From a virus: a DNA stretch of 64,000 nucleotides. A program made the position numbers and the translations under genes. The notes beneath the pieces were generated by a model. It worked only from the letters and a program-made list of their open reading frames with translations. It had not been told where the DNA came from and ran no database searches. Below, piece after piece: positions 1 through 64,000 of the stretch; the stretch's first letter is position 1, and each line of letters starts with the position of its first letter. The stretch covers positions 17,288 to 81,287 of the IMG/VR virus record IMGVR_UViG_3300042090_002405, one strand, 5' to 3'.

Positions 1-574
1 GTACCCTCAGTTCGGCTTCCCGGATTGCCCCCTTGTCTTTCTGCCGTTCGGCCTTCCGCAGTCCGCTTTCGGCCGTCTTGATGTTCGAGGAGAGATCGCG
101 GCATCGCCATACGAAGCCCCGTACAAGCAAGATGCTCTTCGTCCCGAGCACGCTCTTGGCGGCCTGCTTGCCTAAAGGGACGATCGGGGTACCCGGATCG
201 AGAGAAGAGAGCTCCCGCGCGAGCCGTGGGGCACAGCATTCCGCCGCTCGGTCGGCCTCCTTGTCGGTGTCCCCGCGGCACAGGGCCGCATTGGTCGCGA
301 AGACGTCCCATCGCGAGATCCCGACGTCCGAAAGGGTGTCATCTAAAAGGGACCCGGATTGCCCGATGAAGCCGGTCTTGAAGACTTCCTCTTTTCGGCC
401 AGGCCCCTCACCCACTACGATCAGCTTCGGGGCACGTCCCGACCGGGGGGGTTCGTAGGGGACGACGGGGTTACCCCGTAGGGGGCAGAGGTCGCAGCGC
501 GCGCCGTGTTTGACGGGGTCGTATGACGAGACGTCACGGGGGGTGTGCCCGTCCCATGGGGAGAGGGCGAACAT
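1..574 (-). CDS. Uracil-DNA glycosylase, family 4/5 type (3' end beyond window)
   Basis: Removes uracil from DNA in base-excision repair or during viral DNA synthesis. I translated it by hand because it runs off the left edge; at least 191 residues are visible. Start is the ATG at 574, in a TGATG overlap with the upstream gene. The four cysteines expected to hold a [4Fe-4S] cluster in this family sit at C27-x2-C30, C99 and C114. Motif GEGPGRKE at about 55-62 and GFIGQSG at 68-74 match the catalytic region of thermophile-type UDGs. Last gene seen in the leftward replication operon; a DNA polymerase often lies near such genes and may lie outside the window. Confidence 0.85.
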   Translation of the reverse strand, partial: MFALSPWDGHTPRDVSSYDPVKHGARCDLCPLRGNPVVPYEPPRSGRAPKLIVVGEGPGRKEEVFKTGFIGQSGSLLDDTLSDVGISRWDVFATNAALCRGDTDKEADRAAECCAPRLARELSSLDPGTPIVPLGKQAAKSVLGTKSILLVRGFVWRCRDLSSNIKTAESGLRKAERQKDKGAIREAELRV

Positions 575-765
575 CAGTCGAGAAACCGCGGGCAGTTTCC
601 ACACGTGCACACCCCCCACCCGTCGGTATGGACCGCACGGGGGCACCCGCATCGCACCCTCGAACAGGTGTCGGCGTCGGTAGTGGCATCCCCGTCCTCA
701 TCGTCGATGAAGATCAGCTCATCGTCGAGATCGTCGGCACCGTCAACATCGTCAACCGTAGTCAT
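574..765 (-). CDS. Small acidic zinc-binding-type protein
   Basis: 63 residues, function unknown. The first half is Asp-rich (about residues 4-30); the second half has CxC, C and CGNC clusters that look like a zinc knuckle. A good ribosome site (AAGGAG) precedes the ATG, and the stop overlaps the glycosylase start, so the two are translationally coupled. It may act with the glycosylase or the replication proteins; that is inference from position only. Confidence 0.6.
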   Translation of the reverse strand: MTTVDDVDGADDLDDELIFIDDEDGDATTDADTCSRVRCGCPRAVHTDGWGVCTCGNCPRFLD

Positions 766-1035
766 CGGTCGGCGCTCCTTCCCTCTGTCTTCTTCTTCTT
801 CTTCTTCTTCTTTTGCCGTTTGCTGTTCCGTCGAAAGCGTCCGCCGAAGTCGTGCCCGACTGCGTCAGGAAGGGGGAGACCGACGTACGAAGAACCCACG
901 TGGGGGTAGACACGCGAGAGTTCGTTGCGGGCGCTCCTCGGCGGGCGCTTTCGACGGGGGAGGCTTGCGGACCTCCCCCATCCTTCTGCTGCACAAGATA
1001 AGAGATCCGGAGATCCGGAGATCCGGATATTCCCG
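766..1035. other. Intergenic region with GAA tract and tandem 8-mers
   Basis: No convincing gene. On the minus strand a (GAA)n purine tract (about 787-812) lies just upstream of the small acidic gene. Three perfect tandem copies of the 8-mer GAGATCCG lie at 1002-1025, immediately downstream of the next gene's stop codon. An 80-codon minus ORF across this region has an Arg run caused by the trinucleotide repeat and no good start, so I left it out. Confidence 0.5.
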
Positions 1036-1644
1036 TCAGCGGCGGGCCTTACCTCCCTTCTGCACCTTGCGCGGCGCCTCTTCCTCTTCCTCCTCTTCCT
1101 CTTTGCTCTTGGTCACGAGGCCGGCACCTGGCTTCGCGAAGCGCACATCCGTATCCGTGAGCTCCTCGCCGCTCTCCGCGATGCGCTTGGAGTGCACGGT
1201 CCAGATCGTCAATTTTTGCCCCTCGAGGGCATCGAAGAGCGGCCGGAAGTCCTCCTCGGATGTCACCTCGGTCGGGTAGACCTCGCCCATGTCGATGTCG
1301 AGTGCTGTGCACAATGATCGGAGGCGTTGTTTCATCATGTTGGCGCCGCGACGCTTGGTCGCGTCCTCGTCGTCAAAGATAATGATCGACAAGGACACTT
1401 CGGAGCCCTGAAAGCTCTCGTTCTTCTCGTCCGCCGCCGTGAGCAGCTTGAAGGGTACGATAAGACGAGGATCGCCCTTCTGGGTGATCAGCATCTTGCA
1501 CTTCCCCTTAGGGATCTGTGCCTCCCACTCGCCCTCGGGGGCGTCGGGCTTGATCTCGGTGGATGTCTTTCGCGGCTTGAAGGCTAGTTTCTTCTCGCCG
1601 TTGCCGTGCCTGTTGGTTTCGTGCGTGCCGTTTGCCATTGTCAT
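1036..1644 (-). CDS. Probable single-stranded DNA-binding replication protein
   Basis: 202 residues. The body (about 30-160) looks like the compact beta-rich proteins phages carry beside Sak/RecA-type recombinases: a PKGKCKMLITQ strand, PFKLLTAADE, then SLSIIIFDDED. It ends in an acidic run of eight Glu (about 183-190) followed by a basic tip. Acidic tails are typical of ssDNA-binding proteins, where they recruit partners. It sits directly downstream of the Sak4-like ATPase in the same leftward operon. The family is not firmly recognised. Confidence 0.6.
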   Translation of the reverse strand: MTMANGTHETNRHGNGEKKLAFKPRKTSTEIKPDAPEGEWEAQIPKGKCKMLITQKGDPRLIVPFKLLTAADEKNESFQGSEVSLSIIIFDDEDATKRRGANMMKQRLRSLCTALDIDMGEVYPTEVTSEEDFRPLFDALEGQKLTIWTVHSKRIAESGEELTDTDVRFAKPGAGLVTKSKEEEEEEEEAPRKVQKGGKARR

Positions 1645-1761
1645 GGTCTCTTTCTTCTCTTCTCGGGTGTGCTGGATCCGGTGAGGCGTCCGGATCGGAC
1701 GTGCGCTGTCAACACTTCGAGCCGCACCGCGCGGTCCGAAGTCGTGCCTCTACGTTCTTTC

Positions 1762-2565
1762 TTACGAGGACGAAGAGGAGGACGTCCGCGCAGAGCCGTT
1801 CGGTTTCTCCTTCCGCTCGCGAGGCGCGGGGGAGCTCATCGCCTTCATGAATTCGCCGAAGTCGGCCGGGATGTCCCTCGTCCCGTCTACGCTCCTGCAA
1901 CCCGGCCCCCACACGCCCTGAGGGTTGATCTTGAAGACGCGCTCATCCCCACGCGCGGCCTTCTCCATAAAGATGACATCCTTGAAGAGGGCGGGGAGTT
2001 CCTCTCTTGCGCTGCCCCCGATCATCGGAACGATGCCAATCCCCGACTTCGGGCGTTGCGTCACGCCGGTCTCCGGATCGGTGATCTCGCCGGACTGTTC
2101 GATAAAGTGGGTGATAAAAACGGCGTGGGCGTTGATGTCCAAGGACCGCCGGACGATGTTGAGGAGCCGCGACTTGTACTCCGGCCAGTAGCGTCGGCCA
2201 TCCGGTTGCTTGCTCTTGTTGGCGACGGCGGAAGCATCGCGCAACGCGCCCTCTAGCCACGAGGCGTAGAGAGAAAAGTCATCGTTGACGATCCACTTGT
2301 ACTTGCCCTCTTTGACGCCCCGTCGGGCCTCCTTGAGGGCGGTCTCCATGTCGTTCTCGTCACGGATGAGATCCCACTCGAATTTTTTTGTCCGACGAAC
2401 GGCGGGCTCGAGGCCGCTCTTATCCCCACAGACGAGGACGTAACCCGGGCCGAAGGCACGGACGAGCGAGTCGATCGCCGTTGTTGTTTTCCCGCACTTC
2501 GCGGCGCCCATAAGGAGCACCCGAAGGTACGTCTCGCGCTCAAGCGCGGAAGCTGCATGCGGCAT
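1762..2565 (-). CDS. Sak4/RecA-like recombination ATPase (phage nucleotide-binding protein)
   Basis: 267 residues. Walker A is GAAKCGKT at about 19-26; a later hydrophobic strand ending AHAVFITH resembles the RecA-fold motif of Sak4-type phage annealing ATPases. Such proteins load or stimulate strand annealing with a partner ssDNA-binding protein, which fits the next gene. I chose the internal ATG at 2565 because AGAAGGGG lies just upstream; the longer open frame to 2661 adds a Lys/Arg-rich stretch without a ribosome site. The C-terminus is Ser-rich. Confidence 0.75.
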   Translation of the reverse strand: MPHAASALERETYLRVLLMGAAKCGKTTTAIDSLVRAFGPGYVLVCGDKSGLEPAVRRTKKFEWDLIRDENDMETALKEARRGVKEGKYKWIVNDDFSLYASWLEGALRDASAVANKSKQPDGRRYWPEYKSRLLNIVRRSLDINAHAVFITHFIEQSGEITDPETGVTQRPKSGIGIVPMIGGSAREELPALFKDVIFMEKAARGDERVFKINPQGVWGPGCRSVDGTRDIPADFGEFMKAMSSPAPRERKEKPNGSARTSSSSSS

Positions 2566-2738
2566 TCTGATCCCCTTCTCCCGGCGCCGCGGGGAGTTCC
2601 CTTTGCTGTCTTTTTTTCCCGTCCCCTCTCGTATCTGCCGGCGTTGCGGGCAGCTCGTCACTCAAGCGGCGGGATGACCGTCCTACCTCTAGCGGTTCGC
2701 GCCCGCAAGAAGAAAAAAGACCGCCCCGCGAAAAGACA

Positions 2739-2772
2739 ACGGCCCTCTCCGTGACGAGCGGAAGAGGGCCGT
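2739..2772 (-). terminator. Hairpin terminator after the helicase-HNH pair
   Basis: Perfect 10-bp inverted repeat (ACGGCCCTCT and AGAGGGCCGT, loop of 14) in the gap between the HNH gene and the Sak4-like gene. Read leftward it is followed by TGTCTTTTC, a weak T-tract, and further on by TTTTTTC. The other 240 bases of this gap (2566-2840) hold no gene I can support. Confidence 0.6.
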
Positions 2773-2840
2773 CTGACACCCCCAAGGGCGTCGAAGCGCG
2801 GGCGGCGGGGAGCGGGCCGCGCACTCAAGGTGGTATCACA

Positions 2841-3455
2841 CTAAACCGCGTCGCGGTACGAAAAGAACTTGCCTTCTGCCCAAAACCCTTTCTTGAGCCA
2901 GAGGCACGACCCCGCAGTCGTCCGTCGAATGCTCTCCCGCAATTGCTTGTGCATTGCACGTGTTGCGCGCGTGGGTCGGCCCAGGCGGCGCCACTCTCGC
3001 CACGCGTGCCATGCAGCCCGGAGTACCTCGTTACGGTTGCCGCCTAAGGCGCGGAGCGCGGCGGCGAGCTCTCTGTAAGAAGAGGGCTCCTTGAGCAACG
3101 GTTTTTTGGCCTCATCGTCGGCCAAATCACCGATCCAGTCCTCGCGCCCTCGCTGGTGCCGGAGGTACTCGACGAAGGAATACCTACATCCTGCTACAAA
3201 AGTGCAACCCTTGCCTTGGTTGCAAAGGAGACAGCAAGCGATGAGATTTGACCCCTCGTCGGATCCGCCGGCTGCGACAGGGAGAATGTGATCAACTACA
3301 AGCTTTGTCTCCGGAGACCCCGTAAAACAAGCCCCGCAGTAGCCACACGCGAAGCCGAAACGCGAGAGGACGCGAAAGCGCACAGAAGGCCGGATCGAGC
3401 GCCCAGGGGGCTGCCGTCTCCTTTTGGACGAGTGTACTTTGCATGTCGGCATCAC
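2841..3455 (-). CDS. HNH endonuclease
   Basis: 204 residues. A CGYCG zinc pair at about 37-41, then LVVDHILPVAAGG, then SNLIACCLLCNQGKG form a classical HNH betabeta-alpha-metal site (D-H, N, H/N with Cys pairs). Its start overlaps the helicase stop by ATGA. HNH proteins next to replication genes may be homing nucleases or DNA-processing enzymes; the C-terminal 110 residues are Arg-rich and of unknown role. Confidence 0.8.
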   Translation of the reverse strand: MMPTCKVHSSKRRRQPPGRSIRPSVRFRVLSRFGFACGYCGACFTGSPETKLVVDHILPVAAGGSDEGSNLIACCLLCNQGKGCTFVAGCRYSFVEYLRHQRGREDWIGDLADDEAKKPLLKEPSSYRELAAALRALGGNRNEVLRAAWHAWREWRRLGRPTRATRAMHKQLRESIRRTTAGSCLWLKKGFWAEGKFFSYRDAV

Positions 3456-4990
3456 GATCCCCCTTGTTTTGTCTTGCAGATCGCCTTGTCAATAGACATG
3501 ACGTTGGAGACGTTGGAGACACTAGAGACACCTGGGTCCCTATTATCGGCAGATCTAGGAGTCGTATTTCTTTTCGAGGATGCCCTAGCGTTTTGGGCGG
3601 TTATCCCCCCCGAGGCGTCTCTAGTGTCTCTAGTGTCTCCTGAAGGAACAGGTGCGATCTTTCGCGTAAACCCGCGCCATCCCCTCTTTTTTTCTGGCCC
3701 AATGTTCGTGGCGCGCTGAAAGCCCATCTCGAGGAGACGCTCCGCGAGCGCGCGCTCCGAAAAATTGAAGAGATTATTTTTCTCGCACCAACCCTTCGAG
3801 GTGCGGAAAAGATCCTCGTTCGTGATGGTGAGTTCAGAGCCGCGCGTCATGCGTTCCTCTACGAATTTCCCGACCCAATCCTCACTTTCGCGGTACTCGC
3901 GCGTCGCCTCCCGAACGGCCCCGGGAACGGGAAGTCCGGATTTCTGCCACAGGAGGCACCCGCGCACGCTCCACGCGAGGATGCCCTCAACTTCGCTCAG
4001 AAGTGTCTCCAGGAGGTTCCGATTCACTTTTTCGATGCGGACGGTGAAGGGCACCAGGGCGATCCGATCCCAGAAGCTATCCGACGTGTCTTTCACGCGG
4101 GGCTTGTGGTTCGTCGCGAGGATGATCTTGTGGGTCGGGTCGAACTCCCAGAAGTCTTCGCGCATACGCCGGGCTTTGAGGGTGTCGTTACCCGTAAGCC
4201 GCTTGACTTGCTCTTCGTCGAAAACCCGGCCCTTTTTCACTTCGCTTGCGATGGCGAGCCGCACCCCAAAGAGGTCCGCAACCTCGGTGGGATGCGCCTC
4301 GGTGTCTCGTGCCATCAAGAGCGTCGGCGCCGCGGAGATCGCATAGGCCCCCAAGACTGTCTGTAGAACGCGCAGAAAGACGCTCTTGCCGTTCCGACCC
4401 CCACCGAAGAGGACCACGAACATCCGCTCAGTGACGGCCCCCGTAAGGCAGTACCCGACGTAGCGCTGCAAGAACCCTCGTACCTCCTCGTCGGGCACGA
4501 CCTCCTTTAGGAACCGTTCCCACTTCGGCGCCTTCGCCTCAGCGCGAAAGTTGAAGGGGATGATCTGTGTGAGGAGGTTTCGCGGCGAGTGCTCTTTCAG
4601 CTTGCCGGTGCGTAGATCGATCGTCCCGTTCCGACAGTTGAGGAGCATCGGGTCACGGTTCAGCTTCGAGTGGTCGATCGCAACGTCGTCCTCTGCTTTG
4701 GCGAGGGCGATCATCGCTTCGACCCGCGATCGTGCCCGAGAGCTCTTGTACCAGCGAAGGATCGCGGCCTTCTTCTTGTCGTCGACGACCTCCTTGGCGC
4801 TCTGACGAATGTGCAAAGCGGTCGCCTTCGCGAGGGCGATCATCTTGATGCTGCCGACGTCTTGCCGCCAGCGAGCCCCGTCCCACACGACGTACTCCCC
4901 CCACGCCGGGACATAATGAAACTCGTTGTAGAAGAGGGCGGCTAGCCGCTCGGCGTTGCCTGTGTCTGTATGATCGTAAGAGCGGCTCAC
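3452..4990 (-). CDS. SF3 replicative helicase (D5-type, phage/plasmid primase C-terminal half)
   Basis: About 512 residues from the GTG at 4990, chosen because GAGGGCAGGG lies just upstream and the protein then begins next to the D5_N region (TDTGNAERLAALF). A longer ATG start at 5089 has no ribosome site and follows directly on a TAATAT box. The D5_N domain is followed by an SF3 ATPase: Walker A GGGRNGKS, acidic SE strand (AIASEV), and sensor ATNHKP. The N-terminal primase half of P4-type enzymes is absent, so it should unwind but not prime. The last 90 residues are low-complexity (DTR and VSN repeats) and encode the inverted 9-mers described separately. Probable origin helicase. Confidence 0.88.
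   Translation of the reverse strand: MSRSYDHTDTGNAERLAALFYNEFHYVPAWGEYVVWDGARWRQDVGSIKMIALAKATALHIRQSAKEVVDDKKKAAILRWYKSSRARSRVEAMIALAKAEDDVAIDHSKLNRDPMLLNCRNGTIDLRTGKLKEHSPRNLLTQIIPFNFRAEAKAPKWERFLKEVVPDEEVRGFLQRYVGYCLTGAVTERMFVVLFGGGRNGKSVFLRVLQTVLGAYAISAAPTLLMARDTEAHPTEVADLFGVRLAIASEVKKGRVFDEEQVKRLTGNDTLKARRMREDFWEFDPTHKIILATNHKPRVKDTSDSFWDRIALVPFTVRIEKVNRNLLETLLSEVEGILAWSVRGCLLWQKSGLPVPGAVREATREYRESEDWVGKFVEERMTRGSELTITNEDLFRTSKGWCEKNNLFNFSERALAERLLEMGFQRATNIGPEKKRGWRGFTRKIAPVPSGDTRDTRDASGGITAQNARASSKRNTTPRSADNRDPGVSSVSNVSNVMSIDKAICKTKQGGS
3500..3640. repeat. Iteron-like 9-mers with 17-bp inverted repeat
   Basis: Left block 3500-3532: GACGTTGGA twice, then GACACTAGA, then GACACC. Right block 3616-3640 carries the same kind of 9-mer in the opposite orientation. 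Bases 3515-3531 and 3624-3640 are perfect reverse complements (17 bp). Both blocks lie in the 3' end of the helicase gene and encode in-frame tripeptide repeats. Possible origin or helicase-binding site. Confidence 0.6.
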
Positions 4991-5209
4991 GATCCCTGCC
5001 CTCGCGCAGTCGTGACGGATCTCGTCTTGCCGCGTGTTTGGCCCTTCGGTGACGCCTTCGTCATAGGCTCCCCACCCGGCGCTTCTCATATATTAGAACT
5101 TGCGCGAGGGACCCCGGGTCTACTATATGGACATCCCCTCAAGCAACCTCAAATCACCGAACCGCATCACGCACCGTACGACGCGCCGCAGCAAGCCAAG
5201 GAGCACCCG
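4991..5209. promoter_or_regulatory. Divergent promoter region between the two replication operons
   Basis: Transcription diverges here. A TAATAT box lies at 5090-5095 read leftward and TACTATA at about 5131-5137 read rightward. No clear -35 elements accompany them. The small gene at 5210 has AAGGAG seven bases before its ATG. Assigned from gene orientation and AT-rich boxes only. Confidence 0.4.
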
Positions 5210-5446
5210 ATGAACTACGTCAATTTCTCGCTCCACTTCCCGGATGCCGCGGTCCTTAGAGAGATCAAGAGGGCGGCCAAAGCGCGGGGCATCTCGCCGG
5301 GGATGTTTATCCGTTTGTCCGCTGAACGGTGCCTCGCGCAGAACGCCGTTTTTCGCGCAGAGTCCGACGAGAAAGAGAAAGAGAAGAAGAAAGAGGAGGA
5401 GAAGGAGAAAGAAAAGAGGAAGCGCCCGGCGAAGAGGGCCGCTTGA
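5210..5446 (+). CDS. Small ribbon-helix-helix-like protein with Lys/Glu tail
   Basis: 78 residues. The first 45 (beta-strand VNFSLHF, then two helices with the RGISPGMFIRLSAER turn) resemble Arc/MetJ-type DNA-binding folds. The last 25 residues alternate Lys and Glu (charged helix). AAGGAG ribosome site; first gene of the rightward operon, so it may regulate the divergent promoter next to it. Fold call is by eye. Confidence 0.6.
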   Translation: MNYVNFSLHFPDAAVLREIKRAAKARGISPGMFIRLSAERCLAQNAVFRAESDEKEKEKKKEEEKEKEKRKRPAKRAA

Positions 5447-5447
5447 C

Positions 5448-6653
5448 ATGAACGATGCGAGGAGAACGCTGCAACCGTCCGCCTCCAAGACGGGGCTCCT
5501 ACTAGAGTGCGCGTACCCGTTCGATAAGATCATCGCCACCACCGGCCCGGGTGACCGCGAGTCCGCCGACTATGGGCTCGCGTTCCACGAGCTCATCGCG
5601 TGGAGCATCGAGAACGACTGGGCATCACCCTCAACGAGAAGAATCGCCGAGACGGCGGCGCGGTGGGGCCTCGACGACAGCGCCAAAGACGAGGAGTTGG
5701 CCCCGCACATCGCCGAAGCCGCGGGGATCCTCCGACGGTGGCTCGCGGGCGCGAACCCCTTCAAGATCAACTTTCTAGAGGGAAAGACCCACACGGAGAT
5801 CTCGTACGCGCTCGGCCCTAGGGGGGCGCGTCGGATCGCCCCGCCGACCGTGGACGAGCACATCTACGAGGACCTTCGGTCGGGGGAAATAGCGGGCACG
5901 GCTGATCTCATGATCGAACCCGCAAGGAGAAGTACGCCGTGGCTCGTGCTCGACCACAAGACGGGACAGTCCGATTTCTCCGAGCCCCTGAAGATCCCCC
6001 AGCTCTTGACGCTCGCGGCGTGCGTCGAAGCGAGAAACGTGATCGTGGCCGTCTTGCATGCCCGGCGTCGGGGCATGACGGCCGTCTACGGCGACCACGT
6101 CCCCAAGGAGATGTTGACGGAACACTGCCGGAAGGTGTTTGGACAGCTCGCCCGGATCGGCGACGGCAGCATGCGGCCGGGCACTTGGTGTCTCTCCGAG
6201 AGATGCCCAGCCGCGGCCGCCGGGGTATGCCCCGCGCGAGATGCGGAGCTCCTCGAGAAGGCCGGACATGTTCTCACGGGCCTCGTGGAATGGGTCGATC
6301 CTGACAAATCGTCGATGGAGCGGCGAGTGTTCGGCTCCTCGCGGATGACGCGCCCCCAAAAGTTGGGAATGCTATACACCGTCGTCCAGCAAGCTGAAAA
6401 GCTCGCCGTGGCCGCGAGAAGAGAGATCCGTACCGAGGTCGCCGCCGGGGCACTTCCGGAGCTCCCCTCGGCCAGCGGCGGGGGCTATCTCACGATCAGA
6501 AAGTACGAGCGCGAGACATTGTCAAAAGCATCCTACGTGCGCGCGTACGGCGCCGCGGCGGCAGAGCGCGCCTTTCAGAAATTACGGCGGGACGGAGCCA
6601 TCGAGACGACAACGGTAGAAGCGCTGCACATAGAAAAGGAGCGGGGATCATGA
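5448..6653 (+). CDS. PD-(D/E)XK nuclease of the Cas4/RecB-like phage type (DUF2800-like)
   Basis: 401 residues from the ATG at 5448. An N-terminal FHELIAWS His, then IAGTADLM (Asp of motif II) and WLVLDHKTG (D-x-K of motif III), give the nuclease core at about 45-165. A later Cys trio (WC, RC, VC at about 246-260) resembles the iron-sulfur ligands of Cas4/AddB-type nucleases, although I see only three Cys there. Probably trims DNA ends for recombination with the Sak4-like ATPase. Stop overlaps the next start (ATGA). Confidence 0.75.
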   Translation: MNDARRTLQPSASKTGLLLECAYPFDKIIATTGPGDRESADYGLAFHELIAWSIENDWASPSTRRIAETAARWGLDDSAKDEELAPHIAEAAGILRRWLAGANPFKINFLEGKTHTEISYALGPRGARRIAPPTVDEHIYEDLRSGEIAGTADLMIEPARRSTPWLVLDHKTGQSDFSEPLKIPQLLTLAACVEARNVIVAVLHARRRGMTAVYGDHVPKEMLTEHCRKVFGQLARIGDGSMRPGTWCLSERCPAAAAGVCPARDAELLEKAGHVLTGLVEWVDPDKSSMERRVFGSSRMTRPQKLGMLYTVVQQAEKLAVAARREIRTEVAAGALPELPSASGGGYLTIRKYERETLSKASYVRAYGAAAAERAFQKLRRDGAIETTTVEALHIEKERGS

Positions 6654-7147
6654 CGACAAAAACGAAAATGATAGACGACAACGATCGACGGTACGACGCA
6701 CGCAAGGAAGATGGCCCACCCCCCGCGCCCGCGCCGATCAAGAGGACGATCGCCGTTCGCCCGGCGCACAGCATGAAGGTCGTCTACGTCGCACACCCCC
6801 TCGGTGGCGGGCCCGGCCGCGAAGACAACCGCCGCGCCGCCGCGAAGTGGGTCGGAGAGATCGGCAAATTGGGGGTTGCCCCCGTGGCGGACTGGATCAT
6901 CCTCTCGGGGCAGTGGCCCGAAGAAGACGGCGGGAGGGAGCTCGGCCTACGGATCGACCGAGCTTTGATTGAACGCTGTGACGAGATCTGGCTCGTCGGG
7001 CCCCGTATCTCGCCGGGCATGACGATCGAGGCCGAACACGCCCGCACATGGGGAAAGCCCGTGCGCGACCTCACGGAGTGCGCGACGATCGAAGAGGTAA
7101 AAGACCTCCTCCGACAGGCCTCTAGAGAGGAGATCGTCTCCTCGTGA
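6650..7147 (+). CDS. Nucleoside 2-deoxyribosyltransferase-like / DUF4406-type protein
   Basis: 165 residues. After a 40-residue polar leader comes MKVVYVAHPLGG (first strand and nucleotide loop), then ELGLRIDRALIERCDEIWLVGPRISPGMTIEAEHA, matching the active-site Glu region of this Rossmann-like family. These proteins bind or hydrolyse nucleosides or nucleotide derivatives. It may remodel the host nucleotide pool; the exact substrate is not visible. Overlaps both neighbours by 4 bases. Confidence 0.65.
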   Translation: MTTKTKMIDDNDRRYDARKEDGPPPAPAPIKRTIAVRPAHSMKVVYVAHPLGGGPGREDNRRAAAKWVGEIGKLGVAPVADWIILSGQWPEEDGGRELGLRIDRALIERCDEIWLVGPRISPGMTIEAEHARTWGKPVRDLTECATIEEVKDLLRQASREEIVSS

Positions 7148-8964
7148 AGGTCGTAGCAGTCGGCGATGGGATCTACGCCTTTCGGTGTTCGTACTTCTCT
7201 CGTGCGCTCGTTGATCACGCGAAGATGGTGCCGGGGATGCGCTTCGATGGCCCCTCGCGCGAGTGGAGAGGGTACGCCGACGCGTGCGCAGCTTTGGCGG
7301 CGCGCCTCCGACACGCCGGGCTAAAGTTGGACACGGACGATCTCCCCAGGCCGGACGCTTGGCGGACGGCGCCTACACCCTTCTTGTTCGCGACAAATGG
7401 ACTCCGCGACTATCAAGTCGAGGGCGTGCGCTTTTTGATCGCGCGGAGCACGCAGGGGGCACTCCTCGCCGACGGGATGCGGCTCGGAAAATCGCTGGAG
7501 GCGATTGTTGCCGCCCGCGCGATCAAGCAGAAGACGCTCGTTATCTGTCAATCACACGTCGTCGGGGTGTGGGGCCGTGATCCCGAAAGCCCCGTCGGGC
7601 CCGGTGAGATCGCGAAGTGGTGGCCCGACGCGTGGCTCTCCGGAGCCCTTCGGGGTGCCCCCGAGACGGGGGATGCGCCGGGGGTCGTCGTGCTTGAGGG
7701 CGTCCGTCCCGTTCCGAAGATGTGGCTGGCAGAGCACTCCTCCGCGGCGGTCGTCGTGGTCTCCTACGACATCGTCTACGCATGGACGGAGATCCTGAAA
7801 GAGTGGGATTTCAAGACTTTGATCATCGACGAAGGACACTGCATCTCGAACCACAAATCCCGGCGCAGCACGGCGATCGAAGAGCTCGCGGCGCACGCGA
7901 AAAGAAAGATGGTTCTCACGGGCACCCCGATGACGAACCGGCCCAGGGATCTGTTCAACGTGCTGGAAACGCTCGCCCCCGGCCGGTTCGGATGGTTCTT
8001 CACGCACGAAAGGCCCGACGGATCCGTTGGCGGATCCTTCTCGCGGCTGTTCTGCGACGCGAAGCAAAAGACGATCGGGAAGGGGCCCGAAGCCAGATCG
8101 GTTTGGGACTTCTCCGGCTCTAGTAATCTGGACCCGGAAGGGATCGGGGGCTTGGCGATTGCCCCCGAAGAGAGCCTTCGTTCTCGATTGGCGTATCTGA
8201 TGCTTCGGCGCGTAAAGTCCGAAGTCGATTCTCAGCTTCCGCCGAAGACTCGCCAGGTCATCGACGTTCGTATCCCGGCCACCAAGATGGTCACGATAAC
8301 GGGATCGATGATGTCCGATCGTGGGGCCCTTCGCAGGGCTCTAGATCTGTCGGCGGACGGGAAGATAAAGGCCGTTGTCGATCTTCTTCGTACGCACGTC
8401 GAGGAGGGCGAAAAGGTCATCTGCTTTTGCTACCGGCGACTCTTCGCCGAAACTCTCGCAAAGGAGCTCAAGAAGAAGGGCGCTTCGGCGGAGTACGTGC
8501 ACGGCGGGTTGGTCCAACGTCAGAGAGACGAGCGAATCTTGCTCTGCCGCAAGAGCCCCGAACCGTGCGTGCTCTGCGCGACCATCGACACAACCTCGAC
8601 GGGTATCGATCTATCCTTCTCGTCAGTTGCAGTGTTCGCTGAACTCTCTTGGGAGCCGCACGAACTCGTGCAAGCCGAGGAAAGGATCTATCGTTTCGGC
8701 TCTTCGGAGAAACCCCTCGTGCAGTACATCATCGCGAAGGGTACGGGCGACGAGCTCATCGTCCGTGCGGTAGTCAATAAGCTGGATGACTTCGAGAAGG
8801 CCATCGGGAAGACTGGGGATCGGATGAAGGAAGATCTCTCGGGTGGGCTCCGCGGCGAGGCCGCTTTGCGGCGGCTGGCGGGAGCCCTCGCAGAGATGCA
8901 ACAGGCAGCGCCCCCGAAAGGGAGAGCCGGCAAGAAAAGAAAGAGCGCGGGAGTCGAGCGATGA
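7144..8964 (+). CDS. SNF2/SWI2-type DNA translocase (SMARCAL1-like layout)
   Basis: 606 residues from a GTG in a GTGA overlap. The first 90 residues (small beta-rich domain with REWRGY) look like the HARP-type annealing module that precedes the ATPase in SMARCAL1-like proteins. RecA lobe 1: Q motif LRDYQVEGVRFL, Walker A DGMRLGKS, DEGH box, LTGTP. Lobe 2: VICFCYRR, DTTSTGIDLS, QAEERIYRFGS (Arg-finger motif VI). Probably remodels forks or anneals strands. Lys-rich C-terminus. Confidence 0.88.
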   Translation: MKVVAVGDGIYAFRCSYFSRALVDHAKMVPGMRFDGPSREWRGYADACAALAARLRHAGLKLDTDDLPRPDAWRTAPTPFLFATNGLRDYQVEGVRFLIARSTQGALLADGMRLGKSLEAIVAARAIKQKTLVICQSHVVGVWGRDPESPVGPGEIAKWWPDAWLSGALRGAPETGDAPGVVVLEGVRPVPKMWLAEHSSAAVVVVSYDIVYAWTEILKEWDFKTLIIDEGHCISNHKSRRSTAIEELAAHAKRKMVLTGTPMTNRPRDLFNVLETLAPGRFGWFFTHERPDGSVGGSFSRLFCDAKQKTIGKGPEARSVWDFSGSSNLDPEGIGGLAIAPEESLRSRLAYLMLRRVKSEVDSQLPPKTRQVIDVRIPATKMVTITGSMMSDRGALRRALDLSADGKIKAVVDLLRTHVEEGEKVICFCYRRLFAETLAKELKKKGASAEYVHGGLVQRQRDERILLCRKSPEPCVLCATIDTTSTGIDLSFSSVAVFAELSWEPHELVQAEERIYRFGSSEKPLVQYIIAKGTGDELIVRAVVNKLDDFEKAIGKTGDRMKEDLSGGLRGEAALRRLAGALAEMQQAAPPKGRAGKKRKSAGVER

Positions 8965-9225
8965 CCAACGGACGAGAACACGAACAAGCAAAAGACGGGC
9001 GGCGAGGGTGAAGATTCGATCGAGGACGTATGCCTTCTATCCTGCGACATTTGCGGCCAGGAAGAGATCGCGGAGGAAGTAGACGAGTTTTGGGTCACGT
9101 TCACGGCCCCTACGGCCTTCGAAGTGCTCGTGTGCGACGATTGCGCCGACGACTCGAAAAACCTCGAGAGGGCTCTTCAGATATTCCTGGAAACGCGTGC
9201 AGCTAGCAGAATGCTGGCATCATGA
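8965..9225 (+). CDS. Zinc-ribbon protein lacking an in-frame start
   Basis: Translated by hand: about 86 residues in the same frame as the SNF2 gene, directly after its TGA. CDICG and CDDC pairs (about 26 residues apart) form a zinc ribbon; the stop overlaps the next ATG by ATGA. No ATG, GTG or TTG lies between the SNF2 stop and the ribbon in this frame. The ATG at 8961 starts a different frame that ends after 16 codons. A one-base slip near the AAAAG at about 8990 would join that ATG to the ribbon. Otherwise readthrough or an assembly indel. Confidence 0.5.
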   Translation, partial: PTDENTNKQKTGGEGEDSIEDVCLLSCDICGQEEIAEEVDEFWVTFTAPTAFEVLVCDDCADDSKNLERALQIFLETRAASRMLAS

Positions 9226-9830
9226 GCACGGGCATGCACCCGAAAGATCGTTTCGCGCAGCTAACCGCCCTCGTCCAAAGGGAGCTGCCCTCTTTGGGGG
9301 AGTGCGCCGCGCCCGCGCGGCGCCCCTCCAAGGCCGGCTGGAGCGCCTCCGAGGTGCTCAAGGCCCTCCAGGAGGGACGGAAGAAAGAAGACGAGGCAAG
9401 GCGCAAGCGACGCGGACGCATCTTGGCGATGATGGCGTGCGCATGGCGAGAACGAGCATACGTGGGTTTTCTTGAGCGACGACTCCCCGCGTTCCGGTGC
9501 GGGGATCAAACAGTCCGCGTGGTCACAATCGTTCAGGCAGACGGGGCACGGCTCGTGGCTGCACACGGCGCACGGTTGCTGCTCGCACTCGGCGCACGCG
9601 ATCTCCAAAAGAGCATCGTCGTACTCGAGCGGCGGTTGCGACGTCCAACCGGAGAGGTGCGGGCGAATCCTGGCTCGTCTCATCGCGGCTTGCCGTGCGA
9701 GCGAATCACGCCGGAGTCTATCCGCGTCCGCTCGGACTTCTGCAACGGGTACCCCGTCGAGAAGGCAAACTCAGGACCTGGCAGTCGTCCTCCGCCGTCG
9801 ACCCGTCAATCTCGACCAACAAGACGTTAG
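9222..9830 (+). CDS. Basic helical protein, 3' part doubtful
   Basis: Opens with MSTGMHPKDRFAQLTAL; the first 85 residues have good alternating helix character and a Lys/Arg-rich centre, with an ATGA overlap to the zinc-ribbon gene. From about residue 90 on the sequence loses protein character and lies opposite a Cys-rich minus-strand frame. The true end may be earlier (around 9480) if a base is missing. Function unknown; last gene of the rightward replication operon. Confidence 0.45.
   Translation: MSTGMHPKDRFAQLTALVQRELPSLGECAAPARRPSKAGWSASEVLKALQEGRKKEDEARRKRRGRILAMMACAWRERAYVGFLERRLPAFRCGDQTVRVVTIVQADGARLVAAHGARLLLALGARDLQKSIVVLERRLRRPTGEVRANPGSSHRGLPCERITPESIRVRSDFCNGYPVEKANSGPGSRPPPSTRQSRPTRR
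9261..9683 (-). CDS. Cys-rich zinc protein, C-terminal part (probable frameshift)
   Basis: The frame carries CAEC, CAVC, CPVC, C and HADC within about 40 residues after YDDALLEIA, a dense multi-zinc cluster. The same frame stays open upstream of this ATG (helix AEVRADADRLRRDSLARQAAM) to a stop near 9765, so the ATG at 9683 is probably internal. It appears to continue the 9718-9873 gene after a one-base frame change. Convergent with, and antisense to, the 3' part of the 9222 gene, so only one of the two can be right over 9261-9480. Confidence 0.45.
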   Translation of the reverse strand: MRRARIRPHLSGWTSQPPLEYDDALLEIACAECEQQPCAVCSHEPCPVCLNDCDHADCLIPAPERGESSLKKTHVCSFSPCARHHRQDASASLAPCLVFFLPSLLEGLEHLGGAPAGLGGAPRGRGALPQRGQLPLDEGG

Positions 9831-9873
9831 GATGTTCGAAGGTTGCTTCGCATGCTTGGCAACGAAAGTTCAC
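9718..9873 (-). CDS. Zinc-finger protein, N-terminal part (probable frameshift)
   Basis: 51 residues from a GTG in a GTGA overlap with the winged-helix gene. It begins NFRCQACEATFEHPNV, a CxxC zinc knuckle, and reads well to about residue 33, then turns into a low-quality tail ending at 9718. The good reading continues in another frame (see the 9261-9683 entry). Together they would make one protein of about 110 or more residues rich in zinc knuckles. Confidence 0.5.
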   Translation of the reverse strand: MNFRCQACEATFEHPNVLLVEIDGSTAEDDCQVLSLPSRRGTRCRSPSGRG

Positions 9874-10265
9874 GTTGCGGTTCTCTTGCCGTTGCCGATC
9901 GTGTACGTCGTCGCTCTCTTGTTGCCCGATTTCTTGATCCGCTTCTCTTTCAGAGCCAGGGCGATGGGCCGGGGAAGCTCTTTCGCCTCGAGTCCGAGTT
10001 TTTCGCGGAGCGCTTCGGCCCGGAGCCCTTCGGGGGCCTTTGCGAGCAAAGAGCAGATCTTGTCGACAACCGCGCCGACGTCAGCGGCGGAGCGACGGGG
10101 GAGCCGGCCCGAGGCATTCCTCTTTTTTCGAGCCCCCAACGTCGGCGACGCCGCGGGGGCGGTACCGTTCGGCTTCACCTTCTTAATGACTTCGTTCAGG
10201 ACCATCGCGCGGATAGCAGCGACGAGCTCTTCCACCTTTTGCTCTACTTGTGCCGAGGTCGACAT
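9870..10265 (-). CDS. Winged-helix DNA-binding protein
   Basis: 131 residues. An N-terminal helix (EQKVEELVAAIRAMVLNEV) is followed by a basic linker and a C-terminal winged helix: VDKICSLLAKAPEGLRAEALREKLGL, then LPRPIALALKEKRIKKSGNKRATTYTIG, the usual helix-turn-helix plus wing. Likely a transcription regulator or chromatin-like protein, probably dimeric. Divergent from the 10362 gene across a 96-bp promoter space. Confidence 0.65.
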   Translation of the reverse strand: MSTSAQVEQKVEELVAAIRAMVLNEVIKKVKPNGTAPAASPTLGARKKRNASGRLPRRSAADVGAVVDKICSLLAKAPEGLRAEALREKLGLEAKELPRPIALALKEKRIKKSGNKRATTYTIGNGKRTAT

Positions 10266-10361
10266 GAGTATTCTTTCTTCCTTCCTTCCGAGGCCACCGT
10301 AGCGTCCTCGTAGCTCGCCGTCAACCCGTGAGCTTGACTGAGCTACATAGGAGGTGGCACA

Positions 10362-10577
10362 ATGGCGGCTGGCATGAAAAAGAAGGAGAGAAAGCCCAAG
10401 GGCGTCAAGAAGGACCTAACCAAGGTCCGCATGCTTCGTATGGGAGCCGATCTCGAGGCACGCATATGTGAACATCAGGCACGCGTCGAGGGGGAGACCG
10501 GATACGCGATTCAGGGGGGCTTTTCGGGTATGGTGCGCCTCCTGCTTGAGGAGGCCTTGGAGAGTCACTATGGATGA
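10362..10577 (+). CDS. Small basic protein, RHH-like, first gene of the small-gene array
   Basis: 71 residues with a strong AGGAGG ribosome site. Lys-rich N-terminus, then LTKVRMLRMGADLEARICEHQARVEGETGY and a C-terminal helix, compatible with a ribbon-helix-helix fold. TTGACT at about 10334 may be a -35 element. Ends in an ATGA overlap with the next gene. Confidence 0.6.
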   Translation: MAAGMKKKERKPKGVKKDLTKVRMLRMGADLEARICEHQARVEGETGYAIQGGFSGMVRLLLEEALESHYG

Positions 10578-10825
10578 AGCGAATGACAAGAGCTGAGTTC
10601 ATACAACGAGCCGTCCTCGCCGTCAGCGATCGCCGTTCTATATCCGACGCGGTTGACCTCGCCAACGCGCTTGAATCATCTGGAAAGGCACCGTGGGACG
10701 ACACGAAAGAAAATCGCCAGAACCGCGAGCAAATGATGTTCGGCGGGTGCCCTACTTGCGAGCGGTATCTTGACATCATCGCCGAACTGAAGACCGCCGA
10801 ACTGAAACGCAATCGGCAAGCGTAA
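10574..10825 (+). CDS. Small protein with C-terminal CPTC pair
   Basis: 83 residues, mostly helical (AEFIQRAVLAVSDRRSISDAVDLANAL), with one CPTCERY zinc-type pair near residue 59 and a helical end. Coupled by ATGA to the gene before. Function unknown. Confidence 0.55.
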   Translation: MKRMTRAEFIQRAVLAVSDRRSISDAVDLANALESSGKAPWDDTKENRQNREQMMFGGCPTCERYLDIIAELKTAELKRNRQA

Positions 10826-10925
10826 GCATCATCGGGCGCGTTGCGGCCACGTGCCGCCAGGTAGGAAGAGAGGAATCCGCCAAAATGCTCGAGGCGGTGG
10901 CGCGCGAAGTAAGCGCACGTGACAG

Positions 10926-11222
10926 ATGACTCAGCGACCCTACCGCGAACTAGCGCTTGTCGCGCCACGCGTCGATGAGCTGGCGACACCCTTGTCACCG
11001 CTCAGCAAGACACGGTGTCCAAAATGTACCGCAATACCTGAATTCTCAGCATTCGCTTCTTCATACAAATCCGATCCAATCGTATTCAGTGGCCGTGGCC
11101 TATGCACTGGGCGGAAGATCGGGCACGAGACGCGCGAGCATTTTCACGTCAAATGCAGAGTCTGCAAATCGCGTTTCTTGATGGCACCGGCGGATAGCCC
11201 CTCTCCGATGGATGACAAATGA
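10926..11222 (+). CDS. Zinc-ribbon protein
   Basis: 98 residues with CPKC at about 31-34 and CRVC at about 77-80, enough for a four-Cys ribbon, and a His-rich segment (HETREHFHVKC) before the second pair. Function unknown. ATGA overlap with the next gene. The 100 bases before it hold only an unsupported short frame. Confidence 0.6.
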   Translation: MTQRPYRELALVAPRVDELATPLSPLSKTRCPKCTAIPEFSAFASSYKSDPIVFSGRGLCTGRKIGHETREHFHVKCRVCKSRFLMAPADSPSPMDDK

Positions 11223-11524
11223 CCGACTACATCCGCACCGATGCCGAGCTCGCTCATCAGCACGCCTACGAGGCGCGCGAAGCCGCCCGGCATGCCGTCG
11301 CGGCGATCCACTACCGCATCGTCGAGAGCGCCCCGCCGCCGGCGGACATCATCACCCGCGGGGCCGCATGGCGCGTCGTCCGCGAGATCTCCAAAAAGCA
11401 GGAATGGAGCGGATGGTTTTTCAGACGCGTAGAGGCCGCTGCGTACCGCGACGAGCAGATGCGACGAGACAGAGCAGCGGCGCAGAGGCTAGGGATTCAT
11501 GTGCACGTGACGGGCGATCGATGA
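11219..11524 (+). CDS. Small helical protein
   Basis: 101 residues. Long Ala/His-rich helices (AELAHQHAYEAREAARHAVAAIHYR), then WRVVREISKKQEWSGWFFRRVEAAAYRDE. No known motif recognised. ATGA overlaps on both sides place it firmly in the small-gene operon. Confidence 0.6.
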   Translation: MTDYIRTDAELAHQHAYEAREAARHAVAAIHYRIVESAPPPADIITRGAAWRVVREISKKQEWSGWFFRRVEAAAYRDEQMRRDRAAAQRLGIHVHVTGDR

Positions 11525-11733
11525 CCACCGTCGGCGTCTCCGGCATGGGCCGCGATCAACTGATTGCGCTGCTCCACGCAACCGCCGACGAGCGGGATGC
11601 AATGCGCAAGGCGCTCCAGGACACCCTCAGCGTCATCGCTAAGGAGGCCGAAACACCGCATGCACGCCATGGCGATCTTGATCGGCGCATCAAGGACATC
11701 GAACAGTTAGCTCGCGTTGCGCTTTGGTTGTAA
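11521..11733 (+). CDS. Small coiled-coil-like protein
   Basis: 70 residues, charged heptad-like helix (ADERDAMRKALQDTLSVIAKEAE, then DLDRRIKDIEQLARVALWL). Start at the ATGA overlap with the previous gene. Function unknown. Confidence 0.6.
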   Translation: MTTVGVSGMGRDQLIALLHATADERDAMRKALQDTLSVIAKEAETPHARHGDLDRRIKDIEQLARVALWL

Positions 11734-11745
11734 CGGAGGAATCCT

Positions 11746-12012
11746 ATGGACGCACGACAGAAAGCAAAAGACCTGATAACCCTCGCCCTCGACGAGCGCA
11801 CCCCAGAAAAGGAGCGGATTTCGGCCGCTTTTGGATGCCTGAAGGTGATCGCGAAAAACGGGCTCCTCGACAGTCCTCTTGACGGCATCCTCAGCAGCGA
11901 TAACGAGACGGTACAGGCCGCTGCGACAATCTTCGAGGCGTTGTCCAACCCCGTCCTCGTGAAGAGCGTACGGAAGATCGCGGGCGGGTTCAGCCGGGGG
12001 CGGCGGCGATGA
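11746..12012 (+). CDS. Small helical protein, DUF2786-like N-terminus
   Basis: 88 residues with GGAGG ribosome site. KAKDLITLALDERTPEKERISAAFGCLKVIAKNGLL resembles the helical repeat of DUF2786 proteins, which phages and plasmids carry with unknown role. Basic C-terminus (FSRGRRR). Confidence 0.55.
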   Translation: MDARQKAKDLITLALDERTPEKERISAAFGCLKVIAKNGLLDSPLDGILSSDNETVQAAATIFEALSNPVLVKSVRKIAGGFSRGRRR

Positions 12013-12311
12013 GCATGCGGGGTGAACCGGCACGAGAGTGGTTCACTTTATTTGAAAATAGAGTGAAAATATTGGAGGGGAAGGTGCGGCGGCTCGAAGA
12101 AAGGAGCGTTCAACCCTCCGTCGAGACGACGACGGGCACCGAGGACATGAACGCCGCCCGTGAGTGGCTCCGCCGCGAAGCGACCGAAGCGCCGTACGAG
12201 GGCCAGCGGGAGCGGCTTGCCGCCTTGCTCGCGAAAACGCGTCGGGATGCGCTGGAGCGAGCGATGCTATATGCGTGGAAATCGCCGCAGAATGTGTTCA
12301 GGAAGGCATGA
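12009..12311 (+). CDS. Small helical protein
   Basis: 100 residues: coiled-coil helix FTLFENRVKILEGKVRRLEER, a polar linker, then a second helical region (AAREWLRREA, QRERLAALLAKTRRDALERAMLYAW). Unknown function; ATGA overlaps at both ends. Confidence 0.55.
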   Translation: MSMRGEPAREWFTLFENRVKILEGKVRRLEERSVQPSVETTTGTEDMNAAREWLRREATEAPYEGQRERLAALLAKTRRDALERAMLYAWKSPQNVFRKA

Positions 12312-12364
12312 GAGACGGGGCGTTGCTCTGTAAAGGATACATCGAGGCGCTAATCGGAAAGTAG
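12308..12364 (+). CDS. Possible 18-residue microprotein
   Basis: ATG in an ATGA overlap with the preceding stop, reading MRDGALLCKGYIEALIGK. Its placement follows the operon's coupling pattern, but it is too short to test by composition. It ends just before the convergent minus-strand gene. Confidence 0.25.
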   Translation: MRDGALLCKGYIEALIGK

Positions 12365-12366
12365 GA

Positions 12367-12732
12367 TCAGCTACAGAGCTTCGCGATCCCCTCCTTGATC
12401 AGCCCCTCGAGGGGCTCCCCGGCGACCACCCGCGGGCGCACCGTCGCGGCGAACGCCCGAACAGCGGGCGCCCGGAACCCCATCCCGACTAGGGCATGCG
12501 TGAGCTGCTCCTCCTTCGGGCCCTCCCCTGCCTTCTCGGCCGGCTTCGGCGCGGTCTCCGGGGCCCTCGGGGCCTTCGCCGGGCTCTTCATGGCCCCCGC
12601 CAGCCATGCTACCGCCCTCGTCATCGCCTGTAGCGCCCTAGCAGCCAGCTCGAGGAGTCCGGCGGTCAAGCCGAGCACCCCGGCGACGAGCCCGAAGACG
12701 GCAACCAAGAGGCGGATGACGGCACGTTTCAT
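12367..12732 (-). CDS. Membrane-anchored protein with RuvA-C/UBA-like domain
   Basis: 121 residues. Residues about 5-47 form one or two hydrophobic helices (membrane anchor), followed by an Ala/Pro/Lys linker. The last 45 residues (THALVGMGFRAPAVRAFA, then PLEGLIKEGIAKL) have the three-helix pattern of the RuvA C-terminal domain, which in RuvA touches the RuvB motor. Here it is tied to a membrane. Good AGGAGGA site before the ATG. Convergent with the small-gene operon. Confidence 0.55.
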   Translation of the reverse strand: MKRAVIRLLVAVFGLVAGVLGLTAGLLELAARALQAMTRAVAWLAGAMKSPAKAPRAPETAPKPAEKAGEGPKEEQLTHALVGMGFRAPAVRAFAATVRPRVVAGEPLEGLIKEGIAKLCS

Positions 12733-12825
12733 GATCTGTCCTCCTGCGCGCGGATCCTGTCTGCACCTCTATTCTAACCATCTGGGATTCGGCGTCAACC
12801 AGCGACGTTCTTTAGGTTGCAGTGG

Positions 12826-12860
12826 TTGACAAGGAATCGCACTGGGATTATTGTGAGGGT
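12826..12860 (+). promoter_or_regulatory. Sigma-70-type promoter, probably leaderless
   Basis: TTGACA at 12826-12831, 17-nt spacer, TATTGT at 12849-12854, then six bases to an ATG at 12861. This is the best consensus promoter in the window. Transcription should start at or very near that ATG. Confidence 0.65.
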
Positions 12861-13142
12861 ATGAAGACGGCGCGAAAGACCTCGACGACGAAGAAGACCA
12901 CGAAGAAGTTTGCCCCGGTATTGGTTCCACCACCCACATTCGGAGATTTGCATGACCCTCGCCGATTTAGAACTCGAGCTCGCCAAGCGCGGTGTCGTTC
13001 TCGCGGTTCACCGATCAGCCGGCCGCTGGCTTGCTCTCGTCACGGGAGAGGTGAGTGGTACCGGCGAGTCATTGGAACTAGACGTGGCGGTCTATCGAGC
13101 GCTAGCAAAGTTCGACGAAAAAATAGCGCAGAGCTTCTGTAA
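12861..13142 (+). CDS. Lys/Thr-rich small protein at a leaderless start (doubtful)
   Basis: Starts MKTARKTSTTKKTTKKFAP six bases after a TATTGT box. The first 30 residues look like a basic disordered tail, then the frame turns Arg-rich while the 12952 gene in another frame takes over. Either a short overlapping protein or the true N-terminus of the 12952 protein if one base is missing near 12950. Confidence 0.3.
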   Translation: MKTARKTSTTKKTTKKFAPVLVPPPTFGDLHDPRRFRTRARQARCRSRGSPISRPLACSRHGRGEWYRRVIGTRRGGLSSASKVRRKNSAELL

Positions 13143-13155
13143 GGGGTCAGCGTGA
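12952..13155 (+). CDS. Small protein of unknown function
   Basis: 67 residues: TLADLELELAKRGVVLAVHRSAGRWLALVTGEVSG then SLELDVAVYRALAKFDEKI, an alternating alpha/beta pattern with good coding character. GGAG lies a few bases before the ATG. GTGA overlap with the next gene. Confidence 0.6.
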   Translation: MTLADLELELAKRGVVLAVHRSAGRWLALVTGEVSGTGESLELDVAVYRALAKFDEKIAQSFCKGSA

Positions 13156-13322
13156 CCTCCGGGCGCCCTCGTCGCGGCGGTCCTCGTCGATCAAAATACG
13201 CCCTCCAGCACCCCTATTGCTGCCCCGTCTGCGGCGGTGCGATGCGTGAAACTTCAGGGATGGTGCGTGTTCTGGTTTGCGCCGATCGCACGTGCGCACC
13301 GGCCTTTTATCGAAAGGGATGA
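13152..13322 (+). CDS. 56-residue zinc-ribbon protein
   Basis: Hand-translated from a GTG in a GTGA overlap. Basic N-terminus (TSGRPRRGGPRRSKY), then CCPVCGG and VCADRTC pairs, a compact four-Cys zinc ribbon, ending FYRKG. Likely nucleic-acid or protein binding. ATGA overlap with the next gene. Confidence 0.6.
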   Translation: MTSGRPRRGGPRRSKYALQHPYCCPVCGGAMRETSGMVRVLVCADRTCAPAFYRKG

Positions 13323-13501
13323 AAATGTGGACGATCGAGTGCCGATGGGCGAAAGAGGGATGCGAGTGGGTGCGGCAGGTCGACTTGGATGGCCGACCAT
13401 CCGTGTATTACTCGCACCAAGAGGCCGCACAGGACGCGGCGACGCTAAACGACATGGCGGGGGCGACGGGTTGGGAGTTCCGGGCGGTCGTGGCGCCATG
13501 A
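13319..13501 (+). CDS. Small protein with two Cys in an amphipathic strand
   Basis: 60 residues: MKMWTIECRWAKEGCEWVRQVDLDGRPSV then a helix (HQEAAQDAATLNDM). Start at the ATGA overlap. Function unknown. Confidence 0.6.
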   Translation: MKMWTIECRWAKEGCEWVRQVDLDGRPSVYYSHQEAAQDAATLNDMAGATGWEFRAVVAP

Positions 13502-13665
13502 ACCATCTGTCGCGAGACGAGCTAAGCCTCGTTCGGGCCTTTTTGCGGGATCGGCAGGGCCAGGTTGTTCCGACGCCGCGTGCTTGGATTACGGCACTCC
13601 TGGACGAGGTCGAGCAACGTCGACGCGCCTCCAACGAAGACGACGAGGTAGAGAAGAAGTCATGA
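13498..13665 (+). CDS. Small helical protein
   Basis: 55 residues: SRDELSLVRAFLRDRQGQVVPTPRAWITALLDEVEQRRRA and an acidic end. ATGA overlaps on both sides. Unknown function. Confidence 0.55.
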   Translation: MNHLSRDELSLVRAFLRDRQGQVVPTPRAWITALLDEVEQRRRASNEDDEVEKKS

Positions 13666-13850
13666 CTGACAAGGAAGAGAGCAGTATCCAGATAGCCGTA
13701 CGCCTTCCGGAGTCCTGGCTCAGGGAGCTCGACGACTTCGCCAAGGCGGCGTCCGAGCCGGGACGGCAGACGTACCGTGCGGACGTGCATCGAATGGCAC
13801 TTCGTCGCGGGCTTGATCTTTTGGCGAAAGAGCGCAAGAAGCGGGGATGA
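13662..13850 (+). CDS. Ribbon-helix-helix DNA-binding protein
   Basis: 62 residues. A strand (IQIAVRLPESW), then helix LRELDDFAKAASE, a turn, and helix YRADVHRMALRRGLDLLAKE: the standard RHH layout of antitoxin or Arc-like repressors. No partner toxin gene is recognisable beside it, so a regulatory role in this operon is more likely. Confidence 0.65.
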   Translation: MTDKEESSIQIAVRLPESWLRELDDFAKAASEPGRQTYRADVHRMALRRGLDLLAKERKKRG

Positions 13851-14056
13851 GAAAAGTAGAGGAGGAACCCGTCTGCCCCGCGGCCATTGCCGGGACGGAT
13901 CCCTCGTGGGTGCCCCGAACGCCCGATCTGCGCTTCGGGCTGCGCAACGGCCGGCTCTGCTCACTGCCGCAGAGACTGTCGCTGAAGCCGACGGTAGAGG
14001 AAATGATCGTCGTCGACGAGCCCACCGAGGGGGACCGGAACGAAGAGGCAAGATGA
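13847..14056 (+). CDS. Small protein of unknown function
   Basis: 69 residues with Pro-rich middle (DPSWVPRTPDLRFGLRNGRL) and acidic C-terminus. Coupled by ATGA at both ends. No family recognised. Confidence 0.5.
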   Translation: MRKVEEEPVCPAAIAGTDPSWVPRTPDLRFGLRNGRLCSLPQRLSLKPTVEEMIVVDEPTEGDRNEEAR

Positions 14057-14250
14057 AGACGTGTATCGTGTGCGATTGTCGCGACAGCGGCTCGGAAGGT
14101 TTGCCGGATGCGCTCTTACAGGGCGCGGCGACTACTACTCTCGCCTTTGTTCTTGAAGAGGGCGTCACGGCTGCAAGAGACGGTTTGTGTGGTCGACACC
14201 GGACGTTGGTAGAGGCGGCGCGGGAGATAGCTAGAGGAATGCGGCAATGA
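14053..14250 (+). CDS. Small Cys-containing protein
   Basis: 65 residues starting MKTCIVCDCRDSGSEG (CxxCxC), with LCGRHRTLVEAAREIARGM near the end; the CxxC and C/H residues could bind one zinc. ATGA overlaps. Function unknown. Confidence 0.6.
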   Translation: MKTCIVCDCRDSGSEGLPDALLQGAATTTLAFVLEEGVTAARDGLCGRHRTLVEAAREIARGMRQ

Positions 14251-14423
14251 GACTCGTGGTCATCGAAAGCCCGTACGGGCGCAATGTAGACGGCTCCGTT
14301 GCCATGCGAGCGCATATGTGCAAACACGACCGAGGGGCCGAGTGGGAGTCGGAGGTGTGTCACGATTGCGGGATGCGGTTGAAGGGAACGGGGCGCCCTC
14401 ATCCGGTAGAATATGACGAATGA
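14247..14423 (+). CDS. 58-residue zinc-knuckle protein
   Basis: Hand-translated. Begins RLVVIESPYGRNVDG, then HMCKHDRGAEW and EVCHDCGMRLKG: C/H and CxxC give one zinc site. The SPYG start resembles small phage proteins that begin an alpha/beta fold. ATGA overlaps on both sides. Confidence 0.6.
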   Translation: MRLVVIESPYGRNVDGSVAMRAHMCKHDRGAEWESEVCHDCGMRLKGTGRPHPVEYDE

Positions 14424-14587
14424 ACCGCGCCGAGCATGCGTACGCCGGTCTCCATGATGTGACGTCGATCGGCGTCGTTCGCGTGGTGGCAGTCGAACAG
14501 AACACGATTCGCGTGATAGGATGGGTACGCCGTCCGCGCCAGAAACCGTATCGCGCGCTGCGCCCTTTTTGCGAGGAGCCGTCATGA
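14420..14587 (+). CDS. Small basic protein
   Basis: 55 residues, hand-translated: HAYAGLHDVTSIGVVRVVAVEQNTIRVIGWVRRPRQKPYR, a beta-rich core with a basic end. ATGA overlaps. Unknown function. Confidence 0.55.
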   Translation: MNRAEHAYAGLHDVTSIGVVRVVAVEQNTIRVIGWVRRPRQKPYRALRPFCEEPS

Positions 14588-14907
14588 GCGTCCAATTCAT
14601 CGTGCAAGTCTTCGTGTCTTCGAGGTCCAAGCTTGAAGCGCCCGACATTGAAGGAGTGGTGTACGACGTCGCTAGCACAAGCACGTTTCATGGATGTTCG
14701 TGGACCTACCACGACGGAACGGCAGTCGGGGGACTATATCAGTTCGAGCGCAGTCTCCACACGCCGGAGGACGCAGAGGCCTCGACGATCATCCGTGACA
14801 TTCAACGGGGTATTCGGCGTGCGGTCGGCGCGGGCCCGACCATAGACGTGCGCGTTCTGAACGCTGATCAGGCTAGATGGGTAGTTGAATTGAGGCGGCG
14901 GGGATAG
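14584..14907 (+). CDS. Alpha/beta protein closing the small-gene operon
   Basis: 107 residues: a strand (VQFIVQVFVSSR), SWTYHDGTAVGGLYQFERSLHT, then helical region and VDVRVLNADQARWVV. The GLYQFE segment weakly resembles SIYQFEAALASHGA in the adjacent 648-residue minus protein; I do not press the link. Ends one base before the convergent gene's stop. Confidence 0.55.
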   Translation: MSVQFIVQVFVSSRSKLEAPDIEGVVYDVASTSTFHGCSWTYHDGTAVGGLYQFERSLHTPEDAEASTIIRDIQRGIRRAVGAGPTIDVRVLNADQARWVVELRRRG

Positions 14908-14908
14908 A

Positions 14909-16855
14909 TCAGTCCCCGCGTACGGGGCCTTCGGCCGCGGACCGTTTCGGCCTCACCGTCGATCGCGGCGGATTCCGGCTCAAGATGAACTCCACGTATC
15001 CGCCCTCTTGGTCGGCGTGCTGCTTGGCCTCGCCGTAGTCGCGGAAGGGGCCGGCGACGGCGCGGCCGTCCACGTCGACGGCGATGTAATCGCGAACGGC
15101 ATGCCCCCCGGCTTCCGCGATGGTTCCTCCTTGAGGGCCGCTCATCGCTCTACGGTTCGATAGTCCGTGCGCCGGAGAATGCTCTACGATCGGCTCCGCG
15201 TTGGCCGGCAGCCTATCGATCGTCTTCCGCTCGCCCGGCGCGTGCGTGTGCCAGTAGCCGCCCTCGGACCAAACGCAGGATTCGGCGTACCAGCCGTCCT
15301 CCAGCGGGAAGTAGAGTCTTGTTTCGCCGTCGACGACGCTTACGTGGGTCGCGCCCTCGCGCTGGGCGTGCGCGATGAGCTCGGGGAGGGTAGAGAAATC
15401 AGCAACTAGGTGTTGCGTCTCGCGAGCCCGCTTGCTCGTCAAAGGCGGATACTCATCGATGACATCGGCCCCGTAATGCAGGGTGACCCGATATCCCTGT
15501 CGTGCATGCGTCAATGCGGATACTCTCGCCCTACGTTCGTCGTGCGCAAACGTCGCGCTTGCTAACGAATGGGTCCCGTAATCAGGGCGCGAGAGAGTGA
15601 GCCACCAACCTTCATGCTCTTCGGAGACGGTCTCGTGCATTTCTCGCATTCCGCGCCCCGCCATCGGCCCATGCCCCGGCTGCGTCGTGGCCAGATTCGA
15701 CGCCTCTTCGCGACTCCACCATCGTTGCCAGGATGGACCGAAACGGTGGCCGCCGTCGATCGGCTGAATCGCATGTGCAATGGCGCCATCGATATGGGCT
15801 CCATGCGACGCTAGAGCTGCCTCGAATTGATAAATCGACGGCGTGGATCCTTGCACATGCCACTCAACAGTGACCTTGTCAGACTGGATGTCGTGTGGCG
15901 TGGGGGCGCCTTTGGCGTAGAGGTTGGTAGCCTTGTAGTCGTAGATGACTACGTCGCCGACTTTCCACTCGAACGCCGTCTTGTACGGATCTGCGACCAT
16001 GTGCGGCTGTCCGAACATGCGAACTAAGTCGGAGTATTTTGCAAGGAGGATATTCTCGTCGCGCAGGAAGACAGGTCCGGACGGTTCCGTCTTGCCGCAT
16101 CGGCCGGCCACGGTTCCCCGCACCTCTCCGACTTCTCCGCCCTCCGCAAGTGCCGCCGCCAGCGCATCCCGGATGGTGTAGAGCTCGTCGATGTCTTTCT
16201 TCGAGAAGGTCCCCTTGCCGAGGTGGTACTTCTTCCCTGTTTTTTTCACCTTGCCGATGTCGGTCTCGATGTTCGCCAAGGCATCGCGAATGACCTCCGC
16301 GGGAGCCTCCCCGCCGCTACTGTAGATCGCATAGAGCGGATCCCCCTGCCCGGCCCACCAGTTCTGAAAGAGCTGCAACGCTTCGTAGTCGTAGATTATG
16401 ATCACACGGTCGGCGTCCACGGGATGATGGTGTTGGCGAACTACGGGCTTCGGGCTCATCGGCGTCTCCAAGTACGAGGACTCTTCTTTCAGGCCTTCGG
16501 TGCTTCCGTAGGGCGCAGGGGCCACGACGGAGAGAGGTTCTTCAGCGGGGCGAATCGCGTCCTCCCATGTGAGCTTCTCACGGATCCACCATGCAGGCGC
16601 GCCAGTAAGCCACGCCTCGCCGCGGGGGCTGATCCGCACTAGCAAATCGATGATCTTGTCGCCGATTTTGTCCGCGCGTCCTTCGAACCGTTCAAGTTTC
16701 GCGCGCTCGGCCCGTGTGATCCAGTTCTGCCAGCGCGGGTCGGAATAACCGTACCGAGCTTGCAGCGAAGATCGGTACTCGTCGGCAGCGGCGCGCGCCG
16801 TCGCGTAGGACGCGTGCAGATCATCCCATCTTCGTCTGTCGGCCGCGGTAGGCAT
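14909..16855 (-). CDS. 648-residue multi-domain protein, unknown
   Basis: The first 90 residues are helical and charged (WDDLHASYATARAAADEYRSS). The phrase IYDYEA (about 152) and VIYDYKA (about 300) may mark two related segments. Trp-rich parts (FQNWWAGQ, SWQRWWSREE, EGGYWHTH) and a final domain DYIAVDVDGRAVAGPFRDYGEAKQHADQEGGYVEFI follow; the latter resembles small phage DUF-type repeats. No catalytic motif recognised and no signal peptide. Convergent with the small-gene operon; transcribed with the acidic protein upstream. Confidence 0.6.
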   Translation of the reverse strand: MPTAADRRRWDDLHASYATARAAADEYRSSLQARYGYSDPRWQNWITRAERAKLERFEGRADKIGDKIIDLLVRISPRGEAWLTGAPAWWIREKLTWEDAIRPAEEPLSVVAPAPYGSTEGLKEESSYLETPMSPKPVVRQHHHPVDADRVIIIYDYEALQLFQNWWAGQGDPLYAIYSSGGEAPAEVIRDALANIETDIGKVKKTGKKYHLGKGTFSKKDIDELYTIRDALAAALAEGGEVGEVRGTVAGRCGKTEPSGPVFLRDENILLAKYSDLVRMFGQPHMVADPYKTAFEWKVGDVVIYDYKATNLYAKGAPTPHDIQSDKVTVEWHVQGSTPSIYQFEAALASHGAHIDGAIAHAIQPIDGGHRFGPSWQRWWSREEASNLATTQPGHGPMAGRGMREMHETVSEEHEGWWLTLSRPDYGTHSLASATFAHDERRARVSALTHARQGYRVTLHYGADVIDEYPPLTSKRARETQHLVADFSTLPELIAHAQREGATHVSVVDGETRLYFPLEDGWYAESCVWSEGGYWHTHAPGERKTIDRLPANAEPIVEHSPAHGLSNRRAMSGPQGGTIAEAGGHAVRDYIAVDVDGRAVAGPFRDYGEAKQHADQEGGYVEFILSRNPPRSTVRPKRSAAEGPVRGD

Positions 16856-16857
16856 TT

Positions 16858-17322
16858 TTACCGGCGTCTCCTCGACTCCATCACGTGCGTCGGCGGGGTC
16901 GATACGACGGGCGGGGGCGGTACTTCCTCCTCTTCCTCTTCTTCCTCCTCATCGTTCTCTTCGTCGTTCTCTTCGTCCCCCTCGCATCCCTCGTCCTCTT
17001 CTTCCTCGTCTTCTTCAAACTCTTCCTGGATCTCGTCCCACAGCTCCCGGGCGCCGTCTTCGTGTTCGAACCATGTCACCTCGAAGCATCCGTCCACCTG
17101 CTCGAACACCGCCGCAACGCTCGTGTCCAAAAGCGCGTCGTCGCTGTCGTCGAGTGCAACGTTCTCGTCCGCGATGCTCCGGATGCGCATCCGCGTGGAG
17201 GGACTTATCCAGAGAAGTCCGTACCAGTTGCCGTCGACGTCCTCCTCTTCCTCGTCGGCGCCCCCGTCTTGCGTGAGCTCGTACGCGTACCGATCGAGGT
17301 TGTTGCTGAATTTTCCGGGCAT
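16858..17322 (-). CDS. Strongly acidic protein with poly-Glu tail
   Basis: 154 residues from the ATG at 17322, chosen over the ATG two codons earlier because GGAGG then sits at proper spacing. Residues 1-85 look globular (NNLDRYAYEL, WYGLLWISPSTRMRIRSI); about 95-145 are almost entirely Glu/Asp; the end is Pro-rich then RRRR. Acidic tails of this kind mimic DNA or bind basic proteins. DNA mimicry is only a possibility. Confidence 0.6.
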   Translation of the reverse strand: MPGKFSNNLDRYAYELTQDGGADEEEEDVDGNWYGLLWISPSTRMRIRSIADENVALDDSDDALLDTSVAAVFEQVDGCFEVTWFEHEDGARELWDEIQEEFEEDEEEEDEGCEGDEENDEENDEEEEEEEEEVPPPPVVSTPPTHVMESRRRR

Positions 17323-17353
17323 CGTCATCTCCTCCAAAGTCCGTGCATACGAT

Positions 17354-18769
17354 CTACGAGAGCACGATCGCGCTCGGCACCACCGGTACCGCAAGCGCGA
17401 GTTGCAGCGTACGCCCGAAGAGGCCGCTCAGGAAGGTCGGAGCGGGGTTCATCGTCTGAGGGCTCAGGGGCGGGTTAGGAGGAGGGATCGCCGTACCCGG
17501 ATTGACGAACTCCCCCACGAGGGTCTCGAGTTGCGCCGCGTTCGGAGGGGACCCCAACGGCGGAGCGACGAGTTGCGCACTCGAGAGGATTGAGTTGTCA
17601 TTGAGCCCGACCCACGGGCTCGTCAACGTCAATAGTCCAGGGGAGATCGCGGCGATGATGTAGCTCTGAGGGACGCCCCCGAAGGGCGTGTCGACGGTAG
17701 GCTGCGCCGTGAACTGAATTCCCTGGCCCGCGCTGAGGGTGCCTGTCAGATCGGCAGAGACGGGCACGCTCGGCGATCCGGGGCTCAGCGTGAACCCTGC
17801 GGGCAAGATCGGCGCGGAGTTGCCCTGTTGCGCGAGCGCCGCGAAAGACGGCGGCATGTACCCTAACGGCCGAGTGATCAGAAGTTGGGTTTGATCAGTC
17901 AGGAGTTGAAACTGAGCTTGTGAGATTCCGACGGGAATCGCGGGCGGTATCGTCGACAGCTCGCAGAGAGTGATCTGCCCGACGCTGTTCCCGAAGCTCC
18001 CTGCTGTCGCAACAGACATCGAGAGGATGTCGTAGATGTCAACGCTTCCCGCGGCGAGCGTCACGGGGGCGGGGTACTTCCCTGCGAGCGATGTTGTCAC
18101 AGTGAAGGGCCCAGCTCCCGTAGAATCCAGGTACTCGATCGTGACGGACTGCGCGCCCGTACCCGGCGGGATCGCTGGAGTTGTCGGCACGCCGGCGGTA
18201 TCGAGGGGCGACGTCGAGTAGATCGCCGCGGTGACGGCTGGTGCGGGGATCATCACTGCCGCCGTGCCGTCGGCCGAAAACGGGCCCGTATAGGGCGTCG
18301 TTAAAGCAACGAATGTCGGAAAGACCCCAGCGACCGTATAGAACACGCCCGGCTGTGAGGCGAACTGCACAATATTGCCGAGGGAGAGTGACGGCCTTTC
18401 GCTCACCGTTGTGAGGGCGTTCACGTCGCCAGGTGTTGTGAGGAAGAACCCCGGCAACGGCTTCGCCTGCAACAAAGGTCCCGGACGTCCCGGCGGGATC
18501 GCCGTGATAGGCCTACCGGGGAACGATGGCGGCGCGGTCGGCGTGTGCGTCGCGTCCGTGTTCAATACGATCGTTCGCGTGGCCGTCGTCGCCGTATTCG
18601 TCGTCGTGTCGCCCGCGACGGTCAACCCGAAAAGCTGGCCGAGCACAGGATCGGCGACGCCTCCTTGTGTGTAGAGCTCCACGTCGGCTAGCTCGGCTGC
18701 GGCTTGTGCGGGCCCATACGAGGTGCCGGCGACGGAGACGGTGTACGCGAGAGTGATCTGGGACGTCAT
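17354..18769 (-). CDS. Putative virion/adhesin protein with beta repeats
   Basis: 471 residues rich in Thr, Pro, Gly and Val, no Lys-rich or enzymatic segments. Two segments share one pattern: LGNIVQFASQPGVFYTVAG with FVALTTPYTG, and AGQGIQFTAQP with LLTLTSPWVG, about 220 residues apart. Beta repeats of this sort occur in phage surface proteins. It starts MTSQITLAYTVSV with no signal peptide, as expected for a protein assembled inside the cell. Confidence 0.6.
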   Translation of the reverse strand: MTSQITLAYTVSVAGTSYGPAQAAAELADVELYTQGGVADPVLGQLFGLTVAGDTTTNTATTATRTIVLNTDATHTPTAPPSFPGRPITAIPPGRPGPLLQAKPLPGFFLTTPGDVNALTTVSERPSLSLGNIVQFASQPGVFYTVAGVFPTFVALTTPYTGPFSADGTAAVMIPAPAVTAAIYSTSPLDTAGVPTTPAIPPGTGAQSVTIEYLDSTGAGPFTVTTSLAGKYPAPVTLAAGSVDIYDILSMSVATAGSFGNSVGQITLCELSTIPPAIPVGISQAQFQLLTDQTQLLITRPLGYMPPSFAALAQQGNSAPILPAGFTLSPGSPSVPVSADLTGTLSAGQGIQFTAQPTVDTPFGGVPQSYIIAAISPGLLTLTSPWVGLNDNSILSSAQLVAPPLGSPPNAAQLETLVGEFVNPGTAIPPPNPPLSPQTMNPAPTFLSGLFGRTLQLALAVPVVPSAIVLS

Positions 18770-19067
18770 GCGCCGAGCCTAGCGGATGCCGAAGACGGCG
18801 CCGAGGTCGAAAACGATAGTCGAAGCGAGTAGAGGGCCAGGGATAGCTCTGGGCCTCGCTCGGATCTTGTCCTTGGGCGTGCGTGGGGCATGCGATGGGG
18901 CGGGGTCGGCAGGGGAGCCAGAGACACGCCGTGAGACAACCTGGTATGTGCCCGCGGGATGCGGGGTATGCGTGTTCGAAAGGAAACCACGGCAGGGCCG
19001 GATTTGGCCTCTCGGGGGTACCTAAATTGATTGCTTGCGGCCAACCTTATGGTGCTAAGATTGGCGG
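18770..19067. other. Intergenic region before the recombinase
   Basis: About 300 bases without a convincing gene; the 92-codon minus frame over most of it is Arg/Pro/Ser-rich noise. Position next to an integrase makes this a natural place for an attachment site, but I find no tRNA remnant and no clear direct repeat. TAAGAT lies at 19056-19061, six bases before the recombinase GTG. Confidence 0.4.
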
Positions 19068-20357
19068 GTGTCAGATGGTGTAGTATTACGTAGGCGAAGA
19101 CGGCGCCAATGGGCCGCGCCAGGGGCCGTCCCCGTGCGGCGAAAGCGCTACCGCGCGCGCCCGCGGCCGCTACAGGGTCCTAGCGTCGCGCCCCCTTCGC
19201 TACCGTCCGTCGATACGGCGGGGCTCGTGTTGGCATCAAGTGCCCCGACGGTTGATGCGGTTGATGCGGCCCTCGCGCGCGACACTCCCGATGATGTGAG
19301 GGCACGTCTTGCGGTGCGGCAGTATGTGCAATCTCAGCTCTCCCGGCGCAGTAGGGAGAACGCGGTAGACGCGCTTCGTCGCATCGCTCGGATAGCAAGG
19401 AACGACCCGACGGCCCCAGCCGAAGCCTTCCCATGGCCCTCCATCTCCATGGAGATGGCTGAAATGATTCGGCGCGTGCTATCCGATCAGACGTTGCCTG
19501 GAGCGGCCTCGCCGATCTCACCAGGTACAGCCAACCTGACGTTGTCACATCTACGCGGCATCGTGCGGACGATGCACAAGATGGGTCTCATTGGCGAGAA
19601 ACAGCTCTCTATCGCGCAGCCGATGATGATCAAGAACCTGCGAGCGACGCGCAACGAACGCGGAGACTCATTGTCAGTCGACGTGGAGCAAAAACTACGT
19701 CGGGCCGCTCGAGCGCTTGGCGGCTATCGAGGAACGATGCTGAATACGGCTATCGTGGTCGCGATTGGTGCGGGTCTTCGCCGCGAAGAGGTCGCAGGCC
19801 TCATGCTTCACGGTTTGCGTAAGCCGGGGTTGCTGACGGTCATCGGCAAGGGCAACAAGGAACGGGACCATGCGATCGACCCGCAAATGCAGGCCGCGAT
19901 TGACGAATGGATGACGGAACGTGCGAAGCTTCAACCGGGCCATCACAATCTTTTTTGCTCGCCCGATCGCCCTGAACAGAAACTCTCGACCTGGAGCTTT
20001 TGGTCTTTGCTCCGCAAAGTCGCACACACGGCGTTTGGGGGATCTAGGCCGTGCGGGGGCGACTGCCCATGCTTGGATGTGCTAACCGGGCCGCACGATT
20101 TTCGTCGGACGTTCGCTACACGAATGTTCGCTGCTGGCTTCGACATACGCGAGGTGCAAGTGCTCATGGGGCACGCATCACCAGAGACCACGGCTCGCTA
20201 CGACAAGCGAGCCAAGTCGGATCTCTTAGAGAAACGCCGCCGCATGCGAATGTTCACCGTCGAAGAGTCCGTGGGTGAGATCAAAGATCCTGAGGAGCTT
20301 CTCGCGCTCATTCCGAAAGAACCGAAACGACCGCGATCTAGAAGAGGCACATCATGA
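19068..20357 (+). CDS. Tyrosine recombinase / integrase
   Basis: 429 residues. All catalytic residues are visible: R237 (GLRREE), K260 (GKGNKERDH), H342 and R345 (HDFRRTF), H368 (LMGHAS) and Y377 (ARYDKR). A Cys-rich loop (C328, C332, C334) just before HxxR is unusual and could bind a metal. An N-terminal SAM-like core-binding region lies at about 75-185, after a 60-residue Arg-rich lead. GTG start, probably leaderless. It could integrate the element, resolve genome dimers, or invert a segment; no att site is assigned. Confidence 0.9.
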   Translation: MSDGVVLRRRRRRQWAAPGAVPVRRKRYRARPRPLQGPSVAPPSLPSVDTAGLVLASSAPTVDAVDAALARDTPDDVRARLAVRQYVQSQLSRRSRENAVDALRRIARIARNDPTAPAEAFPWPSISMEMAEMIRRVLSDQTLPGAASPISPGTANLTLSHLRGIVRTMHKMGLIGEKQLSIAQPMMIKNLRATRNERGDSLSVDVEQKLRRAARALGGYRGTMLNTAIVVAIGAGLRREEVAGLMLHGLRKPGLLTVIGKGNKERDHAIDPQMQAAIDEWMTERAKLQPGHHNLFCSPDRPEQKLSTWSFWSLLRKVAHTAFGGSRPCGGDCPCLDVLTGPHDFRRTFATRMFAAGFDIREVQVLMGHASPETTARYDKRAKSDLLEKRRRMRMFTVEESVGEIKDPEELLALIPKEPKRPRSRRGTS

Positions 20358-20404
20358 ACGCGTGGGCGAACGGGGTGTGTCTAGTTCCGCACGTCCGGCG
20401 GCCG

Positions 20405-20620
20405 TTACTCGTCCTCGTAGCCTTCTCCCTTAGTCGACACCATTTCCACAACTACCAAGCCGAACATGACGAGGACAAGAATGGGCCACCCGATGGTAGC
20501 GACCATTACCCCGGGCCACGTACGGGCAATTCCCTTTCGCGAGATGAACACGAAGACACGACCGATGAGCAAGTACAGAAATAGCAAGAGCCCAGCAAGA
20601 GCCCCAGCATCAAAGCGCAC
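20405..20620 (-). CDS. Small membrane protein, two spans
   Basis: 71 residues: hydrophobic helix about 7-27 (ALAGLLLFLYLLIGRVFVFI), a basic turn (SRKGIARTWPG), and a second helix about 39-60. Acidic C-terminus. Size and shape allow a holin or a virion-membrane protein. Start of a leftward run of small membrane and regulatory genes' 3' end. Confidence 0.55.
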   Translation of the reverse strand: MRFDAGALAGLLLFLYLLIGRVFVFISRKGIARTWPGVMVATIGWPILVLVMFGLVVVEMVSTKGEGYEDE

Positions 20621-20629
20621 CTCGAAAGA

Positions 20630-20887
20630 TCAGAGTGACTTTAGCGCGTACACTCCGGTGATCGCCCCCGAGATGCTCGTCACGGCGTTCGCCACCCCCG
20701 CCACCGTCGCAAGAACATCGAGCAGCTTCTGCCAGACTTCCGGCCCCTCCGTGACAGCGGCGGTCGCGCGAGACGCGATCACAAGCTTTCGTTCCTCGTC
20801 GGTGCCGTCGAGGAGCACGGCGGCTTGCTCCTCAGAGAGCCAAGGGGCCGCGACGATCATCTGCGCGACGAGCTCGGCGCGGGTCAT
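20630..20887 (-). CDS. Small protein with C-terminal hydrophobic region
   Basis: 85 residues from the ATG at 20887 after AGGAGAG. Helical start (AELVAQMIVAAPWLSEEQAAVLL), then a weakly hydrophobic end (VLATVAGVANAVTSISGAITGVYAL). Overlaps the 24-residue gene before it by ATGA. Unknown role. Confidence 0.55.
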   Translation of the reverse strand: MTRAELVAQMIVAAPWLSEEQAAVLLDGTDEERKLVIASRATAAVTEGPEVWQKLLDVLATVAGVANAVTSISGAITGVYALKSL

Positions 20888-20958
20888 GATCGGCTCTCCT
20901 CGATCGCCCAGAGGAGAAGACCTATCGCGCAGCCTAGGGTGAAGGCCAAAAGATGCAT
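20884..20958 (-). CDS. 24-residue single-span membrane peptide
   Basis: Hand-translated: MHLLAFTLGCAIGLLLWAIE then ESRS. Almost entirely one transmembrane helix, with its stop overlapping the next ATG. It lies between the Cys-lipoprotein-like gene and the 85-residue gene, an arrangement compatible with a lysis or virion-membrane cassette. Confidence 0.4.
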   Translation of the reverse strand: MHLLAFTLGCAIGLLLWAIEESRS

Positions 20959-20960
20959 GG

Positions 20961-21227
20961 CTATTGGGGGCAACCGGCGTCGATGGGATCGGTCGCCGTC
21001 GGCGTGATCCGGTGTCGTGCTTGGATTGCTCGCGCGGCGCACACGTTTGCCAGATCAAGAATGCGTCCGACGCCCCCCTCTTGCTGATGACTTGCAGCAA
21101 GAACCGACAGCCGCACCTCTTGGTCGAGCGCGGCTTTGTCCTCCGCATAGAGCTGATGACACGCGAGGACGGACATCGTAGCGGGGAGCGCCGATAGCAC
21201 GGACAGGACGATGAGCTCTCTTTTCAC
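20961..21227 (-). CDS. Small exported protein, possible spanin-type lipoprotein
   Basis: 88 residues from a GTG in a TGTGA overlap. Basic start (KRE), hydrophobic core LIVLSVLSALPATMSVLA then Cys, like a lipobox; the mature part is charged and helical (QLYAEDKAALDQEVRLSVLAA). Outer-membrane spanins have this size and layout. I cannot confirm without a partner inner spanin. Confidence 0.5.
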   Translation of the reverse strand: MKRELIVLSVLSALPATMSVLACHQLYAEDKAALDQEVRLSVLAASHQQEGGVGRILDLANVCAARAIQARHRITPTATDPIDAGCPQ

Positions 21228-21361
21228 AGCGTTCCCCCGTCCTCTACGGTCCATGTCCCCTGCGGATAGCAATACGCCCACGCAAGCGTCATCGCCACGG
21301 TCATGATGATGCAAGTCACGACGGAGAGGAGAGCAACGTTGCTCCAATCCTTTTGTGTCAC
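21224..21361 (-). CDS. 45-residue membrane protein
   Basis: GTG start in a GTGA overlap with the preceding gene. TQKDWSNVALLSVVTCIIMTVAMTLAWAYCYP forms one strong transmembrane helix with a short polar end. Could be the holin or inner spanin partner of the neighbouring exported protein. Confidence 0.5.
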   Translation of the reverse strand: MTQKDWSNVALLSVVTCIIMTVAMTLAWAYCYPQGTWTVEDGGTL

Positions 21362-21543
21362 GATTGCACCATCGATCGGGGTGTGTCCGGCTTCCGGCAA
21401 GCCTCGAGCACCGCCATCTGTACGTGCGGAGGGAATTCGGCGAGCCAGCCAAAGCACCGTCGAAGAAGGTTCGTCGAAACGTTCAACGATTCGGCGCCTT
21501 GGGCGAGGATCGAGGGGCTATAACGTTGCGGATCGAAAGGCAT
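21358..21543 (-). CDS. Small helical protein
   Basis: 61 residues: MPFDPQRYSPSILAQGAESLNVS, then LLRRCFGWLAEFPPHVQMAVLEACRK. Good coding character; coupled by GTGA to the membrane peptide downstream. Function unknown. Confidence 0.5.
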   Translation of the reverse strand: MPFDPQRYSPSILAQGAESLNVSTNLLRRCFGWLAEFPPHVQMAVLEACRKPDTPRSMVQS

Positions 21544-21557
21544 GGAAGAGCGCGGAT

Positions 21558-21794
21558 TTACTCGCGCTTGCGTGAGGATGCAAGAGGCGCATCGAGGATC
21601 AACTGCTCGAGCGTCCCCGACCGCGTCTGTACACGCTCCGTTGCGAGTTTTTTTAGATGCGCGAGGGCCTCGCGCGAAAGCGTGAACGTCGCCATTTGAC
21701 GGGTTCGCTGCTCGTTGGTGCGGGTTGGGGTGCCGGAACGTCTTCGCAGCGAATCGGCCCCGGACATCTCCAGCATCTTCTTCGTTGGTCTCAC
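21558..21794 (-). CDS. Ribbon-helix-helix-like protein with basic lead
   Basis: 78 residues from a GTG at 21794, three bases after the previous stop. The second half (MATFTLSREALAHLKKLATERVQTRSGTLEQLILDAP) has RHH strand-helix-helix order; the first half is Arg/Thr-rich and basic. An internal ATG would give just the 45-residue RHH core. Likely a DNA-binding regulator of this small-gene cluster. Confidence 0.55.
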   Translation of the reverse strand: MRPTKKMLEMSGADSLRRRSGTPTRTNEQRTRQMATFTLSREALAHLKKLATERVQTRSGTLEQLILDAPLASSRKRE

Positions 21795-21796
21795 GA

Positions 21797-22063
21797 CTAA
21801 ACCTCGTCGTCGGATCGAGCGGTTCGGGTGGCTCGTTCGCGTAGCGAGGCGACGACACCGCGGTTGTACTCTGCGCATGCCCGATCGAACGCGCTAGTTC
21901 CCTCTTTGACGCCCCACTTCTTGGCGCACGCGGTCGCTCCCATCGCGTTGATCGTTGATTCGTTCCATCCGGCGGATTGCGCGGCAGCCTCCTCCGCTCG
22001 CTCTGCCCGGGTCACGCGGTCGCGGGCGGCCATGAGTCTGGTGCGCAGGGTTTCCCTGTTCAT
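21797..22063 (-). CDS. Small helical protein
   Basis: 88 residues: ETLRTRLMAARDRVTRAERAEEAAAQSAGW, NAMGATACAKKWG, then DRACAEYNRGVVASLRERAT. Helical and charged; overlaps the next gene upstream by ATGA. Unknown function. Confidence 0.55.
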   Translation of the reverse strand: MNRETLRTRLMAARDRVTRAERAEEAAAQSAGWNESTINAMGATACAKKWGVKEGTSAFDRACAEYNRGVVASLRERATRTARSDDEV

Positions 22064-22302
22064 GACCGCACCTCGTCCAGGATCCAGCCGAGTCGTTCCC
22101 TGACGCGCGCAGGGACCTTTGCCTCGGGCACGAGTTCCCACTCCCCACCGCCGGTCTGGGGCCCGCTAACCGTCGCCCCGAATCCGCCGTTCCACGAGCC
22201 GTCCTCGTCGGCGAGATAGAACCCCCATCGCGAATCGGGGTCAGGCACCTGCACGAGCCAGGTTCGGCCAGAGCGAACGTAACCGAGTGCCGGCGCGTTC
22301 AC
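22060..22302 (-). CDS. Small beta-rich protein
   Basis: 80 residues: GYVRSGRTWLVQVPDPDSRWGFYLADEDGSWNGGF, Trp-rich strands, then an amphipathic end (VPARVRERLGWILDE). Unknown function. Overlaps both neighbours. Confidence 0.55.
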   Translation of the reverse strand: MNAPALGYVRSGRTWLVQVPDPDSRWGFYLADEDGSWNGGFGATVSGPQTGGGEWELVPEAKVPARVRERLGWILDEVRS

Positions 22303-22487
22303 GACGCCACCTCGGCCGCCCGCTCAGCGTCGGCGCGTGTCGCATAGACTTCGATCGTATCGTCGTCTACGTAGCCGGCGAGCAGATTGATCGTCGTACG
22401 AAACCCGCTGTCGGATCTCGTGCACCGACGCCTCGACCTCCGCTTCCGCCACCGACGTAGGCAGGGAAGTGTCGATCCACCCGTCAT
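22299..22487 (-). pseudogene. C-terminal part of a small protein lacking its own start
   Basis: Only the last 32 residues (TTINLLAGYVDDDTIEVYATRADAERAAEVAS) look like protein; the first half of this frame is an Arg-rich shadow of the 22324 gene. No start codon precedes the good part. The upstream gene reads well up to SVHEIRQRV and then degenerates exactly where this one becomes good, so the two probably form one protein split by a one-base frame change near 22400. Confidence 0.4.
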
Positions 22488-22668
22488 CGTCGCGCGTCGT
22501 CACGACGACGAGCGGCTGAAGGCGCTGCTCACACGAAACATCTACGTCGGTCCCGGGGAACGCCTCGGCAATCGCCTCGGCGAGCGCCGTCTCGTACGCC
22601 GCGAGGTCGTCTGACGTGTAGTCGCACCCCCAATCGAGGGTGTCCCGCACCACGATCGAGCGGCTCAC
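22324..22668 (-). CDS. Small acidic protein (C-terminus probably frameshifted)
   Basis: Residues 1-90 are credible (SIVVRDTLDWGCDYTSDDLAAYETALAEAIAEAF, then VVVTTRDDDGW), after which the frame becomes Arg-rich noise. The natural C-terminus is probably the reading in the 22299 entry. Start overlaps the 22665 gene by ATGA. Confidence 0.5.
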   Translation of the reverse strand: MSRSIVVRDTLDWGCDYTSDDLAAYETALAEAIAEAFPGTDVDVSCEQRLQPLVVVTTRDDDGWIDTSLPTSVAEAEVEASVHEIRQRVSYDDQSARRLRRRRYDRSLCDTRRR

Positions 22669-22901
22669 GACGCCACCTCGTCAGCCGCTTCGCAGTGCGC
22701 AGGGAACTCGTCGGCCTCCTCACAATCGGCCCAATCCGCCTCCTCAACTTCCGCGCGGATCCAATCCCCTTCACCGGGGTATCGCCCGGTCTGTATCTGG
22801 CCCACGAGACGCATCACTCGATACAGTTGCCCGTTGCCCGGCACATAGGCGCCAACCGTCGGCAGCCCGTTCCCTCGCGCGCAAATCACTGCCTCGATCA
22901 T
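22665..22901 (-). CDS. Small acidic protein
   Basis: 78 residues: EAVICARGNGLPTVGAYVPGNGQLYRVMRLVGQIQTG forms a small beta domain, followed by an acidic end with three Cys (ADWADCEEADEFPAHCEAADE). GAGGATG-type site before the ATG. It is the first gene of the leftward small-gene cluster and lies just below the palindromes at 22947-23013. Confidence 0.55.
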   Translation of the reverse strand: MIEAVICARGNGLPTVGAYVPGNGQLYRVMRLVGQIQTGRYPGEGDWIRAEVEEADWADCEEADEFPAHCEAADEVAS

Positions 22902-22946
22902 CCCCGCATCCTCCTCGGAGCCCCGCGCCCCACGAGAAAGAACATA

Positions 22947-23013
22947 GCGCGGTACGTACCGCGCGCAAGCCCGGCGGGTCGGTTTCGGACGGATGTTCAG
23001 GTACGTACCGCGC
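22947..23013. promoter_or_regulatory. Paired palindromic operators
   Basis: GCGCGGTACGTACCGCGC at 22947-22964 is a perfect 18-bp palindrome. A second copy of its right part, GGTACGTACCGCGC, lies at 23000-23013 (starts 49 bp apart). Both fall between the peptidase-like gene's stop and the first gene of the small-gene cluster, where an operator would be expected. A hairpin terminator is less likely because no loop or T-tract is present. Confidence 0.5.
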
Positions 23014-23017
23014 AGCG

Positions 23018-24070
23018 CTAGGTCTTCGGCCACCCTGCCGCAAGCCCCTGCGTGGCGAGCTGGATCGCCTCCGTCTTCGTCAGGACGAACCCCGCCGAGG
23101 ACAACCCCGCGACGGCCCAGCTCTGGGCCTGTGCGAGCTCCACAGCGGCCCCAGGGGTCGCCCGCGCGGCCGCGGGGGCCGGCTTCGGGGGGAACAGCGC
23201 GACGACCGCCGCAACCGCCTGTGCGTTGCCCCCGAGGGCGACCCATTTGTCGGCCTGATCGGCGACGTGGCGGCCGTGGCTATCGAATCCCGTCTTGTTG
23301 AACTGGAGCGCACTGAAGGTGACGAAGCATTCGGGATCCACACTAGCCACGAAGGCCGAGCTCACCCACGCCCATGAGCCCCACGTCCATACGCGGTAGA
23401 AGCCGTTCAGGGACGTCCCGTTGCTCGAGTCGTTTGGGCCGGCGATGTCCGCGAGGGCCGAGTAGTGGCCGTTGTTCGGGTTGGGCGTATCGGCGTTCGG
23501 CCACACGGTTCCCTGTGCGAACCCTGCGAGAAAGTCGTCCGGGACGCTCCATGCGAGGCAGATGCCGTAGAACTGATCTTGACAATACTGCGCAAGCGGA
23601 ACGTTCGTCACGTCGACGTCGAGGTGATCCGCGATCACTGCCGTCGAGTCCCCCGCGATTCCTCCACCGGCCGGGGTCCAGATGCCGGAGGGTCCAACGA
23701 GCATGTCTTCGTCAGTCCCGTTGTCTCCGCCGCTTACGCTTTCATATTGGCTGATCAGGGCGGCTTGATTGACGGATATCTCTGCGAATCCTGGTTGCCC
23801 CTGGCCATAGGTGCGAATCTCGTCGATGTGCGCACACATCACGGGGCCGCAATCGCCATACTGATTGTTGCCAAGCATAGGACAAGAGACTGTTGCGTTA
23901 CCTGTGCAGTCTACAGGTAACACTGTTGTGGGCGGCGCGACGTGTCCAACAGGCAATACCGCTTTCGCCATCGGCTTCTTGCGGCGAAGCAGATCGCGGT
24001 GGTGAAAATGGACCCACGTCCCGTGCTTAGGGAGCCATACCTTTTGTGAGGTGGACGTTTTCGAAGCCAT
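23018..24070 (-). CDS. Papain-fold cysteine peptidase-like protein
   Basis: 350 residues. GNNQYGDCGPVMCAH places a candidate nucleophile at C74; NNGHYSALADI supplies a His about 125 residues later; RVWTWGSWAWVSSAF follows, as the Trp-Gly-x-x-W segment does in C1/C39-type peptidases. Extended Pro-rich C-terminus with Ala-rich helices. No signal peptide: the N-terminus is basic. Possible roles are virion protein maturation or a structural protein on a peptidase fold. GGGAGAAAACC precedes the ATG. Confidence 0.6.
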   Translation of the reverse strand: MASKTSTSQKVWLPKHGTWVHFHHRDLLRRKKPMAKAVLPVGHVAPPTTVLPVDCTGNATVSCPMLGNNQYGDCGPVMCAHIDEIRTYGQGQPGFAEISVNQAALISQYESVSGGDNGTDEDMLVGPSGIWTPAGGGIAGDSTAVIADHLDVDVTNVPLAQYCQDQFYGICLAWSVPDDFLAGFAQGTVWPNADTPNPNNGHYSALADIAGPNDSSNGTSLNGFYRVWTWGSWAWVSSAFVASVDPECFVTFSALQFNKTGFDSHGRHVADQADKWVALGGNAQAVAAVVALFPPKPAPAAARATPGAAVELAQAQSWAVAGLSSAGFVLTKTEAIQLATQGLAAGWPKT

Positions 24071-24085
24071 GGTTTTCTCCCTTCT

Positions 24086-24748
24086 CTATTCCTTGTGCCG
24101 GATCGAGCGGAGCTTCACGCGAAAGTCGGGATCCTCGAGAAGCGCCGCGACCTTTGTGGACTTAATCACCAAAGTCCCCGCATCGCCCGCCGGCCCGTTC
24201 GTCCAAAGATCGATGATGTTCGCGATTTCTTGCGCCGTGATCATGCCGCACGAAGTGCCGACCGCCGTTGCGATGTCCTCGAACGTTGTTGTACCGGCTG
24301 CGACGGCTGCTGCGATGGCCTCCTCTACGCAAATCGTCACCTGGCCCACGTCGGCGGTAACGGGAGCAACCTTGTTACAGCCCGCGACAGCGGCAGCGAC
24401 GGTTTCGTGCGCATGCGCATGCGATGGCTGTGTACGGGGCAACGCAAAGGCCAGCAAGATGAGCGCTGCCAGAGCGTAAATCATCCGCAAGGCGGCGGGC
24501 GCTTTCGTCTCCGCGGGCGGTGTGGGCGCAGGAGGCGGCACTACGGGCGGGGTGTTCGGCGGGACGATAATGCTCCGCGCGACGAGCGCGATCACGACCG
24601 CGACGAGCCCGCCCCAGGGGCCTAGCTTCGTCAGATCGAGGCTTCCCGGCTGAAGGAGCTGCTGCCCGACGGCGGTGACCAGAAGCGTCAGCACGGCGGC
24701 GAGGTGGGCCGAGTTGAGAGATACGCGCGAGCCTAGTTTCAGGTTCAT
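24086..24748 (-). CDS. Membrane protein with two or three spans
   Basis: 220 residues. Hydrophobic helices at about 14-28, 45-62 and 86-104 with a Pro-rich linker between them, then a soluble domain (GQVTICVEEAIAAAVAAGTTTFEDIATAVG, DPDFRVKLRSIRHKE). Four Cys in the soluble part. Candidate virion-membrane component; no family recognised. Confidence 0.55.
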   Translation of the reverse strand: MNLKLGSRVSLNSAHLAAVLTLLVTAVGQQLLQPGSLDLTKLGPWGGLVAVVIALVARSIIVPPNTPPVVPPPAPTPPAETKAPAALRMIYALAALILLAFALPRTQPSHAHAHETVAAAVAGCNKVAPVTADVGQVTICVEEAIAAAVAAGTTTFEDIATAVGTSCGMITAQEIANIIDLWTNGPAGDAGTLVIKSTKVAALLEDPDFRVKLRSIRHKE

Positions 24749-24768
24749 CGGTCGAAGATACTACAAGA

Positions 24769-24966
24769 GTGCGCGCCTTCGTACTCCTCTTGGCCCTTCT
24801 GTCGGCTTGCGGCATGTGGGCGCAGACAGGGAGCATCTACCGCGGGAGTTGCGTCCACGCGGGCGTACGGCCGGCCAGTGACGGGGGCGGCGACTATGCC
24901 GTGACCTTGCAGGTCAGCACGGACTTCCCCCTCTGCAAGAACGTCTACCCGTCTCGTGGACGTTAG
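24769..24966 (+). CDS. Small lipoprotein
   Basis: 65 residues from a GTG. RAFVLLLALLSAC is a typical signal with lipobox LSAC; the mature protein is short (GSIYRGSCVHAG, YAVTLQVSTDFPLCKNV). Possible outer spanin or surface lipoprotein. GATACT lies exactly six bases before the start, so the transcript is probably leaderless. Isolated rightward gene between leftward genes. Confidence 0.5.
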   Translation: MRAFVLLLALLSACGMWAQTGSIYRGSCVHAGVRPASDGGGDYAVTLQVSTDFPLCKNVYPSRGR

Positions 24967-25667
24967 CGGGTCGGGGCAACCGTTGTTGCCGCGTGTTTTG
25001 CTTCGCTCGCGCACCAAGCCAGAAGGGGGCCCGCTGTCGAGATCCCCGCGAGCACCGCCAGCACGATCTTCAAATTTCGAACACGATTGCGCGAAAGCTT
25101 TTTGATCGCCTGTTCCGCCTCTGCTGCTGCGCGGGCTTGTTTCCTTTGCGCTTCCTCGGCGCCTTCCGCGCGTGCTTTGGACAAGGCGGCCTCTTTTTCT
25201 GCCGTCTCGCGCGCCTCGTGCAGCTCGTTGATCTGATCTTGGATCTGCGCGAGATAGTCGGGCTTGATTGTCCACGAACCCGTGTCCGACGGCTTGCCGG
25301 GGGGCGGCATCACCGAGCGCATGCCGTGGACGCTGCTGTACGCGCCAGGGTATGGCGAAGGTCGTCGCTTGGAGGACTCTTCGTCGAGGCGCTTCTCGAG
25401 ATCGTCTGTCCGCTTCGCCATCAAATTCACGAGGCGGTGTTGCGAGGTAATCTCTTCGCGGAGGGCCTTGAAATTTTGCTCGTCGCGCTGCGAATGCGCC
25501 TCGATGGTTGCAGATAGGCCCGTGTGATTTTTCACGAGCTCGTTGCGCAGAGCATTCGACTCGGCGCGATACTCGTGCGCTGTGACAGGGCGCCGATTTG
25601 GATCCGCTAGGGTCTGGTAGAGCGCGTGGATCATCTCCTCTTGGCTCAGCAGCGGCGGGGACGGCAT
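24963..25667 (-). CDS. Coiled-coil protein with C-terminal membrane anchor
   Basis: 234 residues from the ATG at 25667 (AAGGAGC upstream). A long charged coiled coil (about 20-90), a Pro-rich hinge, a second coiled coil (QDQINELHEARETAEKEAALSKARAEGAEEAQRKQ), and one transmembrane helix near residues 205-222 (IVLAVLAGISTAGPLLAW). Tail-anchored; likely spans between a membrane and another virion or host layer. Confidence 0.6.
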   Translation of the reverse strand: MPSPPLLSQEEMIHALYQTLADPNRRPVTAHEYRAESNALRNELVKNHTGLSATIEAHSQRDEQNFKALREEITSQHRLVNLMAKRTDDLEKRLDEESSKRRPSPYPGAYSSVHGMRSVMPPPGKPSDTGSWTIKPDYLAQIQDQINELHEARETAEKEAALSKARAEGAEEAQRKQARAAAEAEQAIKKLSRNRVRNLKIVLAVLAGISTAGPLLAWCASEAKHAATTVAPTR

Positions 25668-25869
25668 CCTCAGCTCCTTCGGCGGAAACGGCAGCAACGG
25701 CGACAGAAACGGAATCCTCCCCAAGTGTAGAGCGCCCCTCAAGATACCGCCGGCCTCTGCCGGACCCGCCGTCGTGAACATTAGGGAGCCTCGTTTCGCT
25801 CCGAGCGTACTCCGGGCGGGACGCTACAGCTACCGTCTCCTGCGAGGTGGTTTGCGGTATGCTTTTAGC

Positions 25870-26028
25870 ATGCGAACCTCATCCATATGCCGCCGGTGCC
25901 ACCGCCTTCGGGCCGTAGACGAGACCCGAGCCTGTGCGACGTGCGTGGCGGAGCTCCGCGCGCAGGAGCGCCGCCGTCCAGCACCCCCACCGCCCACGGT
26001 GGCTGTCGTGCCGGAGAAGCCGACCTAA
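25870..26028 (+). CDS. 52-residue zinc-ribbon protein
   Basis: CRRC near residue 7 and CATC near 23 make a small ribbon; the rest is basic then Pro-rich. TATGCT lies exactly six bases before the ATG, so a leaderless start is likely. Rightward gene between leftward operons. The 200 bases before it hold nothing else I can support. Confidence 0.5.
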   Translation: MRTSSICRRCHRLRAVDETRACATCVAELRAQERRRPAPPPPTVAVVPEKPT

Positions 26029-26031
26029 GCC

Positions 26032-27243
26032 CTAAGAGCCCTCGTCGAGGGTGTCGCCACGGGTCGACATCGCCCCCTCGCCGCTCTTGAGCTCGTGGAG
26101 CAGCGTGAAGACGCGCTCGTATTTTTTCCGGCACGCCGCGAGCGAATACTTTTCGCGTGCCGCCGCCGCGATGTCTTCTCGGTTGAGACGCCCCTCTAGC
26201 ACGAGCTCGACCGAGCGGATCATGTCCCCTAGCGTCCGGAAGCGGTACCCATTAAGACCGGGCTCGATGGTCTCCGTGAAGGCCCCCCAATCGCTCGCGA
26301 GAAGGGGGGTTCCGGAGAGAAGCCCCTCGACGCCCGAGCCCCCGAAGGGCTCGATGAATTGCGTAGGCATGATGCTCGCGACAGCGTTCCGCATCCATTT
26401 TGATCGGTCCTTGCCGACGAGGGCCCCGACGTACTCCGCTTTGCCGGCATACTCGCCGCAGTGTGCGCGGATCCATTCGAAGTCCCCCTGCCCCGCGAAG
26501 ACAAATCGAAGGGCGCTCTTGGGATACTTTTGGAACCATGCTTTCAGGAGGGTCCCGACGATGTCCGCGCCTTTGGACGAATTGATCCGCCCCATGAAGA
26601 GGATGTACGGCCCTTTCGCGTCGCCTTCGCCTTTGCCGTACGGCCACTCTTCCGGATCGAAGTAGTTCGGGATCACGAACGAGTAGCAAGGGTTCGTTCC
26701 AAGTCCGTACGAAGTGCCTTCCCAGCGGCCGAGATGCCGGTACATCCACGCGTGGCTCTCATAGATACGTGCGGTCGTACCGGCTTGGGTGGGCCCCTCG
26801 ATGGGGGCGTCCGGGTAGCCGATGCCGGTCTCAACGTGCATCGCCGCGGCGAATTCGGGGATGATACTCGCATGTGCACAACCGAATGGGTGCGCTACGA
26901 AGTCGTGCAAACGGACGCGTTTCCGCATCGCGCGACGAAGGCGCTCCTCGAAGAGCCGATGCCCCTCCGATCCAACCTTCGCATGGTTTCCGATAAAGTC
27001 GGCAGGGTCTCGAGGGTAGAGCTTTCGAACCTCGCTCTTGGTGAGGATCTTCACGTGTTCGTCGGCGAGGCTCTCCGACCCTTCGTTGCCGTACTCGATT
27101 ACCCCGCCTTGGAAGAAGCCCTTCATCATCTTCGGGAAGCGCAGGGCCTTCATCGTGAAAGCGCAGTGGCTGAACTCTAAAGAGGGGACGGTGTGAAACG
27201 GCGCGATTAGATGAAGCGCGCCAGGCACAGACGCGCGCTTCAT
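26032..27243 (-). CDS. Glycosyltransferase, GT-B fold (GT4-like)
   Basis: 403 residues. The N-terminal lobe begins LHLIAPFHTVPSLEFSHCAFT; the C-terminal lobe has YILFMGRINSSKG, FVFAGQGDF, and the donor-binding segment EPFGGSGVEGLLSGTPLLASDWGAF with the Glu-x7-Glu pattern. It transfers a nucleotide sugar to an acceptor not identifiable here. Lies next to a second glycosyltransferase and the collagen-like fibre, so virion or host-surface glycosylation is plausible. Confidence 0.85.
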   Translation of the reverse strand: MKRASVPGALHLIAPFHTVPSLEFSHCAFTMKALRFPKMMKGFFQGGVIEYGNEGSESLADEHVKILTKSEVRKLYPRDPADFIGNHAKVGSEGHRLFEERLRRAMRKRVRLHDFVAHPFGCAHASIIPEFAAAMHVETGIGYPDAPIEGPTQAGTTARIYESHAWMYRHLGRWEGTSYGLGTNPCYSFVIPNYFDPEEWPYGKGEGDAKGPYILFMGRINSSKGADIVGTLLKAWFQKYPKSALRFVFAGQGDFEWIRAHCGEYAGKAEYVGALVGKDRSKWMRNAVASIMPTQFIEPFGGSGVEGLLSGTPLLASDWGAFTETIEPGLNGYRFRTLGDMIRSVELVLEGRLNREDIAAAAREKYSLAACRKKYERVFTLLHELKSGEGAMSTRGDTLDEGS

Positions 27244-27449
27244 CGCTGGATCCCAGGCTGGGGCTGGGGGTCATATTTGCCACTGCTCGCGAGACGTGCG
27301 CAGGTACGAATCCATGCCGACAATGTTGCCCCACTCGCTCGCGCGGCCTTTGTAAAGATCTTCTCTTCTTCGGGTGTGATTCGAAGATGCACGCTCACCG
27401 TGCGCTTCGAGCTCTTCGGCCGCCCGCGCACCTGCCCGCGCGGCGTCAC
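27240..27449 (-). CDS. Ribbon-helix-helix protein (MobC-like)
   Basis: 69 residues: Arg/Lys-rich lead, RTVSVHLRITPEEEKIFTKAARASGATLSAWIRTCARLA with strand, first helix and second helix as in MobC or plasmid-type RHH proteins. ATGA overlap with the glycosyltransferase it precedes; could regulate this cluster. Confidence 0.6.
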   Translation of the reverse strand: MTPRGQVRGRPKSSKRTVSVHLRITPEEEKIFTKAARASGATLSAWIRTCARLASSGKYDPQPQPGIQR

Positions 27450-27802
27450 TTTGCTATCCGGCTAGGCCCATTATCTGTGGCGGCGGCAAGGCCCAACAGG
27501 AGATCGTCGTACCCGCGTACCTGAATGTAGACGAGGGGCGGCTCCCGATCGACCGTAGGGGCCTTGATCACTTCTGCGAGGAGTTTGAGGTCTCCCTCTT
27601 CGAGTTGCATCGTCTGTCCGACGCTCTTTTCGAACTCTTTCTTGAGCCGAAGCATCGCGTCGAGGTTCGTAATCGGTGTGGTCCAACGCTTGTCGTTGAG
27701 CCAATGCCCGAGTGCGTAAGCCCGAAACGAGTACGCGTTGCCCGCGGCGCCAGAGATTTGATCGCGGAGCACGACGGTCGCGGGGATGGGCGCTTCTCTC
27801 AT
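27446..27802 (-). CDS. Small conserved-looking protein
   Basis: 118 residues from the ATG at 27802. A TTG at 27838 in a TTGA overlap with the upstream stop would add 12 residues and is also possible. The fold has VVLRDQISGAAGNAYSF, LDAMLRLKKEFEKSVGQTMQLEEGDLKLLAEVIKA, then VYIQVRGYDDLLLGLAAA, alpha/beta in pattern. Function unknown. Confidence 0.55.
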   Translation of the reverse strand: MREAPIPATVVLRDQISGAAGNAYSFRAYALGHWLNDKRWTTPITNLDAMLRLKKEFEKSVGQTMQLEEGDLKLLAEVIKAPTVDREPPLVYIQVRGYDDLLLGLAAATDNGPSRIAK

Positions 27803-27834
27803 TCCGCGCCGTGTAGACCAGAAAAAGAGGCGGG

Positions 27835-28488
27835 TCAACCCCCGGGCGTGTTCGTCGCGTAGAACTCATGCCCTCCCGAGTGCATGACGTGCCCTGGCCC
27901 GCCACACCAAAGCATCACGCGACCGCCGAGGGCTCGCCACCGCGCGCAGAAAGAGAGATCTTCCGAAAGAAGGCCGTCCCCCTCGGTCGGCCCCGTGTAG
28001 AGCAGTCCGAAGAGGTCGGCGCACTTCCACGGGTTGGGGTGGTCCGTGTAGATCCGCGCGGCTTTCGTCATCTCTTCGAGACATTTTCTCGAAGTGAGCG
28101 TGAAACCGAACCCTAACCCTTCTACCTCGAGGAGATCCCCTTCGCGTTTTTTGTCCGGCAGCGCTGCATGCGTAAACTTGATGGGGTAATCCTTTCCTAC
28201 GTACGGTGCGCCGACGAGGTCCTCTCTCGTATCGATCATCCTCTGTATGATTTCCGGTCTGTCTGCCCACTGGTCAGCATCGAGCCAAAGAACGTGCGTC
28301 ATCTTCTCTAGGCGGGTGTCCTGAAGAATACGCGCGGCGAGACGGTTCCTCGCTCGTACGGGCTCGAACGATACCGCGGTCTTTGCGAAGCGGGGTGGCA
28401 CTAGGTTCGCGCGGAAATCCGCGAACCCCAGTGTGACCAGCGCATTTTTCGGGTTCGTTCCTCGAACGGGCGTGGCGACGACGATCAC
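27835..28488 (-). CDS. Glycosyltransferase, GT-A fold
   Basis: 217 residues. VVATPVRGT start strand, RNRLAARILQDTRLEKMTHVLWLDADQW with the metal-binding DxD (LDAD), then SEDLSFCARWRALGGRVMLWC, the usual acceptor or base segment, and a closing His (HVMHSGGHEF). No transmembrane part. Paired with the GT-B enzyme downstream, next to the collagen-like fibre gene. Confidence 0.8.
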   Translation of the reverse strand: MIVVATPVRGTNPKNALVTLGFADFRANLVPPRFAKTAVSFEPVRARNRLAARILQDTRLEKMTHVLWLDADQWADRPEIIQRMIDTREDLVGAPYVGKDYPIKFTHAALPDKKREGDLLEVEGLGFGFTLTSRKCLEEMTKAARIYTDHPNPWKCADLFGLLYTGPTEGDGLLSEDLSFCARWRALGGRVMLWCGGPGHVMHSGGHEFYATNTPGG

Positions 28489-28495
28489 GGCGCGG

Positions 28496-29890
28496 TCACG
28501 GCGCGGCGGTTGTACCGCCGACGTAGAAGGGTGAACCGCCCACGAGCACCTCGAAATAGTGCGTGGGCGCTGTCCCGGTACCGCCGATAGTCTGCCCGGA
28601 GAAGTTGACGAGGCCGCCCGACGTCGCCGCCAACACTAGGTTGCTTCCGCTTGCCGCTGCGAGCTCCAAGATACCGCTCGTCGCGAAGATAGATGCTGTT
28701 CCTCCGGCTGACGCCAAGAAGTATTGACCGCTGCTCGCGTTGAGCTCGAGTTGCCCGGTTGTCTCTAGCGTCGCTACTCCACTCGCCGCCGTGATGAAAA
28801 CGGTTCCAGTGTCCGGGGTGAGTGTGATGTTTGTCGAAGACGTCTCGAGCGTCATGCCCCCCGCGCCCGTCGCATCGAGAACTACCGTAGAGCCCGTCAG
28901 ATGTGCTGCGCCGGCCGCCGCGAGAAGCAGTGTTGCGTTCGCACCATTGCCCTCCAGCATGAGGTCACTCGACGACGTGAGCGTCTGCGCGCCACTTGTG
29001 CCGAGCGTCGTTACATCCGTGGATGGGGCCAGAAGGATTCCGCCGCCTGAAGCGGAGATCTCTACAGACAGAGCTGCGTCAATGTCGATGTTGCCGCCCG
29101 ACGACGTGATCGTGAGCAGAGCGCCGCCCGTGAGCGTCTCGTTGCCACCTGTGCCGAAAGTCGTCGTGTTGTTGGAGGGGGCGATCGTGATGCCGCCCCC
29201 CGCGGTCGAGATGTCTAGACCGCTGCTTCCGATGATTCCGGGGCCGCCGTTGATGGTGACGGCGCCGTTCGAAAATGTTGTGTTGCCGCCCCCTGGGTTG
29301 ACCGCGATCGATCCGGAATTCGTTTCGATCGTGATCTGCGCGCCCCCTAGGGGGGACGACGTGAAAACTGTAAGCGTGTCGTTATCGTTGTTGCCAAGAG
29401 TGGCGCTTCCTCCGCCGAAGCTGTTGCCACCGTTGATCCACGCGTTGGCAGCACCTGCGCCGGTTGCGCCCTGAGGGCCGGTCGCCCCTGTCGTGCCTAC
29501 TCCCGTAGCACCGGCCGCGCCCTGCACGCCAGTTGCGCCCTGTACGCCGGTTGCGCCCGTCGCGCCGCCCCCCGGGCCGGTCGGCCCTTGTAGCCCCGTC
29601 GCGCCGGTCGACCCCGCCCCTGTGGCACCCGTCACTCCCGTTGCGCCCTGCACGCCGGTTGCCCCGGCAACACCCGTCGCTCCCGTGGCCCCCGAGCCGG
29701 GCCCCGTTGCTCCCTGGACGCCCGTGGCGCCGGTCGCCCCTGCTCCCGTCGCACCCTGTACCCCGGTAGCACCCGGCGGGCCCGCAACGCCCGTCGCACC
29801 CGTTGCGCCTCCGCCGGCCCCTCCGCCGCTGCTGGGAGGGCTTTCGTAGGTGTTGGGCGACTTATTTTTGATCCCTGCGATAGACCCCAT
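28496..29890 (-). CDS. Collagen-like fibre with shared N-terminal anchor peptide
   Basis: 464 residues. It begins [18 protein letters not shown], the anchor peptide found in three other proteins here. Residues about 20-155 are Gly-x-y collagen repeats (mostly GAT, GVQ, GPP), which form a trimeric rod. The rest is Ser/Thr/Gly-rich beta sequence with recurring units (TTFG, TLTG, LTSSS), ending in a compact tip ([16 protein letters not shown]). Likely receptor-binding fibre; the Gly-rich rod and Thr content are plausible targets for the two adjacent glycosyltransferases. Confidence 0.8.
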
Positions 29891-29918
29891 GGAAGAAACT
29901 CCGCGTTGGCTGTGACGG

Positions 29919-31592
29919 TTAGCGGACCGGAGGCGGTGCCGGGAACGCCGGGTGCGTCACTACCGGAGTCTCCATAGGCGTCGCTGGGTACCTTTCAGGA
30001 TCGAGCTTCGGCGGTCGAAGGGCGCGCTCGATCGGATGGTCCAAGAGGAAGCTCGGGACATCCGCCGATTTGATCGTGGGGCCAAGTGGCTGAAGCCCCG
30101 GGACGGGATCGCTTACTCCGACGGGCCCTTGCGGGTAAGGCCCGTACGCTGCGCCCGAAGGCTGGGCACCTCCGCCGTCGAAAAAGTGCCCATGCCTGTG
30201 CCCGTGTCCGTAGTGGGCCGCCCACTGCCGGAGACGATTCCACTTGTCCGATCCGTGCACCGGGGGCCGAGGGCGACCCACGATCGCCTCGAGCCGATGC
30301 GCGTGCACGAGGGGGGCGCCGGGCACCTCGTGGCTCACTCCGGCGAGGGCGGTACGCGCGATGGGCTCCGGGATACCTAGCTTTTTCGCGAGGTCTATGG
30401 AGGAGAGCCCCGCGAGGGCTGGTTGCGATACGAGCGCCGCGGCGGCCTGGTGGGCCAGATCTGCGGCGTTCGCTGGGAGATTTTGTTTCACGTCACGGAT
30501 GGCGGAGGAAAGGAGATCATTCGTCTGCGCGCCGAGGGCGTTGAGCACTTTTCCGACGGGGCCGCCGCTAGCCGCGGGGGGAAGGAGCTGGTGGGCGGCG
30601 GCGTAACCCTTCTTCTGGAGGCCTTGTGCTGTCGAGAGCGCCAACCCCGTGTCGAAGGCATGCGAGGAGGCCTGATCGAGCCCCTGCTTCGCAGTCGCGA
30701 TCTGGGCCAAGACGGGACCGGCTGCCCCCTGCGCGGCTTGCGTGAGCTGGTTACCGATGGCGGCGCCTTGCTGGAGCGCTTGCTGGGCCGCCGGCCCCGC
30801 GGCTTGGCCGATGACCGCCCCAGCGGCGCCCAAAACATCCTGAGGAAGAGGCTTGCCCTCGGCGAGGTTTGCTGCCGCCGTGAGGCCGGAGGTGGCTTCG
30901 GGAGGAACGCCTGCGACCTGAGAGGCGTATTTGGCCTTGTCGCTGAGCCACTGCGTCACTTGCTTCTTTTGATCGAGAATGGCTTGGCCGATGTTCTTGC
31001 CGTGGAGCGCTTCGTCGGTCGCGCCGAGAACCAAAGTTTTTGCGAAGAAGGCGGGGTTGGCCTGCATGTAGCCAGACTTGTACGTCTGCGCGAGGGTGTT
31101 CAGGACCTTGTTCTTCGCGAGGTCCTTACCGATCTTCTTTCCGGCTCCGGTGTGGCCCGCCTCGACGGCGCCGGTGGCCAGGATCGCGGCGGCACCCGCC
31201 CCTGGAATAAACGCCACGGGGCCGACTTTCGTTGCGTCTTGCGCGATCTGCTTGAGGGCTTTCAGTGGCTGGAACTTGAACCCTACCCCTATCGATCCGC
31301 CAGCGCCGGAGACACCCGGCGTTCCGGTTCTGCCACTTTCGAGCTTCGTGGCGCGCGCCTGAAGCACGCTCGCCGCCGCGGGGTAGCCAGGCAAGAGTAG
31401 TGTCGCAAACGACCGTAGCTTCGTCGGATCGGTCTCTTGGTGCGCCGCCGTAAGGACCGCGCTCTCGAGATCCTTCGGCAGGTTCGCGTCGAGGACGGGT
31501 TTACTAGAAGCAACGATCAGATTCGACGGACCGCTCACGCCGATTTGGAACCCGATCGCCGCTCGGCCGCCCCTAGAGATACGCTCGTGCAT
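29919..31592 (-). CDS. Large Ala-rich virion-type protein
   Basis: 557 residues from the ATG at 31592; the frame stays open upstream to 31877 but reads as noise. TACGCT lies six bases before this ATG. A repeat-like segment near 30-80 ([44 protein letters not shown]) is a helical module I associate with myxobacterial phage and hydrolase proteins. Then an amphipathic Ala/Gly/Gln-rich middle with a hydrophobic stretch ([24 protein letters not shown]) and a Pro-rich C-terminus. Possible DNA-injection or internal membrane-active virion protein. Confidence 0.6.
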
Positions 31593-31877
31593 GGGCCGAG
31601 CGTACCACGACCTACTCGACCACCATCCTGAGAAAATGAGGGGTTCGTGAGCCCGTCCCGGAGAAGTCGGATGCGCACCGCCGTCTTCCCCCGCCTGGTG
31701 TCCCGGCGAGCCATACGTCGGATGCGGTCTCGACGATCTCACTCTGCCGGGGGTACTTCTCTCGTAGGGCTCATGGAGGACGGTCTCCGTGAGTCGGCTC
31801 GCCGAGAGCCCGATCGGCTTGGCTGCCCTGTGGTGGGGCGCCAGGCCGTTCGCGTTTCGGCGGTGGTGAGAGCCCAT
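31593..31877. other. Gap before the fibre cluster
   Basis: About 285 bases between the lytic enzyme's stop and the start of the large Ala-rich gene. Open frames cross it on both strands but all are Arg/His/Ser-rich without ribosome sites. I see no RNA gene or strong hairpin here; it probably holds the promoter of the leftward gene. Confidence 0.4.
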
Positions 31878-32420
31878 CTAGTTTTGTGCGTACGGATGCT
31901 CGCGCCAGTAAGTCATCGCGCGGCCCATCCTCCGCGCAGATCGGCGCTCGGCGCGCGGCGTGTTCCACGCGAGCCCGTCGGTGTACTCGGCAAGCCACGT
32001 ACGAGGGTCCGATCCGCGACAAATTCGAAAACTTTCTTGCACCATTTCGATCGCTACGCCTGATGCCCCCAGCATGCCCGAGCACGTACGGTCGCGCGAC
32101 CGTACGGTCTGAAAGAGACCCCAGGATTTGTTTGAGTCGCCGCCCTTCTTGCACATGGTGACGTCGTCACGAAAGTGACTTTCGTCGGCCGCGATCGCGA
32201 CGAGGAGCAAACCCGTCTTTGCCCGCGCCGCGATGGGATCTCGGTCGGCGAACACCGGCTGCACGTACGGCTGGGAGACGGCGAAGGCGATGTCCCGCGC
32301 GATGGCCTCGTAGCGCGCTTCGGTCACTTCTTCGTTCTCGGTCCACCGATGCTCCTCTACGGGAACGAACGTGTGCATCGCGGCAAGAAGCCAGAGTGTG
32401 AGGTGTAGGATGTTCGGCAT
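31878..32420 (-). CDS. Exported lysozyme-like / lytic transglycosylase
   Basis: 180 residues from the ATG at 32420. Short hydrophobic signal (ILHLTLWLLAAMHTF). The lysozyme-fold core has the catalytic Glu in LLLVAIAADESHFRDD, then DSNKSWGLFQTV (the GLFQ substrate strand), and TWLAEYTDGLAWNTP. Cleaves host peptidoglycan, either at entry or at lysis. It lies among virion-type genes. The Cys pairs in the mature part suggest a disulfide-stabilised periplasmic enzyme. Confidence 0.75.
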   Translation of the reverse strand: MPNILHLTLWLLAAMHTFVPVEEHRWTENEEVTEARYEAIARDIAFAVSQPYVQPVFADRDPIAARAKTGLLLVAIAADESHFRDDVTMCKKGGDSNKSWGLFQTVRSRDRTCSGMLGASGVAIEMVQESFRICRGSDPRTWLAEYTDGLAWNTPRAERRSARRMGRAMTYWREHPYAQN

Positions 32421-32463
32421 GACCGGCGCTTCTAGCGCGGCAGAGACCGAAGGCCAACCCGTT

Positions 32464-32661
32464 TCATTCACGGGGCGGCGGTCGCGAGCGCTTCTTCCTT
32501 CGCAGGATTGCTTCGACGAGAAGAGTGCGCACGGCATCTGATCGCGAGACGCTATGAGTTTTCTGGGCTCGTTGCATCTCCTCCGCAATCTCATCGATTT
32601 CCTTCATGAGATCGCGTCCAATACGCAGGCCCAGATGTACACCCGTGTCTTCGTGGCTCAT
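32464..32661 (-). CDS. Ribbon-helix-helix repressor-like protein
   Basis: 65 residues from the ATG at 32661. HLGLRIGRDLMKEIDEIAEEMQRAQKTHSVSRSDAVRTLLVEAILRRKKR has RHH order and a very basic end. The direct repeats just upstream overlap the divergent promoter, so it is probably an autoregulated repressor of the lipoprotein gene too. Confidence 0.65.
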   Translation of the reverse strand: MSHEDTGVHLGLRIGRDLMKEIDEIAEEMQRAQKTHSVSRSDAVRTLLVEAILRRKKRSRPPPRE

Positions 32662-32671
32662 ACCAATATTG

Positions 32672-32709
32672 TTGCACAAGCTTGCACAATGTCAAACAGC
32701 ATCTAGTAT
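32672..32709 (+). promoter_or_regulatory. Direct-repeat operator overlapping a promoter
   Basis: Two copies of TTGCACAA at 32672-32679 and 32682-32689, ten bases apart (one helical turn). The second copy provides a -35 element (TTGCAC); a 16-nt spacer leads to TAGTAT at 32704-32709, the -10 for the rightward lipoprotein gene. The adjacent RHH protein is the likely ligand. Confidence 0.55.
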
Positions 32710-32735
32710 GAGCGTCGGAGGCGGGACACGAAAAC

Positions 32736-33902
32736 ATGAAAACCCTTCTTTGCGCGACGATGACGGTGTTTGCGGTGGCGACAACGGGTTGTATGGCAGC
32801 ATCATCGCCATCGCCATCTCCTGTAGAGGAGGCCACAGGAACGACCGAAGAGGCCGCCACGACGACATGCACGAACGACTCGCAGTGCTCTGGCACCACG
32901 CCGTTCTGCACTGGATTGTCCCTCGCGTTGAACGCGAGCAGCACGACGCAGACCATCAACGGAGAGTCCGTCGCCGCGGGCAACTTCGCCGAGTACATGC
33001 CGCAGACGGTCGGGGAGTGCACGGGATGGTCCACGACTAATTCGCGTGCGTCGCAAGTACAGGGATCCTGCGCAGCGGGGCAGATCTGTGTGAACCTGAA
33101 TGGCGGAGCTCAAGGGTCCTGCTACACGACGTGCACGGGATCAGGGCAGGGCACGTGCTCGGCGGGTTTGATCTGCGATTCGAACACGAACGTGTGCTCT
33201 ACGAACGCGTCGGCGTGTGCTTCTGGGCTCGCGGTTTTCGGAAGCACTCCGCTTACCGTGACGTCCAAGGCGACCTACTCGGGTGGCACGGTCACCTACG
33301 GACAAGAGATTGGTGGGTCTGCGATTCCCTCGGCGGGGCACTGGGTGCCTGAGGTGTGGGCAACAACCCCGTCTTGGTCGACCAAAATCAAGGTCAACTT
33401 CAACATGCAAGGCATCTGCACGTGGATCTCGAACAGTGACACGCAAGCGACTTGCACTGCGAGTGACGAGTCTTGGTACGCGACCAACGGCGTCGACGTG
33501 TGTTCGTACTACACGACGGGTGCTGCCGAGGTCTTCTGCATGGAGTCCGACGTGTTCGGGGAGACGGGCGAGCTCGTCGAGTACAGAGCCCTCACTACGA
33601 CGACGCCCTTCGGCGTCACGCAGTCAGCGCTGACTGCCGTGAGCCCGCCCGCTAACTTCACGCTTCCCGCCCGAGGAACCGTTCCTCCCGGTGTGGAGGG
33701 TGTAACGGGCTCGAGCGGGACGACGTGGCAGACACTCGAGGGCCCCGCTGGCACTTCGGGCGGCTATGCCGGATACGGCGGCTATGGCGGCTATGGCGGG
33801 GCCGGCGGCTACAGTGGATATGGTGGTTACGGTATCTACGGCAGCTACGGCGGATACGGCGGGGACTGCGCCTACGGCGGTTGCGGCGGCTTCGGCGACT
33901 GA
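32736..33902 (+). CDS. Cys-rich lipoprotein with GYGG-repeat C-terminus
   Basis: 388 residues. Signal with lipobox (FAVATTGC). A Ser/Pro linker precedes CTNDSQCSGTTPFC, a disulfide module common in myxobacterial surface proteins, then further Cys-rich modules to about residue 165. A globular segment follows (KIKVNFNMQGICTWISN). The last 45 residues are Gly/Tyr repeats (GYGGYGG). Attached to a membrane and exposed outside. It could be a host-derived moron altering the cell surface, for instance superinfection exclusion; this is inference. Confidence 0.7.
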   Translation: MKTLLCATMTVFAVATTGCMAASSPSPSPVEEATGTTEEAATTTCTNDSQCSGTTPFCTGLSLALNASSTTQTINGESVAAGNFAEYMPQTVGECTGWSTTNSRASQVQGSCAAGQICVNLNGGAQGSCYTTCTGSGQGTCSAGLICDSNTNVCSTNASACASGLAVFGSTPLTVTSKATYSGGTVTYGQEIGGSAIPSAGHWVPEVWATTPSWSTKIKVNFNMQGICTWISNSDTQATCTASDESWYATNGVDVCSYYTTGAAEVFCMESDVFGETGELVEYRALTTTTPFGVTQSALTAVSPPANFTLPARGTVPPGVEGVTGSSGTTWQTLEGPAGTSGGYAGYGGYGGYGGAGGYSGYGGYGIYGSYGGYGGDCAYGGCGGFGD

Positions 33903-33912
33903 TCCTGAAGTC

Positions 33913-34164
33913 CTATTTGCAGGGGTGCCCGTCCGTACCCGTCGTCGGGTGCCCCTTGCAGGCGGGACGGCCTGGCCACCACGTCCCGGGTTTCGTGGGG
34001 GCAGGTTTGGAAGCGGGTTTGCCGTTCACGTACTTCGGCAGTCCGGGGCCGCAGTGCGCACAGAACTGGGTTGTCTTGGTAGCCGGTCTCTTCTTGGCCG
34101 CCTCGGCGTTACCGACGGCGGCTACTGCGATAGCGACCGTGAGGGCTAGGATGATAGTTCGCAT
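33913..34164 (-). CDS. Small exported protein
   Basis: 83 residues. Clear signal peptide (TIILALTVAIAVAAVGNAEA), then a Lys/Pro-rich mature part with CAHCG and two more Cys, ending GTDGHPCK. Function unknown; convergent with the Cys-rich lipoprotein gene and last in the leftward operon. Confidence 0.6.
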   Translation of the reverse strand: MRTIILALTVAIAVAAVGNAEAAKKRPATKTTQFCAHCGPGLPKYVNGKPASKPAPTKPGTWWPGRPACKGHPTTGTDGHPCK

Positions 34165-34179
34165 TGAATTCTTCCTTCC

Positions 34180-37100
34180 TCACGGGGCCGACGAGTTGAA
34201 CGTTGCCGTGAAGACTTGCGGGTAAATGCCCGGGGCAGTTTGGCATGTGCCTCCCGTGCAAACGTTTGAGGCACAATCAGCATTGTGCACGCACGTGATG
34301 CTCTGTCCGACGTTGGGGACGTTTTGGGTCTGGCAGAGGCCGTTGATGCAAGCGCCAACACCACCAGTTCCTGAGATAGGCGGACAGTCGGTCGAGAGCT
34401 CGCAAGTGGATCCCGTAATGTTGGCCTGGAGTGGATCTAAACCGTTACGGTTATCGGCCCACGTCGTTACCCATTTGCCCCCGCCAACGCCTACTAGTCC
34501 GAAGTCATAATCGCCGATCGTTGTGTTGTATGTCAGGACGCGTTCTGGGGCGGGTGTCTGCGAGCCCGAGCTGATCGTGGTAGTTCCGTGCGGACAAGAT
34601 CCGCCCGTGCACGGGGCAACACCGACCTGAAATCCAAATCCGACGATTTGATACTCAAAATCTTGAGTTTGATTTCCGTAATTACACGAGGCCTGACCTG
34701 CGCCAGGAAATGGGGCCGACGCACCGCCAGAGCAGAAACCACCAACGCATTGACTGGTCGGTCCATTGTAGGCGCAGTCTGCGTTAGAGCCGCACGCGCA
34801 CACTTCAGCGGGCGATGAACTGGTGGGGGGAACATCTACGCAGTTTGCGCAACTTCCGTTAGGCCCATTGCAGCCGGCGGTGCAATCGTTGTAGCCGAGC
34901 GTGGTATTATACGTACAGCCGATTCCGAATCCTAATCCTGTTGGGATTATGCAATCCACATTGATGCCCAATAGCCCGGTAGCAGGCGGCGTTCCGTTGT
35001 TGGTGGTGGGGATTTGGGTGCGATACCCGTAGCCCGTGCACTCGTTGAGCAACACGTTGTTGGCTGCTGTGCCGTACCCCTGCGCTAGAACGCACTGCGG
35101 GTAGCCGGCGTCGGGAGCGATCGGGTCTTGGCCAACTCCGGGGGTGAACGGGGCTGTCGGGAGTGCCGTGCCCGCATCGGTGGGGAAATTGACCCTGACT
35201 GTCTGGTGAAATGTCACGGCGGCGTAAATGTTGCTCCCACCGCTGCCTTGTGTGATTGCGATGTTCGATCCGTACTGATTGCCGGAGATCTCTGCGATAC
35301 CAGATGTGGCCCCGTAGCCCGTATCGTACGTCGGAACGACGAGCGCTCCTCCGTATGCAGCAACCCCTGCTGTGTAGTTCGTGTTCAGGACTTGTACCGG
35401 TTTCGTCGTGGATGGGGATATCATTGACGCCCATTCGTCCGCAACCTGCCCCGCTGTAGCGGCAGGCCATTGCCCCGCGACAGCGCGAAGACCACGGTAT
35501 TGCGTCGCGGCGGCCTGGTATTGCGCTTGGTTGCACCCAGGTTGTCCGAGCACGCATGTGGACGTGAAAACCGGACGCTCGTACACGAACACGAATTCGC
35601 CGGGCGCATTTCCGGGAGCACCGTTAACGAGCGACGAAACAGAACCGGCCCAATACGGATTGACCGCCATTGACACGCGATACCAATGATTGCCGTTACC
35701 GCGAGGAGTAGGCCCAAGTCCTTCGAACAGGGATCCCTGCAGGGATACCTGCGGGACGAAACCAGACCCTGCCCCGTTTGCTCCGCTGTTGTTGTTCGGA
35801 TTGCTCGTAAGGACGAGGGGGTAAGCAGGATTGCCAAGAGTATCCAAGTCCTTGCCCAGAACGTACGTAGTCCAATCGCTAGCGTATCCGTGATACGGGT
35901 TGTCTGAAACGGACAGATACCAAACGAGTCCGACGTTTGTAACCTGATCTCTGGTAGACGAAATCGATCCGGGGGCCAGGAACGGCGCATTGCCCGGCAA
36001 TTGATTGCTCGGCGCTGCACCGCCATTCCAAACCACAGGATATTGCGCCCCCACGTAGATGAGGTAGATGCGGGGCGCACACGGCTGGGTTCCGTTGCCA
36101 CATGTAGCCGGCTTATGGCGCACTGCCATATTCATTTGCCATGGCTGTTGCACCGGCAGGCAATTGCCGTATGTGCCGTTGCCGAGGTTACAGCTATCGA
36201 GATTCAAGAAGTGCAGCCGGTTAGCGTCTCGAGAGCTATTGTAACCGTTGATCGGCGCAACAGACGGGTCTGCGTCCGTCGCAATCGGCGTTTGGTGCAC
36301 CCCATCGACGGCGAACTGCCCAGACGGCAAGCATGCGTCCTGTACGAGCCCACACTGCCCTGTCACGGTGTTCGGTGTCGTCACTGCCGAACCCAATGCC
36401 AACGTGCCGTTGCCTCCTCCGGTGCATCCAGTAAAGCTGGTGGCGGTCATACCGGTGCACGTGACGGTTTGTTCGCCCGGAATCCCGGGAGGAGAAGTGT
36501 TGACAAGGATACTTGCGGGCGCTGCGGGGAAGCCGGCGGTCGACGTGACATTGATCGTTGCTTGGGGAAGTCTCTTGCCCGCAGACGCCGCCGCGATTGC
36601 CGTAGTGGCGGTGCCGATACATTGCACGCCCGCACAGCAACGGGTCGCGTTGCTTTTTTGGGACGCTACGCACGTAGATTGCGACGCACCGAATGCGGAC
36701 TGAACGTACCCAGCAAAGCTCGGTTGACAACTACCGTTTTGGTCTCGAGATGCAGAGGTCCATTCGTTCCAACCGTTTTGCTTGGTTGCAGAGACGCCCG
36801 CTATAGGACCGCAGTTCGCCGGATCTGGGACAGGAAAGGCGTAAGAGTTGTTGCAGGGTACGCCGTTCAAGCAATGCGGGGGGACGGGTGTAAAATGAAA
36901 ACTGCCCGTCGGATCGACCGGAACCTCTGCGAGATATGGGCCTGCCAACGGGTCAGGTAGCCCTGGATTCCGGATCGAGAACGTGCCCGTATTTTGATAT
37001 TGGATGGGTTGTTGTCCTGCGTTTGCAGCATCCCACACCACCTCGAGATTCGCTGGCTGGTTGGGCGTCGGATTGCACCCAGACGTTCCTATGACACACG

Positions 37101-38583
37101 TGTTACCGTCGACGCGCACCATCGGCGCGTCTGCGATTCCAGCTCCGTAAGTCACGTCGTCCATGAACGATCCCATGGAAACGGTGGCGGAGTTCGTAAA
37201 GCTCTTACCACCGTTTGTGCTGACGGTCAGTGTGATGTCCTGGATGCTGCCGCCAGTGGCAAAATTGGATGCTAAAGTTGCCCAGTTATAGAACCCACCG
37301 CCGGCAGCGCTGGCATTTAGCGTGCCATTCTGGGTTGTCCCGCATACGCCAGTCCCACATGCGTAGTTTTGCGGCCCCGGTGCAGAGATCCCGCACGTTC
37401 CGTTAGATATCCCCGGGCACACTAGACCTTGAGGGCAATCGGCATTTGTGTTGCAACTGAAATTCAAGGATGGAGGCGGGAAACCGGAGCCCAACAACGC
37501 AGTTTGCATGTTCCCGCAAATCGAATTGCATCCACCTGCGAACAGTCCCGATCCGCTACTGAGGCTATCATCGCAGAACTGCTCCGCCGCGGTCCCGTCT
37601 TTGCCGTGCGGGCATGTCGCATCGGCGGCGGCTTGTGTAGATCCGGTACAGACACAGAAACCGGGGGATGCCGATGTGCATGTCGAAGGGGTACAAGGAT
37701 CGGTGCCGTCTGGAGTGCAAAGCATCGTTCCGGGACAATCGGATTGCACGAGACATGTCGGCTCGCCGTAGAGAGATCCGTTTGAGGCACACGTCGGCAG
37801 CGTCGGTCCTATGAGCGGTGCTGCTCCCGCCGGAGGTGGAAACGTTTGGGCCTTCGTCTGTACGTAGCTCGCGATGACAGCAAGGTCGTTGCCGGTATTG
37901 CCACTACCCCCCTTCGTGTTGTTTGCGTACGGGACTGCTGTGATCGTGCCGTTGAACGCAAAATCCCCAAACGCCGCGTTGCTCCCGTGGTCTCCACCAG
38001 CACCCCACTTCTGCGAGCAAGCATTTGCGCCTGCCGTGATTCCGTTGGCAGGACAAGCCCACTGGTAAAAATTTGGGTTGTTGGCCGCTACCGTGCTCGT
38101 AGTGGGCCCAGATCCGACACTGACCGTAGAGCTCCAGTTCGAGAACGTGGGCCCCGAAGCCGTCAGTGACGCCTCCGAAAAATGCAGTATCTGCGACCCT
38201 GAAGCGTTTGGATCGCTCACGATCCTCGTCGCGAAGTTATTGACGTACTGCTGACCCCCGCCCTTCATATTCAGGAGCGTTCCGTTGATATCTGCGCCCG
38301 AGATGAGCCCCTTCACGCAACTCGTCGGCGGGGCGCATCCGTTCTGCCCTGCGCCTGTTCCTGGGGGCAGCGTCGGGTCGCACGTAATCCACGAACCGGA
38401 GCAGTGGCTGGGGGTTGTCAGCCACGTATTGCCTGACACCCCCGTGATGAGCGGCCCCGAAGCGCCGAACATCCCCGGCGCGAGCCCCATTCGGTTTCCT
38501 GGGCCGGTGTTGCGACAACACGCCCACACCGCAGCGGCGATGACGAGAAAAGAAGCAGCTAGAGCGGCAATCTTGCGATTCAT
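34180..38583 (-). CDS. 1467-residue Cys-rich exported protein
   Basis: Start at the ATG at 38583 in a TGATG overlap. N-terminal hydrophobic segment ends VWACC, like a lipobox. The body is Asn/Gly/Thr-rich with many paired Cys. Myxobacterial-type modules recur: CLVQSDCPGTMLC, CNTNADCPQGLVC, CGSNADCAYN near the C-terminus, and CVHNADCASNVC. Long segments with regular SFTNSATV and VVWDAAN strands look like a beta-propeller or sheet, and FVFVYERPV recurs in that style. No catalytic motif. Very unusual for a phage gene; it is the last big gene of the virion operon, so it may be a surface or host-modifying protein. Confidence 0.65.
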   Translation of the reverse strand: MNRKIAALAASFLVIAAAVWACCRNTGPGNRMGLAPGMFGASGPLITGVSGNTWLTTPSHCSGSWITCDPTLPPGTGAGQNGCAPPTSCVKGLISGADINGTLLNMKGGGQQYVNNFATRIVSDPNASGSQILHFSEASLTASGPTFSNWSSTVSVGSGPTTSTVAANNPNFYQWACPANGITAGANACSQKWGAGGDHGSNAAFGDFAFNGTITAVPYANNTKGGSGNTGNDLAVIASYVQTKAQTFPPPAGAAPLIGPTLPTCASNGSLYGEPTCLVQSDCPGTMLCTPDGTDPCTPSTCTSASPGFCVCTGSTQAAADATCPHGKDGTAAEQFCDDSLSSGSGLFAGGCNSICGNMQTALLGSGFPPPSLNFSCNTNADCPQGLVCPGISNGTCGISAPGPQNYACGTGVCGTTQNGTLNASAAGGGFYNWATLASNFATGGSIQDITLTVSTNGGKSFTNSATVSMGSFMDDVTYGAGIADAPMVRVDGNTCVIGTSGCNPTPNQPANLEVVWDAANAGQQPIQYQNTGTFSIRNPGLPDPLAGPYLAEVPVDPTGSFHFTPVPPHCLNGVPCNNSYAFPVPDPANCGPIAGVSATKQNGWNEWTSASRDQNGSCQPSFAGYVQSAFGASQSTCVASQKSNATRCCAGVQCIGTATTAIAAASAGKRLPQATINVTSTAGFPAAPASILVNTSPPGIPGEQTVTCTGMTATSFTGCTGGGNGTLALGSAVTTPNTVTGQCGLVQDACLPSGQFAVDGVHQTPIATDADPSVAPINGYNSSRDANRLHFLNLDSCNLGNGTYGNCLPVQQPWQMNMAVRHKPATCGNGTQPCAPRIYLIYVGAQYPVVWNGGAAPSNQLPGNAPFLAPGSISSTRDQVTNVGLVWYLSVSDNPYHGYASDWTTYVLGKDLDTLGNPAYPLVLTSNPNNNSGANGAGSGFVPQVSLQGSLFEGLGPTPRGNGNHWYRVSMAVNPYWAGSVSSLVNGAPGNAPGEFVFVYERPVFTSTCVLGQPGCNQAQYQAAATQYRGLRAVAGQWPAATAGQVADEWASMISPSTTKPVQVLNTNYTAGVAAYGGALVVPTYDTGYGATSGIAEISGNQYGSNIAITQGSGGSNIYAAVTFHQTVRVNFPTDAGTALPTAPFTPGVGQDPIAPDAGYPQCVLAQGYGTAANNVLLNECTGYGYRTQIPTTNNGTPPATGLLGINVDCIIPTGLGFGIGCTYNTTLGYNDCTAGCNGPNGSCANCVDVPPTSSSPAEVCACGSNADCAYNGPTSQCVGGFCSGGASAPFPGAGQASCNYGNQTQDFEYQIVGFGFQVGVAPCTGGSCPHGTTTISSGSQTPAPERVLTYNTTIGDYDFGLVGVGGGKWVTTWADNRNGLDPLQANITGSTCELSTDCPPISGTGGVGACINGLCQTQNVPNVGQSITCVHNADCASNVCTGGTCQTAPGIYPQVFTATFNSSAP

Positions 38584-40238
38584 CACGCGACCTCGGTGTA
38601 GCGGTTGACACATGAAATGTGCAGCGTGACAGGCACAGCAGTGGCTGGCGCCTGTGAAATTTGAAAGAGCAATGTGCCCGTGAAGGTGCCATCATCGAGT
38701 GCCTGGAAAAGCCAGTTCCCCGTCGCCGGCTGCGCGCCCGCTGTTCCCGTCGTGGTCGTCACAGCGATCTGCCCTGGCGGTCCTGCGACGGGGAAGATGA
38801 TGGGGCCCGAACCGGGCCACGAGCACGATACGGTCGTCTCGAAGGTCGCGAAATCGGCGTAGCTTGCGGAGGTGGCTGTGGTGCTCGTGGGGCCGCTCGT
38901 GAGTGCTGCGCCATTGGCGAATGGAGCGGGGGTTGGCGTGCCGGTAAAAGTCAACGTTCCCACCGCGGCCGACGTCGGCGCGATCGTCGCAGAGTTCGTC
39001 CCATCCGTGACGACATCCCCGGGCGCGAACGCCGGGCCCGTCACGGCGCCAATGCTGATCTCATTCTGCACCTGCCCCTGCGCGACGACGGATATATCGA
39101 GCAGATAGGCCTTCCCGGCCTGGAGCTGAAACGGCCCCGGGGTCGTCCCCGACGCCAGATTAGAGGCGGCGCCGGTGTTGGTGCCAAGAAACGGCTGATC
39201 CGAGAACTGTGCGTCGCCCGGGACCGAGATGGCCCCGCCCGCGAACGCGCGCTGCGTGCTCCGCGTCGCAACGGCCTGATAGCCAGCCGCTTCTGCCGCG
39301 TCTGCGCGCGCCTGGCACTCGATGCCCCGCGCAAACGCGGCGCCCATGTTGACGGAGATCGCTACGGACTGCCGGCCGAGCGCGACATCGCCCGGCGGAA
39401 GCCCTGAAACAGGGGGTGCGATAGAGCCGGCGATGCAGTTGAAGCCCGCGACGAAGGCGTAAGCCGAGTTGGCTTGACAGGAGCCGAATGCCACGCCCCA
39501 CGAGCTCAGGACGGACGCTTGAGGGCCGTACGCGAATCCGCCGATTGCGGTCGGAGCAACAAAGCTGCCGTTGCCGCCTGCAAACGAGTTCTGCCCAGCC
39601 GCGATGTTCTGATTCCCACCTGGCACATAGGCGCCCATGCCGGCGGCGATGTTTCCGATTCCGCCCCCCACACCCGATGCGTACCCCGTGGCGGAGTTCT
39701 TGAGGCCGCCGGCAACGGTTGCGTACGCGCCGACAGTAGGATCCAAGAAGATCCCGCTCGTAGCTGTCGCGGTAGCCCCCGACAACACCCCTTGGAGGGA
39801 ATCGCCGCTGCTGATGGTCCCGCCGGTCACCCCCGCAAGGGTCAGGACAGATCCGGTATCGCTCGCGACAACCGCACTGGCTCCGGAGGTTAGATCGTTG
39901 ACCGATTCACCGACCTGAAAGGTACCGGTAAGAAGATCGTAGCTGACAGTCGCGGCGCCGGCTTGGTTCTGGTCACCGCCCCCTATCGTCGTGTAGTTCG
40001 CCGTTGCGCCGGGGTTCACCCCCGATGTGTCATTGCCCGCAGAGAAGATCCCCGTGGCGTTCGGGTTGACGGCGCTGTTCGTCCCACCGTTGCTACGGTT
40101 AGACTGAATGTCGACCGCCCCGGAGACGGTGTTGAAGACGAACGGGAGCAAGCCGATAACCCCCCCGCTGCCTACCGCCGGCGAAATCGGATAGGTGATC
40201 GGAGACTTGTTTTTTAGTCCAGCGACTACGGCAACCAT
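38583..40238 (-). CDS. Fibre with shared anchor peptide and trimeric head repeats
   Basis: 551 residues. Starts MVAVVAGLKNKSPITYPISP (anchor peptide). About 160-260 carries short repeats (AGGLKNSATGYASGVGGGIGNIAAGMGAYVPGG broken here for length rules only in description: units like GGNQNIAAGQNSFAGG), the left-handed parallel beta-roll pattern of YadA/Hia heads. The C-terminal half is a beta-rich Ala/Thr domain ending in VTLHISCVNRY. Probably a trimeric receptor-binding spike. Confidence 0.7.
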   Translation of the reverse strand: MVAVVAGLKNKSPITYPISPAVGSGGVIGLLPFVFNTVSGAVDIQSNRSNGGTNSAVNPNATGIFSAGNDTSGVNPGATANYTTIGGGDQNQAGAATVSYDLLTGTFQVGESVNDLTSGASAVVASDTGSVLTLAGVTGGTISSGDSLQGVLSGATATATSGIFLDPTVGAYATVAGGLKNSATGYASGVGGGIGNIAAGMGAYVPGGNQNIAAGQNSFAGGNGSFVAPTAIGGFAYGPQASVLSSWGVAFGSCQANSAYAFVAGFNCIAGSIAPPVSGLPPGDVALGRQSVAISVNMGAAFARGIECQARADAAEAAGYQAVATRSTQRAFAGGAISVPGDAQFSDQPFLGTNTGAASNLASGTTPGPFQLQAGKAYLLDISVVAQGQVQNEISIGAVTGPAFAPGDVVTDGTNSATIAPTSAAVGTLTFTGTPTPAPFANGAALTSGPTSTTATSASYADFATFETTVSCSWPGSGPIIFPVAGPPGQIAVTTTTGTAGAQPATGNWLFQALDDGTFTGTLLFQISQAPATAVPVTLHISCVNRYTEVA

Positions 40239-40266
40239 GTCTTATCTCCCTGTCCTATTTCCTATT

Positions 40267-41874
40267 TCAGTTGGCCAGATTGCAGAGACTACCGCCGCCC
40301 TCGACCCATAGGCACCCCAGCGTGGCGCCCAAGTTGGAGTCGGCGTTAGCGGCGCTCGCAGTGATGTTGCACGTAAGCGTGGGTGATGCGACAGTAGGTA
40401 CCCCCAGACATGCTTTGGTCTGACCGTTTAGGGTGATCCCGCCAGTCTCTAGAAACGTTGCGGCGGCCTCGCCAGCTCCGGACGGGTAAGTCACGTGGCC
40501 GTTCGATGTAACGCCTAGGGTCCCTGTGCCCCAAAGGAACGGCCCCAGAGTGGGAAACGAGTCGGAGCTGTTGAGGTTCAGCGAACCGTTTACGGTGAGG
40601 GTCGATCCGTCCAAGTACGCGGTGCCGAGGATCCCGCCGCTGACGTTGATGAGATTCCCGTGGCCCTGCGCGAAAATCACGTCGTTCGTAAATTGTCCAT
40701 AGTTTGGCGTGATGTTGTACGAGTTCCCGGTGCCAAAAAAGCCCGCTGAATAACAAGTGCCAGACGCCTGTAGGCCTGTGACAATAGACGTATTCGAAAG
40801 AGGGCCGCCATACGACGGCAAGACGCCGCCGAGGATTGCCGAGTTGATGAATCCATTTCCTACGAGAGGGCCGGCGTTGGGCGTTGCCACGTAGACCGGA
40901 TAGTTGCTCGTACTCTCGACGAATTCGGTAGCGGCACCGATAGTAATCCCGGCGAAAACATTCGTCGTCGTCGGCGTACGCACGCCGATGTTGTAAAGAA
41001 CGAGACCGTTCGCGAAGGTTGATGTGCTCTCGCCTTGCACTACGGCTCCGGCTGTGGCGATGTTGATTTGCGGCGTCGAGTTGATCGTGACGGTGTCCCC
41101 CGTCGTCCATACGTCTTGCTCTTGCGGATTCTCGCAGTTCTTGAGCTCCGGCGGGGATATTGAGATTGCGCTTGCCGTCTGGCTCATCAGCCACGTCGTG
41201 CCAGACACTAGCTTGTAGAGCCATCCTCTAGAGGCATGCGTTGAGTTGATGACGAGTAGCCCAGGTGAAAGAGAGCCCGCATCGGCACCAGCAAAGGTCA
41301 CCTCGAGAAGCTGCGGCGTAGATCGGTTCTTTGCGGCCACGACCGTGATGGTGGTCGTCTGCACCGTAGTAAGGGCCCCTTCGAGAAGAACGCTTGCACC
41401 CGATTCGAGGAAGTACGGCCCCACGTACCATACGTCAGAGTCGCTCGTGTTCGAACTCATCGCCTTGATCGTCGTGTTCTGCCGGATGCGCGGGCTCATC
41501 GTGCCCCATCGCGCAACGATCTGCGTATACGAAAGGCAGGGGCCGTCGGCGATCCCGGGAATCCCCGACGTGCACGTCGACTGTCCGCACGTGACATTAC
41601 CGTCGCTCGCGCATCCGGAGGTATTGCTGGGATCGACGTACCATGCCGCCTGGCTCCAAGAGCTCGGGCACGTAGGTGCCCCGCCATCACCGGGAGCTGT
41701 CGAGCACAGAGGGGGAAAAACAACAGGGGGCGGCAGAGCGTTTGCCGCACCGAACGTCTGGCCATTCGCGCCGGCCGCAGGGGCAGTTTCGATGGCGGTA
41801 CGTTGGCCGTAGATGCTCACCACCAAGGCGAAGACAGCGCACCCCAGAACGAAAAACGAAAACTTCTTCGACAT
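40267..41874 (-). CDS. N-terminally anchored beta-helix-like protein
   Basis: 535 residues. Starts MSKKFSFFVLGCAVFALVVSIYG, a transmembrane anchor or signal; it lacks the shared anchor peptide of its neighbours. CTSGIPGIADG and other Cys pairs follow, then a long Asn/Thr/Gly-rich region with regular short strands (GNGFINSAILGG, GNSYNITPNYGQ) typical of right-handed beta-helices. Start overlaps the previous gene (TGATG). Possible membrane-tethered spike or depolymerase-like protein; no catalytic residues assigned. Confidence 0.6.
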   Translation of the reverse strand: MSKKFSFFVLGCAVFALVVSIYGQRTAIETAPAAGANGQTFGAANALPPPVVFPPLCSTAPGDGGAPTCPSSWSQAAWYVDPSNTSGCASDGNVTCGQSTCTSGIPGIADGPCLSYTQIVARWGTMSPRIRQNTTIKAMSSNTSDSDVWYVGPYFLESGASVLLEGALTTVQTTTITVVAAKNRSTPQLLEVTFAGADAGSLSPGLLVINSTHASRGWLYKLVSGTTWLMSQTASAISISPPELKNCENPQEQDVWTTGDTVTINSTPQINIATAGAVVQGESTSTFANGLVLYNIGVRTPTTTNVFAGITIGAATEFVESTSNYPVYVATPNAGPLVGNGFINSAILGGVLPSYGGPLSNTSIVTGLQASGTCYSAGFFGTGNSYNITPNYGQFTNDVIFAQGHGNLINVSGGILGTAYLDGSTLTVNGSLNLNSSDSFPTLGPFLWGTGTLGVTSNGHVTYPSGAGEAAATFLETGGITLNGQTKACLGVPTVASPTLTCNITASAANADSNLGATLGCLWVEGGGSLCNLAN

Positions 41875-44330
41875 CATTGCAGTACCCACGCTGTGCCTGT
41901 GTAGTAGAGGGTCGCGCCCCCACCGGCGGGGATAGACGCGAGAGCGCCGGTGCCGGCATCGAGGACGGTCAACGTGTTTCCGGAGTCATCGGTCCGCGTG
42001 ATCCGTAGTGTCTGCGCAGCAGGCCCGGAGTCGAGAAGCGTGATTGTCGTGTTCACCGCAAGGGACTTGACGGTGTACCAGTTGCCGCCTTGCGTGTAGC
42101 CGGCGGTCGCGCCCGCACCGGTGATCGACAAAGACACCGCACCGCCCGCGGGATTGTTGATTGCTGCGCCTGGGACAGGCCCTGCGAGGTAGCCGCCCAC
42201 TACAACCACGACAACGTTGGCCGAGTAGCTCCCGCCTTGAGCGATAAAGGTGAGCCACGATTGGCCGTCGAATGTGGCGACGGTGCCCGGCGCTCCTGAC
42301 AGCGCAGTCGCCTCTTCGAAACGCGTTCGATAGAACGTGAACTGCGTCGCGACGAGGCTAGGCGAGTCGATCTGGCAATCGTCGTAGGTCTGCGTCGTGG
42401 TCGTCGTGATCGCGACGGTGTCCAAAACAGAGCATCCCGAGACGGCCTGGACGCTCCCACATGACAAGTTGGTCGAGACCCAATTCACGTCATTGGAGAG
42501 TCCTAGCTTCCACGTGGGTGACGCGCCGGACGTGACGACGAGCTGGGTGTCGTTGTTCTCCACGAGGAGCGCAGAGAAGTTCGTTGCGCCGGAAACGTTC
42601 AAGGTGCTGTTGAGAAGCTCGCCGTCCTTGAGGAGGAGAGCGCTTTGGCACGAGCCCGGACCGTCAGTGACGGTCATCGCCATCTCGTTGATGGCCAGTG
42701 CTTCAAAAACGAGGAGCGCTTGCGAGGGGATAAACGCCGTGACGCCGTTGGCCCAATTGACCGTCAAGCCGGTCATCATCACGGGCCCCGTGAATGTCGG
42801 AGCCGCGGGGAAATTGGTCGAAGTGATCTGGATCGATCGACATGGAGGAATCGTCCACGTTTGTGGATCTGGGTCCCACACGTCCGCCGCGGTAGGGGCT
42901 ATCGATCCGACCTCGAACGTGGCCGCATCGTCAGCACTCGTCGGATCCCCTAGCGTCGCAAGCCACGCTTCGGGACTAGAGTACGGGGCGCTCTCGGTGC
43001 CGTTCTGAAAAGCCGCCGGCACGAGGGTATTGCCGTCGATCCAACGAAATCGCGCAAGAGGGACCGCGCCGCCGCCATCCGAAGACTGCCCAAAGATCTG
43101 AAGAACCCAATGGCCGCTTTCAAAATATACTACGACGCTCCCAGGCCCCGTCAGGGTGATAATCGTACCGCTGCCAGCATCTAGGATTTGGAGCTCAGCG
43201 CCCTCCGTATTGTCGGTGCGCGTAAAGCAGATCGTGTCTCCTGGATCGGCGGTGTCCGCCACCGTGATGGTGGTAACGCCCTCCGCAAGGGTTGGGATGG
43301 TGTACCAGTTGCCGCCCTGTTCGTATCCCGACGAAGCACCGGTGCCGATGATCGAAACGGTCACCGATTCCGTAATATTCGCGCCGGGTACTTGCCCCGC
43401 GAGAAAGCCGCCCGTGACAGCGACGATCGTAGAGCCGTACGTGCAATCCGCGTCTTGAAACGCCTTCCACGAGATGCCGTCGAACTCCGCGGTGGGCGCG
43501 GAGAGTACGCACGCTTGTGACCAACTCGTCTGGTTGAAAAAGCACTGCGCCCCCGCCGTTAGACCGGGCGCGCCGATAGACGCTCTCGTGTAGTTCTGGT
43601 TGCCGCTCGTCGTGATCGTACCGCTGTCAGAGACGATCGAATCCTCTGCCTGCAACCCCGCGCAGGTTAGGTTCGTAGAGCTCCATTGACTCCCCTCTTG
43701 AAGCGTGAGCGACCACGTCGGAGTAGCGCTGGACGTTACTTGCAGCTGCGCTTGGGTGCCGCTGATGTCGAGAATCTCGAAAAGAGCCGCTCCTGTCACG
43801 TCGAGCGTGCCTTGCAGGTTGCTGCTACCGAAGATCAACGCAGATGGGGCGGATCCAGCCGCGTCCGTGATCGTCATCGTGAGGCCGGAAATGTTGGCGT
43901 TCTCGACGATGAACGTGGCGATCGTGGGCACGAACGCCGCCGGGGCGTTGTTCCAATTGATTGTCAGTGGTGCGAACGACGGCGCCACCATGTTGAACGC
44001 CATGAGGATGACGTTTCGGCTACTGGGTACAGTCCACGTTTGCGGATTCGGACTCCACGCATCCGCTGCAGCCGGGGAGATGACGCCTAGCTCGGCTGTC
44101 GATGCGTCGTCGGTGCTCGTCGGTGCGCCCAGCGTGTTGAGCCATGCCTCGGGGCTTTGGTACGGCGTCCCGGGTGCGCCGTTCTGCATCGCAGGCGCGA
44201 CGGTCGTGTACGCGTCGATCCATCGTAGCCGCTTCAGCGGAACGTCCGAGAAGGGACCGGAGCCGCCCATGCCCAGCGACCTCTCGTAGGTGAGAGGCGA
44301 TCGATTCTTGATGCCGAGAATAGAGCCCAT
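41874..44330 (-). CDS. Duplicated spike protein with shared anchor peptide
   Basis: 818 residues. Starts MGSILGIKNRSPLTYERS. Two homologous halves of about 385 residues follow: the first begins LRWIDAYTTVAPAMQNGAPGTPY, the second FRWIDGNTLVPAAFQNGTESAPY, each continuing with SPEAWL-TLG, then Q-WT and many beta strands (TWSLTLQ, TWKLGLS). Each half ends in YTQGGNWYT or YEQGGNWYT and a strand ending in WVLQ. An internal duplication is evident. Likely receptor-binding, perhaps beta-helical. Confidence 0.7.
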   Translation of the reverse strand: MGSILGIKNRSPLTYERSLGMGGSGPFSDVPLKRLRWIDAYTTVAPAMQNGAPGTPYQSPEAWLNTLGAPTSTDDASTAELGVISPAAADAWSPNPQTWTVPSSRNVILMAFNMVAPSFAPLTINWNNAPAAFVPTIATFIVENANISGLTMTITDAAGSAPSALIFGSSNLQGTLDVTGAALFEILDISGTQAQLQVTSSATPTWSLTLQEGSQWSSTNLTCAGLQAEDSIVSDSGTITTSGNQNYTRASIGAPGLTAGAQCFFNQTSWSQACVLSAPTAEFDGISWKAFQDADCTYGSTIVAVTGGFLAGQVPGANITESVTVSIIGTGASSGYEQGGNWYTIPTLAEGVTTITVADTADPGDTICFTRTDNTEGAELQILDAGSGTIITLTGPGSVVVYFESGHWVLQIFGQSSDGGGAVPLARFRWIDGNTLVPAAFQNGTESAPYSSPEAWLATLGDPTSADDAATFEVGSIAPTAADVWDPDPQTWTIPPCRSIQITSTNFPAAPTFTGPVMMTGLTVNWANGVTAFIPSQALLVFEALAINEMAMTVTDGPGSCQSALLLKDGELLNSTLNVSGATNFSALLVENNDTQLVVTSGASPTWKLGLSNDVNWVSTNLSCGSVQAVSGCSVLDTVAITTTTTQTYDDCQIDSPSLVATQFTFYRTRFEEATALSGAPGTVATFDGQSWLTFIAQGGSYSANVVVVVVGGYLAGPVPGAAINNPAGGAVSLSITGAGATAGYTQGGNWYTVKSLAVNTTITLLDSGPAAQTLRITRTDDSGNTLTVLDAGTGALASIPAGGGATLYYTGTAWVLQ

Positions 44331-44357
44331 GGATCCCTCGTTCGCCCGCGCTTGGCC

Positions 44358-44861
44358 TCAGACGCTCACGACTTCGACGGTAAGGCGCGCCGACGGCGAA
44401 ACGGAAGGCGGTTTACCCAAAACCGTCGCGCTCGTCGCTCCGTCCTGACAAATCGCGTCGAGTTGCACCGTGTAACTACCTGTCGAGGTCACCGGCACTT
44501 CGAAGACACGCGTGACGGTCTGGCTCGGCATGATAATCGTCGAGTTTTCAACACCGTCCTGAATAACCGGAGGTCCGGGGGGTTGAGATATGAATATGCC
44601 CGTGAAGATCGTCCCATTTCCAGCGATGGAGGTGTAATTGACCGTCGCATGGACGATGATCTTCTGCCCTGCGGCCGCAAGGATCCCAGTGATCGTCACG
44701 AGGGGCGTATCGACGGAGTCGCTAACCGTGATCGTGTCCGCCCCGTTGTCCCCGTAGTACGTCGCGACGAGTCCCGGCGGTACCGCCATCCCCGAGCCCA
44801 CGGCGGGAGATTGCTCATAGGTGCTCGGGGAGCGATTTTTGGTGCCTGTCAGGTAGCCCAT
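44358..44861 (-). CDS. Short spike-family protein with shared anchor peptide
   Basis: 167 residues from the ATG at 44861 (AAGGATC site). Starts MGYLTGTKNRSPSTYEQS. The rest is one immunoglobulin-like beta-sandwich in pattern: PLVTITGILAAAGQKIIVHATVNYTSI, TFTGIFI, VTRVFEVPVTSTGSYTVQLDAICQDG, LTVEVVSV. Possibly the base or a minor member of the spike set. Confidence 0.65.
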   Translation of the reverse strand: MGYLTGTKNRSPSTYEQSPAVGSGMAVPPGLVATYYGDNGADTITVSDSVDTPLVTITGILAAAGQKIIVHATVNYTSIAGNGTIFTGIFISQPPGPPVIQDGVENSTIIMPSQTVTRVFEVPVTSTGSYTVQLDAICQDGATSATVLGKPPSVSPSARLTVEVVSV

Positions 44862-44992
44862 CGAAGATCCTTTTTCTTTCTTGCCGTGATCCACTGCACG
44901 AAGCCGTGTCGTGGCAGATCACGGTTTGAGAGTCAGGATCTCGACGTCGTCACGTTTTGCTTGCTGCCGATCGACTTTTGAAAAACTCGCGT

Positions 44993-45469
44993 TTATCCCG
45001 GGTACGTAAGAACGACTCCAACGTCCGTGACATCTGCTCCCGCAACGGTCCCGGGGTTGTTGGAGATCGGGCTCAAGAGACTTGCGCCTAGTGGGAAAGT
45101 CAGCACGGTGACGTTGTACGGAGAGCCGTTCGGCAACGGGTCAGAAAACGTGAACGGGCCGTTTGCAGTGAGTGTGAGATCGTCTCCGCCGTTGATCTGC
45201 AAAACGAGCGGACCTGTCCCGGTGTCGTATCCCGACAACGTGCCCCCCACGGTGAACAGGTCAGCCGCCACTACGGAGGCGCGTAGCGAGATCGCTTGGT
45301 CTTTCGGCCGCGATGCGTTCGACCATCCACTGTACTCCGTGTCGTAAACCGAGCCTGTGGCGACGAAGTTCGCGAATTCGCGGTACACTGCCTCGTCCAT
45401 GAGCTGGCGCGAGCAGCCGTTTTCGCTAGCGCCTCCCTTCGCGCGAAGCGTGGTCAACTTCCTTCTCAT
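44993..45469 (-). CDS. Small beta-rich virion-type protein
   Basis: 158 residues from the ATG at 45469. Helical start (MDEAVYREFANFVATGSVYDTEY), then beta-rich VGGTLSGYDTGTGPLVLQINGGDDLTLTANGPFTFSDPLPNGSPYNVTVL, the pattern of Ig-like surface domains. ATGA overlap with the membrane protein upstream. Confidence 0.55.
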   Translation of the reverse strand: MRRKLTTLRAKGGASENGCSRQLMDEAVYREFANFVATGSVYDTEYSGWSNASRPKDQAISLRASVVAADLFTVGGTLSGYDTGTGPLVLQINGGDDLTLTANGPFTFSDPLPNGSPYNVTVLTFPLGASLLSPISNNPGTVAGADVTDVGVVLTYPG

Positions 45470-45756
45470 GACACTTTCTCCTCTTCGCCCGGGTCTCCGA
45501 GCAGCTTGAGCAAAACCGCATCTGCTAGCAGCGCAAGAAAGCTCGTCGCCGCCCCTACGACCGCTGCGTCCCCTATGCGGCCGAATCCTACGGTGACAAT
45601 CCCGCTCGCCCCCGCCGCTGCCCCAACCCATGTACCGGTGCACTGACTGCACTCGAAGAGGGCCGGGAAAAGCCGTCGGATCGGACGCGCGATCGTGCTG
45701 CGCACGACGAGGAGCGTCGCGCCGATCAGCGCGGAGAGGAGGAGGATCGAGGTCAT
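45466..45756 (-). CDS. Membrane protein with CSQC motif (DUF1360-like)
   Basis: 96 residues: hydrophobic helix (SILLLSALIGATLLVV), basic turn, then FECSQCTGTWVGAAAGASG, like the Cys pair before a Trp-Gly in DUF1360 membrane proteins, and a second long hydrophobic stretch. ATGA overlaps on both sides. Candidate virion or host-membrane protein. Confidence 0.6.
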   Translation of the reverse strand: MTSILLLSALIGATLLVVRSTIARPIRRLFPALFECSQCTGTWVGAAAGASGIVTVGFGRIGDAAVVGAATSFLALLADAVLLKLLGDPGEEEKVS

Positions 45757-45941
45757 CGGCGTGCGGAGAGCACCTCGAGAAGATGCGCAGCTACAGCGGG
45801 GCGGAGTTTGATGATGCCGACCGAACCGGCTTCGGCATCGTCGTCGGTGAGCTCGACAGAACCGTCCTCGAAGAGGCGTATTTTCGGACAGCGCTTGTAG
45901 CCACAGCACATTGTCTCTCCGTGGATGACTTTCGGGTTCAT
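45753..45941 (-). CDS. Small Cys-containing protein
   Basis: 62 residues from the ATG at 45941 (AGAAGG upstream). MCCGYKRCPKIRLFEDGSVELTDDD, a small zinc-type or beta fold, then KLRPAVAAHLLEVLSARR. Coupled to the membrane protein downstream. Function unknown. Confidence 0.55.
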   Translation of the reverse strand: MNPKVIHGETMCCGYKRCPKIRLFEDGSVELTDDDAEAGSVGIIKLRPAVAAHLLEVLSARR

Positions 45942-45946
45942 CGCTT

Positions 45947-46501
45947 TCACCTTCTCCTTCCGCCGCCGCCGCCGCCCGAGAAGACAGCGCCCATCGCCAA
46001 AAACGCAGCGACACCCACGCCACCCAGAACGAGCGTGCTCTTCTTGAGAAACCACGGCGAGGGCTCCTCGATCGGTGCCGCTGGTGCCGCCTGTGCCGTC
46101 GCGACTGGCGCCGCAGAGGGCCCGTCCGCGGCCGTACCGCTGTCAGCCGGATGCGCCTTCGATTGCGTGTACTCGTGCTTTGAGCTGCGCTTCGCCGTTA
46201 CGATTCCGCCGCCGCAATTGCTCTGCCCATGCCCCGCCCACCACGATGGTCGCGGATGGCAACCTGCCGGGGCACCCGGGGATACAGCTTGCGCGGCCTT
46301 TGCCGTGGACGCGCCGTACTTTCCATCGGGCGTGAGCCCCGCGGCCGTCTGGAAGTTGCACACGAGCTGCACGTTCGCGAGGTCGCACGGATCTACCTGT
46401 GCGAGTGTCATGGCGAACGCTTGCGATGAGCCCGTGTCGTCGCCGATCCCGACGGCGCGGACCGCGCGCCCGTTGTACCGAAGAGAGAACATCAGCGCCA
46501 A
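45947..46501 (-). CDS. Peptidoglycan-binding-like protein with C-terminal anchor
   Basis: 184 residues. LVCNFQTAAGLTPDGKYGASTAKAAQ is a PG_binding_1-type helix and turn (LTPDGKYG). A Ser/Pro/Ala-rich linker, then one transmembrane helix (LVLGGVGVAAFLAMGAVF) and a Gly/Arg end. The whole protein is shaped as a short rod set in a membrane; one of three such proteins. Confidence 0.6.
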   Translation of the reverse strand: MALMFSLRYNGRAVRAVGIGDDTGSSQAFAMTLAQVDPCDLANVQLVCNFQTAAGLTPDGKYGASTAKAAQAVSPGAPAGCHPRPSWWAGHGQSNCGGGIVTAKRSSKHEYTQSKAHPADSGTAADGPSAAPVATAQAAPAAPIEEPSPWFLKKSTLVLGGVGVAAFLAMGAVFSGGGGGGRRR

Positions 46502-47361
46502 GCCTTCGCAATAGTCGCAGGTAATGCGGGTGCCGCCGAGGGCGCGGCTCGATGTCCGTGCGATCTCGATCCGCCCTTCTTTCGGGCCATGTGAACGACA
46601 CCCGCAACGAGTGCAACTCCGGCCAGCCCGATCCCCACCTTGGCCGGCGTGCTGAGATTGCGGAACTTGTCGAGCGCCGACGAAGCGGACGGTGGCACCG
46701 GGGAGGGAGCCGCTGCTGCCGTCGTGGGAGCAGCCGGCGGCGCCGGTGTTGCCGCTGCCGATGCATCGGGCGGGACGGGCGAGTCGGACGCCGGCGCCGC
46801 GCCGCTGGGAAACTGCGTCCCGAAATCGCTCGGGTGTGCCTGCGTCGTTGCGACCAAGGCCTGGACGGTGTTCGGATCGAGGTTGCCGTCCGTGGGAAGG
46901 GTTCCCCCCGAGTTCGCGTTGTACCAGCCTTGAAAGCAGGAGACCGCCGCTTGCAGATTTGTCCCCGGATCTTGCCAGCTAGGACAAGTTGTCCCCGTCG
47001 CCGCGCCGATGAGGGTGTTCAGCGACGTCAGCGTAGCGACGACCCATGCTTGTTGGTCGCTCGTCAGCGCGGGCGCGTCGGCGAGAGAAAAGCCACGCAC
47101 GCATCCGCCGCCGTACCAAACCGGCTCTTCCCCGCCGCACCCCCGCCCGCCGTACTCCGCGGGCCCTCCGGACCACCTCGCCGGGTTTCTGGCCCAGCGC
47201 GGGATCGGTCCGTAGCAGTCGACGCACGACGGCTTCCGTACGGGAAGGACGTTGCGCGACCACCAACAGTCAGCCGCGCGGATCCCCTCGTCTGTAGGCC
47301 CCTGGATAGGATAGTCCCGCACGAAATCATATCGGCCGGACGCTTGCGCGGGGGTAGTCAC
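46492..47361 (-). CDS. Second peptidoglycan-binding-like protein with C-terminal anchor
   Basis: 289 residues. Cys-rich N-terminus (DCWW, SCVDCYG, GCGGEEP), a helical and Gln-rich domain, then AAVSCFQGWYNANSGGTLPTDGNLDPNTVQALVA, a PG_binding_1-type motif (TDGNLDPNTVQAL). An Ala/Pro linker precedes a transmembrane helix (VGIGLAGVALVAGVVHM) and a Lys/His-rich tail. Starts overlap the neighbours. Likely a virion-membrane protein that engages the cell wall. Confidence 0.6.
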   Translation of the reverse strand: MTTPAQASGRYDFVRDYPIQGPTDEGIRAADCWWSRNVLPVRKPSCVDCYGPIPRWARNPARWSGGPAEYGGRGCGGEEPVWYGGGCVRGFSLADAPALTSDQQAWVVATLTSLNTLIGAATGTTCPSWQDPGTNLQAAVSCFQGWYNANSGGTLPTDGNLDPNTVQALVATTQAHPSDFGTQFPSGAAPASDSPVPPDASAAATPAPPAAPTTAAAAPSPVPPSASSALDKFRNLSTPAKVGIGLAGVALVAGVVHMARKKGGSRSHGHRAAPSAAPALPATIAKAWR

Positions 47362-47612
47362 GGGAACCTCACGGGCCAGCGCATCGCCGGCGGAGTCGGA
47401 AGAGGGGGGCCGCTGAGCGCGCCGCCGTACGTGGGGCTCTTCTGCATGTTGGCGAGCGCTCCCATCAGAAACGCTCCGAGGACACCTCCGACGAGCGCAC
47501 CGCTGATAGGGCTCTTGCCTTGCCGGGCGGCGTACTCGACTCCAGCGTAGGCGCCGAGGCCGGCAATCGCTGCCGTGCTAACACCGCCCCCGATAGCGCG
47601 TAACAAACTCAT
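47358..47612 (-). CDS. Small membrane protein
   Basis: 84 residues, AGGAGACACC before the ATG. Two Gly/Ala-rich helices (GGGVSTAAIAGLGAYAG, SGALVGGVLGAFLMGALA) with a short loop, like glycine-zipper proteins that insert in lipid. Pro-rich C-terminus. Candidate virion-membrane or pore protein. Confidence 0.55.
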   Translation of the reverse strand: MSLLRAIGGGVSTAAIAGLGAYAGVEYAARQGKSPISGALVGGVLGAFLMGALANMQKSPTYGGALSGPPLPTPPAMRWPVRFP

Positions 47613-47620
47613 GGTGTCTC

Positions 47621-48586
47621 CTAGGGGATGGTCCTCGGGTTGATGCCGGCGAAGCCGACGAGATTGTCTTGAGGAAGGTTCTCGTCGAAGGCCATGGCCC
47701 CATAGATCGAGCCGTACTGGGCGAAGTCGCTATACGCGACGAGGAATTTGTCTTCTTCCGATAGCGCGGCGAACTGCTGAAGTTGAAGAGGTGTGGCGTT
47801 CAGAAACGAGGGGTTCGTCGTCGGATCGTTCTGCCTGACGCTGGCGAAAAAAACGACGTCGCACGGCACCGGAATAGGGATATCGAGCAACCGCTCGGAC
47901 TGATCTGTTCGCCCGCGATACCGGAGATCGTGGATGTTGCCGAGCGAAGCCGCCATCGGTACGCCCCAAGGCCTTCCCCCGTTGGGCGGCGTGTACGCGG
48001 TCGGCGCGAAGGGCGGACCCGCGAAGGTCTCGTAGAGGAGAGCCGGCGAAAGGGCGTCCTCGTAAATCAGCCCGTCGGTGTTTGCAGGATTGCGGGTGTC
48101 CCTGCGGGACCGATTGATCACCATAACGTGCCAGGAGATGTTGCCGCCGGGCGGGTGCCACAGCGGGTTTTTGATCTCCTTGCGAAACGTGACGGTACTC
48201 CCGACGGGCGGACCCGGAGGGGGCGGAGGAGGCAACTCACTGTTCGGCGTGAGGGGATCTGTCCCCGACGGGAGCCGCGCAACCATCTCGACGTACTGCC
48301 GAATTCCGACGAGCCGCACGCCGACCTCGGCGGATCCGAACGTCGCACGGGCGAGGATGAAGAGATACCGGCCCCCGAGCGCCGCCGTTGGGGTCGAAGG
48401 GACAACGAGCCCCGTGTACGCGTTCGTCTGGTACGGATCACTTCCGATGAAGCCAAATTCGGGGTTGGGCCCCGCCGTGATGAGCTCGTAACGACCACGC
48501 GCGAGCGGCTGACGGATCCCTTCGCCGACCCCGCCGGGCCAAGTGCGGAGTTCGAGGATCTTGTCGCTACGGGCGTGAGAGGACAT
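47621..48586 (-). CDS. Candidate virion shell protein
   Basis: 321 residues from the ATG at 48586 (TAATG overlap). Strand-rich throughout: RYELITAG, RYLFILARATFG, VTFRKEIKNP, ISWHVMVINRS, LLDIPIPVPCDVVFFASVRQ. A Pro loop (PPPPPPGPP) splits it into two roughly equal beta domains. Fold not recognised; it would suit a jelly-roll capsid or spike-base protein, and lies beside the other shell candidates. Confidence 0.5.
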   Translation of the reverse strand: MSSHARSDKILELRTWPGGVGEGIRQPLARGRYELITAGPNPEFGFIGSDPYQTNAYTGLVVPSTPTAALGGRYLFILARATFGSAEVGVRLVGIRQYVEMVARLPSGTDPLTPNSELPPPPPPGPPVGSTVTFRKEIKNPLWHPPGGNISWHVMVINRSRRDTRNPANTDGLIYEDALSPALLYETFAGPPFAPTAYTPPNGGRPWGVPMAASLGNIHDLRYRGRTDQSERLLDIPIPVPCDVVFFASVRQNDPTTNPSFLNATPLQLQQFAALSEEDKFLVAYSDFAQYGSIYGAMAFDENLPQDNLVGFAGINPRTIP

Positions 48587-49797
48587 TACGCCGGCTTCTT
48601 TCCGCGTGCGAGCAGGCGGCACAGGTGCGTGGTCGACACACCGACCTGCTCGGCGATCACGCGCAGACTCGATCCTGCGTCACGCATTGCGTGCGCGCGA
48701 TCGAGCACCTCTGACGATACGGCCGATTGTCGCGTGCGCCGAACAACACGATCGAGAAGGTTGAAGCGAAGAAGGTTCACGGGGCGCGCGGCGGATTCGC
48801 GGGCTTCCTTCGAACGTCGTAGGGCCTCTTTTATCTTCAGACCCTTGGCGCGACTGCGCTCGGCGAGTGCTTCGGGCGACAGCTTCGCCTTAGCTGCAAG
48901 CGCGCCCTCTTTTGTCCTGCGCACGCGTTCGACACGTGCTTCCGGCGTCATGGCGGCCCATCCCTTTTTCGTAGCCGCGCTGTATTCCTCTGACGATTTT
49001 GTCAGTACCTTTTTCCCACCTGTGCTGCCGTATAGCTCTCTGCGGATGGCCCATGTCTTCTGAGCCGCCTCTCTACGCTGCTCCGTCGTCTGACTCTCAC
49101 GCATACGTTGTCTGGTTTCAGGGCCCAATGAGTCCAGCCGACTTTTTCGGGCCTTCTCGACTCTCTCCGTACGCGCTTCGGGCGTCATGCTTGACCATTG
49201 TTTGCGCACACGTTCGCTCTTCTGCTCAGGCGACATGCCGGACAATTGGTGCTTAACCCTGTTGCTCTTCTCGACAGAAGAGAACTGCGACCAAAACGCT
49301 TTTTGGCCCGCGGAGAAGGATGCGCCGGCCTCCTCTGATTTTAGCCATTTCAGATGACGAGACAGACGCTCGGGCGACCACGCATGAATGTTCTTCCGGA
49401 AGTATGCGACACGTTCTTCGGGAGTCATCGCCTGAATACGCCTCTTCGACATATCGCCGATTAGACGTTTGCTTTCTGCGTGGTGATGCCCGTTGCCCCC
49501 GCCTCCCGAGGAGAGATTGTACCCGTGCGGTGTGCGCGTTCGTCTCTGTTCAATCCATCGAGCTTCGGCGATGTCCACTCCCTCTTGAGTGGTTACGACG
49601 TCGAGTAACTCATGGACAAAGGCCGCCGCACCGTATTTGCGAATCGCGGCGCTCAGAAGACGAGCGCCGCCCTTGTTACGCTTGGCGGCGTTGACGTGTT
49701 CTTTCCAGCGACCTTCGACCGTATGCACAGTCTGTCCGACGTAGCGTTTTCCATTCACCGTATTGGTGTGGATATAGATATGGAATCTGGGCCTCAT
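48586..49797 (-). CDS. GIY-YIG homing endonuclease with repeats and HTH
   Basis: 403 residues. The GIY-YIG core is at 5-95: HIYIHTNTVNGKRYVGQT, an Arg (VEGRWKEH), a Glu (EARWIEQ) and GYNLSSGG. From about 110 to 320 are repeats of TPEERVA, SPERL, SPEQKSERV type (NUMOD-like, DNA-binding), and the last 45 residues (VLDRAHAMRDAGSSLRVIAEQVGVSTTHLCRLL) form a resolvase-type helix-turn-helix. It sits between structural genes with overlaps on both sides, so it is a mobile intruder. Confidence 0.85.
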   Translation of the reverse strand: MRPRFHIYIHTNTVNGKRYVGQTVHTVEGRWKEHVNAAKRNKGGARLLSAAIRKYGAAAFVHELLDVVTTQEGVDIAEARWIEQRRTRTPHGYNLSSGGGGNGHHHAESKRLIGDMSKRRIQAMTPEERVAYFRKNIHAWSPERLSRHLKWLKSEEAGASFSAGQKAFWSQFSSVEKSNRVKHQLSGMSPEQKSERVRKQWSSMTPEARTERVEKARKSRLDSLGPETRQRMRESQTTEQRREAAQKTWAIRRELYGSTGGKKVLTKSSEEYSAATKKGWAAMTPEARVERVRRTKEGALAAKAKLSPEALAERSRAKGLKIKEALRRSKEARESAARPVNLLRFNLLDRVVRRTRQSAVSSEVLDRAHAMRDAGSSLRVIAEQVGVSTTHLCRLLARGKKPA

Positions 49798-50396
49798 TGC
49801 GCGATCATCAGAACTGAAAGATCTGGAGACTCAATCCCAAGTTTGCGCAAACGGCATCGACATTCCGCATCACTGAGATCGGAGACGCTCTTGTCCAACA
49901 ACTGTTGGCCCAAAAATGTGAGCGTTACATTGAACGGTACGCTCACCGGAGTTTGTGTGAGAATAGCGCTCACCTTAACATTAGATTGCTTCAATAGAGG
50001 CCAGCCATTCGGCCACGCCAATGCGATTACATCGAACAGATTACCCAAATCTGTAAAGTCATCGTTTATCGAATATTTAGGGCCGCCATATACATCCAAC
50101 TGAATCCCAACGCCAGTTTGACCCGATTGCTTCAACTGGTTGAAGTACAGCGATTGAAACGGCGACCCGGGAAACGAGTTCTGCTGAAACAGGTTGTACG
50201 ATACACGCTGAATCAGCGTGTCCTGCGTCAGGTTATTGTCGAACGATCCGACAATCGGTGGTGCGTTGACAACCGACGAGGAGAACTGGATCGGGACGTC
50301 GACCACGAACGGGACGATCGGAACGCCGACGACCAACCCGTAAGCTAGTTTAGGAGCCCACAAGGCGAGCTCACGAATATTTGGCTTCGGTTCCAT
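49794..50396 (-). CDS. Candidate shell or jelly-roll protein
   Basis: 200 residues. ELALWAPKLAYGLVVGVPIVPFVVDVPIQFSSSVVN then strands YNLFQQN, GIQLDVYGGPK, VKVSAILTQTPVSVPFNVTLTFLG; a single beta-barrel is a fair reading. It is the size of the smaller single-jelly-roll capsid proteins of membrane-containing phages, but I cannot confirm that from sequence. ATGA overlap with the homing endonuclease; a promoter or terminator may lie at 50397-50501. Confidence 0.5.
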   Translation of the reverse strand: MEPKPNIRELALWAPKLAYGLVVGVPIVPFVVDVPIQFSSSVVNAPPIVGSFDNNLTQDTLIQRVSYNLFQQNSFPGSPFQSLYFNQLKQSGQTGVGIQLDVYGGPKYSINDDFTDLGNLFDVIALAWPNGWPLLKQSNVKVSAILTQTPVSVPFNVTLTFLGQQLLDKSVSDLSDAECRCRLRKLGIESPDLSVLMIAQ

Positions 50397-50501
50397 CGTC
50401 AGGTTCTCCTCAAGCGCACTCTACCAAAATGAAAACGGGCGACGCAGCGTTTTCCGCCACGCCGCCCGGCTCAACTCCTGAACGTTCGGATCGGTTTTCG
50501 A

Positions 50502-51851
50502 TCAGCCGGCCGACTGAGGCGCCATGATCGTCGGCAGGTTGGTCTGGCAGTACGCCTTCCACCCGCCGGGCATCTCCCAGCCCTTCAGCTTGATCGCGAG
50601 CTTCAGCACACCGCCCTTGAAGACCTCGCGGCAGGTGTTGACGTCCTGCCGAACGAGACCGGGGACGGTATCGAGCGTTTGCTCGAGCATCTGGTTCTGA
50701 ATTCCGGCAGTGAGCGGGGACGTCGGCACCGAGTTGGAGCTAGAGGCCGAAATCCCCGTGTTGCACGTGAGGTTCACGTCCGCACTAATGTTCGTGCCGA
50801 GAGGCTCGTTTGTGATCGTGAGGGCCTCGAGCATGGATGCCTGGTGCACGGCGTCCTGCGCGACGAAGAGCATCCCGATGGGGATACCGCGCTCGAGGAA
50901 GCACGGGCTCTCCACGGGGCGATACATCTGCCCGCGGCACCCGTACCCCTGCCACCGGAGACCGCCCCAAGTGACCGGCGCGAGATCGTAGTCGCGGGTC
51001 GGGTGGAAGATGCCGACGTTCAGCACATTGGCAGGCGCCGTGGCGTTTCCGCTGTAGCCGACGCTGCCGACGCGGCGATGCGTGACCGGCAAGAAGATCG
51101 TGCCGGATCCCTTTGCGCGGTAGTTCGCGTTGACCTGCGCCACGTACTCGATCACGGGGACCTCGGACGTGCCGGACGCCATGGCGTCCGCGAACGAGCC
51201 GAAGTAGGAGACGTCCGCGGCGAGCTCGTTCAGCACGAGTTCCCTCTGCGACGTCTTCCATTGGAACTGGTAGGCGTTGATGAAGTTCCACCCCGCGCGC
51301 CACACTTCCGAGCCCCACGCGAGATCAGCCGGCGTGAGGACGGTCCCGGCAAACGTACCGACCGGGGGGATCCCCGTTCCGGTGTTGCCACCGAGGGCAC
51401 CGCCAATCTGATCATTGAGCGTGAAGACATCCGGCGAAGGGGGAGGCGTCGTCGTCGTGGCGGGTGCCGCGAAGGCGTTGCCGATCGTCGAGAAGCTCAT
51501 CGGCTCGCAGAACACGTGCACGCCTACGCCCTGCGTGAGGATGTCCGTCTGGAGAATGCCGTTGATCAGGAACGTGCTGTCGATGCTCTGGACGCCCGGG
51601 ACAGACGAAGAGCCCGACAACAGATTGACCGTGTCGCCGAAGGTCGCGGTTGCTTCCTCGATCGTGAGCGGCAAGGGGATCGTCCACACGACCTCCTCGA
51701 TCACGGGAATATTGCCGAAGGAGCAACGAAGGCACTTCTCCGCAGCGCCGAGAGTCCCGGGGGCTTCCCCGAGACCAAACGGCACGCGGCGCACCTTCTC
51801 GCGATCCTGACCCCACTTCGCGGACTTTTTACCGATAATGGAACGTGACAT
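50502..51851 (-). CDS. Candidate major capsid protein
   Basis: 449 residues; short basic N-terminus (GKKSAKWGQDREKVRRVPFG) then beta-rich body: EEVVWTIPLPLTIEEATATFGDTV, FLINGILQTDILT, VHVFCEPMSF, GTIFLPVTHRRVG, ADVNLTC, LKLAIKLKGW. No HK97-type signature (no long delta domain, no scaffold maturation site). Size, soluble character, and a long intergenic gap upstream with independent expression suit a major capsid protein, perhaps a double jelly-roll; this is inference. The gaps at 51852-51953 and 50397-50501 hold nothing I can support. Confidence 0.55.
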   Translation of the reverse strand: MSRSIIGKKSAKWGQDREKVRRVPFGLGEAPGTLGAAEKCLRCSFGNIPVIEEVVWTIPLPLTIEEATATFGDTVNLLSGSSSVPGVQSIDSTFLINGILQTDILTQGVGVHVFCEPMSFSTIGNAFAAPATTTTPPPSPDVFTLNDQIGGALGGNTGTGIPPVGTFAGTVLTPADLAWGSEVWRAGWNFINAYQFQWKTSQRELVLNELAADVSYFGSFADAMASGTSEVPVIEYVAQVNANYRAKGSGTIFLPVTHRRVGSVGYSGNATAPANVLNVGIFHPTRDYDLAPVTWGGLRWQGYGCRGQMYRPVESPCFLERGIPIGMLFVAQDAVHQASMLEALTITNEPLGTNISADVNLTCNTGISASSSNSVPTSPLTAGIQNQMLEQTLDTVPGLVRQDVNTCREVFKGGVLKLAIKLKGWEMPGGWKAYCQTNLPTIMAPQSAG

Positions 51852-51953
51852 GACGATCTCTCTTTTCGTGTGCCCGCCGTTTCACAGGGCCGACGCAGGC
51901 GTTCTTTGTTGAACTTCTTTCGTTCTTCCGCTTCCGCTCGTTCGTCTAGTCTC

Positions 51954-54059
51954 TCAAGAGAGGACGAGAGAGTCCTTTTCCTCGTCGCCGATGAAGCCGA
52001 GGAAGCTGTTGTTTTCGCCGACGCAACCGCAGCCTTCACCGCCCGCGGAGTTCATGGGGACGGGGCCAGGGCCTGGTGTTGCGGGAGGGCCGGGTGAATA
52101 GGTCGGCGGCCCGACTGGATTTGCCGGAGGCGGGGCGGTCGGGAGTGCTCCGTCGCCTGCTGCCGGCGGTGCAGCGGAAGCATCGGCCGGCGGGGGCTCC
52201 CCTCCACCGCCACCATCAGCCGGCGCATCGCTAACGCCACCCTGGATGGGGGGTGCGGGAGGCGCAACCGGAGAAGCGGGGGACTCGTAGAGGTACGGGT
52301 AGTGCCCATACGGATGGGCAAGACACCACGCGTGGAGCTGCGCATCCGTGTACGTCGGGTACAGACCCTTCGCGCGCGCCATGCAGTGGTGATGGTGGTG
52401 CTTGTGGTGTGGCGCCGTACCGGGCGCACTCGGGATGGCGTAAGGAGTGTTGAATCCAGCGCGCGACCAACGGTTGCTCAAGTTCGCGAAGTGCGCGACC
52501 CCGCCGGGCCTGTACATCGGATGGGAGAACTGAAACCGCGACGCTCCGGGAGGGGCAGGACGGCGGACATAACCGAGTCCGGCTTCATGACGGAGGGCCT
52601 GAGCAGCAGACGGGTAATTCTCGTTGTCGCTCACCCCGGCTTGTCGCCGAAAAACCTGAACCGCATCGGGGTAGGGCGAATCACCACCGAGGGCTAGAGG
52701 GCCGACATCGCCAATCGGAGCGGACGAAAGGGCCCCGAAAGACTGTCCACTCGCGGACGTTGTGGCGGAATCGAGATTCAGCTTCGCGGCCACTTCCGAG
52801 GGATACAGACGCGCGATGACGCTTCCCTGCAAAGCAGAGGTATCTTTCGGCGCGAGCATCGGGACAACCACGTTCGTCCAAAGCGTCGTGAACGCCTTCA
52901 CCCCCGCGCCAAGAGCCACGGCTTCAAGAGAAGCCTTCAGGTAATGGTTCTTGACATGCCCCGATGCAATCGCGGGAACGACGATCGCACCAGCCAGCGC
53001 GAGAGCGCGGTGCAGATGCGGGGGCGATGCGACGTTGAGGGCGTTGGCCATGGTACCAGCGCCGTCGGACGTGAACTTGTTCGTGGGCTTCTCGTCTCCC
53101 GCGGGGTTATAGGTTGCAAGATACCGATCGAGCGCATCGGACAACGAGTAACCAATGCCGATCGACACGGCCGAGATGGCGAGTCTTCCGACTGACTTGA
53201 CCGCTCCGCCGATGCCGGCGCGTGCGTAGTGACGGCGCGTCGCACGAACGCGACGAGCGGGCGTCCGAACAGCGTGCACCCGGCGACGACGCGACCGCAC
53301 CCGACGGCTCGGGGCCTGCACCAAGATCTCACGTACGCGCGTGCGCGTCCGCGTACGAACCTTGTTCGCGCTCGCCCTACGGTGTCGGCGACGTGCGCGG
53401 ACCACCGAAGTAGCCGCATGCACCCGACGACGCCGACGCGCCATCACCCGACGCGGAGCAGCAGCTCGAACCCGCGCACGAACCCGACGCCGCCGACGCG
53501 CTACCGGAGCGGCGGCGCGCACCCTGCGTCGTGCTCGCGCCCGAACAACCGTGGACGCACGCACCTTGCGCGCCGCACGGGCTTTCCGGTGACGCTTGCG
53601 CGCACGCACGACCGGCGTAGCTGCGTGCACTCGACGACGACGGGTGGAGCGGACCTTCTTCGAGCTGCGAGCGCGATGCTTGACGACCATGTGATCCTCT
53701 TCTCGTGCGATGACGGCCTGAATTCCTCGGCCAAACAGGATGGTCCGGAAGGTTTTTAGGCCCCTTGGAGAGAACTGCCGGAGGCGAATGTGCTGATCGG
53801 TCGTGTGCACCTTGCCGTGGTGGTAGCCGTGAGCTTTCGCCCAGGCCTTTGCGGCGGAAGGTGTCCACTGTTGTCGGTCGAACAGGAGCGACTGAACGTC
53901 CGCGCGCGGATGTGACGCGGGGGCCGCACGGGTGACACGACGGCGGAACGCGCCGGCAGCGACCCGACGGGACGCAGCACGACTACGGCGTGCAGAGACG
54001 CCACGCTCTTCTTGCGTTTCCTCTTCATACCGAGCGAGCCGGTCGTCATAGAGACCCAT
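51954..54059 (-). CDS. Protamine-like Arg-rich protein with membrane helices
   Basis: 701 residues. About 50-110 holds a compact module (LLFDRQQWTPSAAKAWAKAHGYHHGKVHTTDQHIRLRQF) of a type I recall from many phage proteins. From 130 to 290 Arg, Ala, Val and His make up nearly everything (RVRAAAPVARRRRRVRARV), like viral protamines that neutralise packaged DNA. Then hydrophobic parts (VGRLAISAVSIGIGYSL; LALAGAIVVPAIA; LEAVALGAGVKAF) suggest membrane association, and a His-rich and then Pro-rich C-terminus. Probably a core or membrane-DNA linker. Confidence 0.65.
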   Translation of the reverse strand: MGLYDDRLARYEEETQEERGVSARRSRAASRRVAAGAFRRRVTRAAPASHPRADVQSLLFDRQQWTPSAAKAWAKAHGYHHGKVHTTDQHIRLRQFSPRGLKTFRTILFGRGIQAVIAREEDHMVVKHRARSSKKVRSTRRRRVHAATPVVRARKRHRKARAARKVRASTVVRARARRRVRAAAPVARRRRRVRARVRAAAPRRVMARRRRRVHAATSVVRARRRHRRASANKVRTRTRTRVREILVQAPSRRVRSRRRRVHAVRTPARRVRATRRHYARAGIGGAVKSVGRLAISAVSIGIGYSLSDALDRYLATYNPAGDEKPTNKFTSDGAGTMANALNVASPPHLHRALALAGAIVVPAIASGHVKNHYLKASLEAVALGAGVKAFTTLWTNVVVPMLAPKDTSALQGSVIARLYPSEVAAKLNLDSATTSASGQSFGALSSAPIGDVGPLALGGDSPYPDAVQVFRRQAGVSDNENYPSAAQALRHEAGLGYVRRPAPPGASRFQFSHPMYRPGGVAHFANLSNRWSRAGFNTPYAIPSAPGTAPHHKHHHHHCMARAKGLYPTYTDAQLHAWCLAHPYGHYPYLYESPASPVAPPAPPIQGGVSDAPADGGGGGEPPPADASAAPPAAGDGALPTAPPPANPVGPPTYSPGPPATPGPGPVPMNSAGGEGCGCVGENNSFLGFIGDEEKDSLVLS

Positions 54060-54329
54060 GCCACGACTCGACTAAGGTTTTCGGGGCGTCTTTGTCGCGT
54101 CAATCCTTATGTTTTCGGGCGGTCCGTGCGCGGTGCACGCGGAGTGATTAGGGTACGCGCCTGGCGTGCGCCGTCAGCCGGTAAGCTGTCGGGGAAAGCC
54201 GCGGATCCAAACCGTATAGTTCGTATGGGTCGGCTGTTAATGCGCCGCACGCAGACGGGCGGCAGACGATCGTCGGAATCGTTCCGTGTAGTCCGCCTCT
54301 TTCGAGAGAATTGTATTCCGGTTGTATTA
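54060..54329. other. Promoter region of the late leftward operon
   Basis: 270 bases with no gene I can support. TTGACG on the minus strand at 54098-54103 lies about 40 bases upstream of the 54059 ATG, without a clear partner -10. An inverted TCCGG ... CCGGA with 11-base loop lies at about 54327-54347, near the transglutaminase-like gene's end. Confidence 0.35.
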
Positions 54330-54992
54330 CTACCGGATTCCGGGATACCGCAGACCCGGCGCGCTCATCGGGCTACCTGACACGCCGACATCCTTTTCGC
54401 TCATCCCGACGAAGTCACCGACGCCTTTTTCTTTGGCGTCTTTGCCGGGCTCCAGCCACCACTCGCGAAGATGCTGCGCGGTCTGACCCACGGGGTGATT
54501 TGTAGTGCCGTCCGTGCGCACCCAGTTGTCGAGCTCGTCCTGGAAGGCACAGAACACATGCGTGGGAACGTCGGCCGGTTCCTTGTGACTGCTCCCAATA
54601 ATCATCGCGGGGATCCCGATACTCATGTATGCCGCCGCAAGTAGTACGCTGTACTCGTCACAATCAATGCCCTTTATGCAAAGGCCTTTTTCTTTGTCGA
54701 GACACAGAATTTGATCGGGCGTTGCGATGAACTCCCCCATGAGAGGGTCGGCGACGTAGAAAGTTTGATTCCTCGCCGCATCCAAGATCGCTGTCACCTT
54801 TTGACGACGTCCTCCCTTCGCGGCGCCGGCCTTGTCGATCACCTGTGTCGTCCATGCACGAAGCCGGGGGGACATCCGCGCCTTCCATGCGCGATCGGCC
54901 GTCTCTTGAAGCGAGATCTTCGCGCCTCGTGCGCCGGCAGGATGAGACCTCGCATCAGTCTGGATCCCCTCGAGAGGTTTCTCTTGAATCAC
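54330..54992 (-). CDS. Transglutaminase-like cysteine protein
   Basis: 220 residues. The triad of the transglutaminase/protease fold is visible as C111 (GIDCDEYSVLLAAAYMSIGIPA), H145 (PTHVFCAF) and D161 (VRTDGTT). The first 70 residues are helical. The family may cleave or cross-link; in phage genomes such proteins are often virion components or peptidases. It directly precedes the virion operon and overlaps the LysM-like gene by ATGA. Confidence 0.7.
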   Translation of the reverse strand: MIQEKPLEGIQTDARSHPAGARGAKISLQETADRAWKARMSPRLRAWTTQVIDKAGAAKGGRRQKVTAILDAARNQTFYVADPLMGEFIATPDQILCLDKEKGLCIKGIDCDEYSVLLAAAYMSIGIPAMIIGSSHKEPADVPTHVFCAFQDELDNWVRTDGTTNHPVGQTAQHLREWWLEPGKDAKEKGVGDFVGMSEKDVGVSGSPMSAPGLRYPGIR

Positions 54993-55681
54993 GGATGATT
55001 CCCTTTCGTGGGCGTGGGGGGTTGCAGTGATCCGTACATCGCTTGAAGGGCAAGACGCGCGGAGTAGAGCGCGCTCTCAAGCGCATCTTGAATCTCGGCC
55101 CGCATCCCCGCAAAGTGCTCGGGCGATCGAAGTGCGAGATCAGCGGATAGTGCTTGCGCGCCCTTGATTGCCCAATCGGCGACATCTTTCGCGTACTGCG
55201 CATGCCACCCCGCATCGGCGTTCTCTGAAGAAAAGGCGGGGGACGCGGCCGCGATGATCTCCGCCGCCGTACGCGGAGCACACGACAAGAACTCCACGCC
55301 GTCCCTCTCGTCGAGGTCGCGCACTTGTTCGGCCGCGTCGTCGAGCGCTCGAAAGTGCGAGAGGATGACAGGTGCCATTTCCCCGAACGGGCTCGGCGTC
55401 ACGCCGTCCGCGTAAGGCAAGCTCGCGAAGTACGCCGGGGGGTAGAGGTTGTCGTCAGCGAACGCCGGATCGAACCATTTCTCAGGGAGGAAGAGCTCTT
55501 CGCCGACGCGGAGGTCGCGAAAGGTCACGAAGCCGTTGCGGTGCGCGACAGTATCCTTGTGGCCGTTGGCCCGGGTCAGATCGAACGAGGCGCACTTGGG
55601 GCAGCCGGCGTGCTCCTCCATCGCCGCGATCGATGCCGGAGTGTCCCCATCTCGAACTACGTACGTCCTCCGCATCCGCAT
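54989..55681 (-). CDS. LysM-like N-terminal domain plus helical protein
   Basis: 230 residues. TYVVRDGDTPASIAA ... FRDLRVGEELFLPEKW is a LysM-type start and end with an inserted CPKC pair (HAGCPKCASFD). The rest is helical (ALDDAAEQVRDLDERDG, LRSPEHFAGMRAEIQDALESA). LysM binds peptidoglycan or serves as an attachment hub in virions. Probably a virion protein near the wall-contact side. Confidence 0.55.
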   Translation of the reverse strand: MRMRRTYVVRDGDTPASIAAMEEHAGCPKCASFDLTRANGHKDTVAHRNGFVTFRDLRVGEELFLPEKWFDPAFADDNLYPPAYFASLPYADGVTPSPFGEMAPVILSHFRALDDAAEQVRDLDERDGVEFLSCAPRTAAEIIAAASPAFSSENADAGWHAQYAKDVADWAIKGAQALSADLALRSPEHFAGMRAEIQDALESALYSARLALQAMYGSLQPPTPTKGNHP

Positions 55682-55716
55682 TCTTCGGGAAGACTACGCG
55701 CACGCATGGCCCCCGT

Positions 55717-55809
55717 CTACGTCGTGGGCGCCATCGAGGCCGGCGTCGCCGATGTTGAAGTTGAAGGATGCTCGGTGTAATGGCGCGGGTGATTGATCGG
55801 ATCGCTCAT
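55717..55809 (-). pseudogene. DUF3310 remnant
   Basis: The 30-residue frame reads SDPINHPRHYTEHPS, the hallmark start of DUF3310 phage proteins (INHPxHY, HPS), and then falls apart into Thr/Ser/Pro noise. A different frame right after gives FNFNIGDAG, close to the next conserved DUF3310 segment (FNLGNA). So a deletion plus frame change appears to have destroyed the gene. Between here and 56031 I see only an unsupported short frame with CARC. Confidence 0.5.
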
Positions 55810-56031
55810 CTTTTTCCCCCGTCTACGCCGTACCGAAAAGCTGCACGATCGACCCTGTCTCACCGAGCGGCTGTTTGCACCGCGCGCACCGCGTTCCGTC
55901 TGGCGGGGCTGAGTACCCGAGCATCTCGTCCCCTGCTGCAAACAGGCGTGGTGCACGCGGAGACGACGTGCGCGCTTGGCGTCCTTTTGACCGACGCGGA
56001 ATCTGTTTTCGGAGGAGCCCACGACGGACGA

Positions 56032-56229
56032 TTAGAGTGGCGCTACTTCGCGCGTTGGCGAGTACACCACCGGCCGTCCGTCCCCGTGCGCAAGCCGGAT
56101 CCCCTCCCCATCGATCGCCATCCTCACCAAAGGGGTCTTCAGGAGCTTGTCGAGCGTCTTCGCTACTGCTGCTGCGTCTCGATCGTCCCGTGCCTCGATA
56201 ATGACATGCATCAAAATCTTGTACTTCAC
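56032..56229 (-). CDS. Small protein of unknown function
   Basis: 65 residues from a GTG in a GTGA overlap with the Pro-rich gene. KYKILMHVIIEARDDRDAAAVAKTLDKLLKTPLVRMAIDGEGIRLAHGDGRPVV: alpha/beta with a good hydrophobic core. Unknown function. Confidence 0.55.
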   Translation of the reverse strand: MKYKILMHVIIEARDDRDAAAVAKTLDKLLKTPLVRMAIDGEGIRLAHGDGRPVVYSPTREVAPL

Positions 56230-57848
56230 CGGGGGCCCCCGGGCATCGGCATCGGCGGAGCGCCCCATGTGCGCGGGCTTTGCGGCGCGATCGGCTCCGG
56301 CATGTGTTCCGGCGCGGGCGGGGGTGGCAAAGAGTCTACAGGCACCGCCACAAATCCCGGCGGTGGCGTGTAGCCGGGGGTCACCTCGACGTAGCCCGGC
56401 GGGAGCGTTCGCTGCGGCCCGCGCCGCGCCTCGACGCGGTTCTGCAGCGCTTCTCGCTGCTCCGAAAACCATTTGAGGACGTTGCCCATGTTGGCCGTCA
56501 CGGTTTCGAACGCGCGCACAGACCCGTTCTCGCGGTCCATGACGATGGGCCACCCGTTACCAACGTCCACGACCTTAACGGGATTGCTGTCGTCCCCGTC
56601 GTCGCCGACGTTGTAGCGGCGTCGTGCGCCATCGTCCTCAGGCGGGGGGCGAAAGCGGTCCGCGATCCCCATCGCTGTATCGATCACCGAGGCGGCCTCG
56701 CGGAACTCCTCGACGGCTGACTTCTGCCGCATGGGGGGCCCTGGGGGCGGACCTCCGGACGGGCCGCCGTATGCGGCGGTGCGGTACGCACCGGGACCTG
56801 GCGGTGGCGGAGCAGCGGGAGCGCCGAGGGCCTGAAAAAGACGATCCGCCGGAACGAAACCGAACCCCGGAACGAAAAACATTCCGGGCGGCGCTTGGAT
56901 CGGCGGCATGCCCGGCAATGCTCCGGGCGGTCCCGCGTGCGGCGCGGGGGGCGGCGATGGAGCGGCGGGTTGCTGCATCCGCTGCATCGTTTGCATCATC
57001 CACGACATCATCGCTATCGGATCGGCGGACGATGGGGGCGGGGCTGGCGCAGCCGAAGGAGCAACCGGCTGCTGCTGTAGCTGCTGCATCTGACGATACA
57101 TGTCGAACGTCTGCTGCATCATCGCGATCGGATCCACAGATGGCGGGGCCGAGGAGGATGGTGCGGGTGACGGCGGTGGAGCACCTGGAGCCCCCCCGCG
57201 TGCCGCGTTTTGCATGTCGAGGAACATCCCGAACATGCGCTGCATGAGGGTCACGGGATCGCCCATTCCTCCGTTGGGCGGCGGTTGCATCGGCTGCTGC
57301 ATCATCGTTGGTCCCGTCGTCGGTTGTCCTTGGTCGCGCGTGTCCGTCAGGACGATCCGCCCCTTGCCGCGCTTCTGCTTATCGCTCGAGTCTACGAATT
57401 CGACCTCGTATCCGGCCTCTTCGTAGCGCCCGTGGTGCGTCATCAGCACGGTGTAGAGCTCTGCGCCCGATTTCGGACGGCTGCGGATCACCCACTGCAC
57501 CGGCGAGCCCGTCAAACGCTTGACCTTGATGTCGATCGTGTTGGCCGGCCAGAACTTCAGAAGCCCATCGTACTTCTCGAGAAGGTCTTCGATGTTGAAG
57601 GGCGCTCTCGCCTGGCCGGACCGCTTCTTGTTGACGAGATCTTCCATACGGCGGTTGTCGCGCACGCTCTCCGCGTCGACGGCGCCTAATTCTTTGATCT
57701 TGGACTCGTCGGCGACGAGAGCGCCTGGCTCTTCGCCTTCTGCGGACTCCTCGGGCACCGCGCCGATCTCGGCGACGATATCTGCCTCGTCTTGCTGCGC
57801 GGGGGTGTTCGAGGGCGGAGCTGCGCCGCCGCTGTTTCGACGTCCCAT
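56226..57848 (-). CDS. Pro/Met-rich scaffold-like protein
   Basis: 540 residues. N-terminal acidic region, then a globular domain at about 80-180 (FNIEDLLEKYDGLLKFWPANTIDIKVKRLTGSPVQWVIR, TVLMTHHGRYEEAGYEVEFVD). The rest is Pro, Met, Gln and Ala low complexity (MMQQTFDMYRQMQQLQQQP), with a short second globular part (DVGNGWPIVMDRENGSVRAFETVTANMGNVLKWF) and Pro-rich end. Disordered, perhaps an internal scaffold or hub. Ribosome site AGGAAAGAAG upstream. Confidence 0.55.
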   Translation of the reverse strand: MGRRNSGGAAPPSNTPAQQDEADIVAEIGAVPEESAEGEEPGALVADESKIKELGAVDAESVRDNRRMEDLVNKKRSGQARAPFNIEDLLEKYDGLLKFWPANTIDIKVKRLTGSPVQWVIRSRPKSGAELYTVLMTHHGRYEEAGYEVEFVDSSDKQKRGKGRIVLTDTRDQGQPTTGPTMMQQPMQPPPNGGMGDPVTLMQRMFGMFLDMQNAARGGAPGAPPPSPAPSSSAPPSVDPIAMMQQTFDMYRQMQQLQQQPVAPSAAPAPPPSSADPIAMMSWMMQTMQRMQQPAAPSPPPAPHAGPPGALPGMPPIQAPPGMFFVPGFGFVPADRLFQALGAPAAPPPPGPGAYRTAAYGGPSGGPPPGPPMRQKSAVEEFREAASVIDTAMGIADRFRPPPEDDGARRRYNVGDDGDDSNPVKVVDVGNGWPIVMDRENGSVRAFETVTANMGNVLKWFSEQREALQNRVEARRGPQRTLPPGYVEVTPGYTPPPGFVAVPVDSLPPPPAPEHMPEPIAPQSPRTWGAPPMPMPGGPR

Positions 57849-57879
57849 CTTCTTTCCTCGTTTCCTTCCTTCTGCCTGA

Positions 57880-58344
57880 TCAGGATGGGGCTACGGTGCC
57901 GTTCGTCGCCGGAGCGGCAGCGACGGACGGAGCATCGGAGGGAGTCTCGGGCTCCTCCGGCTCTCCGTCCTCTTCGCCCTTCGTCTCGTCGATCTCGAGC
58001 TCGTCTGCGAAAATGTCGGCGGGCATCGCCTCCTCTACGTAGCGGACAGCCCTCATCGGGATGATGCTGCGGATCCCCATGGAGAAGTCGGGCGCGAGGC
58101 AGTACACCCGGATCTCCTCGGCATCGCGGTCCAAAAACATGCGGAGGACCTTGTGGCCCGAGATGAACGGATGCGTGTGGCCCACCACCCACATGACGGG
58201 CTCGTCTTTCTTGCCCGGTTCCGACGGGAAAACCGCATCTGACACGGCGCGCATGATCATCGGGTAACCGGGCTCGATGAGATCGGGCGGCTCGGGCTGG
58301 GGAATTGCTGCCGTCGCCGGTGCGTGGGGTTGCTGCATGGCCAT
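57880..58344 (-). CDS. Conserved-looking protein with acidic tail
   Basis: 154 residues from the ATG at 58344 (CAGGAG site). Core YPMIMRAVSDAVFP, EPVMWVVGHTHPFISGHKVLRMFLDRDAEEIRVYCLAPDFSMGIRSIIPMRAVRYVEE is beta-rich; the last 40 residues are acidic and disordered. Upstream of the Pro-rich gene. Function unknown. Confidence 0.55.
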   Translation of the reverse strand: MAMQQPHAPATAAIPQPEPPDLIEPGYPMIMRAVSDAVFPSEPGKKDEPVMWVVGHTHPFISGHKVLRMFLDRDAEEIRVYCLAPDFSMGIRSIIPMRAVRYVEEAMPADIFADELEIDETKGEEDGEPEEPETPSDAPSVAAAPATNGTVAPS

Positions 58345-58387
58345 GGATACGAACTCCTGAAAGTTGGTTTGGCGGACGGGCTCTCCG

Positions 58388-59023
58388 TCAGTCGAGTAGT
58401 CCCTCTTCCGCGAAAGAGAAAAACGATCGTTTATCTTCACTTCCCCCGACGATCAAATGATCAAGCAAGATCACATTGACCGCCTCGAACGCTTTTAGAA
58501 AGGCGTCCGTCGTTTCCTTGTCGGCTTCACTTGGTTCGGCTTCGACACCTGAAGGATGCACGTGCATGAGGATCACAGCGTGCGCACCGTCGATGAGTGC
58601 TGCTTGTAGCGTAGGGACCATCGGGGCCATGGTTGCCGTCGCCTCCCCTCGGCCTGTTTCCGCCACAGACTTCATTCGCAGATGTAGATCGAGTGTGATG
58701 AGTCCGAAGACCTCATTTACCTCGTCGCCGATCGCATCCTCGATGAGCTCGAAGGCCTTCTCTGGAGTGTTCAGCGGTCCAATCTTGTCAGCGAGCGCGT
58801 TGCACGCCGCGAATCGCGCCGGGTCCTTATGTACAACGAGAAACGGCCGGCACTTCGAGTCGGGGCCCGCCGAAAGCACCACTGGCTCAACGTCGTCCGG
58901 CCGGTGCGGCGCGACCGTTTCGGCCACCCGGCGCGCCTGAGCGGGCTCATGACACCCGCACTCTGCACCAATGCGACGTCGCTTCTCGCCGACCGCGACG
59001 AGGTTGTAGGACTTCCGTTTCAT
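58388..59023 (-). CDS. RadC-type JAMM (MPN) domain protein
   Basis: 211 residues. Cys/His-rich start, then the RadC-like fold: EVFGLITLDLHLRMKSVAETGRGEATA, and ILMHVHPSGVEAEPSEAD with the metal site HxH ... S-x2-D. One residue more than usual separates the second His from the Ser. RadC proteins are JAMM-fold metalloproteins often carried by mobile elements, with roles suspected in DNA repair or antirestriction. Function here unproved. Overlaps the next gene by ATGA. Confidence 0.8.
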   Translation of the reverse strand: MKRKSYNLVAVGEKRRRIGAECGCHEPAQARRVAETVAPHRPDDVEPVVLSAGPDSKCRPFLVVHKDPARFAACNALADKIGPLNTPEKAFELIEDAIGDEVNEVFGLITLDLHLRMKSVAETGRGEATATMAPMVPTLQAALIDGAHAVILMHVHPSGVEAEPSEADKETTDAFLKAFEAVNVILLDHLIVGGSEDKRSFFSFAEEGLLD

Positions 59024-59442
59024 GCGATAGAGCCAGTCGGAGCGGCGTGGTCGCGATGGACGTGGTTGATGATCTGCTGCGAGGGTTGCTGGGCTTCCCC
59101 AAGGGACACCGCCGCATCGGCGCTGCCGAACGCGACGAAGTTGCCCGCGCTCTCGGTCTGCACGACGAACTCCTCCAAGGGCACGTCTGTAACGATGAGC
59201 CGCACGTCCTTGTCATCCAGGATCGGGCGAAAGCGCACGCCGCCATCGAGCACAATATTTTGGATCTGCACAGGCAACACCACGGACCCCACGACGATGT
59301 CGGCGCTCACATCTTTGCCGACCGCGTCGACGAGGACAAACTTCGTCGTGTTCCGCGTCTCGTCGGGCCGGACGATGGAGGAGAGGACACGCTTGATCAC
59401 GATGCGGCCCAAGATCTGGGAACGACGGGGGATGAATTTCAC
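59020..59442 (-). CDS. Beta-rich protein
   Basis: 140 residues from the GTG at 59442 in an overlap with the preceding gene. RSQILGRIVIKRVLSSIVRPDETRNTTKFVLVDAVGKDVSADIVVGSVVLPVQIQNIVLDGGVRFRP is strand-rich; the end has AGNFVAFGSADAAVSLGEA. Probably a small oligomeric or virion protein; function unknown. Confidence 0.55.
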   Translation of the reverse strand: MKFIPRRSQILGRIVIKRVLSSIVRPDETRNTTKFVLVDAVGKDVSADIVVGSVVLPVQIQNIVLDGGVRFRPILDDKDVRLIVTDVPLEEFVVQTESAGNFVAFGSADAAVSLGEAQQPSQQIINHVHRDHAAPTGSIA

Positions 59443-60062
59443 GGAGCTCTCCTTGTCTTCGGCTTCTGCCCGGCCTTCTTCTTGGTCTTCTTCGTGGTCT
59501 TCTGCTTCTTGGTCTTCTTTTTCTTGGGCTCTTCGAAGTCCGCCATGAACGCCCTGAGCGCCCTCGTCTTTGACGCCGTCGCTTCGGTGAGCAGCGACAC
59601 GGGGCCGGCTTCGAGTGTGGCCACGAGGGACAATGCTGTCGAGGTCGTGGCCCCCCCTTGCGAGGCCTTCCGAAGCTCCTCGAGCTCCGCTTGACACGCC
59701 ATGAAATCGGCGATGACTTCCGAAAAATGCTCCCGCGACGGGGCGTAGTACGGGCCCTCCGCCAGCCGCTTAGCATCGAGAGGTGCAAACTGCCGCGCCG
59801 CCGTAAGGATCACAAGAGCACTCATGCGCATCTCCCGATCGCGGCAAGCTGACACGCACGCTACTTTTTCGTCCGCCTTGCCGGGGCAGGTCTCCACGTG
59901 CCGGCATTTCTCGAGAATCGAAGCGGCCTCTTGCACAGCGATCTGCCAAGCGACCTTCGACCGCCAAAGCTGGCGGCGCACGCCGTCCCAGTGCCGTACG
60001 AAGACAGATACCTTCTCGTCGCCGGGCGTGGCCAGCCCCATCATTCTGTCGTTGTTCATCAT
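59439..60062 (-). CDS. Helical protein with Lys-rich tail
   Basis: 207 residues. Helical domain (VFVRHWDGVRRQLWRSKVAWQIAVQEAASILEKC, AAEGPYYAPSREHFSEVIADFMACQAELEELRK) with several Cys (C54, C60, C70, C74 roughly). The last 35 residues are almost all Lys, Thr, Arg (KKKKTKKQKTTKKTKKK), a DNA-binding-type tail. Together with the Arg-rich protein it may coat DNA; inference. Confidence 0.55.
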   Translation of the reverse strand: MMNNDRMMGLATPGDEKVSVFVRHWDGVRRQLWRSKVAWQIAVQEAASILEKCRHVETCPGKADEKVACVSACRDREMRMSALVILTAARQFAPLDAKRLAEGPYYAPSREHFSEVIADFMACQAELEELRKASQGGATTSTALSLVATLEAGPVSLLTEATASKTRALRAFMADFEEPKKKKTKKQKTTKKTKKKAGQKPKTRRAP

Positions 60063-60071
60063 CCCCGTTCC

Positions 60072-60311
60072 TCAGATCGTCTTTCCGTTGGGCTCCTTGA
60101 TCCTTAGGTAGCCCTCGCTCGTCTGGTGCCGATCCGCTGCCTGAAGCAAGATCGACCGCATCCATACGCTGATCTTCACGCCGCATTGCTGCGCGCGCTG
60201 ATCTACGTTCCGATATTGCTCCGGCGTCATCTTCAGCGTGACGACCTTAGTTTTCGCGGAGACAGCGGTGTGTGCCATCAGGAGGGAGGCCAATCGGATG
60301 GCCGTCGGCAT
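60072..60311 (-). CDS. Ribbon-helix-helix-like small protein
   Basis: 79 residues. AKTKVVTLKMTPEQYRNVDQRAQQCGVKISVWMRSILLQAADRHQ has RHH order (strand, helix, turn, helix). Start uncertain: the ATG at 60278 would fit the fold better, but no ribosome site precedes it. Divergent from the 60387 gene, so it may regulate the space between. Confidence 0.55.
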   Translation of the reverse strand: MPTAIRLASLLMAHTAVSAKTKVVTLKMTPEQYRNVDQRAQQCGVKISVWMRSILLQAADRHQTSEGYLRIKEPNGKTI

Positions 60312-60386
60312 ACTGCTCTCTGGTTTCGCATCTCGTCAAGACGGATAGTTGATGAGGCGCCAAAAAAAAAGCGCTACTCTTCTCTC
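60312..60386 (+). promoter_or_regulatory. Promoter of the rightward virion-membrane cluster
   Basis: TACTCT lies at 60375-60380, exactly six bases before the GTG start at 60387. TTGATG at 60349-60354 is a possible -35, but the 20-base spacer is long. An A-run (A9) lies between them at about 60362-60370. Confidence 0.4.
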
Positions 60387-60605
60387 GTGACTGGGCACAT
60401 TCGTCGAGGAGATCGCTTCACGGTGGGCTTCGGGCAAGCCATGATCACGGCCCCGCTTCTAGCTACGGGTGCCGCCGCTGGTGAACCGTCGCCGTGGGCT
60501 ATGGCGCTGGCGACGACGGCGTTCGGCGTGGCGACTGGATGGGTGCTCGACGAGGTGTCGCACCGGATGCGCGGCGGCAAAGGTCGAAGAAGCCGAGGAC
60601 GATGA
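60387..60605 (+). CDS. Small membrane protein
   Basis: 72 residues from the GTG at 60387. Basic start (TGHIRRGDR), then hydrophobic ATGAAAGEPSPWAMALATTAFGVATGWVLDEVS, one or two spans, and a Lys/Arg/Gly tail. Leaderless start likely. First of three membrane proteins in a row, coupled by ATGA. Confidence 0.5.
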   Translation: MTGHIRRGDRFTVGFGQAMITAPLLATGAAAGEPSPWAMALATTAFGVATGWVLDEVSHRMRGGKGRRSRGR

Positions 60606-61051
60606 CCATGGAACATGTGCGACTTGGAAATCGACGCGTGGCAGGGTTCGATGTCGGCGTGGGGGGCCTCTTCGACATCTTCGGCGGAGGAAGTGGGACG
60701 AGTCCCAATCCGGCCTATCAAGCTACTGCCACGATCACTGGGCAAAAAGTAGATCCGAACGCGCCCCCGGACGCCCCCGCCGGCCCGACAGTCCAGGATG
60801 CTTGCGCCAACATCCCGACTTGGGCCCAAGCCATCGCCGGCTGTTCAAACGCCAACGTCAAACCCGCGCCGGGTCAAAGTGTGGCGACAGCGCCTGCATC
60901 GCCGTTGACATTGTTCTTCGGGGGCGGCGTGGATGCAAACGGCAACCCGATCCAGACCCCGCTCCAATGGCTGGAAGCCCACAAGACAGCGATTGCGATC
61001 GGCGGCGCCGTCTTCGCTGGAATCGTCGTCTACGGGGCCATACGGCGATGA
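60602..61051 (+). CDS. Tail-anchored protein
   Basis: 149 residues. Gly-rich and polar first half (GGLFDIFGGGSG), Pro/Ala-rich centre with two Cys, and one transmembrane helix at the end (TAIAIGGAVFAGIVVYGAIRR). Probably projects from a membrane. Coupled by ATGA to both neighbours. Confidence 0.55.
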   Translation: MTMEHVRLGNRRVAGFDVGVGGLFDIFGGGSGTSPNPAYQATATITGQKVDPNAPPDAPAGPTVQDACANIPTWAQAIAGCSNANVKPAPGQSVATAPASPLTLFFGGGVDANGNPIQTPLQWLEAHKTAIAIGGAVFAGIVVYGAIRR

Positions 61052-61428
61052 CTCTCCAGTGGGGTGGACGTCGCGTGATGGGCTTCGGAATCGGCGAAGA
61101 TTCTGTTGCACCTACGTCCACCGCGGAAACGTCGACGGATACGACGGCCGGGGAACGTACCGGTACGTTCACGCGAACGCACGACGCTGAGACGCCGTTG
61201 ACGGAGCAACAGCGCACCAACATCGTCGACACATGGAGCGCCGCGGCAGGCTACAAAAAGATCGTCCTTCCCGATGGGACTCCCGGGTTTCAGGGACCGG
61301 ACGGAAACCTCCTTCGCGCAAATGGTCTGCCCTACGTTGCCGAAACGCACTTCCCGATCGGGGTCGTCGCAGTTGTAACCATGGTTCTGACTGTCGGGCT
61401 TCTTTACGCAATCACGCCGCGAAGATAA
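61048..61428 (+). CDS. Tail-anchored protein
   Basis: 126 residues: Thr/Ser-rich start, a small domain (TWSAAAGYKKIVLPDGTPGFQGPDGNLLRANGLPY), and one C-terminal transmembrane helix (VVAVVTMVLTVGLLYAI) with a basic end. Same design as the gene before it. Candidate virion-membrane protein. Confidence 0.55.
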   Translation: MTLQWGGRRVMGFGIGEDSVAPTSTAETSTDTTAGERTGTFTRTHDAETPLTEQQRTNIVDTWSAAAGYKKIVLPDGTPGFQGPDGNLLRANGLPYVAETHFPIGVVAVVTMVLTVGLLYAITPRR

Positions 61429-61438
61429 GTCTCTCGTC

Positions 61439-61873
61439 ATGAATACGGTCACGTCCATCGCTCGACTCCTGGTGCGCCCATCTGCCCGAACGATGGGGCA
61501 CTCGGTCGCCGCATTGTCCGTAAAGCAGACACTGCCATCTCTCATCACGACTATAGGGCACGCCTGTACGGTGGCCTGGCTAACGACGGGGGCTTACTGG
61601 CTAGCGTTCGCCGGCCTCGCATGTGACATGCTCGATGGGGCGGTTGCGCGACACCTTGACGTCGTATCCGAGTTCGGTGCGCTCTATGACTGGACGGTAG
61701 ACGTCACGATGGCGGCGATAATTTGCCTCGTTGCGCTGCACGCACCATGGCTCTTGATCGCTTTGGTTCCGATCGCTGTCTGGTGTAAGCGACGAGGTCT
61801 TCGTTTTTCGGGGCGGGCCGCGTTGACGTTGCTTGCGGTAGGTCTAGGGTGGAGGGGCGGGGTGCCGTGGTAA
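61439..61873 (+). CDS. CDP-alcohol phosphatidyltransferase
   Basis: 144 residues. Complete class I motif: D63-x2-D66-G67-x2-A70-R71-x8-G80-x3-D84-x3-D88 (DMLDGAVAR, then G-ALYD-WTVD). These enzymes join a CDP-alcohol, usually CDP-diacylglycerol, to an acceptor such as inositol, serine or glycerol phosphate to make phospholipid head groups, in the membrane. Hydrophobic spans flank the motif. Short for the family (often 170-200). Sits between virion-type membrane proteins and a muralytic enzyme. Product unknown. Confidence 0.85.
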   Translation: MNTVTSIARLLVRPSARTMGHSVAALSVKQTLPSLITTIGHACTVAWLTTGAYWLAFAGLACDMLDGAVARHLDVVSEFGALYDWTVDVTMAAIICLVALHAPWLLIALVPIAVWCKRRGLRFSGRAALTLLAVGLGWRGGVPW

Positions 61874-62739
61874 TCCGTCGAGGCGACAAGATCGTACGAG
61901 GGTTCGCCCTCGGCGCCGACGACTCCGTCGACGCTCTCGTCGCGAGCAAGCTGTCGGAGCTCGGTTACGGTTCCGTGTCCGACTTTCAGAAGGCAAAGGG
62001 ACTAACTGTCGACGGCGTTGCCGGGCACGACACCCTGACAGCGATGGGACTCGGGTACCTCTTCGATCTCTCTTCGAGGGGGATGCTTTCTTCGGGGCAA
62101 ACCCAGCTCGAAACGAAAAACACACCGCTTACCCCCGAGCAAGCTGCGCAGGCACTCAGCGAGGGCTACCAGTCCATCACCGGCTCTGTACCGTCCCCGG
62201 ACGTTCTGTCGTTGCTACTCGCGCAGTCCGGGCACGAAACAGCCAACTGGCAAAAGCTCCCCAACTACGCCTTCGGGGGCGTAAAAGCGACATCCGGAAC
62301 GCCCTACGTCCAGGCCTTCGTTACCCCCGAGGGGGATCCGCCGAAACATTACGTGCTGGCTTTCGCGGCGTACCCCACGGCGGCGGCGGGGGCAAAGGCG
62401 TACATCCGAACACTGAAGAACCGATCGGCATGGTGGGACGGGCTTCAGAGCGGCGTCCCGCAGACCTTCGTCGACGCTTTGGTGAGCATCCCCGGAGCGC
62501 TCTACTTTACCGGCAATGCCGGGGACTACCTCGCGAGCATGCAAACCCGCGTGCAGCAATTCGCCGATCTCGCAAAAGAGTACGCAAGGCCACTCGCGCG
62601 GCCCGCTCAGGCGGCCGCCGCGGTCGTTGCGCCGTACATCGCGCCGATCGTGCAAAACCCAAAACGTGCACTTGCGGTCGCGGCGGGGGTCGTGGCGGTC
62701 GCTACCGCGGCGGCGTGGATCGCGACTCGTCGCCGGTAG
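61867..62739 (+). CDS. Membrane-anchored peptidoglycan hydrolase
   Basis: 290 residues from the GTG at 61867, seven bases inside the previous gene (GGAGGGG upstream). N-terminal PG_binding_1 (SVSDFQKAKGLTVDGVAGHDTLTAM), then LLLAQSGHETANWQKLPNYAFGGVKA and YVLAFAAYPTAAAGAKAYIRTLKN, the pattern of glucosaminidase or lytic transglycosylase-like muramidases. One transmembrane helix near the end (LAVAAGVVAVATAAAWIA). The third wall-binding protein with a C-terminal anchor. Probably opens the wall at entry, from the virion. Confidence 0.75.
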   Translation: MVIRRGDKIVRGFALGADDSVDALVASKLSELGYGSVSDFQKAKGLTVDGVAGHDTLTAMGLGYLFDLSSRGMLSSGQTQLETKNTPLTPEQAAQALSEGYQSITGSVPSPDVLSLLLAQSGHETANWQKLPNYAFGGVKATSGTPYVQAFVTPEGDPPKHYVLAFAAYPTAAAGAKAYIRTLKNRSAWWDGLQSGVPQTFVDALVSIPGALYFTGNAGDYLASMQTRVQQFADLAKEYARPLARPAQAAAAVVAPYIAPIVQNPKRALAVAAGVVAVATAAAWIATRRR

Positions 62740-62758
62740 ATCGCCGGTAGGTGTCGAT

Positions 62759-63160
62759 CTAGTTCTCGGCGGCCATCTCCGCCGGATGCAAAAACGCCCC
62801 GATCGCGCAGCACCCGACCGCATCAAGCTCCGGCATCTCTACGACGAGCCAGAAGGCGATCCCGTCCCGCGGAAGCTGCATCTTCTTGTGCGCAGACTCT
62901 CGTGCGAGAGGATGGATCTTTTTTTGTGTGTCAGTCCAGCGGCGGAACGCTTGCTCGATATATGCCGATCGCGAGAATGCCTGGAAGCCGTCCGCATCCT
63001 TCGTGTCGCGCGCGACGACGACGAGCACGATGTCAGGGGTACCAAAGTGCTGGCGCGCTTCGCGGTACGCCTTGAGCAAATCATAAGGCGGGAGCGCTTC
63101 GGCGATCTCCTTCATCTGGGGGGAGGTGCCGGGGGCGAGAATGAGTTCCGTCTTGGTCAC
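62759..63160 (-). CDS. Conserved-looking protein of unknown function
   Basis: 133 residues from a GTG at 63160 in a GTGA overlap. TELILAPGTSPQMKEIAEALPPYDLLKAYREARQHFGTPDIVLVVVARDTKDADGFQAF, then HKKMQLPRDGIAFWLVVEMPELDAVGCCAIGAF: an alpha/beta fold. No family recognised. Convergent with the muralytic gene. Confidence 0.55.
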   Translation of the reverse strand: MTKTELILAPGTSPQMKEIAEALPPYDLLKAYREARQHFGTPDIVLVVVARDTKDADGFQAFSRSAYIEQAFRRWTDTQKKIHPLARESAHKKMQLPRDGIAFWLVVEMPELDAVGCCAIGAFLHPAEMAAEN

Positions 63161-63384
63161 GGGATGGAGATACCATACTTCCGGTCCGATCGTCGATCGG
63201 CTGGTGTCGGACCGCCTCGTTGCCTTGATCCCACAGCGATCCGGCGCCTCTTTCGACGCGGAGCGGCGGCGAGCTGGCCGTGGGCCTTCCGGAGAAGCTG
63301 GCGCAAGATGTCTGAAGCCGATAGGCCCTCCATCTCGGCAAGCTCCTCCAACCATCCGAAAGGAGTAACCCAAGTGACGATCAC
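63157..63384 (-). CDS. Small regulator-like protein with basic tail
   Basis: 75 residues. TPFGWLEELAEMEGLSASDILRQLLRKAHGQ is RHH-like; the rest is Arg-rich (PRRKRRRIAVGSRQRGG). GTG start at 63384, overlapping by 11 bases the start of the divergent gene. Possibly regulates itself. Confidence 0.45.
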   Translation of the reverse strand: MIVTWVTPFGWLEELAEMEGLSASDILRQLLRKAHGQLAAAPRRKRRRIAVGSRQRGGPTPADRRSDRKYGISIP

Positions 63385-64000
63385 GCCAGCACTTCCGCTC
63401 GACGTTGGGGCCCATCCGAAGCCCTCCGTCGATCAACTCAAGCGCATCGGTCTCGACCCGAAGGCGATCCCCTCATGCGCGATGGAGCGCGCCTATCTCG
63501 CATGGGCGCTCGAGCAGCACAAGGCCGACCCGGCGGGATGGCCACTCGAGCGCGTGGTTGCCGAGTTCGGGGACAACGTGCCGTGCGCGTCGGACGTTCT
63601 GCGTTCTGCGGTCATCCGATTCAACGATCGCGTGGGGCTCCATCCGGCCGGGATCGAGCGACGAGCTCGCGCCTTCACCGATGAGGTTCTGAGCGCGATC
63701 GCAACGTCAGGACGGGACCGTGCGATCGAGCGCCAGCGCGGATACGCGCTTGCCGATTGGGGCCTCCGGTTTGCGACGCCACTCTTCCTCGAGCTTGGGA
63801 CGACGCTCGTCCCGTGGGCTCCCAAGCTGCGAGCTCTCGCGCCCATCGTGGACGATTCGAGCCTTTTCGAAGCGCGGAAAATGACATCCATCCTCTGGGA
63901 TGAGGCGGTTCGCGCACGCGGGGCCATGTGGGACAGATTGCGAGCGGCGGCGATGGCGGAGGCGGGGGCGGTAGCGGTGGCGGCGGCGGCGATGGCGGCG
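63374..64000 (+). CDS. Ala-rich protein running off the right edge
   Basis: Hand-translated; open to the edge, at least 209 residues. AGGAG precedes the GTG by eight bases. LKRIGLDPKAIPSCAMERAYLAWALEQHKADPAGWPLERVVAEFGDNVPCASDVL, then helical and Ala/Arg-rich (RDRAIERQRGYALADWGLRFATPLFLELGTTLVPW). C-terminal part AMAEAGAVAVAAAAMAA is low complexity. Function unknown. Confidence 0.5.
   Translation, partial: MTITPALPLDVGAHPKPSVDQLKRIGLDPKAIPSCAMERAYLAWALEQHKADPAGWPLERVVAEFGDNVPCASDVLRSAVIRFNDRVGLHPAGIERRARAFTDEVLSAIATSGRDRAIERQRGYALADWGLRFATPLFLELGTTLVPWAPKLRALAPIVDDSSLFEARKMTSILWDEAVRARGAMWDRLRAAAMAEAGAVAVAAAAMAA

Follow-up and report, generated by a model that had tools for sequence, protein, structure and literature searches.

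The 64,000-nucleotide stretch analysed here (the window) comprises bases 17,288-81,287 of an 81,287-bp virus contig in IMG/VR. An ORF near its right-hand end, with an ATG start and a 144-aa product, encodes a homologue of the CDP-alcohol phosphotransferases (CDP-APs), which we will hereafter refer to as the mini CDP-AP (Table 1). All eight motif residues of this family (D63, D66, G67, A70, R71, G80, D84 and D88) are present with the canonical spacing D-x2-D-G-x2-A-R-x8-G-x3-D-x3-D (residues 63-88), and translation of the ORF showed that an earlier sequence-only reading had given their positions, identities and spacing correctly.

Table 1. Coordinates of the window features discussed in the text.
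Feature	Position	Strand	Basis
Mini CDP-alcohol phosphotransferase (CDP-AP) homologue (operon gene 4)	61439..61873	+	Pfam PF01066, AlphaFold2, Foldseek
Operon gene 1, 72-aa membrane protein, GTG start	60387..60605	+	tblastn, same place in many relatives
Operon gene 2, N-terminal 'RLGNRRVAGFDVGVG' signature, C-terminal transmembrane segment	60602..61051	+	sequence, TM scan, signature test
Operon gene 3, N-terminal 'GGRRVMGFGIG' signature, C-terminal transmembrane segment	61048..61428	+	sequence, signature test
Operon gene 5, tail-anchored muralytic-type protein	61867..62739	+	Pfam, PHROGs, sequence
Conserved gene bounding the cassette, one side	60072..60311	-	tblastn in at least 15 relatives
Conserved gene bounding the cassette, other side	62759..63436	-	tblastn in most fetched relatives
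Probable major capsid protein, 449 aa, very conserved	50502..51851	-	relatives in IMG/VR
Conserved structural-module protein, 200 aa	49794..50396	-	27/27 relatives, up to 75% identity
Conserved structural-module protein, 333 aa	47621..48622	-	27/27 relatives, about 60% identity

A Pfam search matched residues 32-110 of the mini CDP-AP to PF01066 with 41.8 bits (E=1.8e-10; curated cut-off 22 bits), and a blind search of the whole record with the same profile recovered it at 40.9 bits (E=1.4e-11). These scores bear out the family assignment made in the sequence-only reading and put the match far beyond chance. Because the mini CDP-AP protein ends early, the alignment is limited to positions 3-91 of the 152 in the profile. 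None of the NCBIfam equivalog cut-offs for PssA, PgsA or PIP synthase was reached (best score 35 bits against a cut-off of 180; others 25-30 against 107-350). The weak scores came from the archaetidylinositol-phosphate synthase, PgsA, PIP synthase and PssA models and, as every model fell far under its cut-off, we rejected a substrate assignment from NCBIfam. Peptide patterns drawn from the mini CDP-AP alone found no close relatives in viral contigs.

Relative to the cellular CDP-APs that we sampled, the protein lacks about 50 aa at its C-terminal end: 82 aa follow the motif, compared to at least 110, and mostly 120-150, in intact homologues from cells. It has neither the sixth helix nor the 'R-P-E-R' segment found in the cellular enzymes, and therefore acceptor binding may be impaired. 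An AlphaFold2 model (pLDDT 78; 62 sequences in the alignment) places helices at residues 5-11, 23-50, 53-72, 78-101 and 103-118, with a weak one at 125-135. Their order is canonical (amphipathic helix, TM1, TM2-motif-TM3, TM4 and a short TM5), and the model contains four helices of full length plus a fifth that is short and of low confidence, in place of the canonical six transmembrane helices. Given this shortfall and the short tail, we classify the protein as a homologous shortened variant and a non-canonical member of the family. The best Foldseek matches to the model were CDP-APs (probability 0.99-1.0, all with E>0.1, the alignment behind the model itself containing CDP-APs), led in the PDB by phosphatidylserine synthase (probability 1.0) and PIP synthase, and the best superpositions had an rmsd of 1.1-1.3 A over about 59 residues. 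The model thus suggests that the TM1-TM3 core of the CDP-AP fold is present. In the Foldseek viral library, CDP-APs of giant viruses ranked first, and no annotated phage CDP-AP was among the matches.

Scanning viral contigs with the CDP-AP motif as a pattern returned 104 stretches. Many of these were ordinary PgsA proteins of 182-195 aa that carry an FGAFLDPVADK signature and are probably encoded by the host beside a prophage; some others matched by chance. Three further minis were recovered (L063 in G028, 202.5 kb; L105 in G029, 41.7 kb; L125 in G030, 59.3 kb), each 29-31% identical to the mini CDP-AP of the window. All four proteins end 78-85 aa beyond the first motif residue. They have in common an S-x-R triplet close to the C-terminus and a Trp after the third catalytic Asp (W85 in the window), a residue that is not among the common ones at this position in 58 other aligned CDP-APs. 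As the eight motif residues were the search condition and S-x-R and W85 lay outside the search pattern, only the Trp, the S-x-R triplet and the common end count as independent evidence of constraint. In a tree the four minis fell on one side of one branch (0/500 shuffles scored as low), with a modest branch support of 79 on 105 columns. A profile built from the four matched the solved phosphatidylserine synthase structures 7b1k and 7pow (E about 1e-10). Compared with the PF01066 family (PssA TIGR00473, PgsA TIGR00560, PIP synthase NF045883, archaetidylinositol phosphate synthase NF040950), the mini CDP-AP is alike in its motif, predicted TM1-TM3 core and over-cut-off Pfam score and differs in its length, its missing sixth helix and its scores under every equivalog cut-off; it differs further in having Trp in place of Ser/Pro/Thr after the third catalytic Asp and in having lost the Arg/Lys that follows the last Asp. 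G030, a distant relative, also encodes a homologue of the window's probable capsid protein (E=5.7e-120), so at least two members of this virus group carry the mini form. No minis were found among the 80 best genome matches to the CDP-AP. One Myxococcota match in that search (L247), seemingly full-length, was rejected as an ordinary long PssA-like protein.

These data bear on whether the gene is an inactive or decaying CDP-AP, that is, a gene acquired from a host, missing its end and in the course of being lost. The missing C-terminal residues and the patchy presence across relatives (see below) would fit such a history, but we consider it improbable, as the reading frame is open, coupled to its neighbour and undisrupted, and the three other minis end alike at about 30% identity with an intact motif. 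From this common end point we conclude that the shortened protein represents a stable type.

The mini CDP-AP gene is the fourth of five + strand genes that follow one another without real gaps, the junctions being, in order, ATGA, ATGA, a 10-base gap and GTGGTAA. At the last junction the stop codon of the mini CDP-AP overlaps the GTG start (61867) of the muralytic-type gene, and the mini CDP-AP is translationally coupled to this gene for a peptidoglycan-binding, tail-anchored enzyme, of which a longer ORF version begins at 61849. In the product of gene 5, a PG_binding_1 domain (E=3.6e-6) is combined with a transmembrane segment at the C-terminus; there was also a weak glucosaminidase match under the cut-off (E=0.04) and a weak endolysin match (PHROGs). 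According to a TM scan, the products of genes 2, 3 and 5 terminate with a hydrophobic segment followed by basic residues, in agreement with the earlier description of the neighbours as tail-anchored proteins and a membrane-bound muralytic enzyme.

An N-terminal signature resembling '(L)GGRPVxGFGxG' is common to otherwise unrelated virion-type proteins, including the probable capsid protein and the products of operon genes 2, 3 and 5 in the window and proteins of the cassettes in L035, L040, L041, L043 and L048. It was present in 14/174 N-termini compared to 2/335 internal stretches, for a pattern picked after looking at the sequences, and may be a targeting or maturation-cleavage peptide. That the operon neighbours carry this signature in common with the probable capsid protein points to an operon of virion proteins.

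About 20 related virus records keep the two genes that bound this cassette, and the gene order 60387, 60072, 59439, 58388 (RadC), 57880, 56226, 62759 is likewise kept in about 20 (tblastn). We used this context to ask whether a host pgsA or pssA had been caught in the viral contig, either by contamination or at the edge of a prophage. Such host pgsA genes adjoining prophages probably account for most CDP-AP motifs in IMG/VR contigs, but here the operon is flanked by conserved viral genes, the protein is shorter than the cellular counterparts sampled, and the 80 best genome matches include no mini form. We rejected contamination on the conserved flanks and the short form, and regard a host origin of this kind as extremely improbable. 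The sequence-only reading had taken the gene to be viral; it is part of a virus record, where it sits among the membrane-anchored virion- and lysis-type genes of one operon and not in flanking host DNA, and is almost certainly a virus-encoded CDP-AP homologue.

In relatives, the slot between the homologues of the bounding genes is filled by tail-anchored proteins, by holin-like ORFs, by a lysozyme of family GH25 (PF01183, E=3e-15) or by a Fic protein (PF02661, E=2.4e-18). Fic-domain genes occupy the same cassette at L040 6978-7583(-), L048 and L050. A PF01066 search of close relatives gave a match in 0/27 records, and a search with profile A2 found the CDP-AP missing from 30/31. We therefore conclude that the gene is optional cargo in a variable membrane and lysis cassette and is dispensable for the virus group. 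This near-absence from relatives, like the shortened form, was missed in the sequence-only reading.

The cassette also raises the possibility that the protein is a lysis factor, a membrane protein of CDP-AP fold that aids the endolysin, either through a lipid change that triggers lysis or as a holin-like protein with an active site. Its coupling to the muralytic gene, the holin-like ORFs and GH25 lysozyme in the same cassette of relatives, the lack of another obvious holin in the window cassette, and the holin-like and peptidase-like ORFs that adjoin the G029 mini are all consistent with this explanation. However, the catalytic motif is complete, which a pore would not need, the predicted fold is that of the enzyme core, and no muralytic gene was recognised beside the minis of G028 and G030. 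On balance we consider a lysis factor unlikely.

The window belongs to an undescribed group of virus records (G001-G039), contigs of roughly 60-125 kb with a capsid-like module in common (window 44993-60311). In IMG/VR, the 449-aa protein of this module is matched by 27 relatives with 64-78% identity and by more distant ones with 41-46%, giving 32 related virus contigs; we infer that it is the probable capsid protein. It had no match in 50,697 phage records or 72,556 plasmids, nor, in a pattern scan for the host, in 84,980 genomes. Its predicted structure had a pLDDT of 33 (23 close homologues in the alignment), too low for a fold to be read from it, and its profile matched no solved structure. 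The family phrog_2, which we take to be the terminase large subunit (a marker of tailed phages, Caudoviricetes), was not found in the record of the window, and its single match among 16 records (in G038) was a helicase. Membrane-containing icosahedral viruses of the Varidnaviria type are marked by a jelly-roll capsid protein together with a HerA/FtsK-type packaging ATPase. A HerA-like ATPase (PF01935) was present in 5/16 records (G008, G011, G013, G015 and G020; L280-L284), where it is a candidate packaging ATPase; no homologue was found in the record of the window. Other genes of this region include a homing endonuclease between conserved structural genes (48586-49797(-); phrog_314, E=7e-26), present in only 3/27 relatives; a 701-aa protein, conserved in 24 relatives, whose long N-terminal region is rich in Arg and which resembles a DNA-condensing core protein (51954-54059(-)); and a conserved structural-module protein with a weak, sub-cut-off transglutaminase/cysteine-protease match (54330-54992(-); E=0.0023).

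Taken as a whole, we give slightly more credence than doubt to a virus-specific, C-terminally shortened CDP-AP made from an operon of tail-anchored membrane and lysis proteins. Catalytic activity is predicted and reasonably probable; most likely, the protein is an active but divergent enzyme using host CDP-diacylglycerol. In the mechanism we propose, the mini CDP-AP would insert in the host inner membrane, bind host CDP-diacylglycerol with two Mg2+ ions held by D63/D66/D84/D88, and transfer the phosphatidyl group to a small alcohol, which would alter the head-group make-up of the membrane that serves virus assembly or has to be broken at lysis. The genomic place of the gene favours a virion-assembly lipid or a lysis-linked change in the host membrane and does not separate the two. 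A product used in the lipid of the virion or assembly membrane, one of the roles suggested in the sequence-only reading, is a tentative proposal, and a putative role in lysis or general host remodelling is equally tentative. We think it rather unlikely, on present evidence, that the virus represents an undescribed non-tailed, membrane-containing lineage in which a five-helix mini CDP-AP sets the head-group composition of its own virion membrane during assembly. No second lipid gene was recognised among the partly annotated genes of the record.

The sequence-only reading had called phospholipid head-group synthesis by a virus rare. This holds for phages, but is qualified by the host pgsA genes near prophages and by two known sets of viral genes. 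Giant viruses (Bodo saltans virus, Catovirus, Terrestrivirus, Yasminevirus) likewise encode CDP-APs, the top structural matches in the viral library; these are proteins of 168-364 aa from viruses of protists, whereas the window holds a mini form in a non-giant virus. A 2026 gut-phage study lists CDP-DAG-serine O-phosphatidyltransferase (PssA, K17103) as an auxiliary gene (PMC13205691), so phage CDP-APs are already known as a kind. The excerpt of that study on which we draw has in common with our data a CDP-AP in phage contigs, there metagenomic and annotated by orthology group, and describes no mini form, operon or virion context. No dedicated paper on a phage-encoded PgsA or CDP-AP was found in the literature searched and, as far as found there, the mini form and its operon context are undescribed. 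According to a review (PMC6356626), bacteriophages lack lipid-biosynthesis machinery and take their lipids from the host membrane. The membrane-containing phages PRD1, PM2 and FLiP resemble the virus of the window in their gene set of many small membrane proteins and a virion-associated muramidase, but have no lipid-synthesis machinery of their own (PMC6356626), whereas this virus encodes a CDP-AP homologue. If the enzyme is shown to work, a virus-borne CDP-AP would be unusual for bacterial viruses and would touch on how membrane-containing phages obtain a lipid mix unlike that of the host, for which a dedicated viral head-group synthase in a virion-membrane operon would be a direct mechanism. 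If functional without a sixth helix, it would also show the minimum that a CDP-AP needs for such chemistry.

Two further observations were made at other loci. In the 202.5-kb record, a PLD-like gene (L155 11313-12260(+); PF13091, E=6.8e-41) lies about 3 kb from the mini and is possibly a second lipid enzyme. A family A DNA polymerase-like gene (L002 14289-17252(-)) contains, by eye, an apparent intein with an HNH-like insert.
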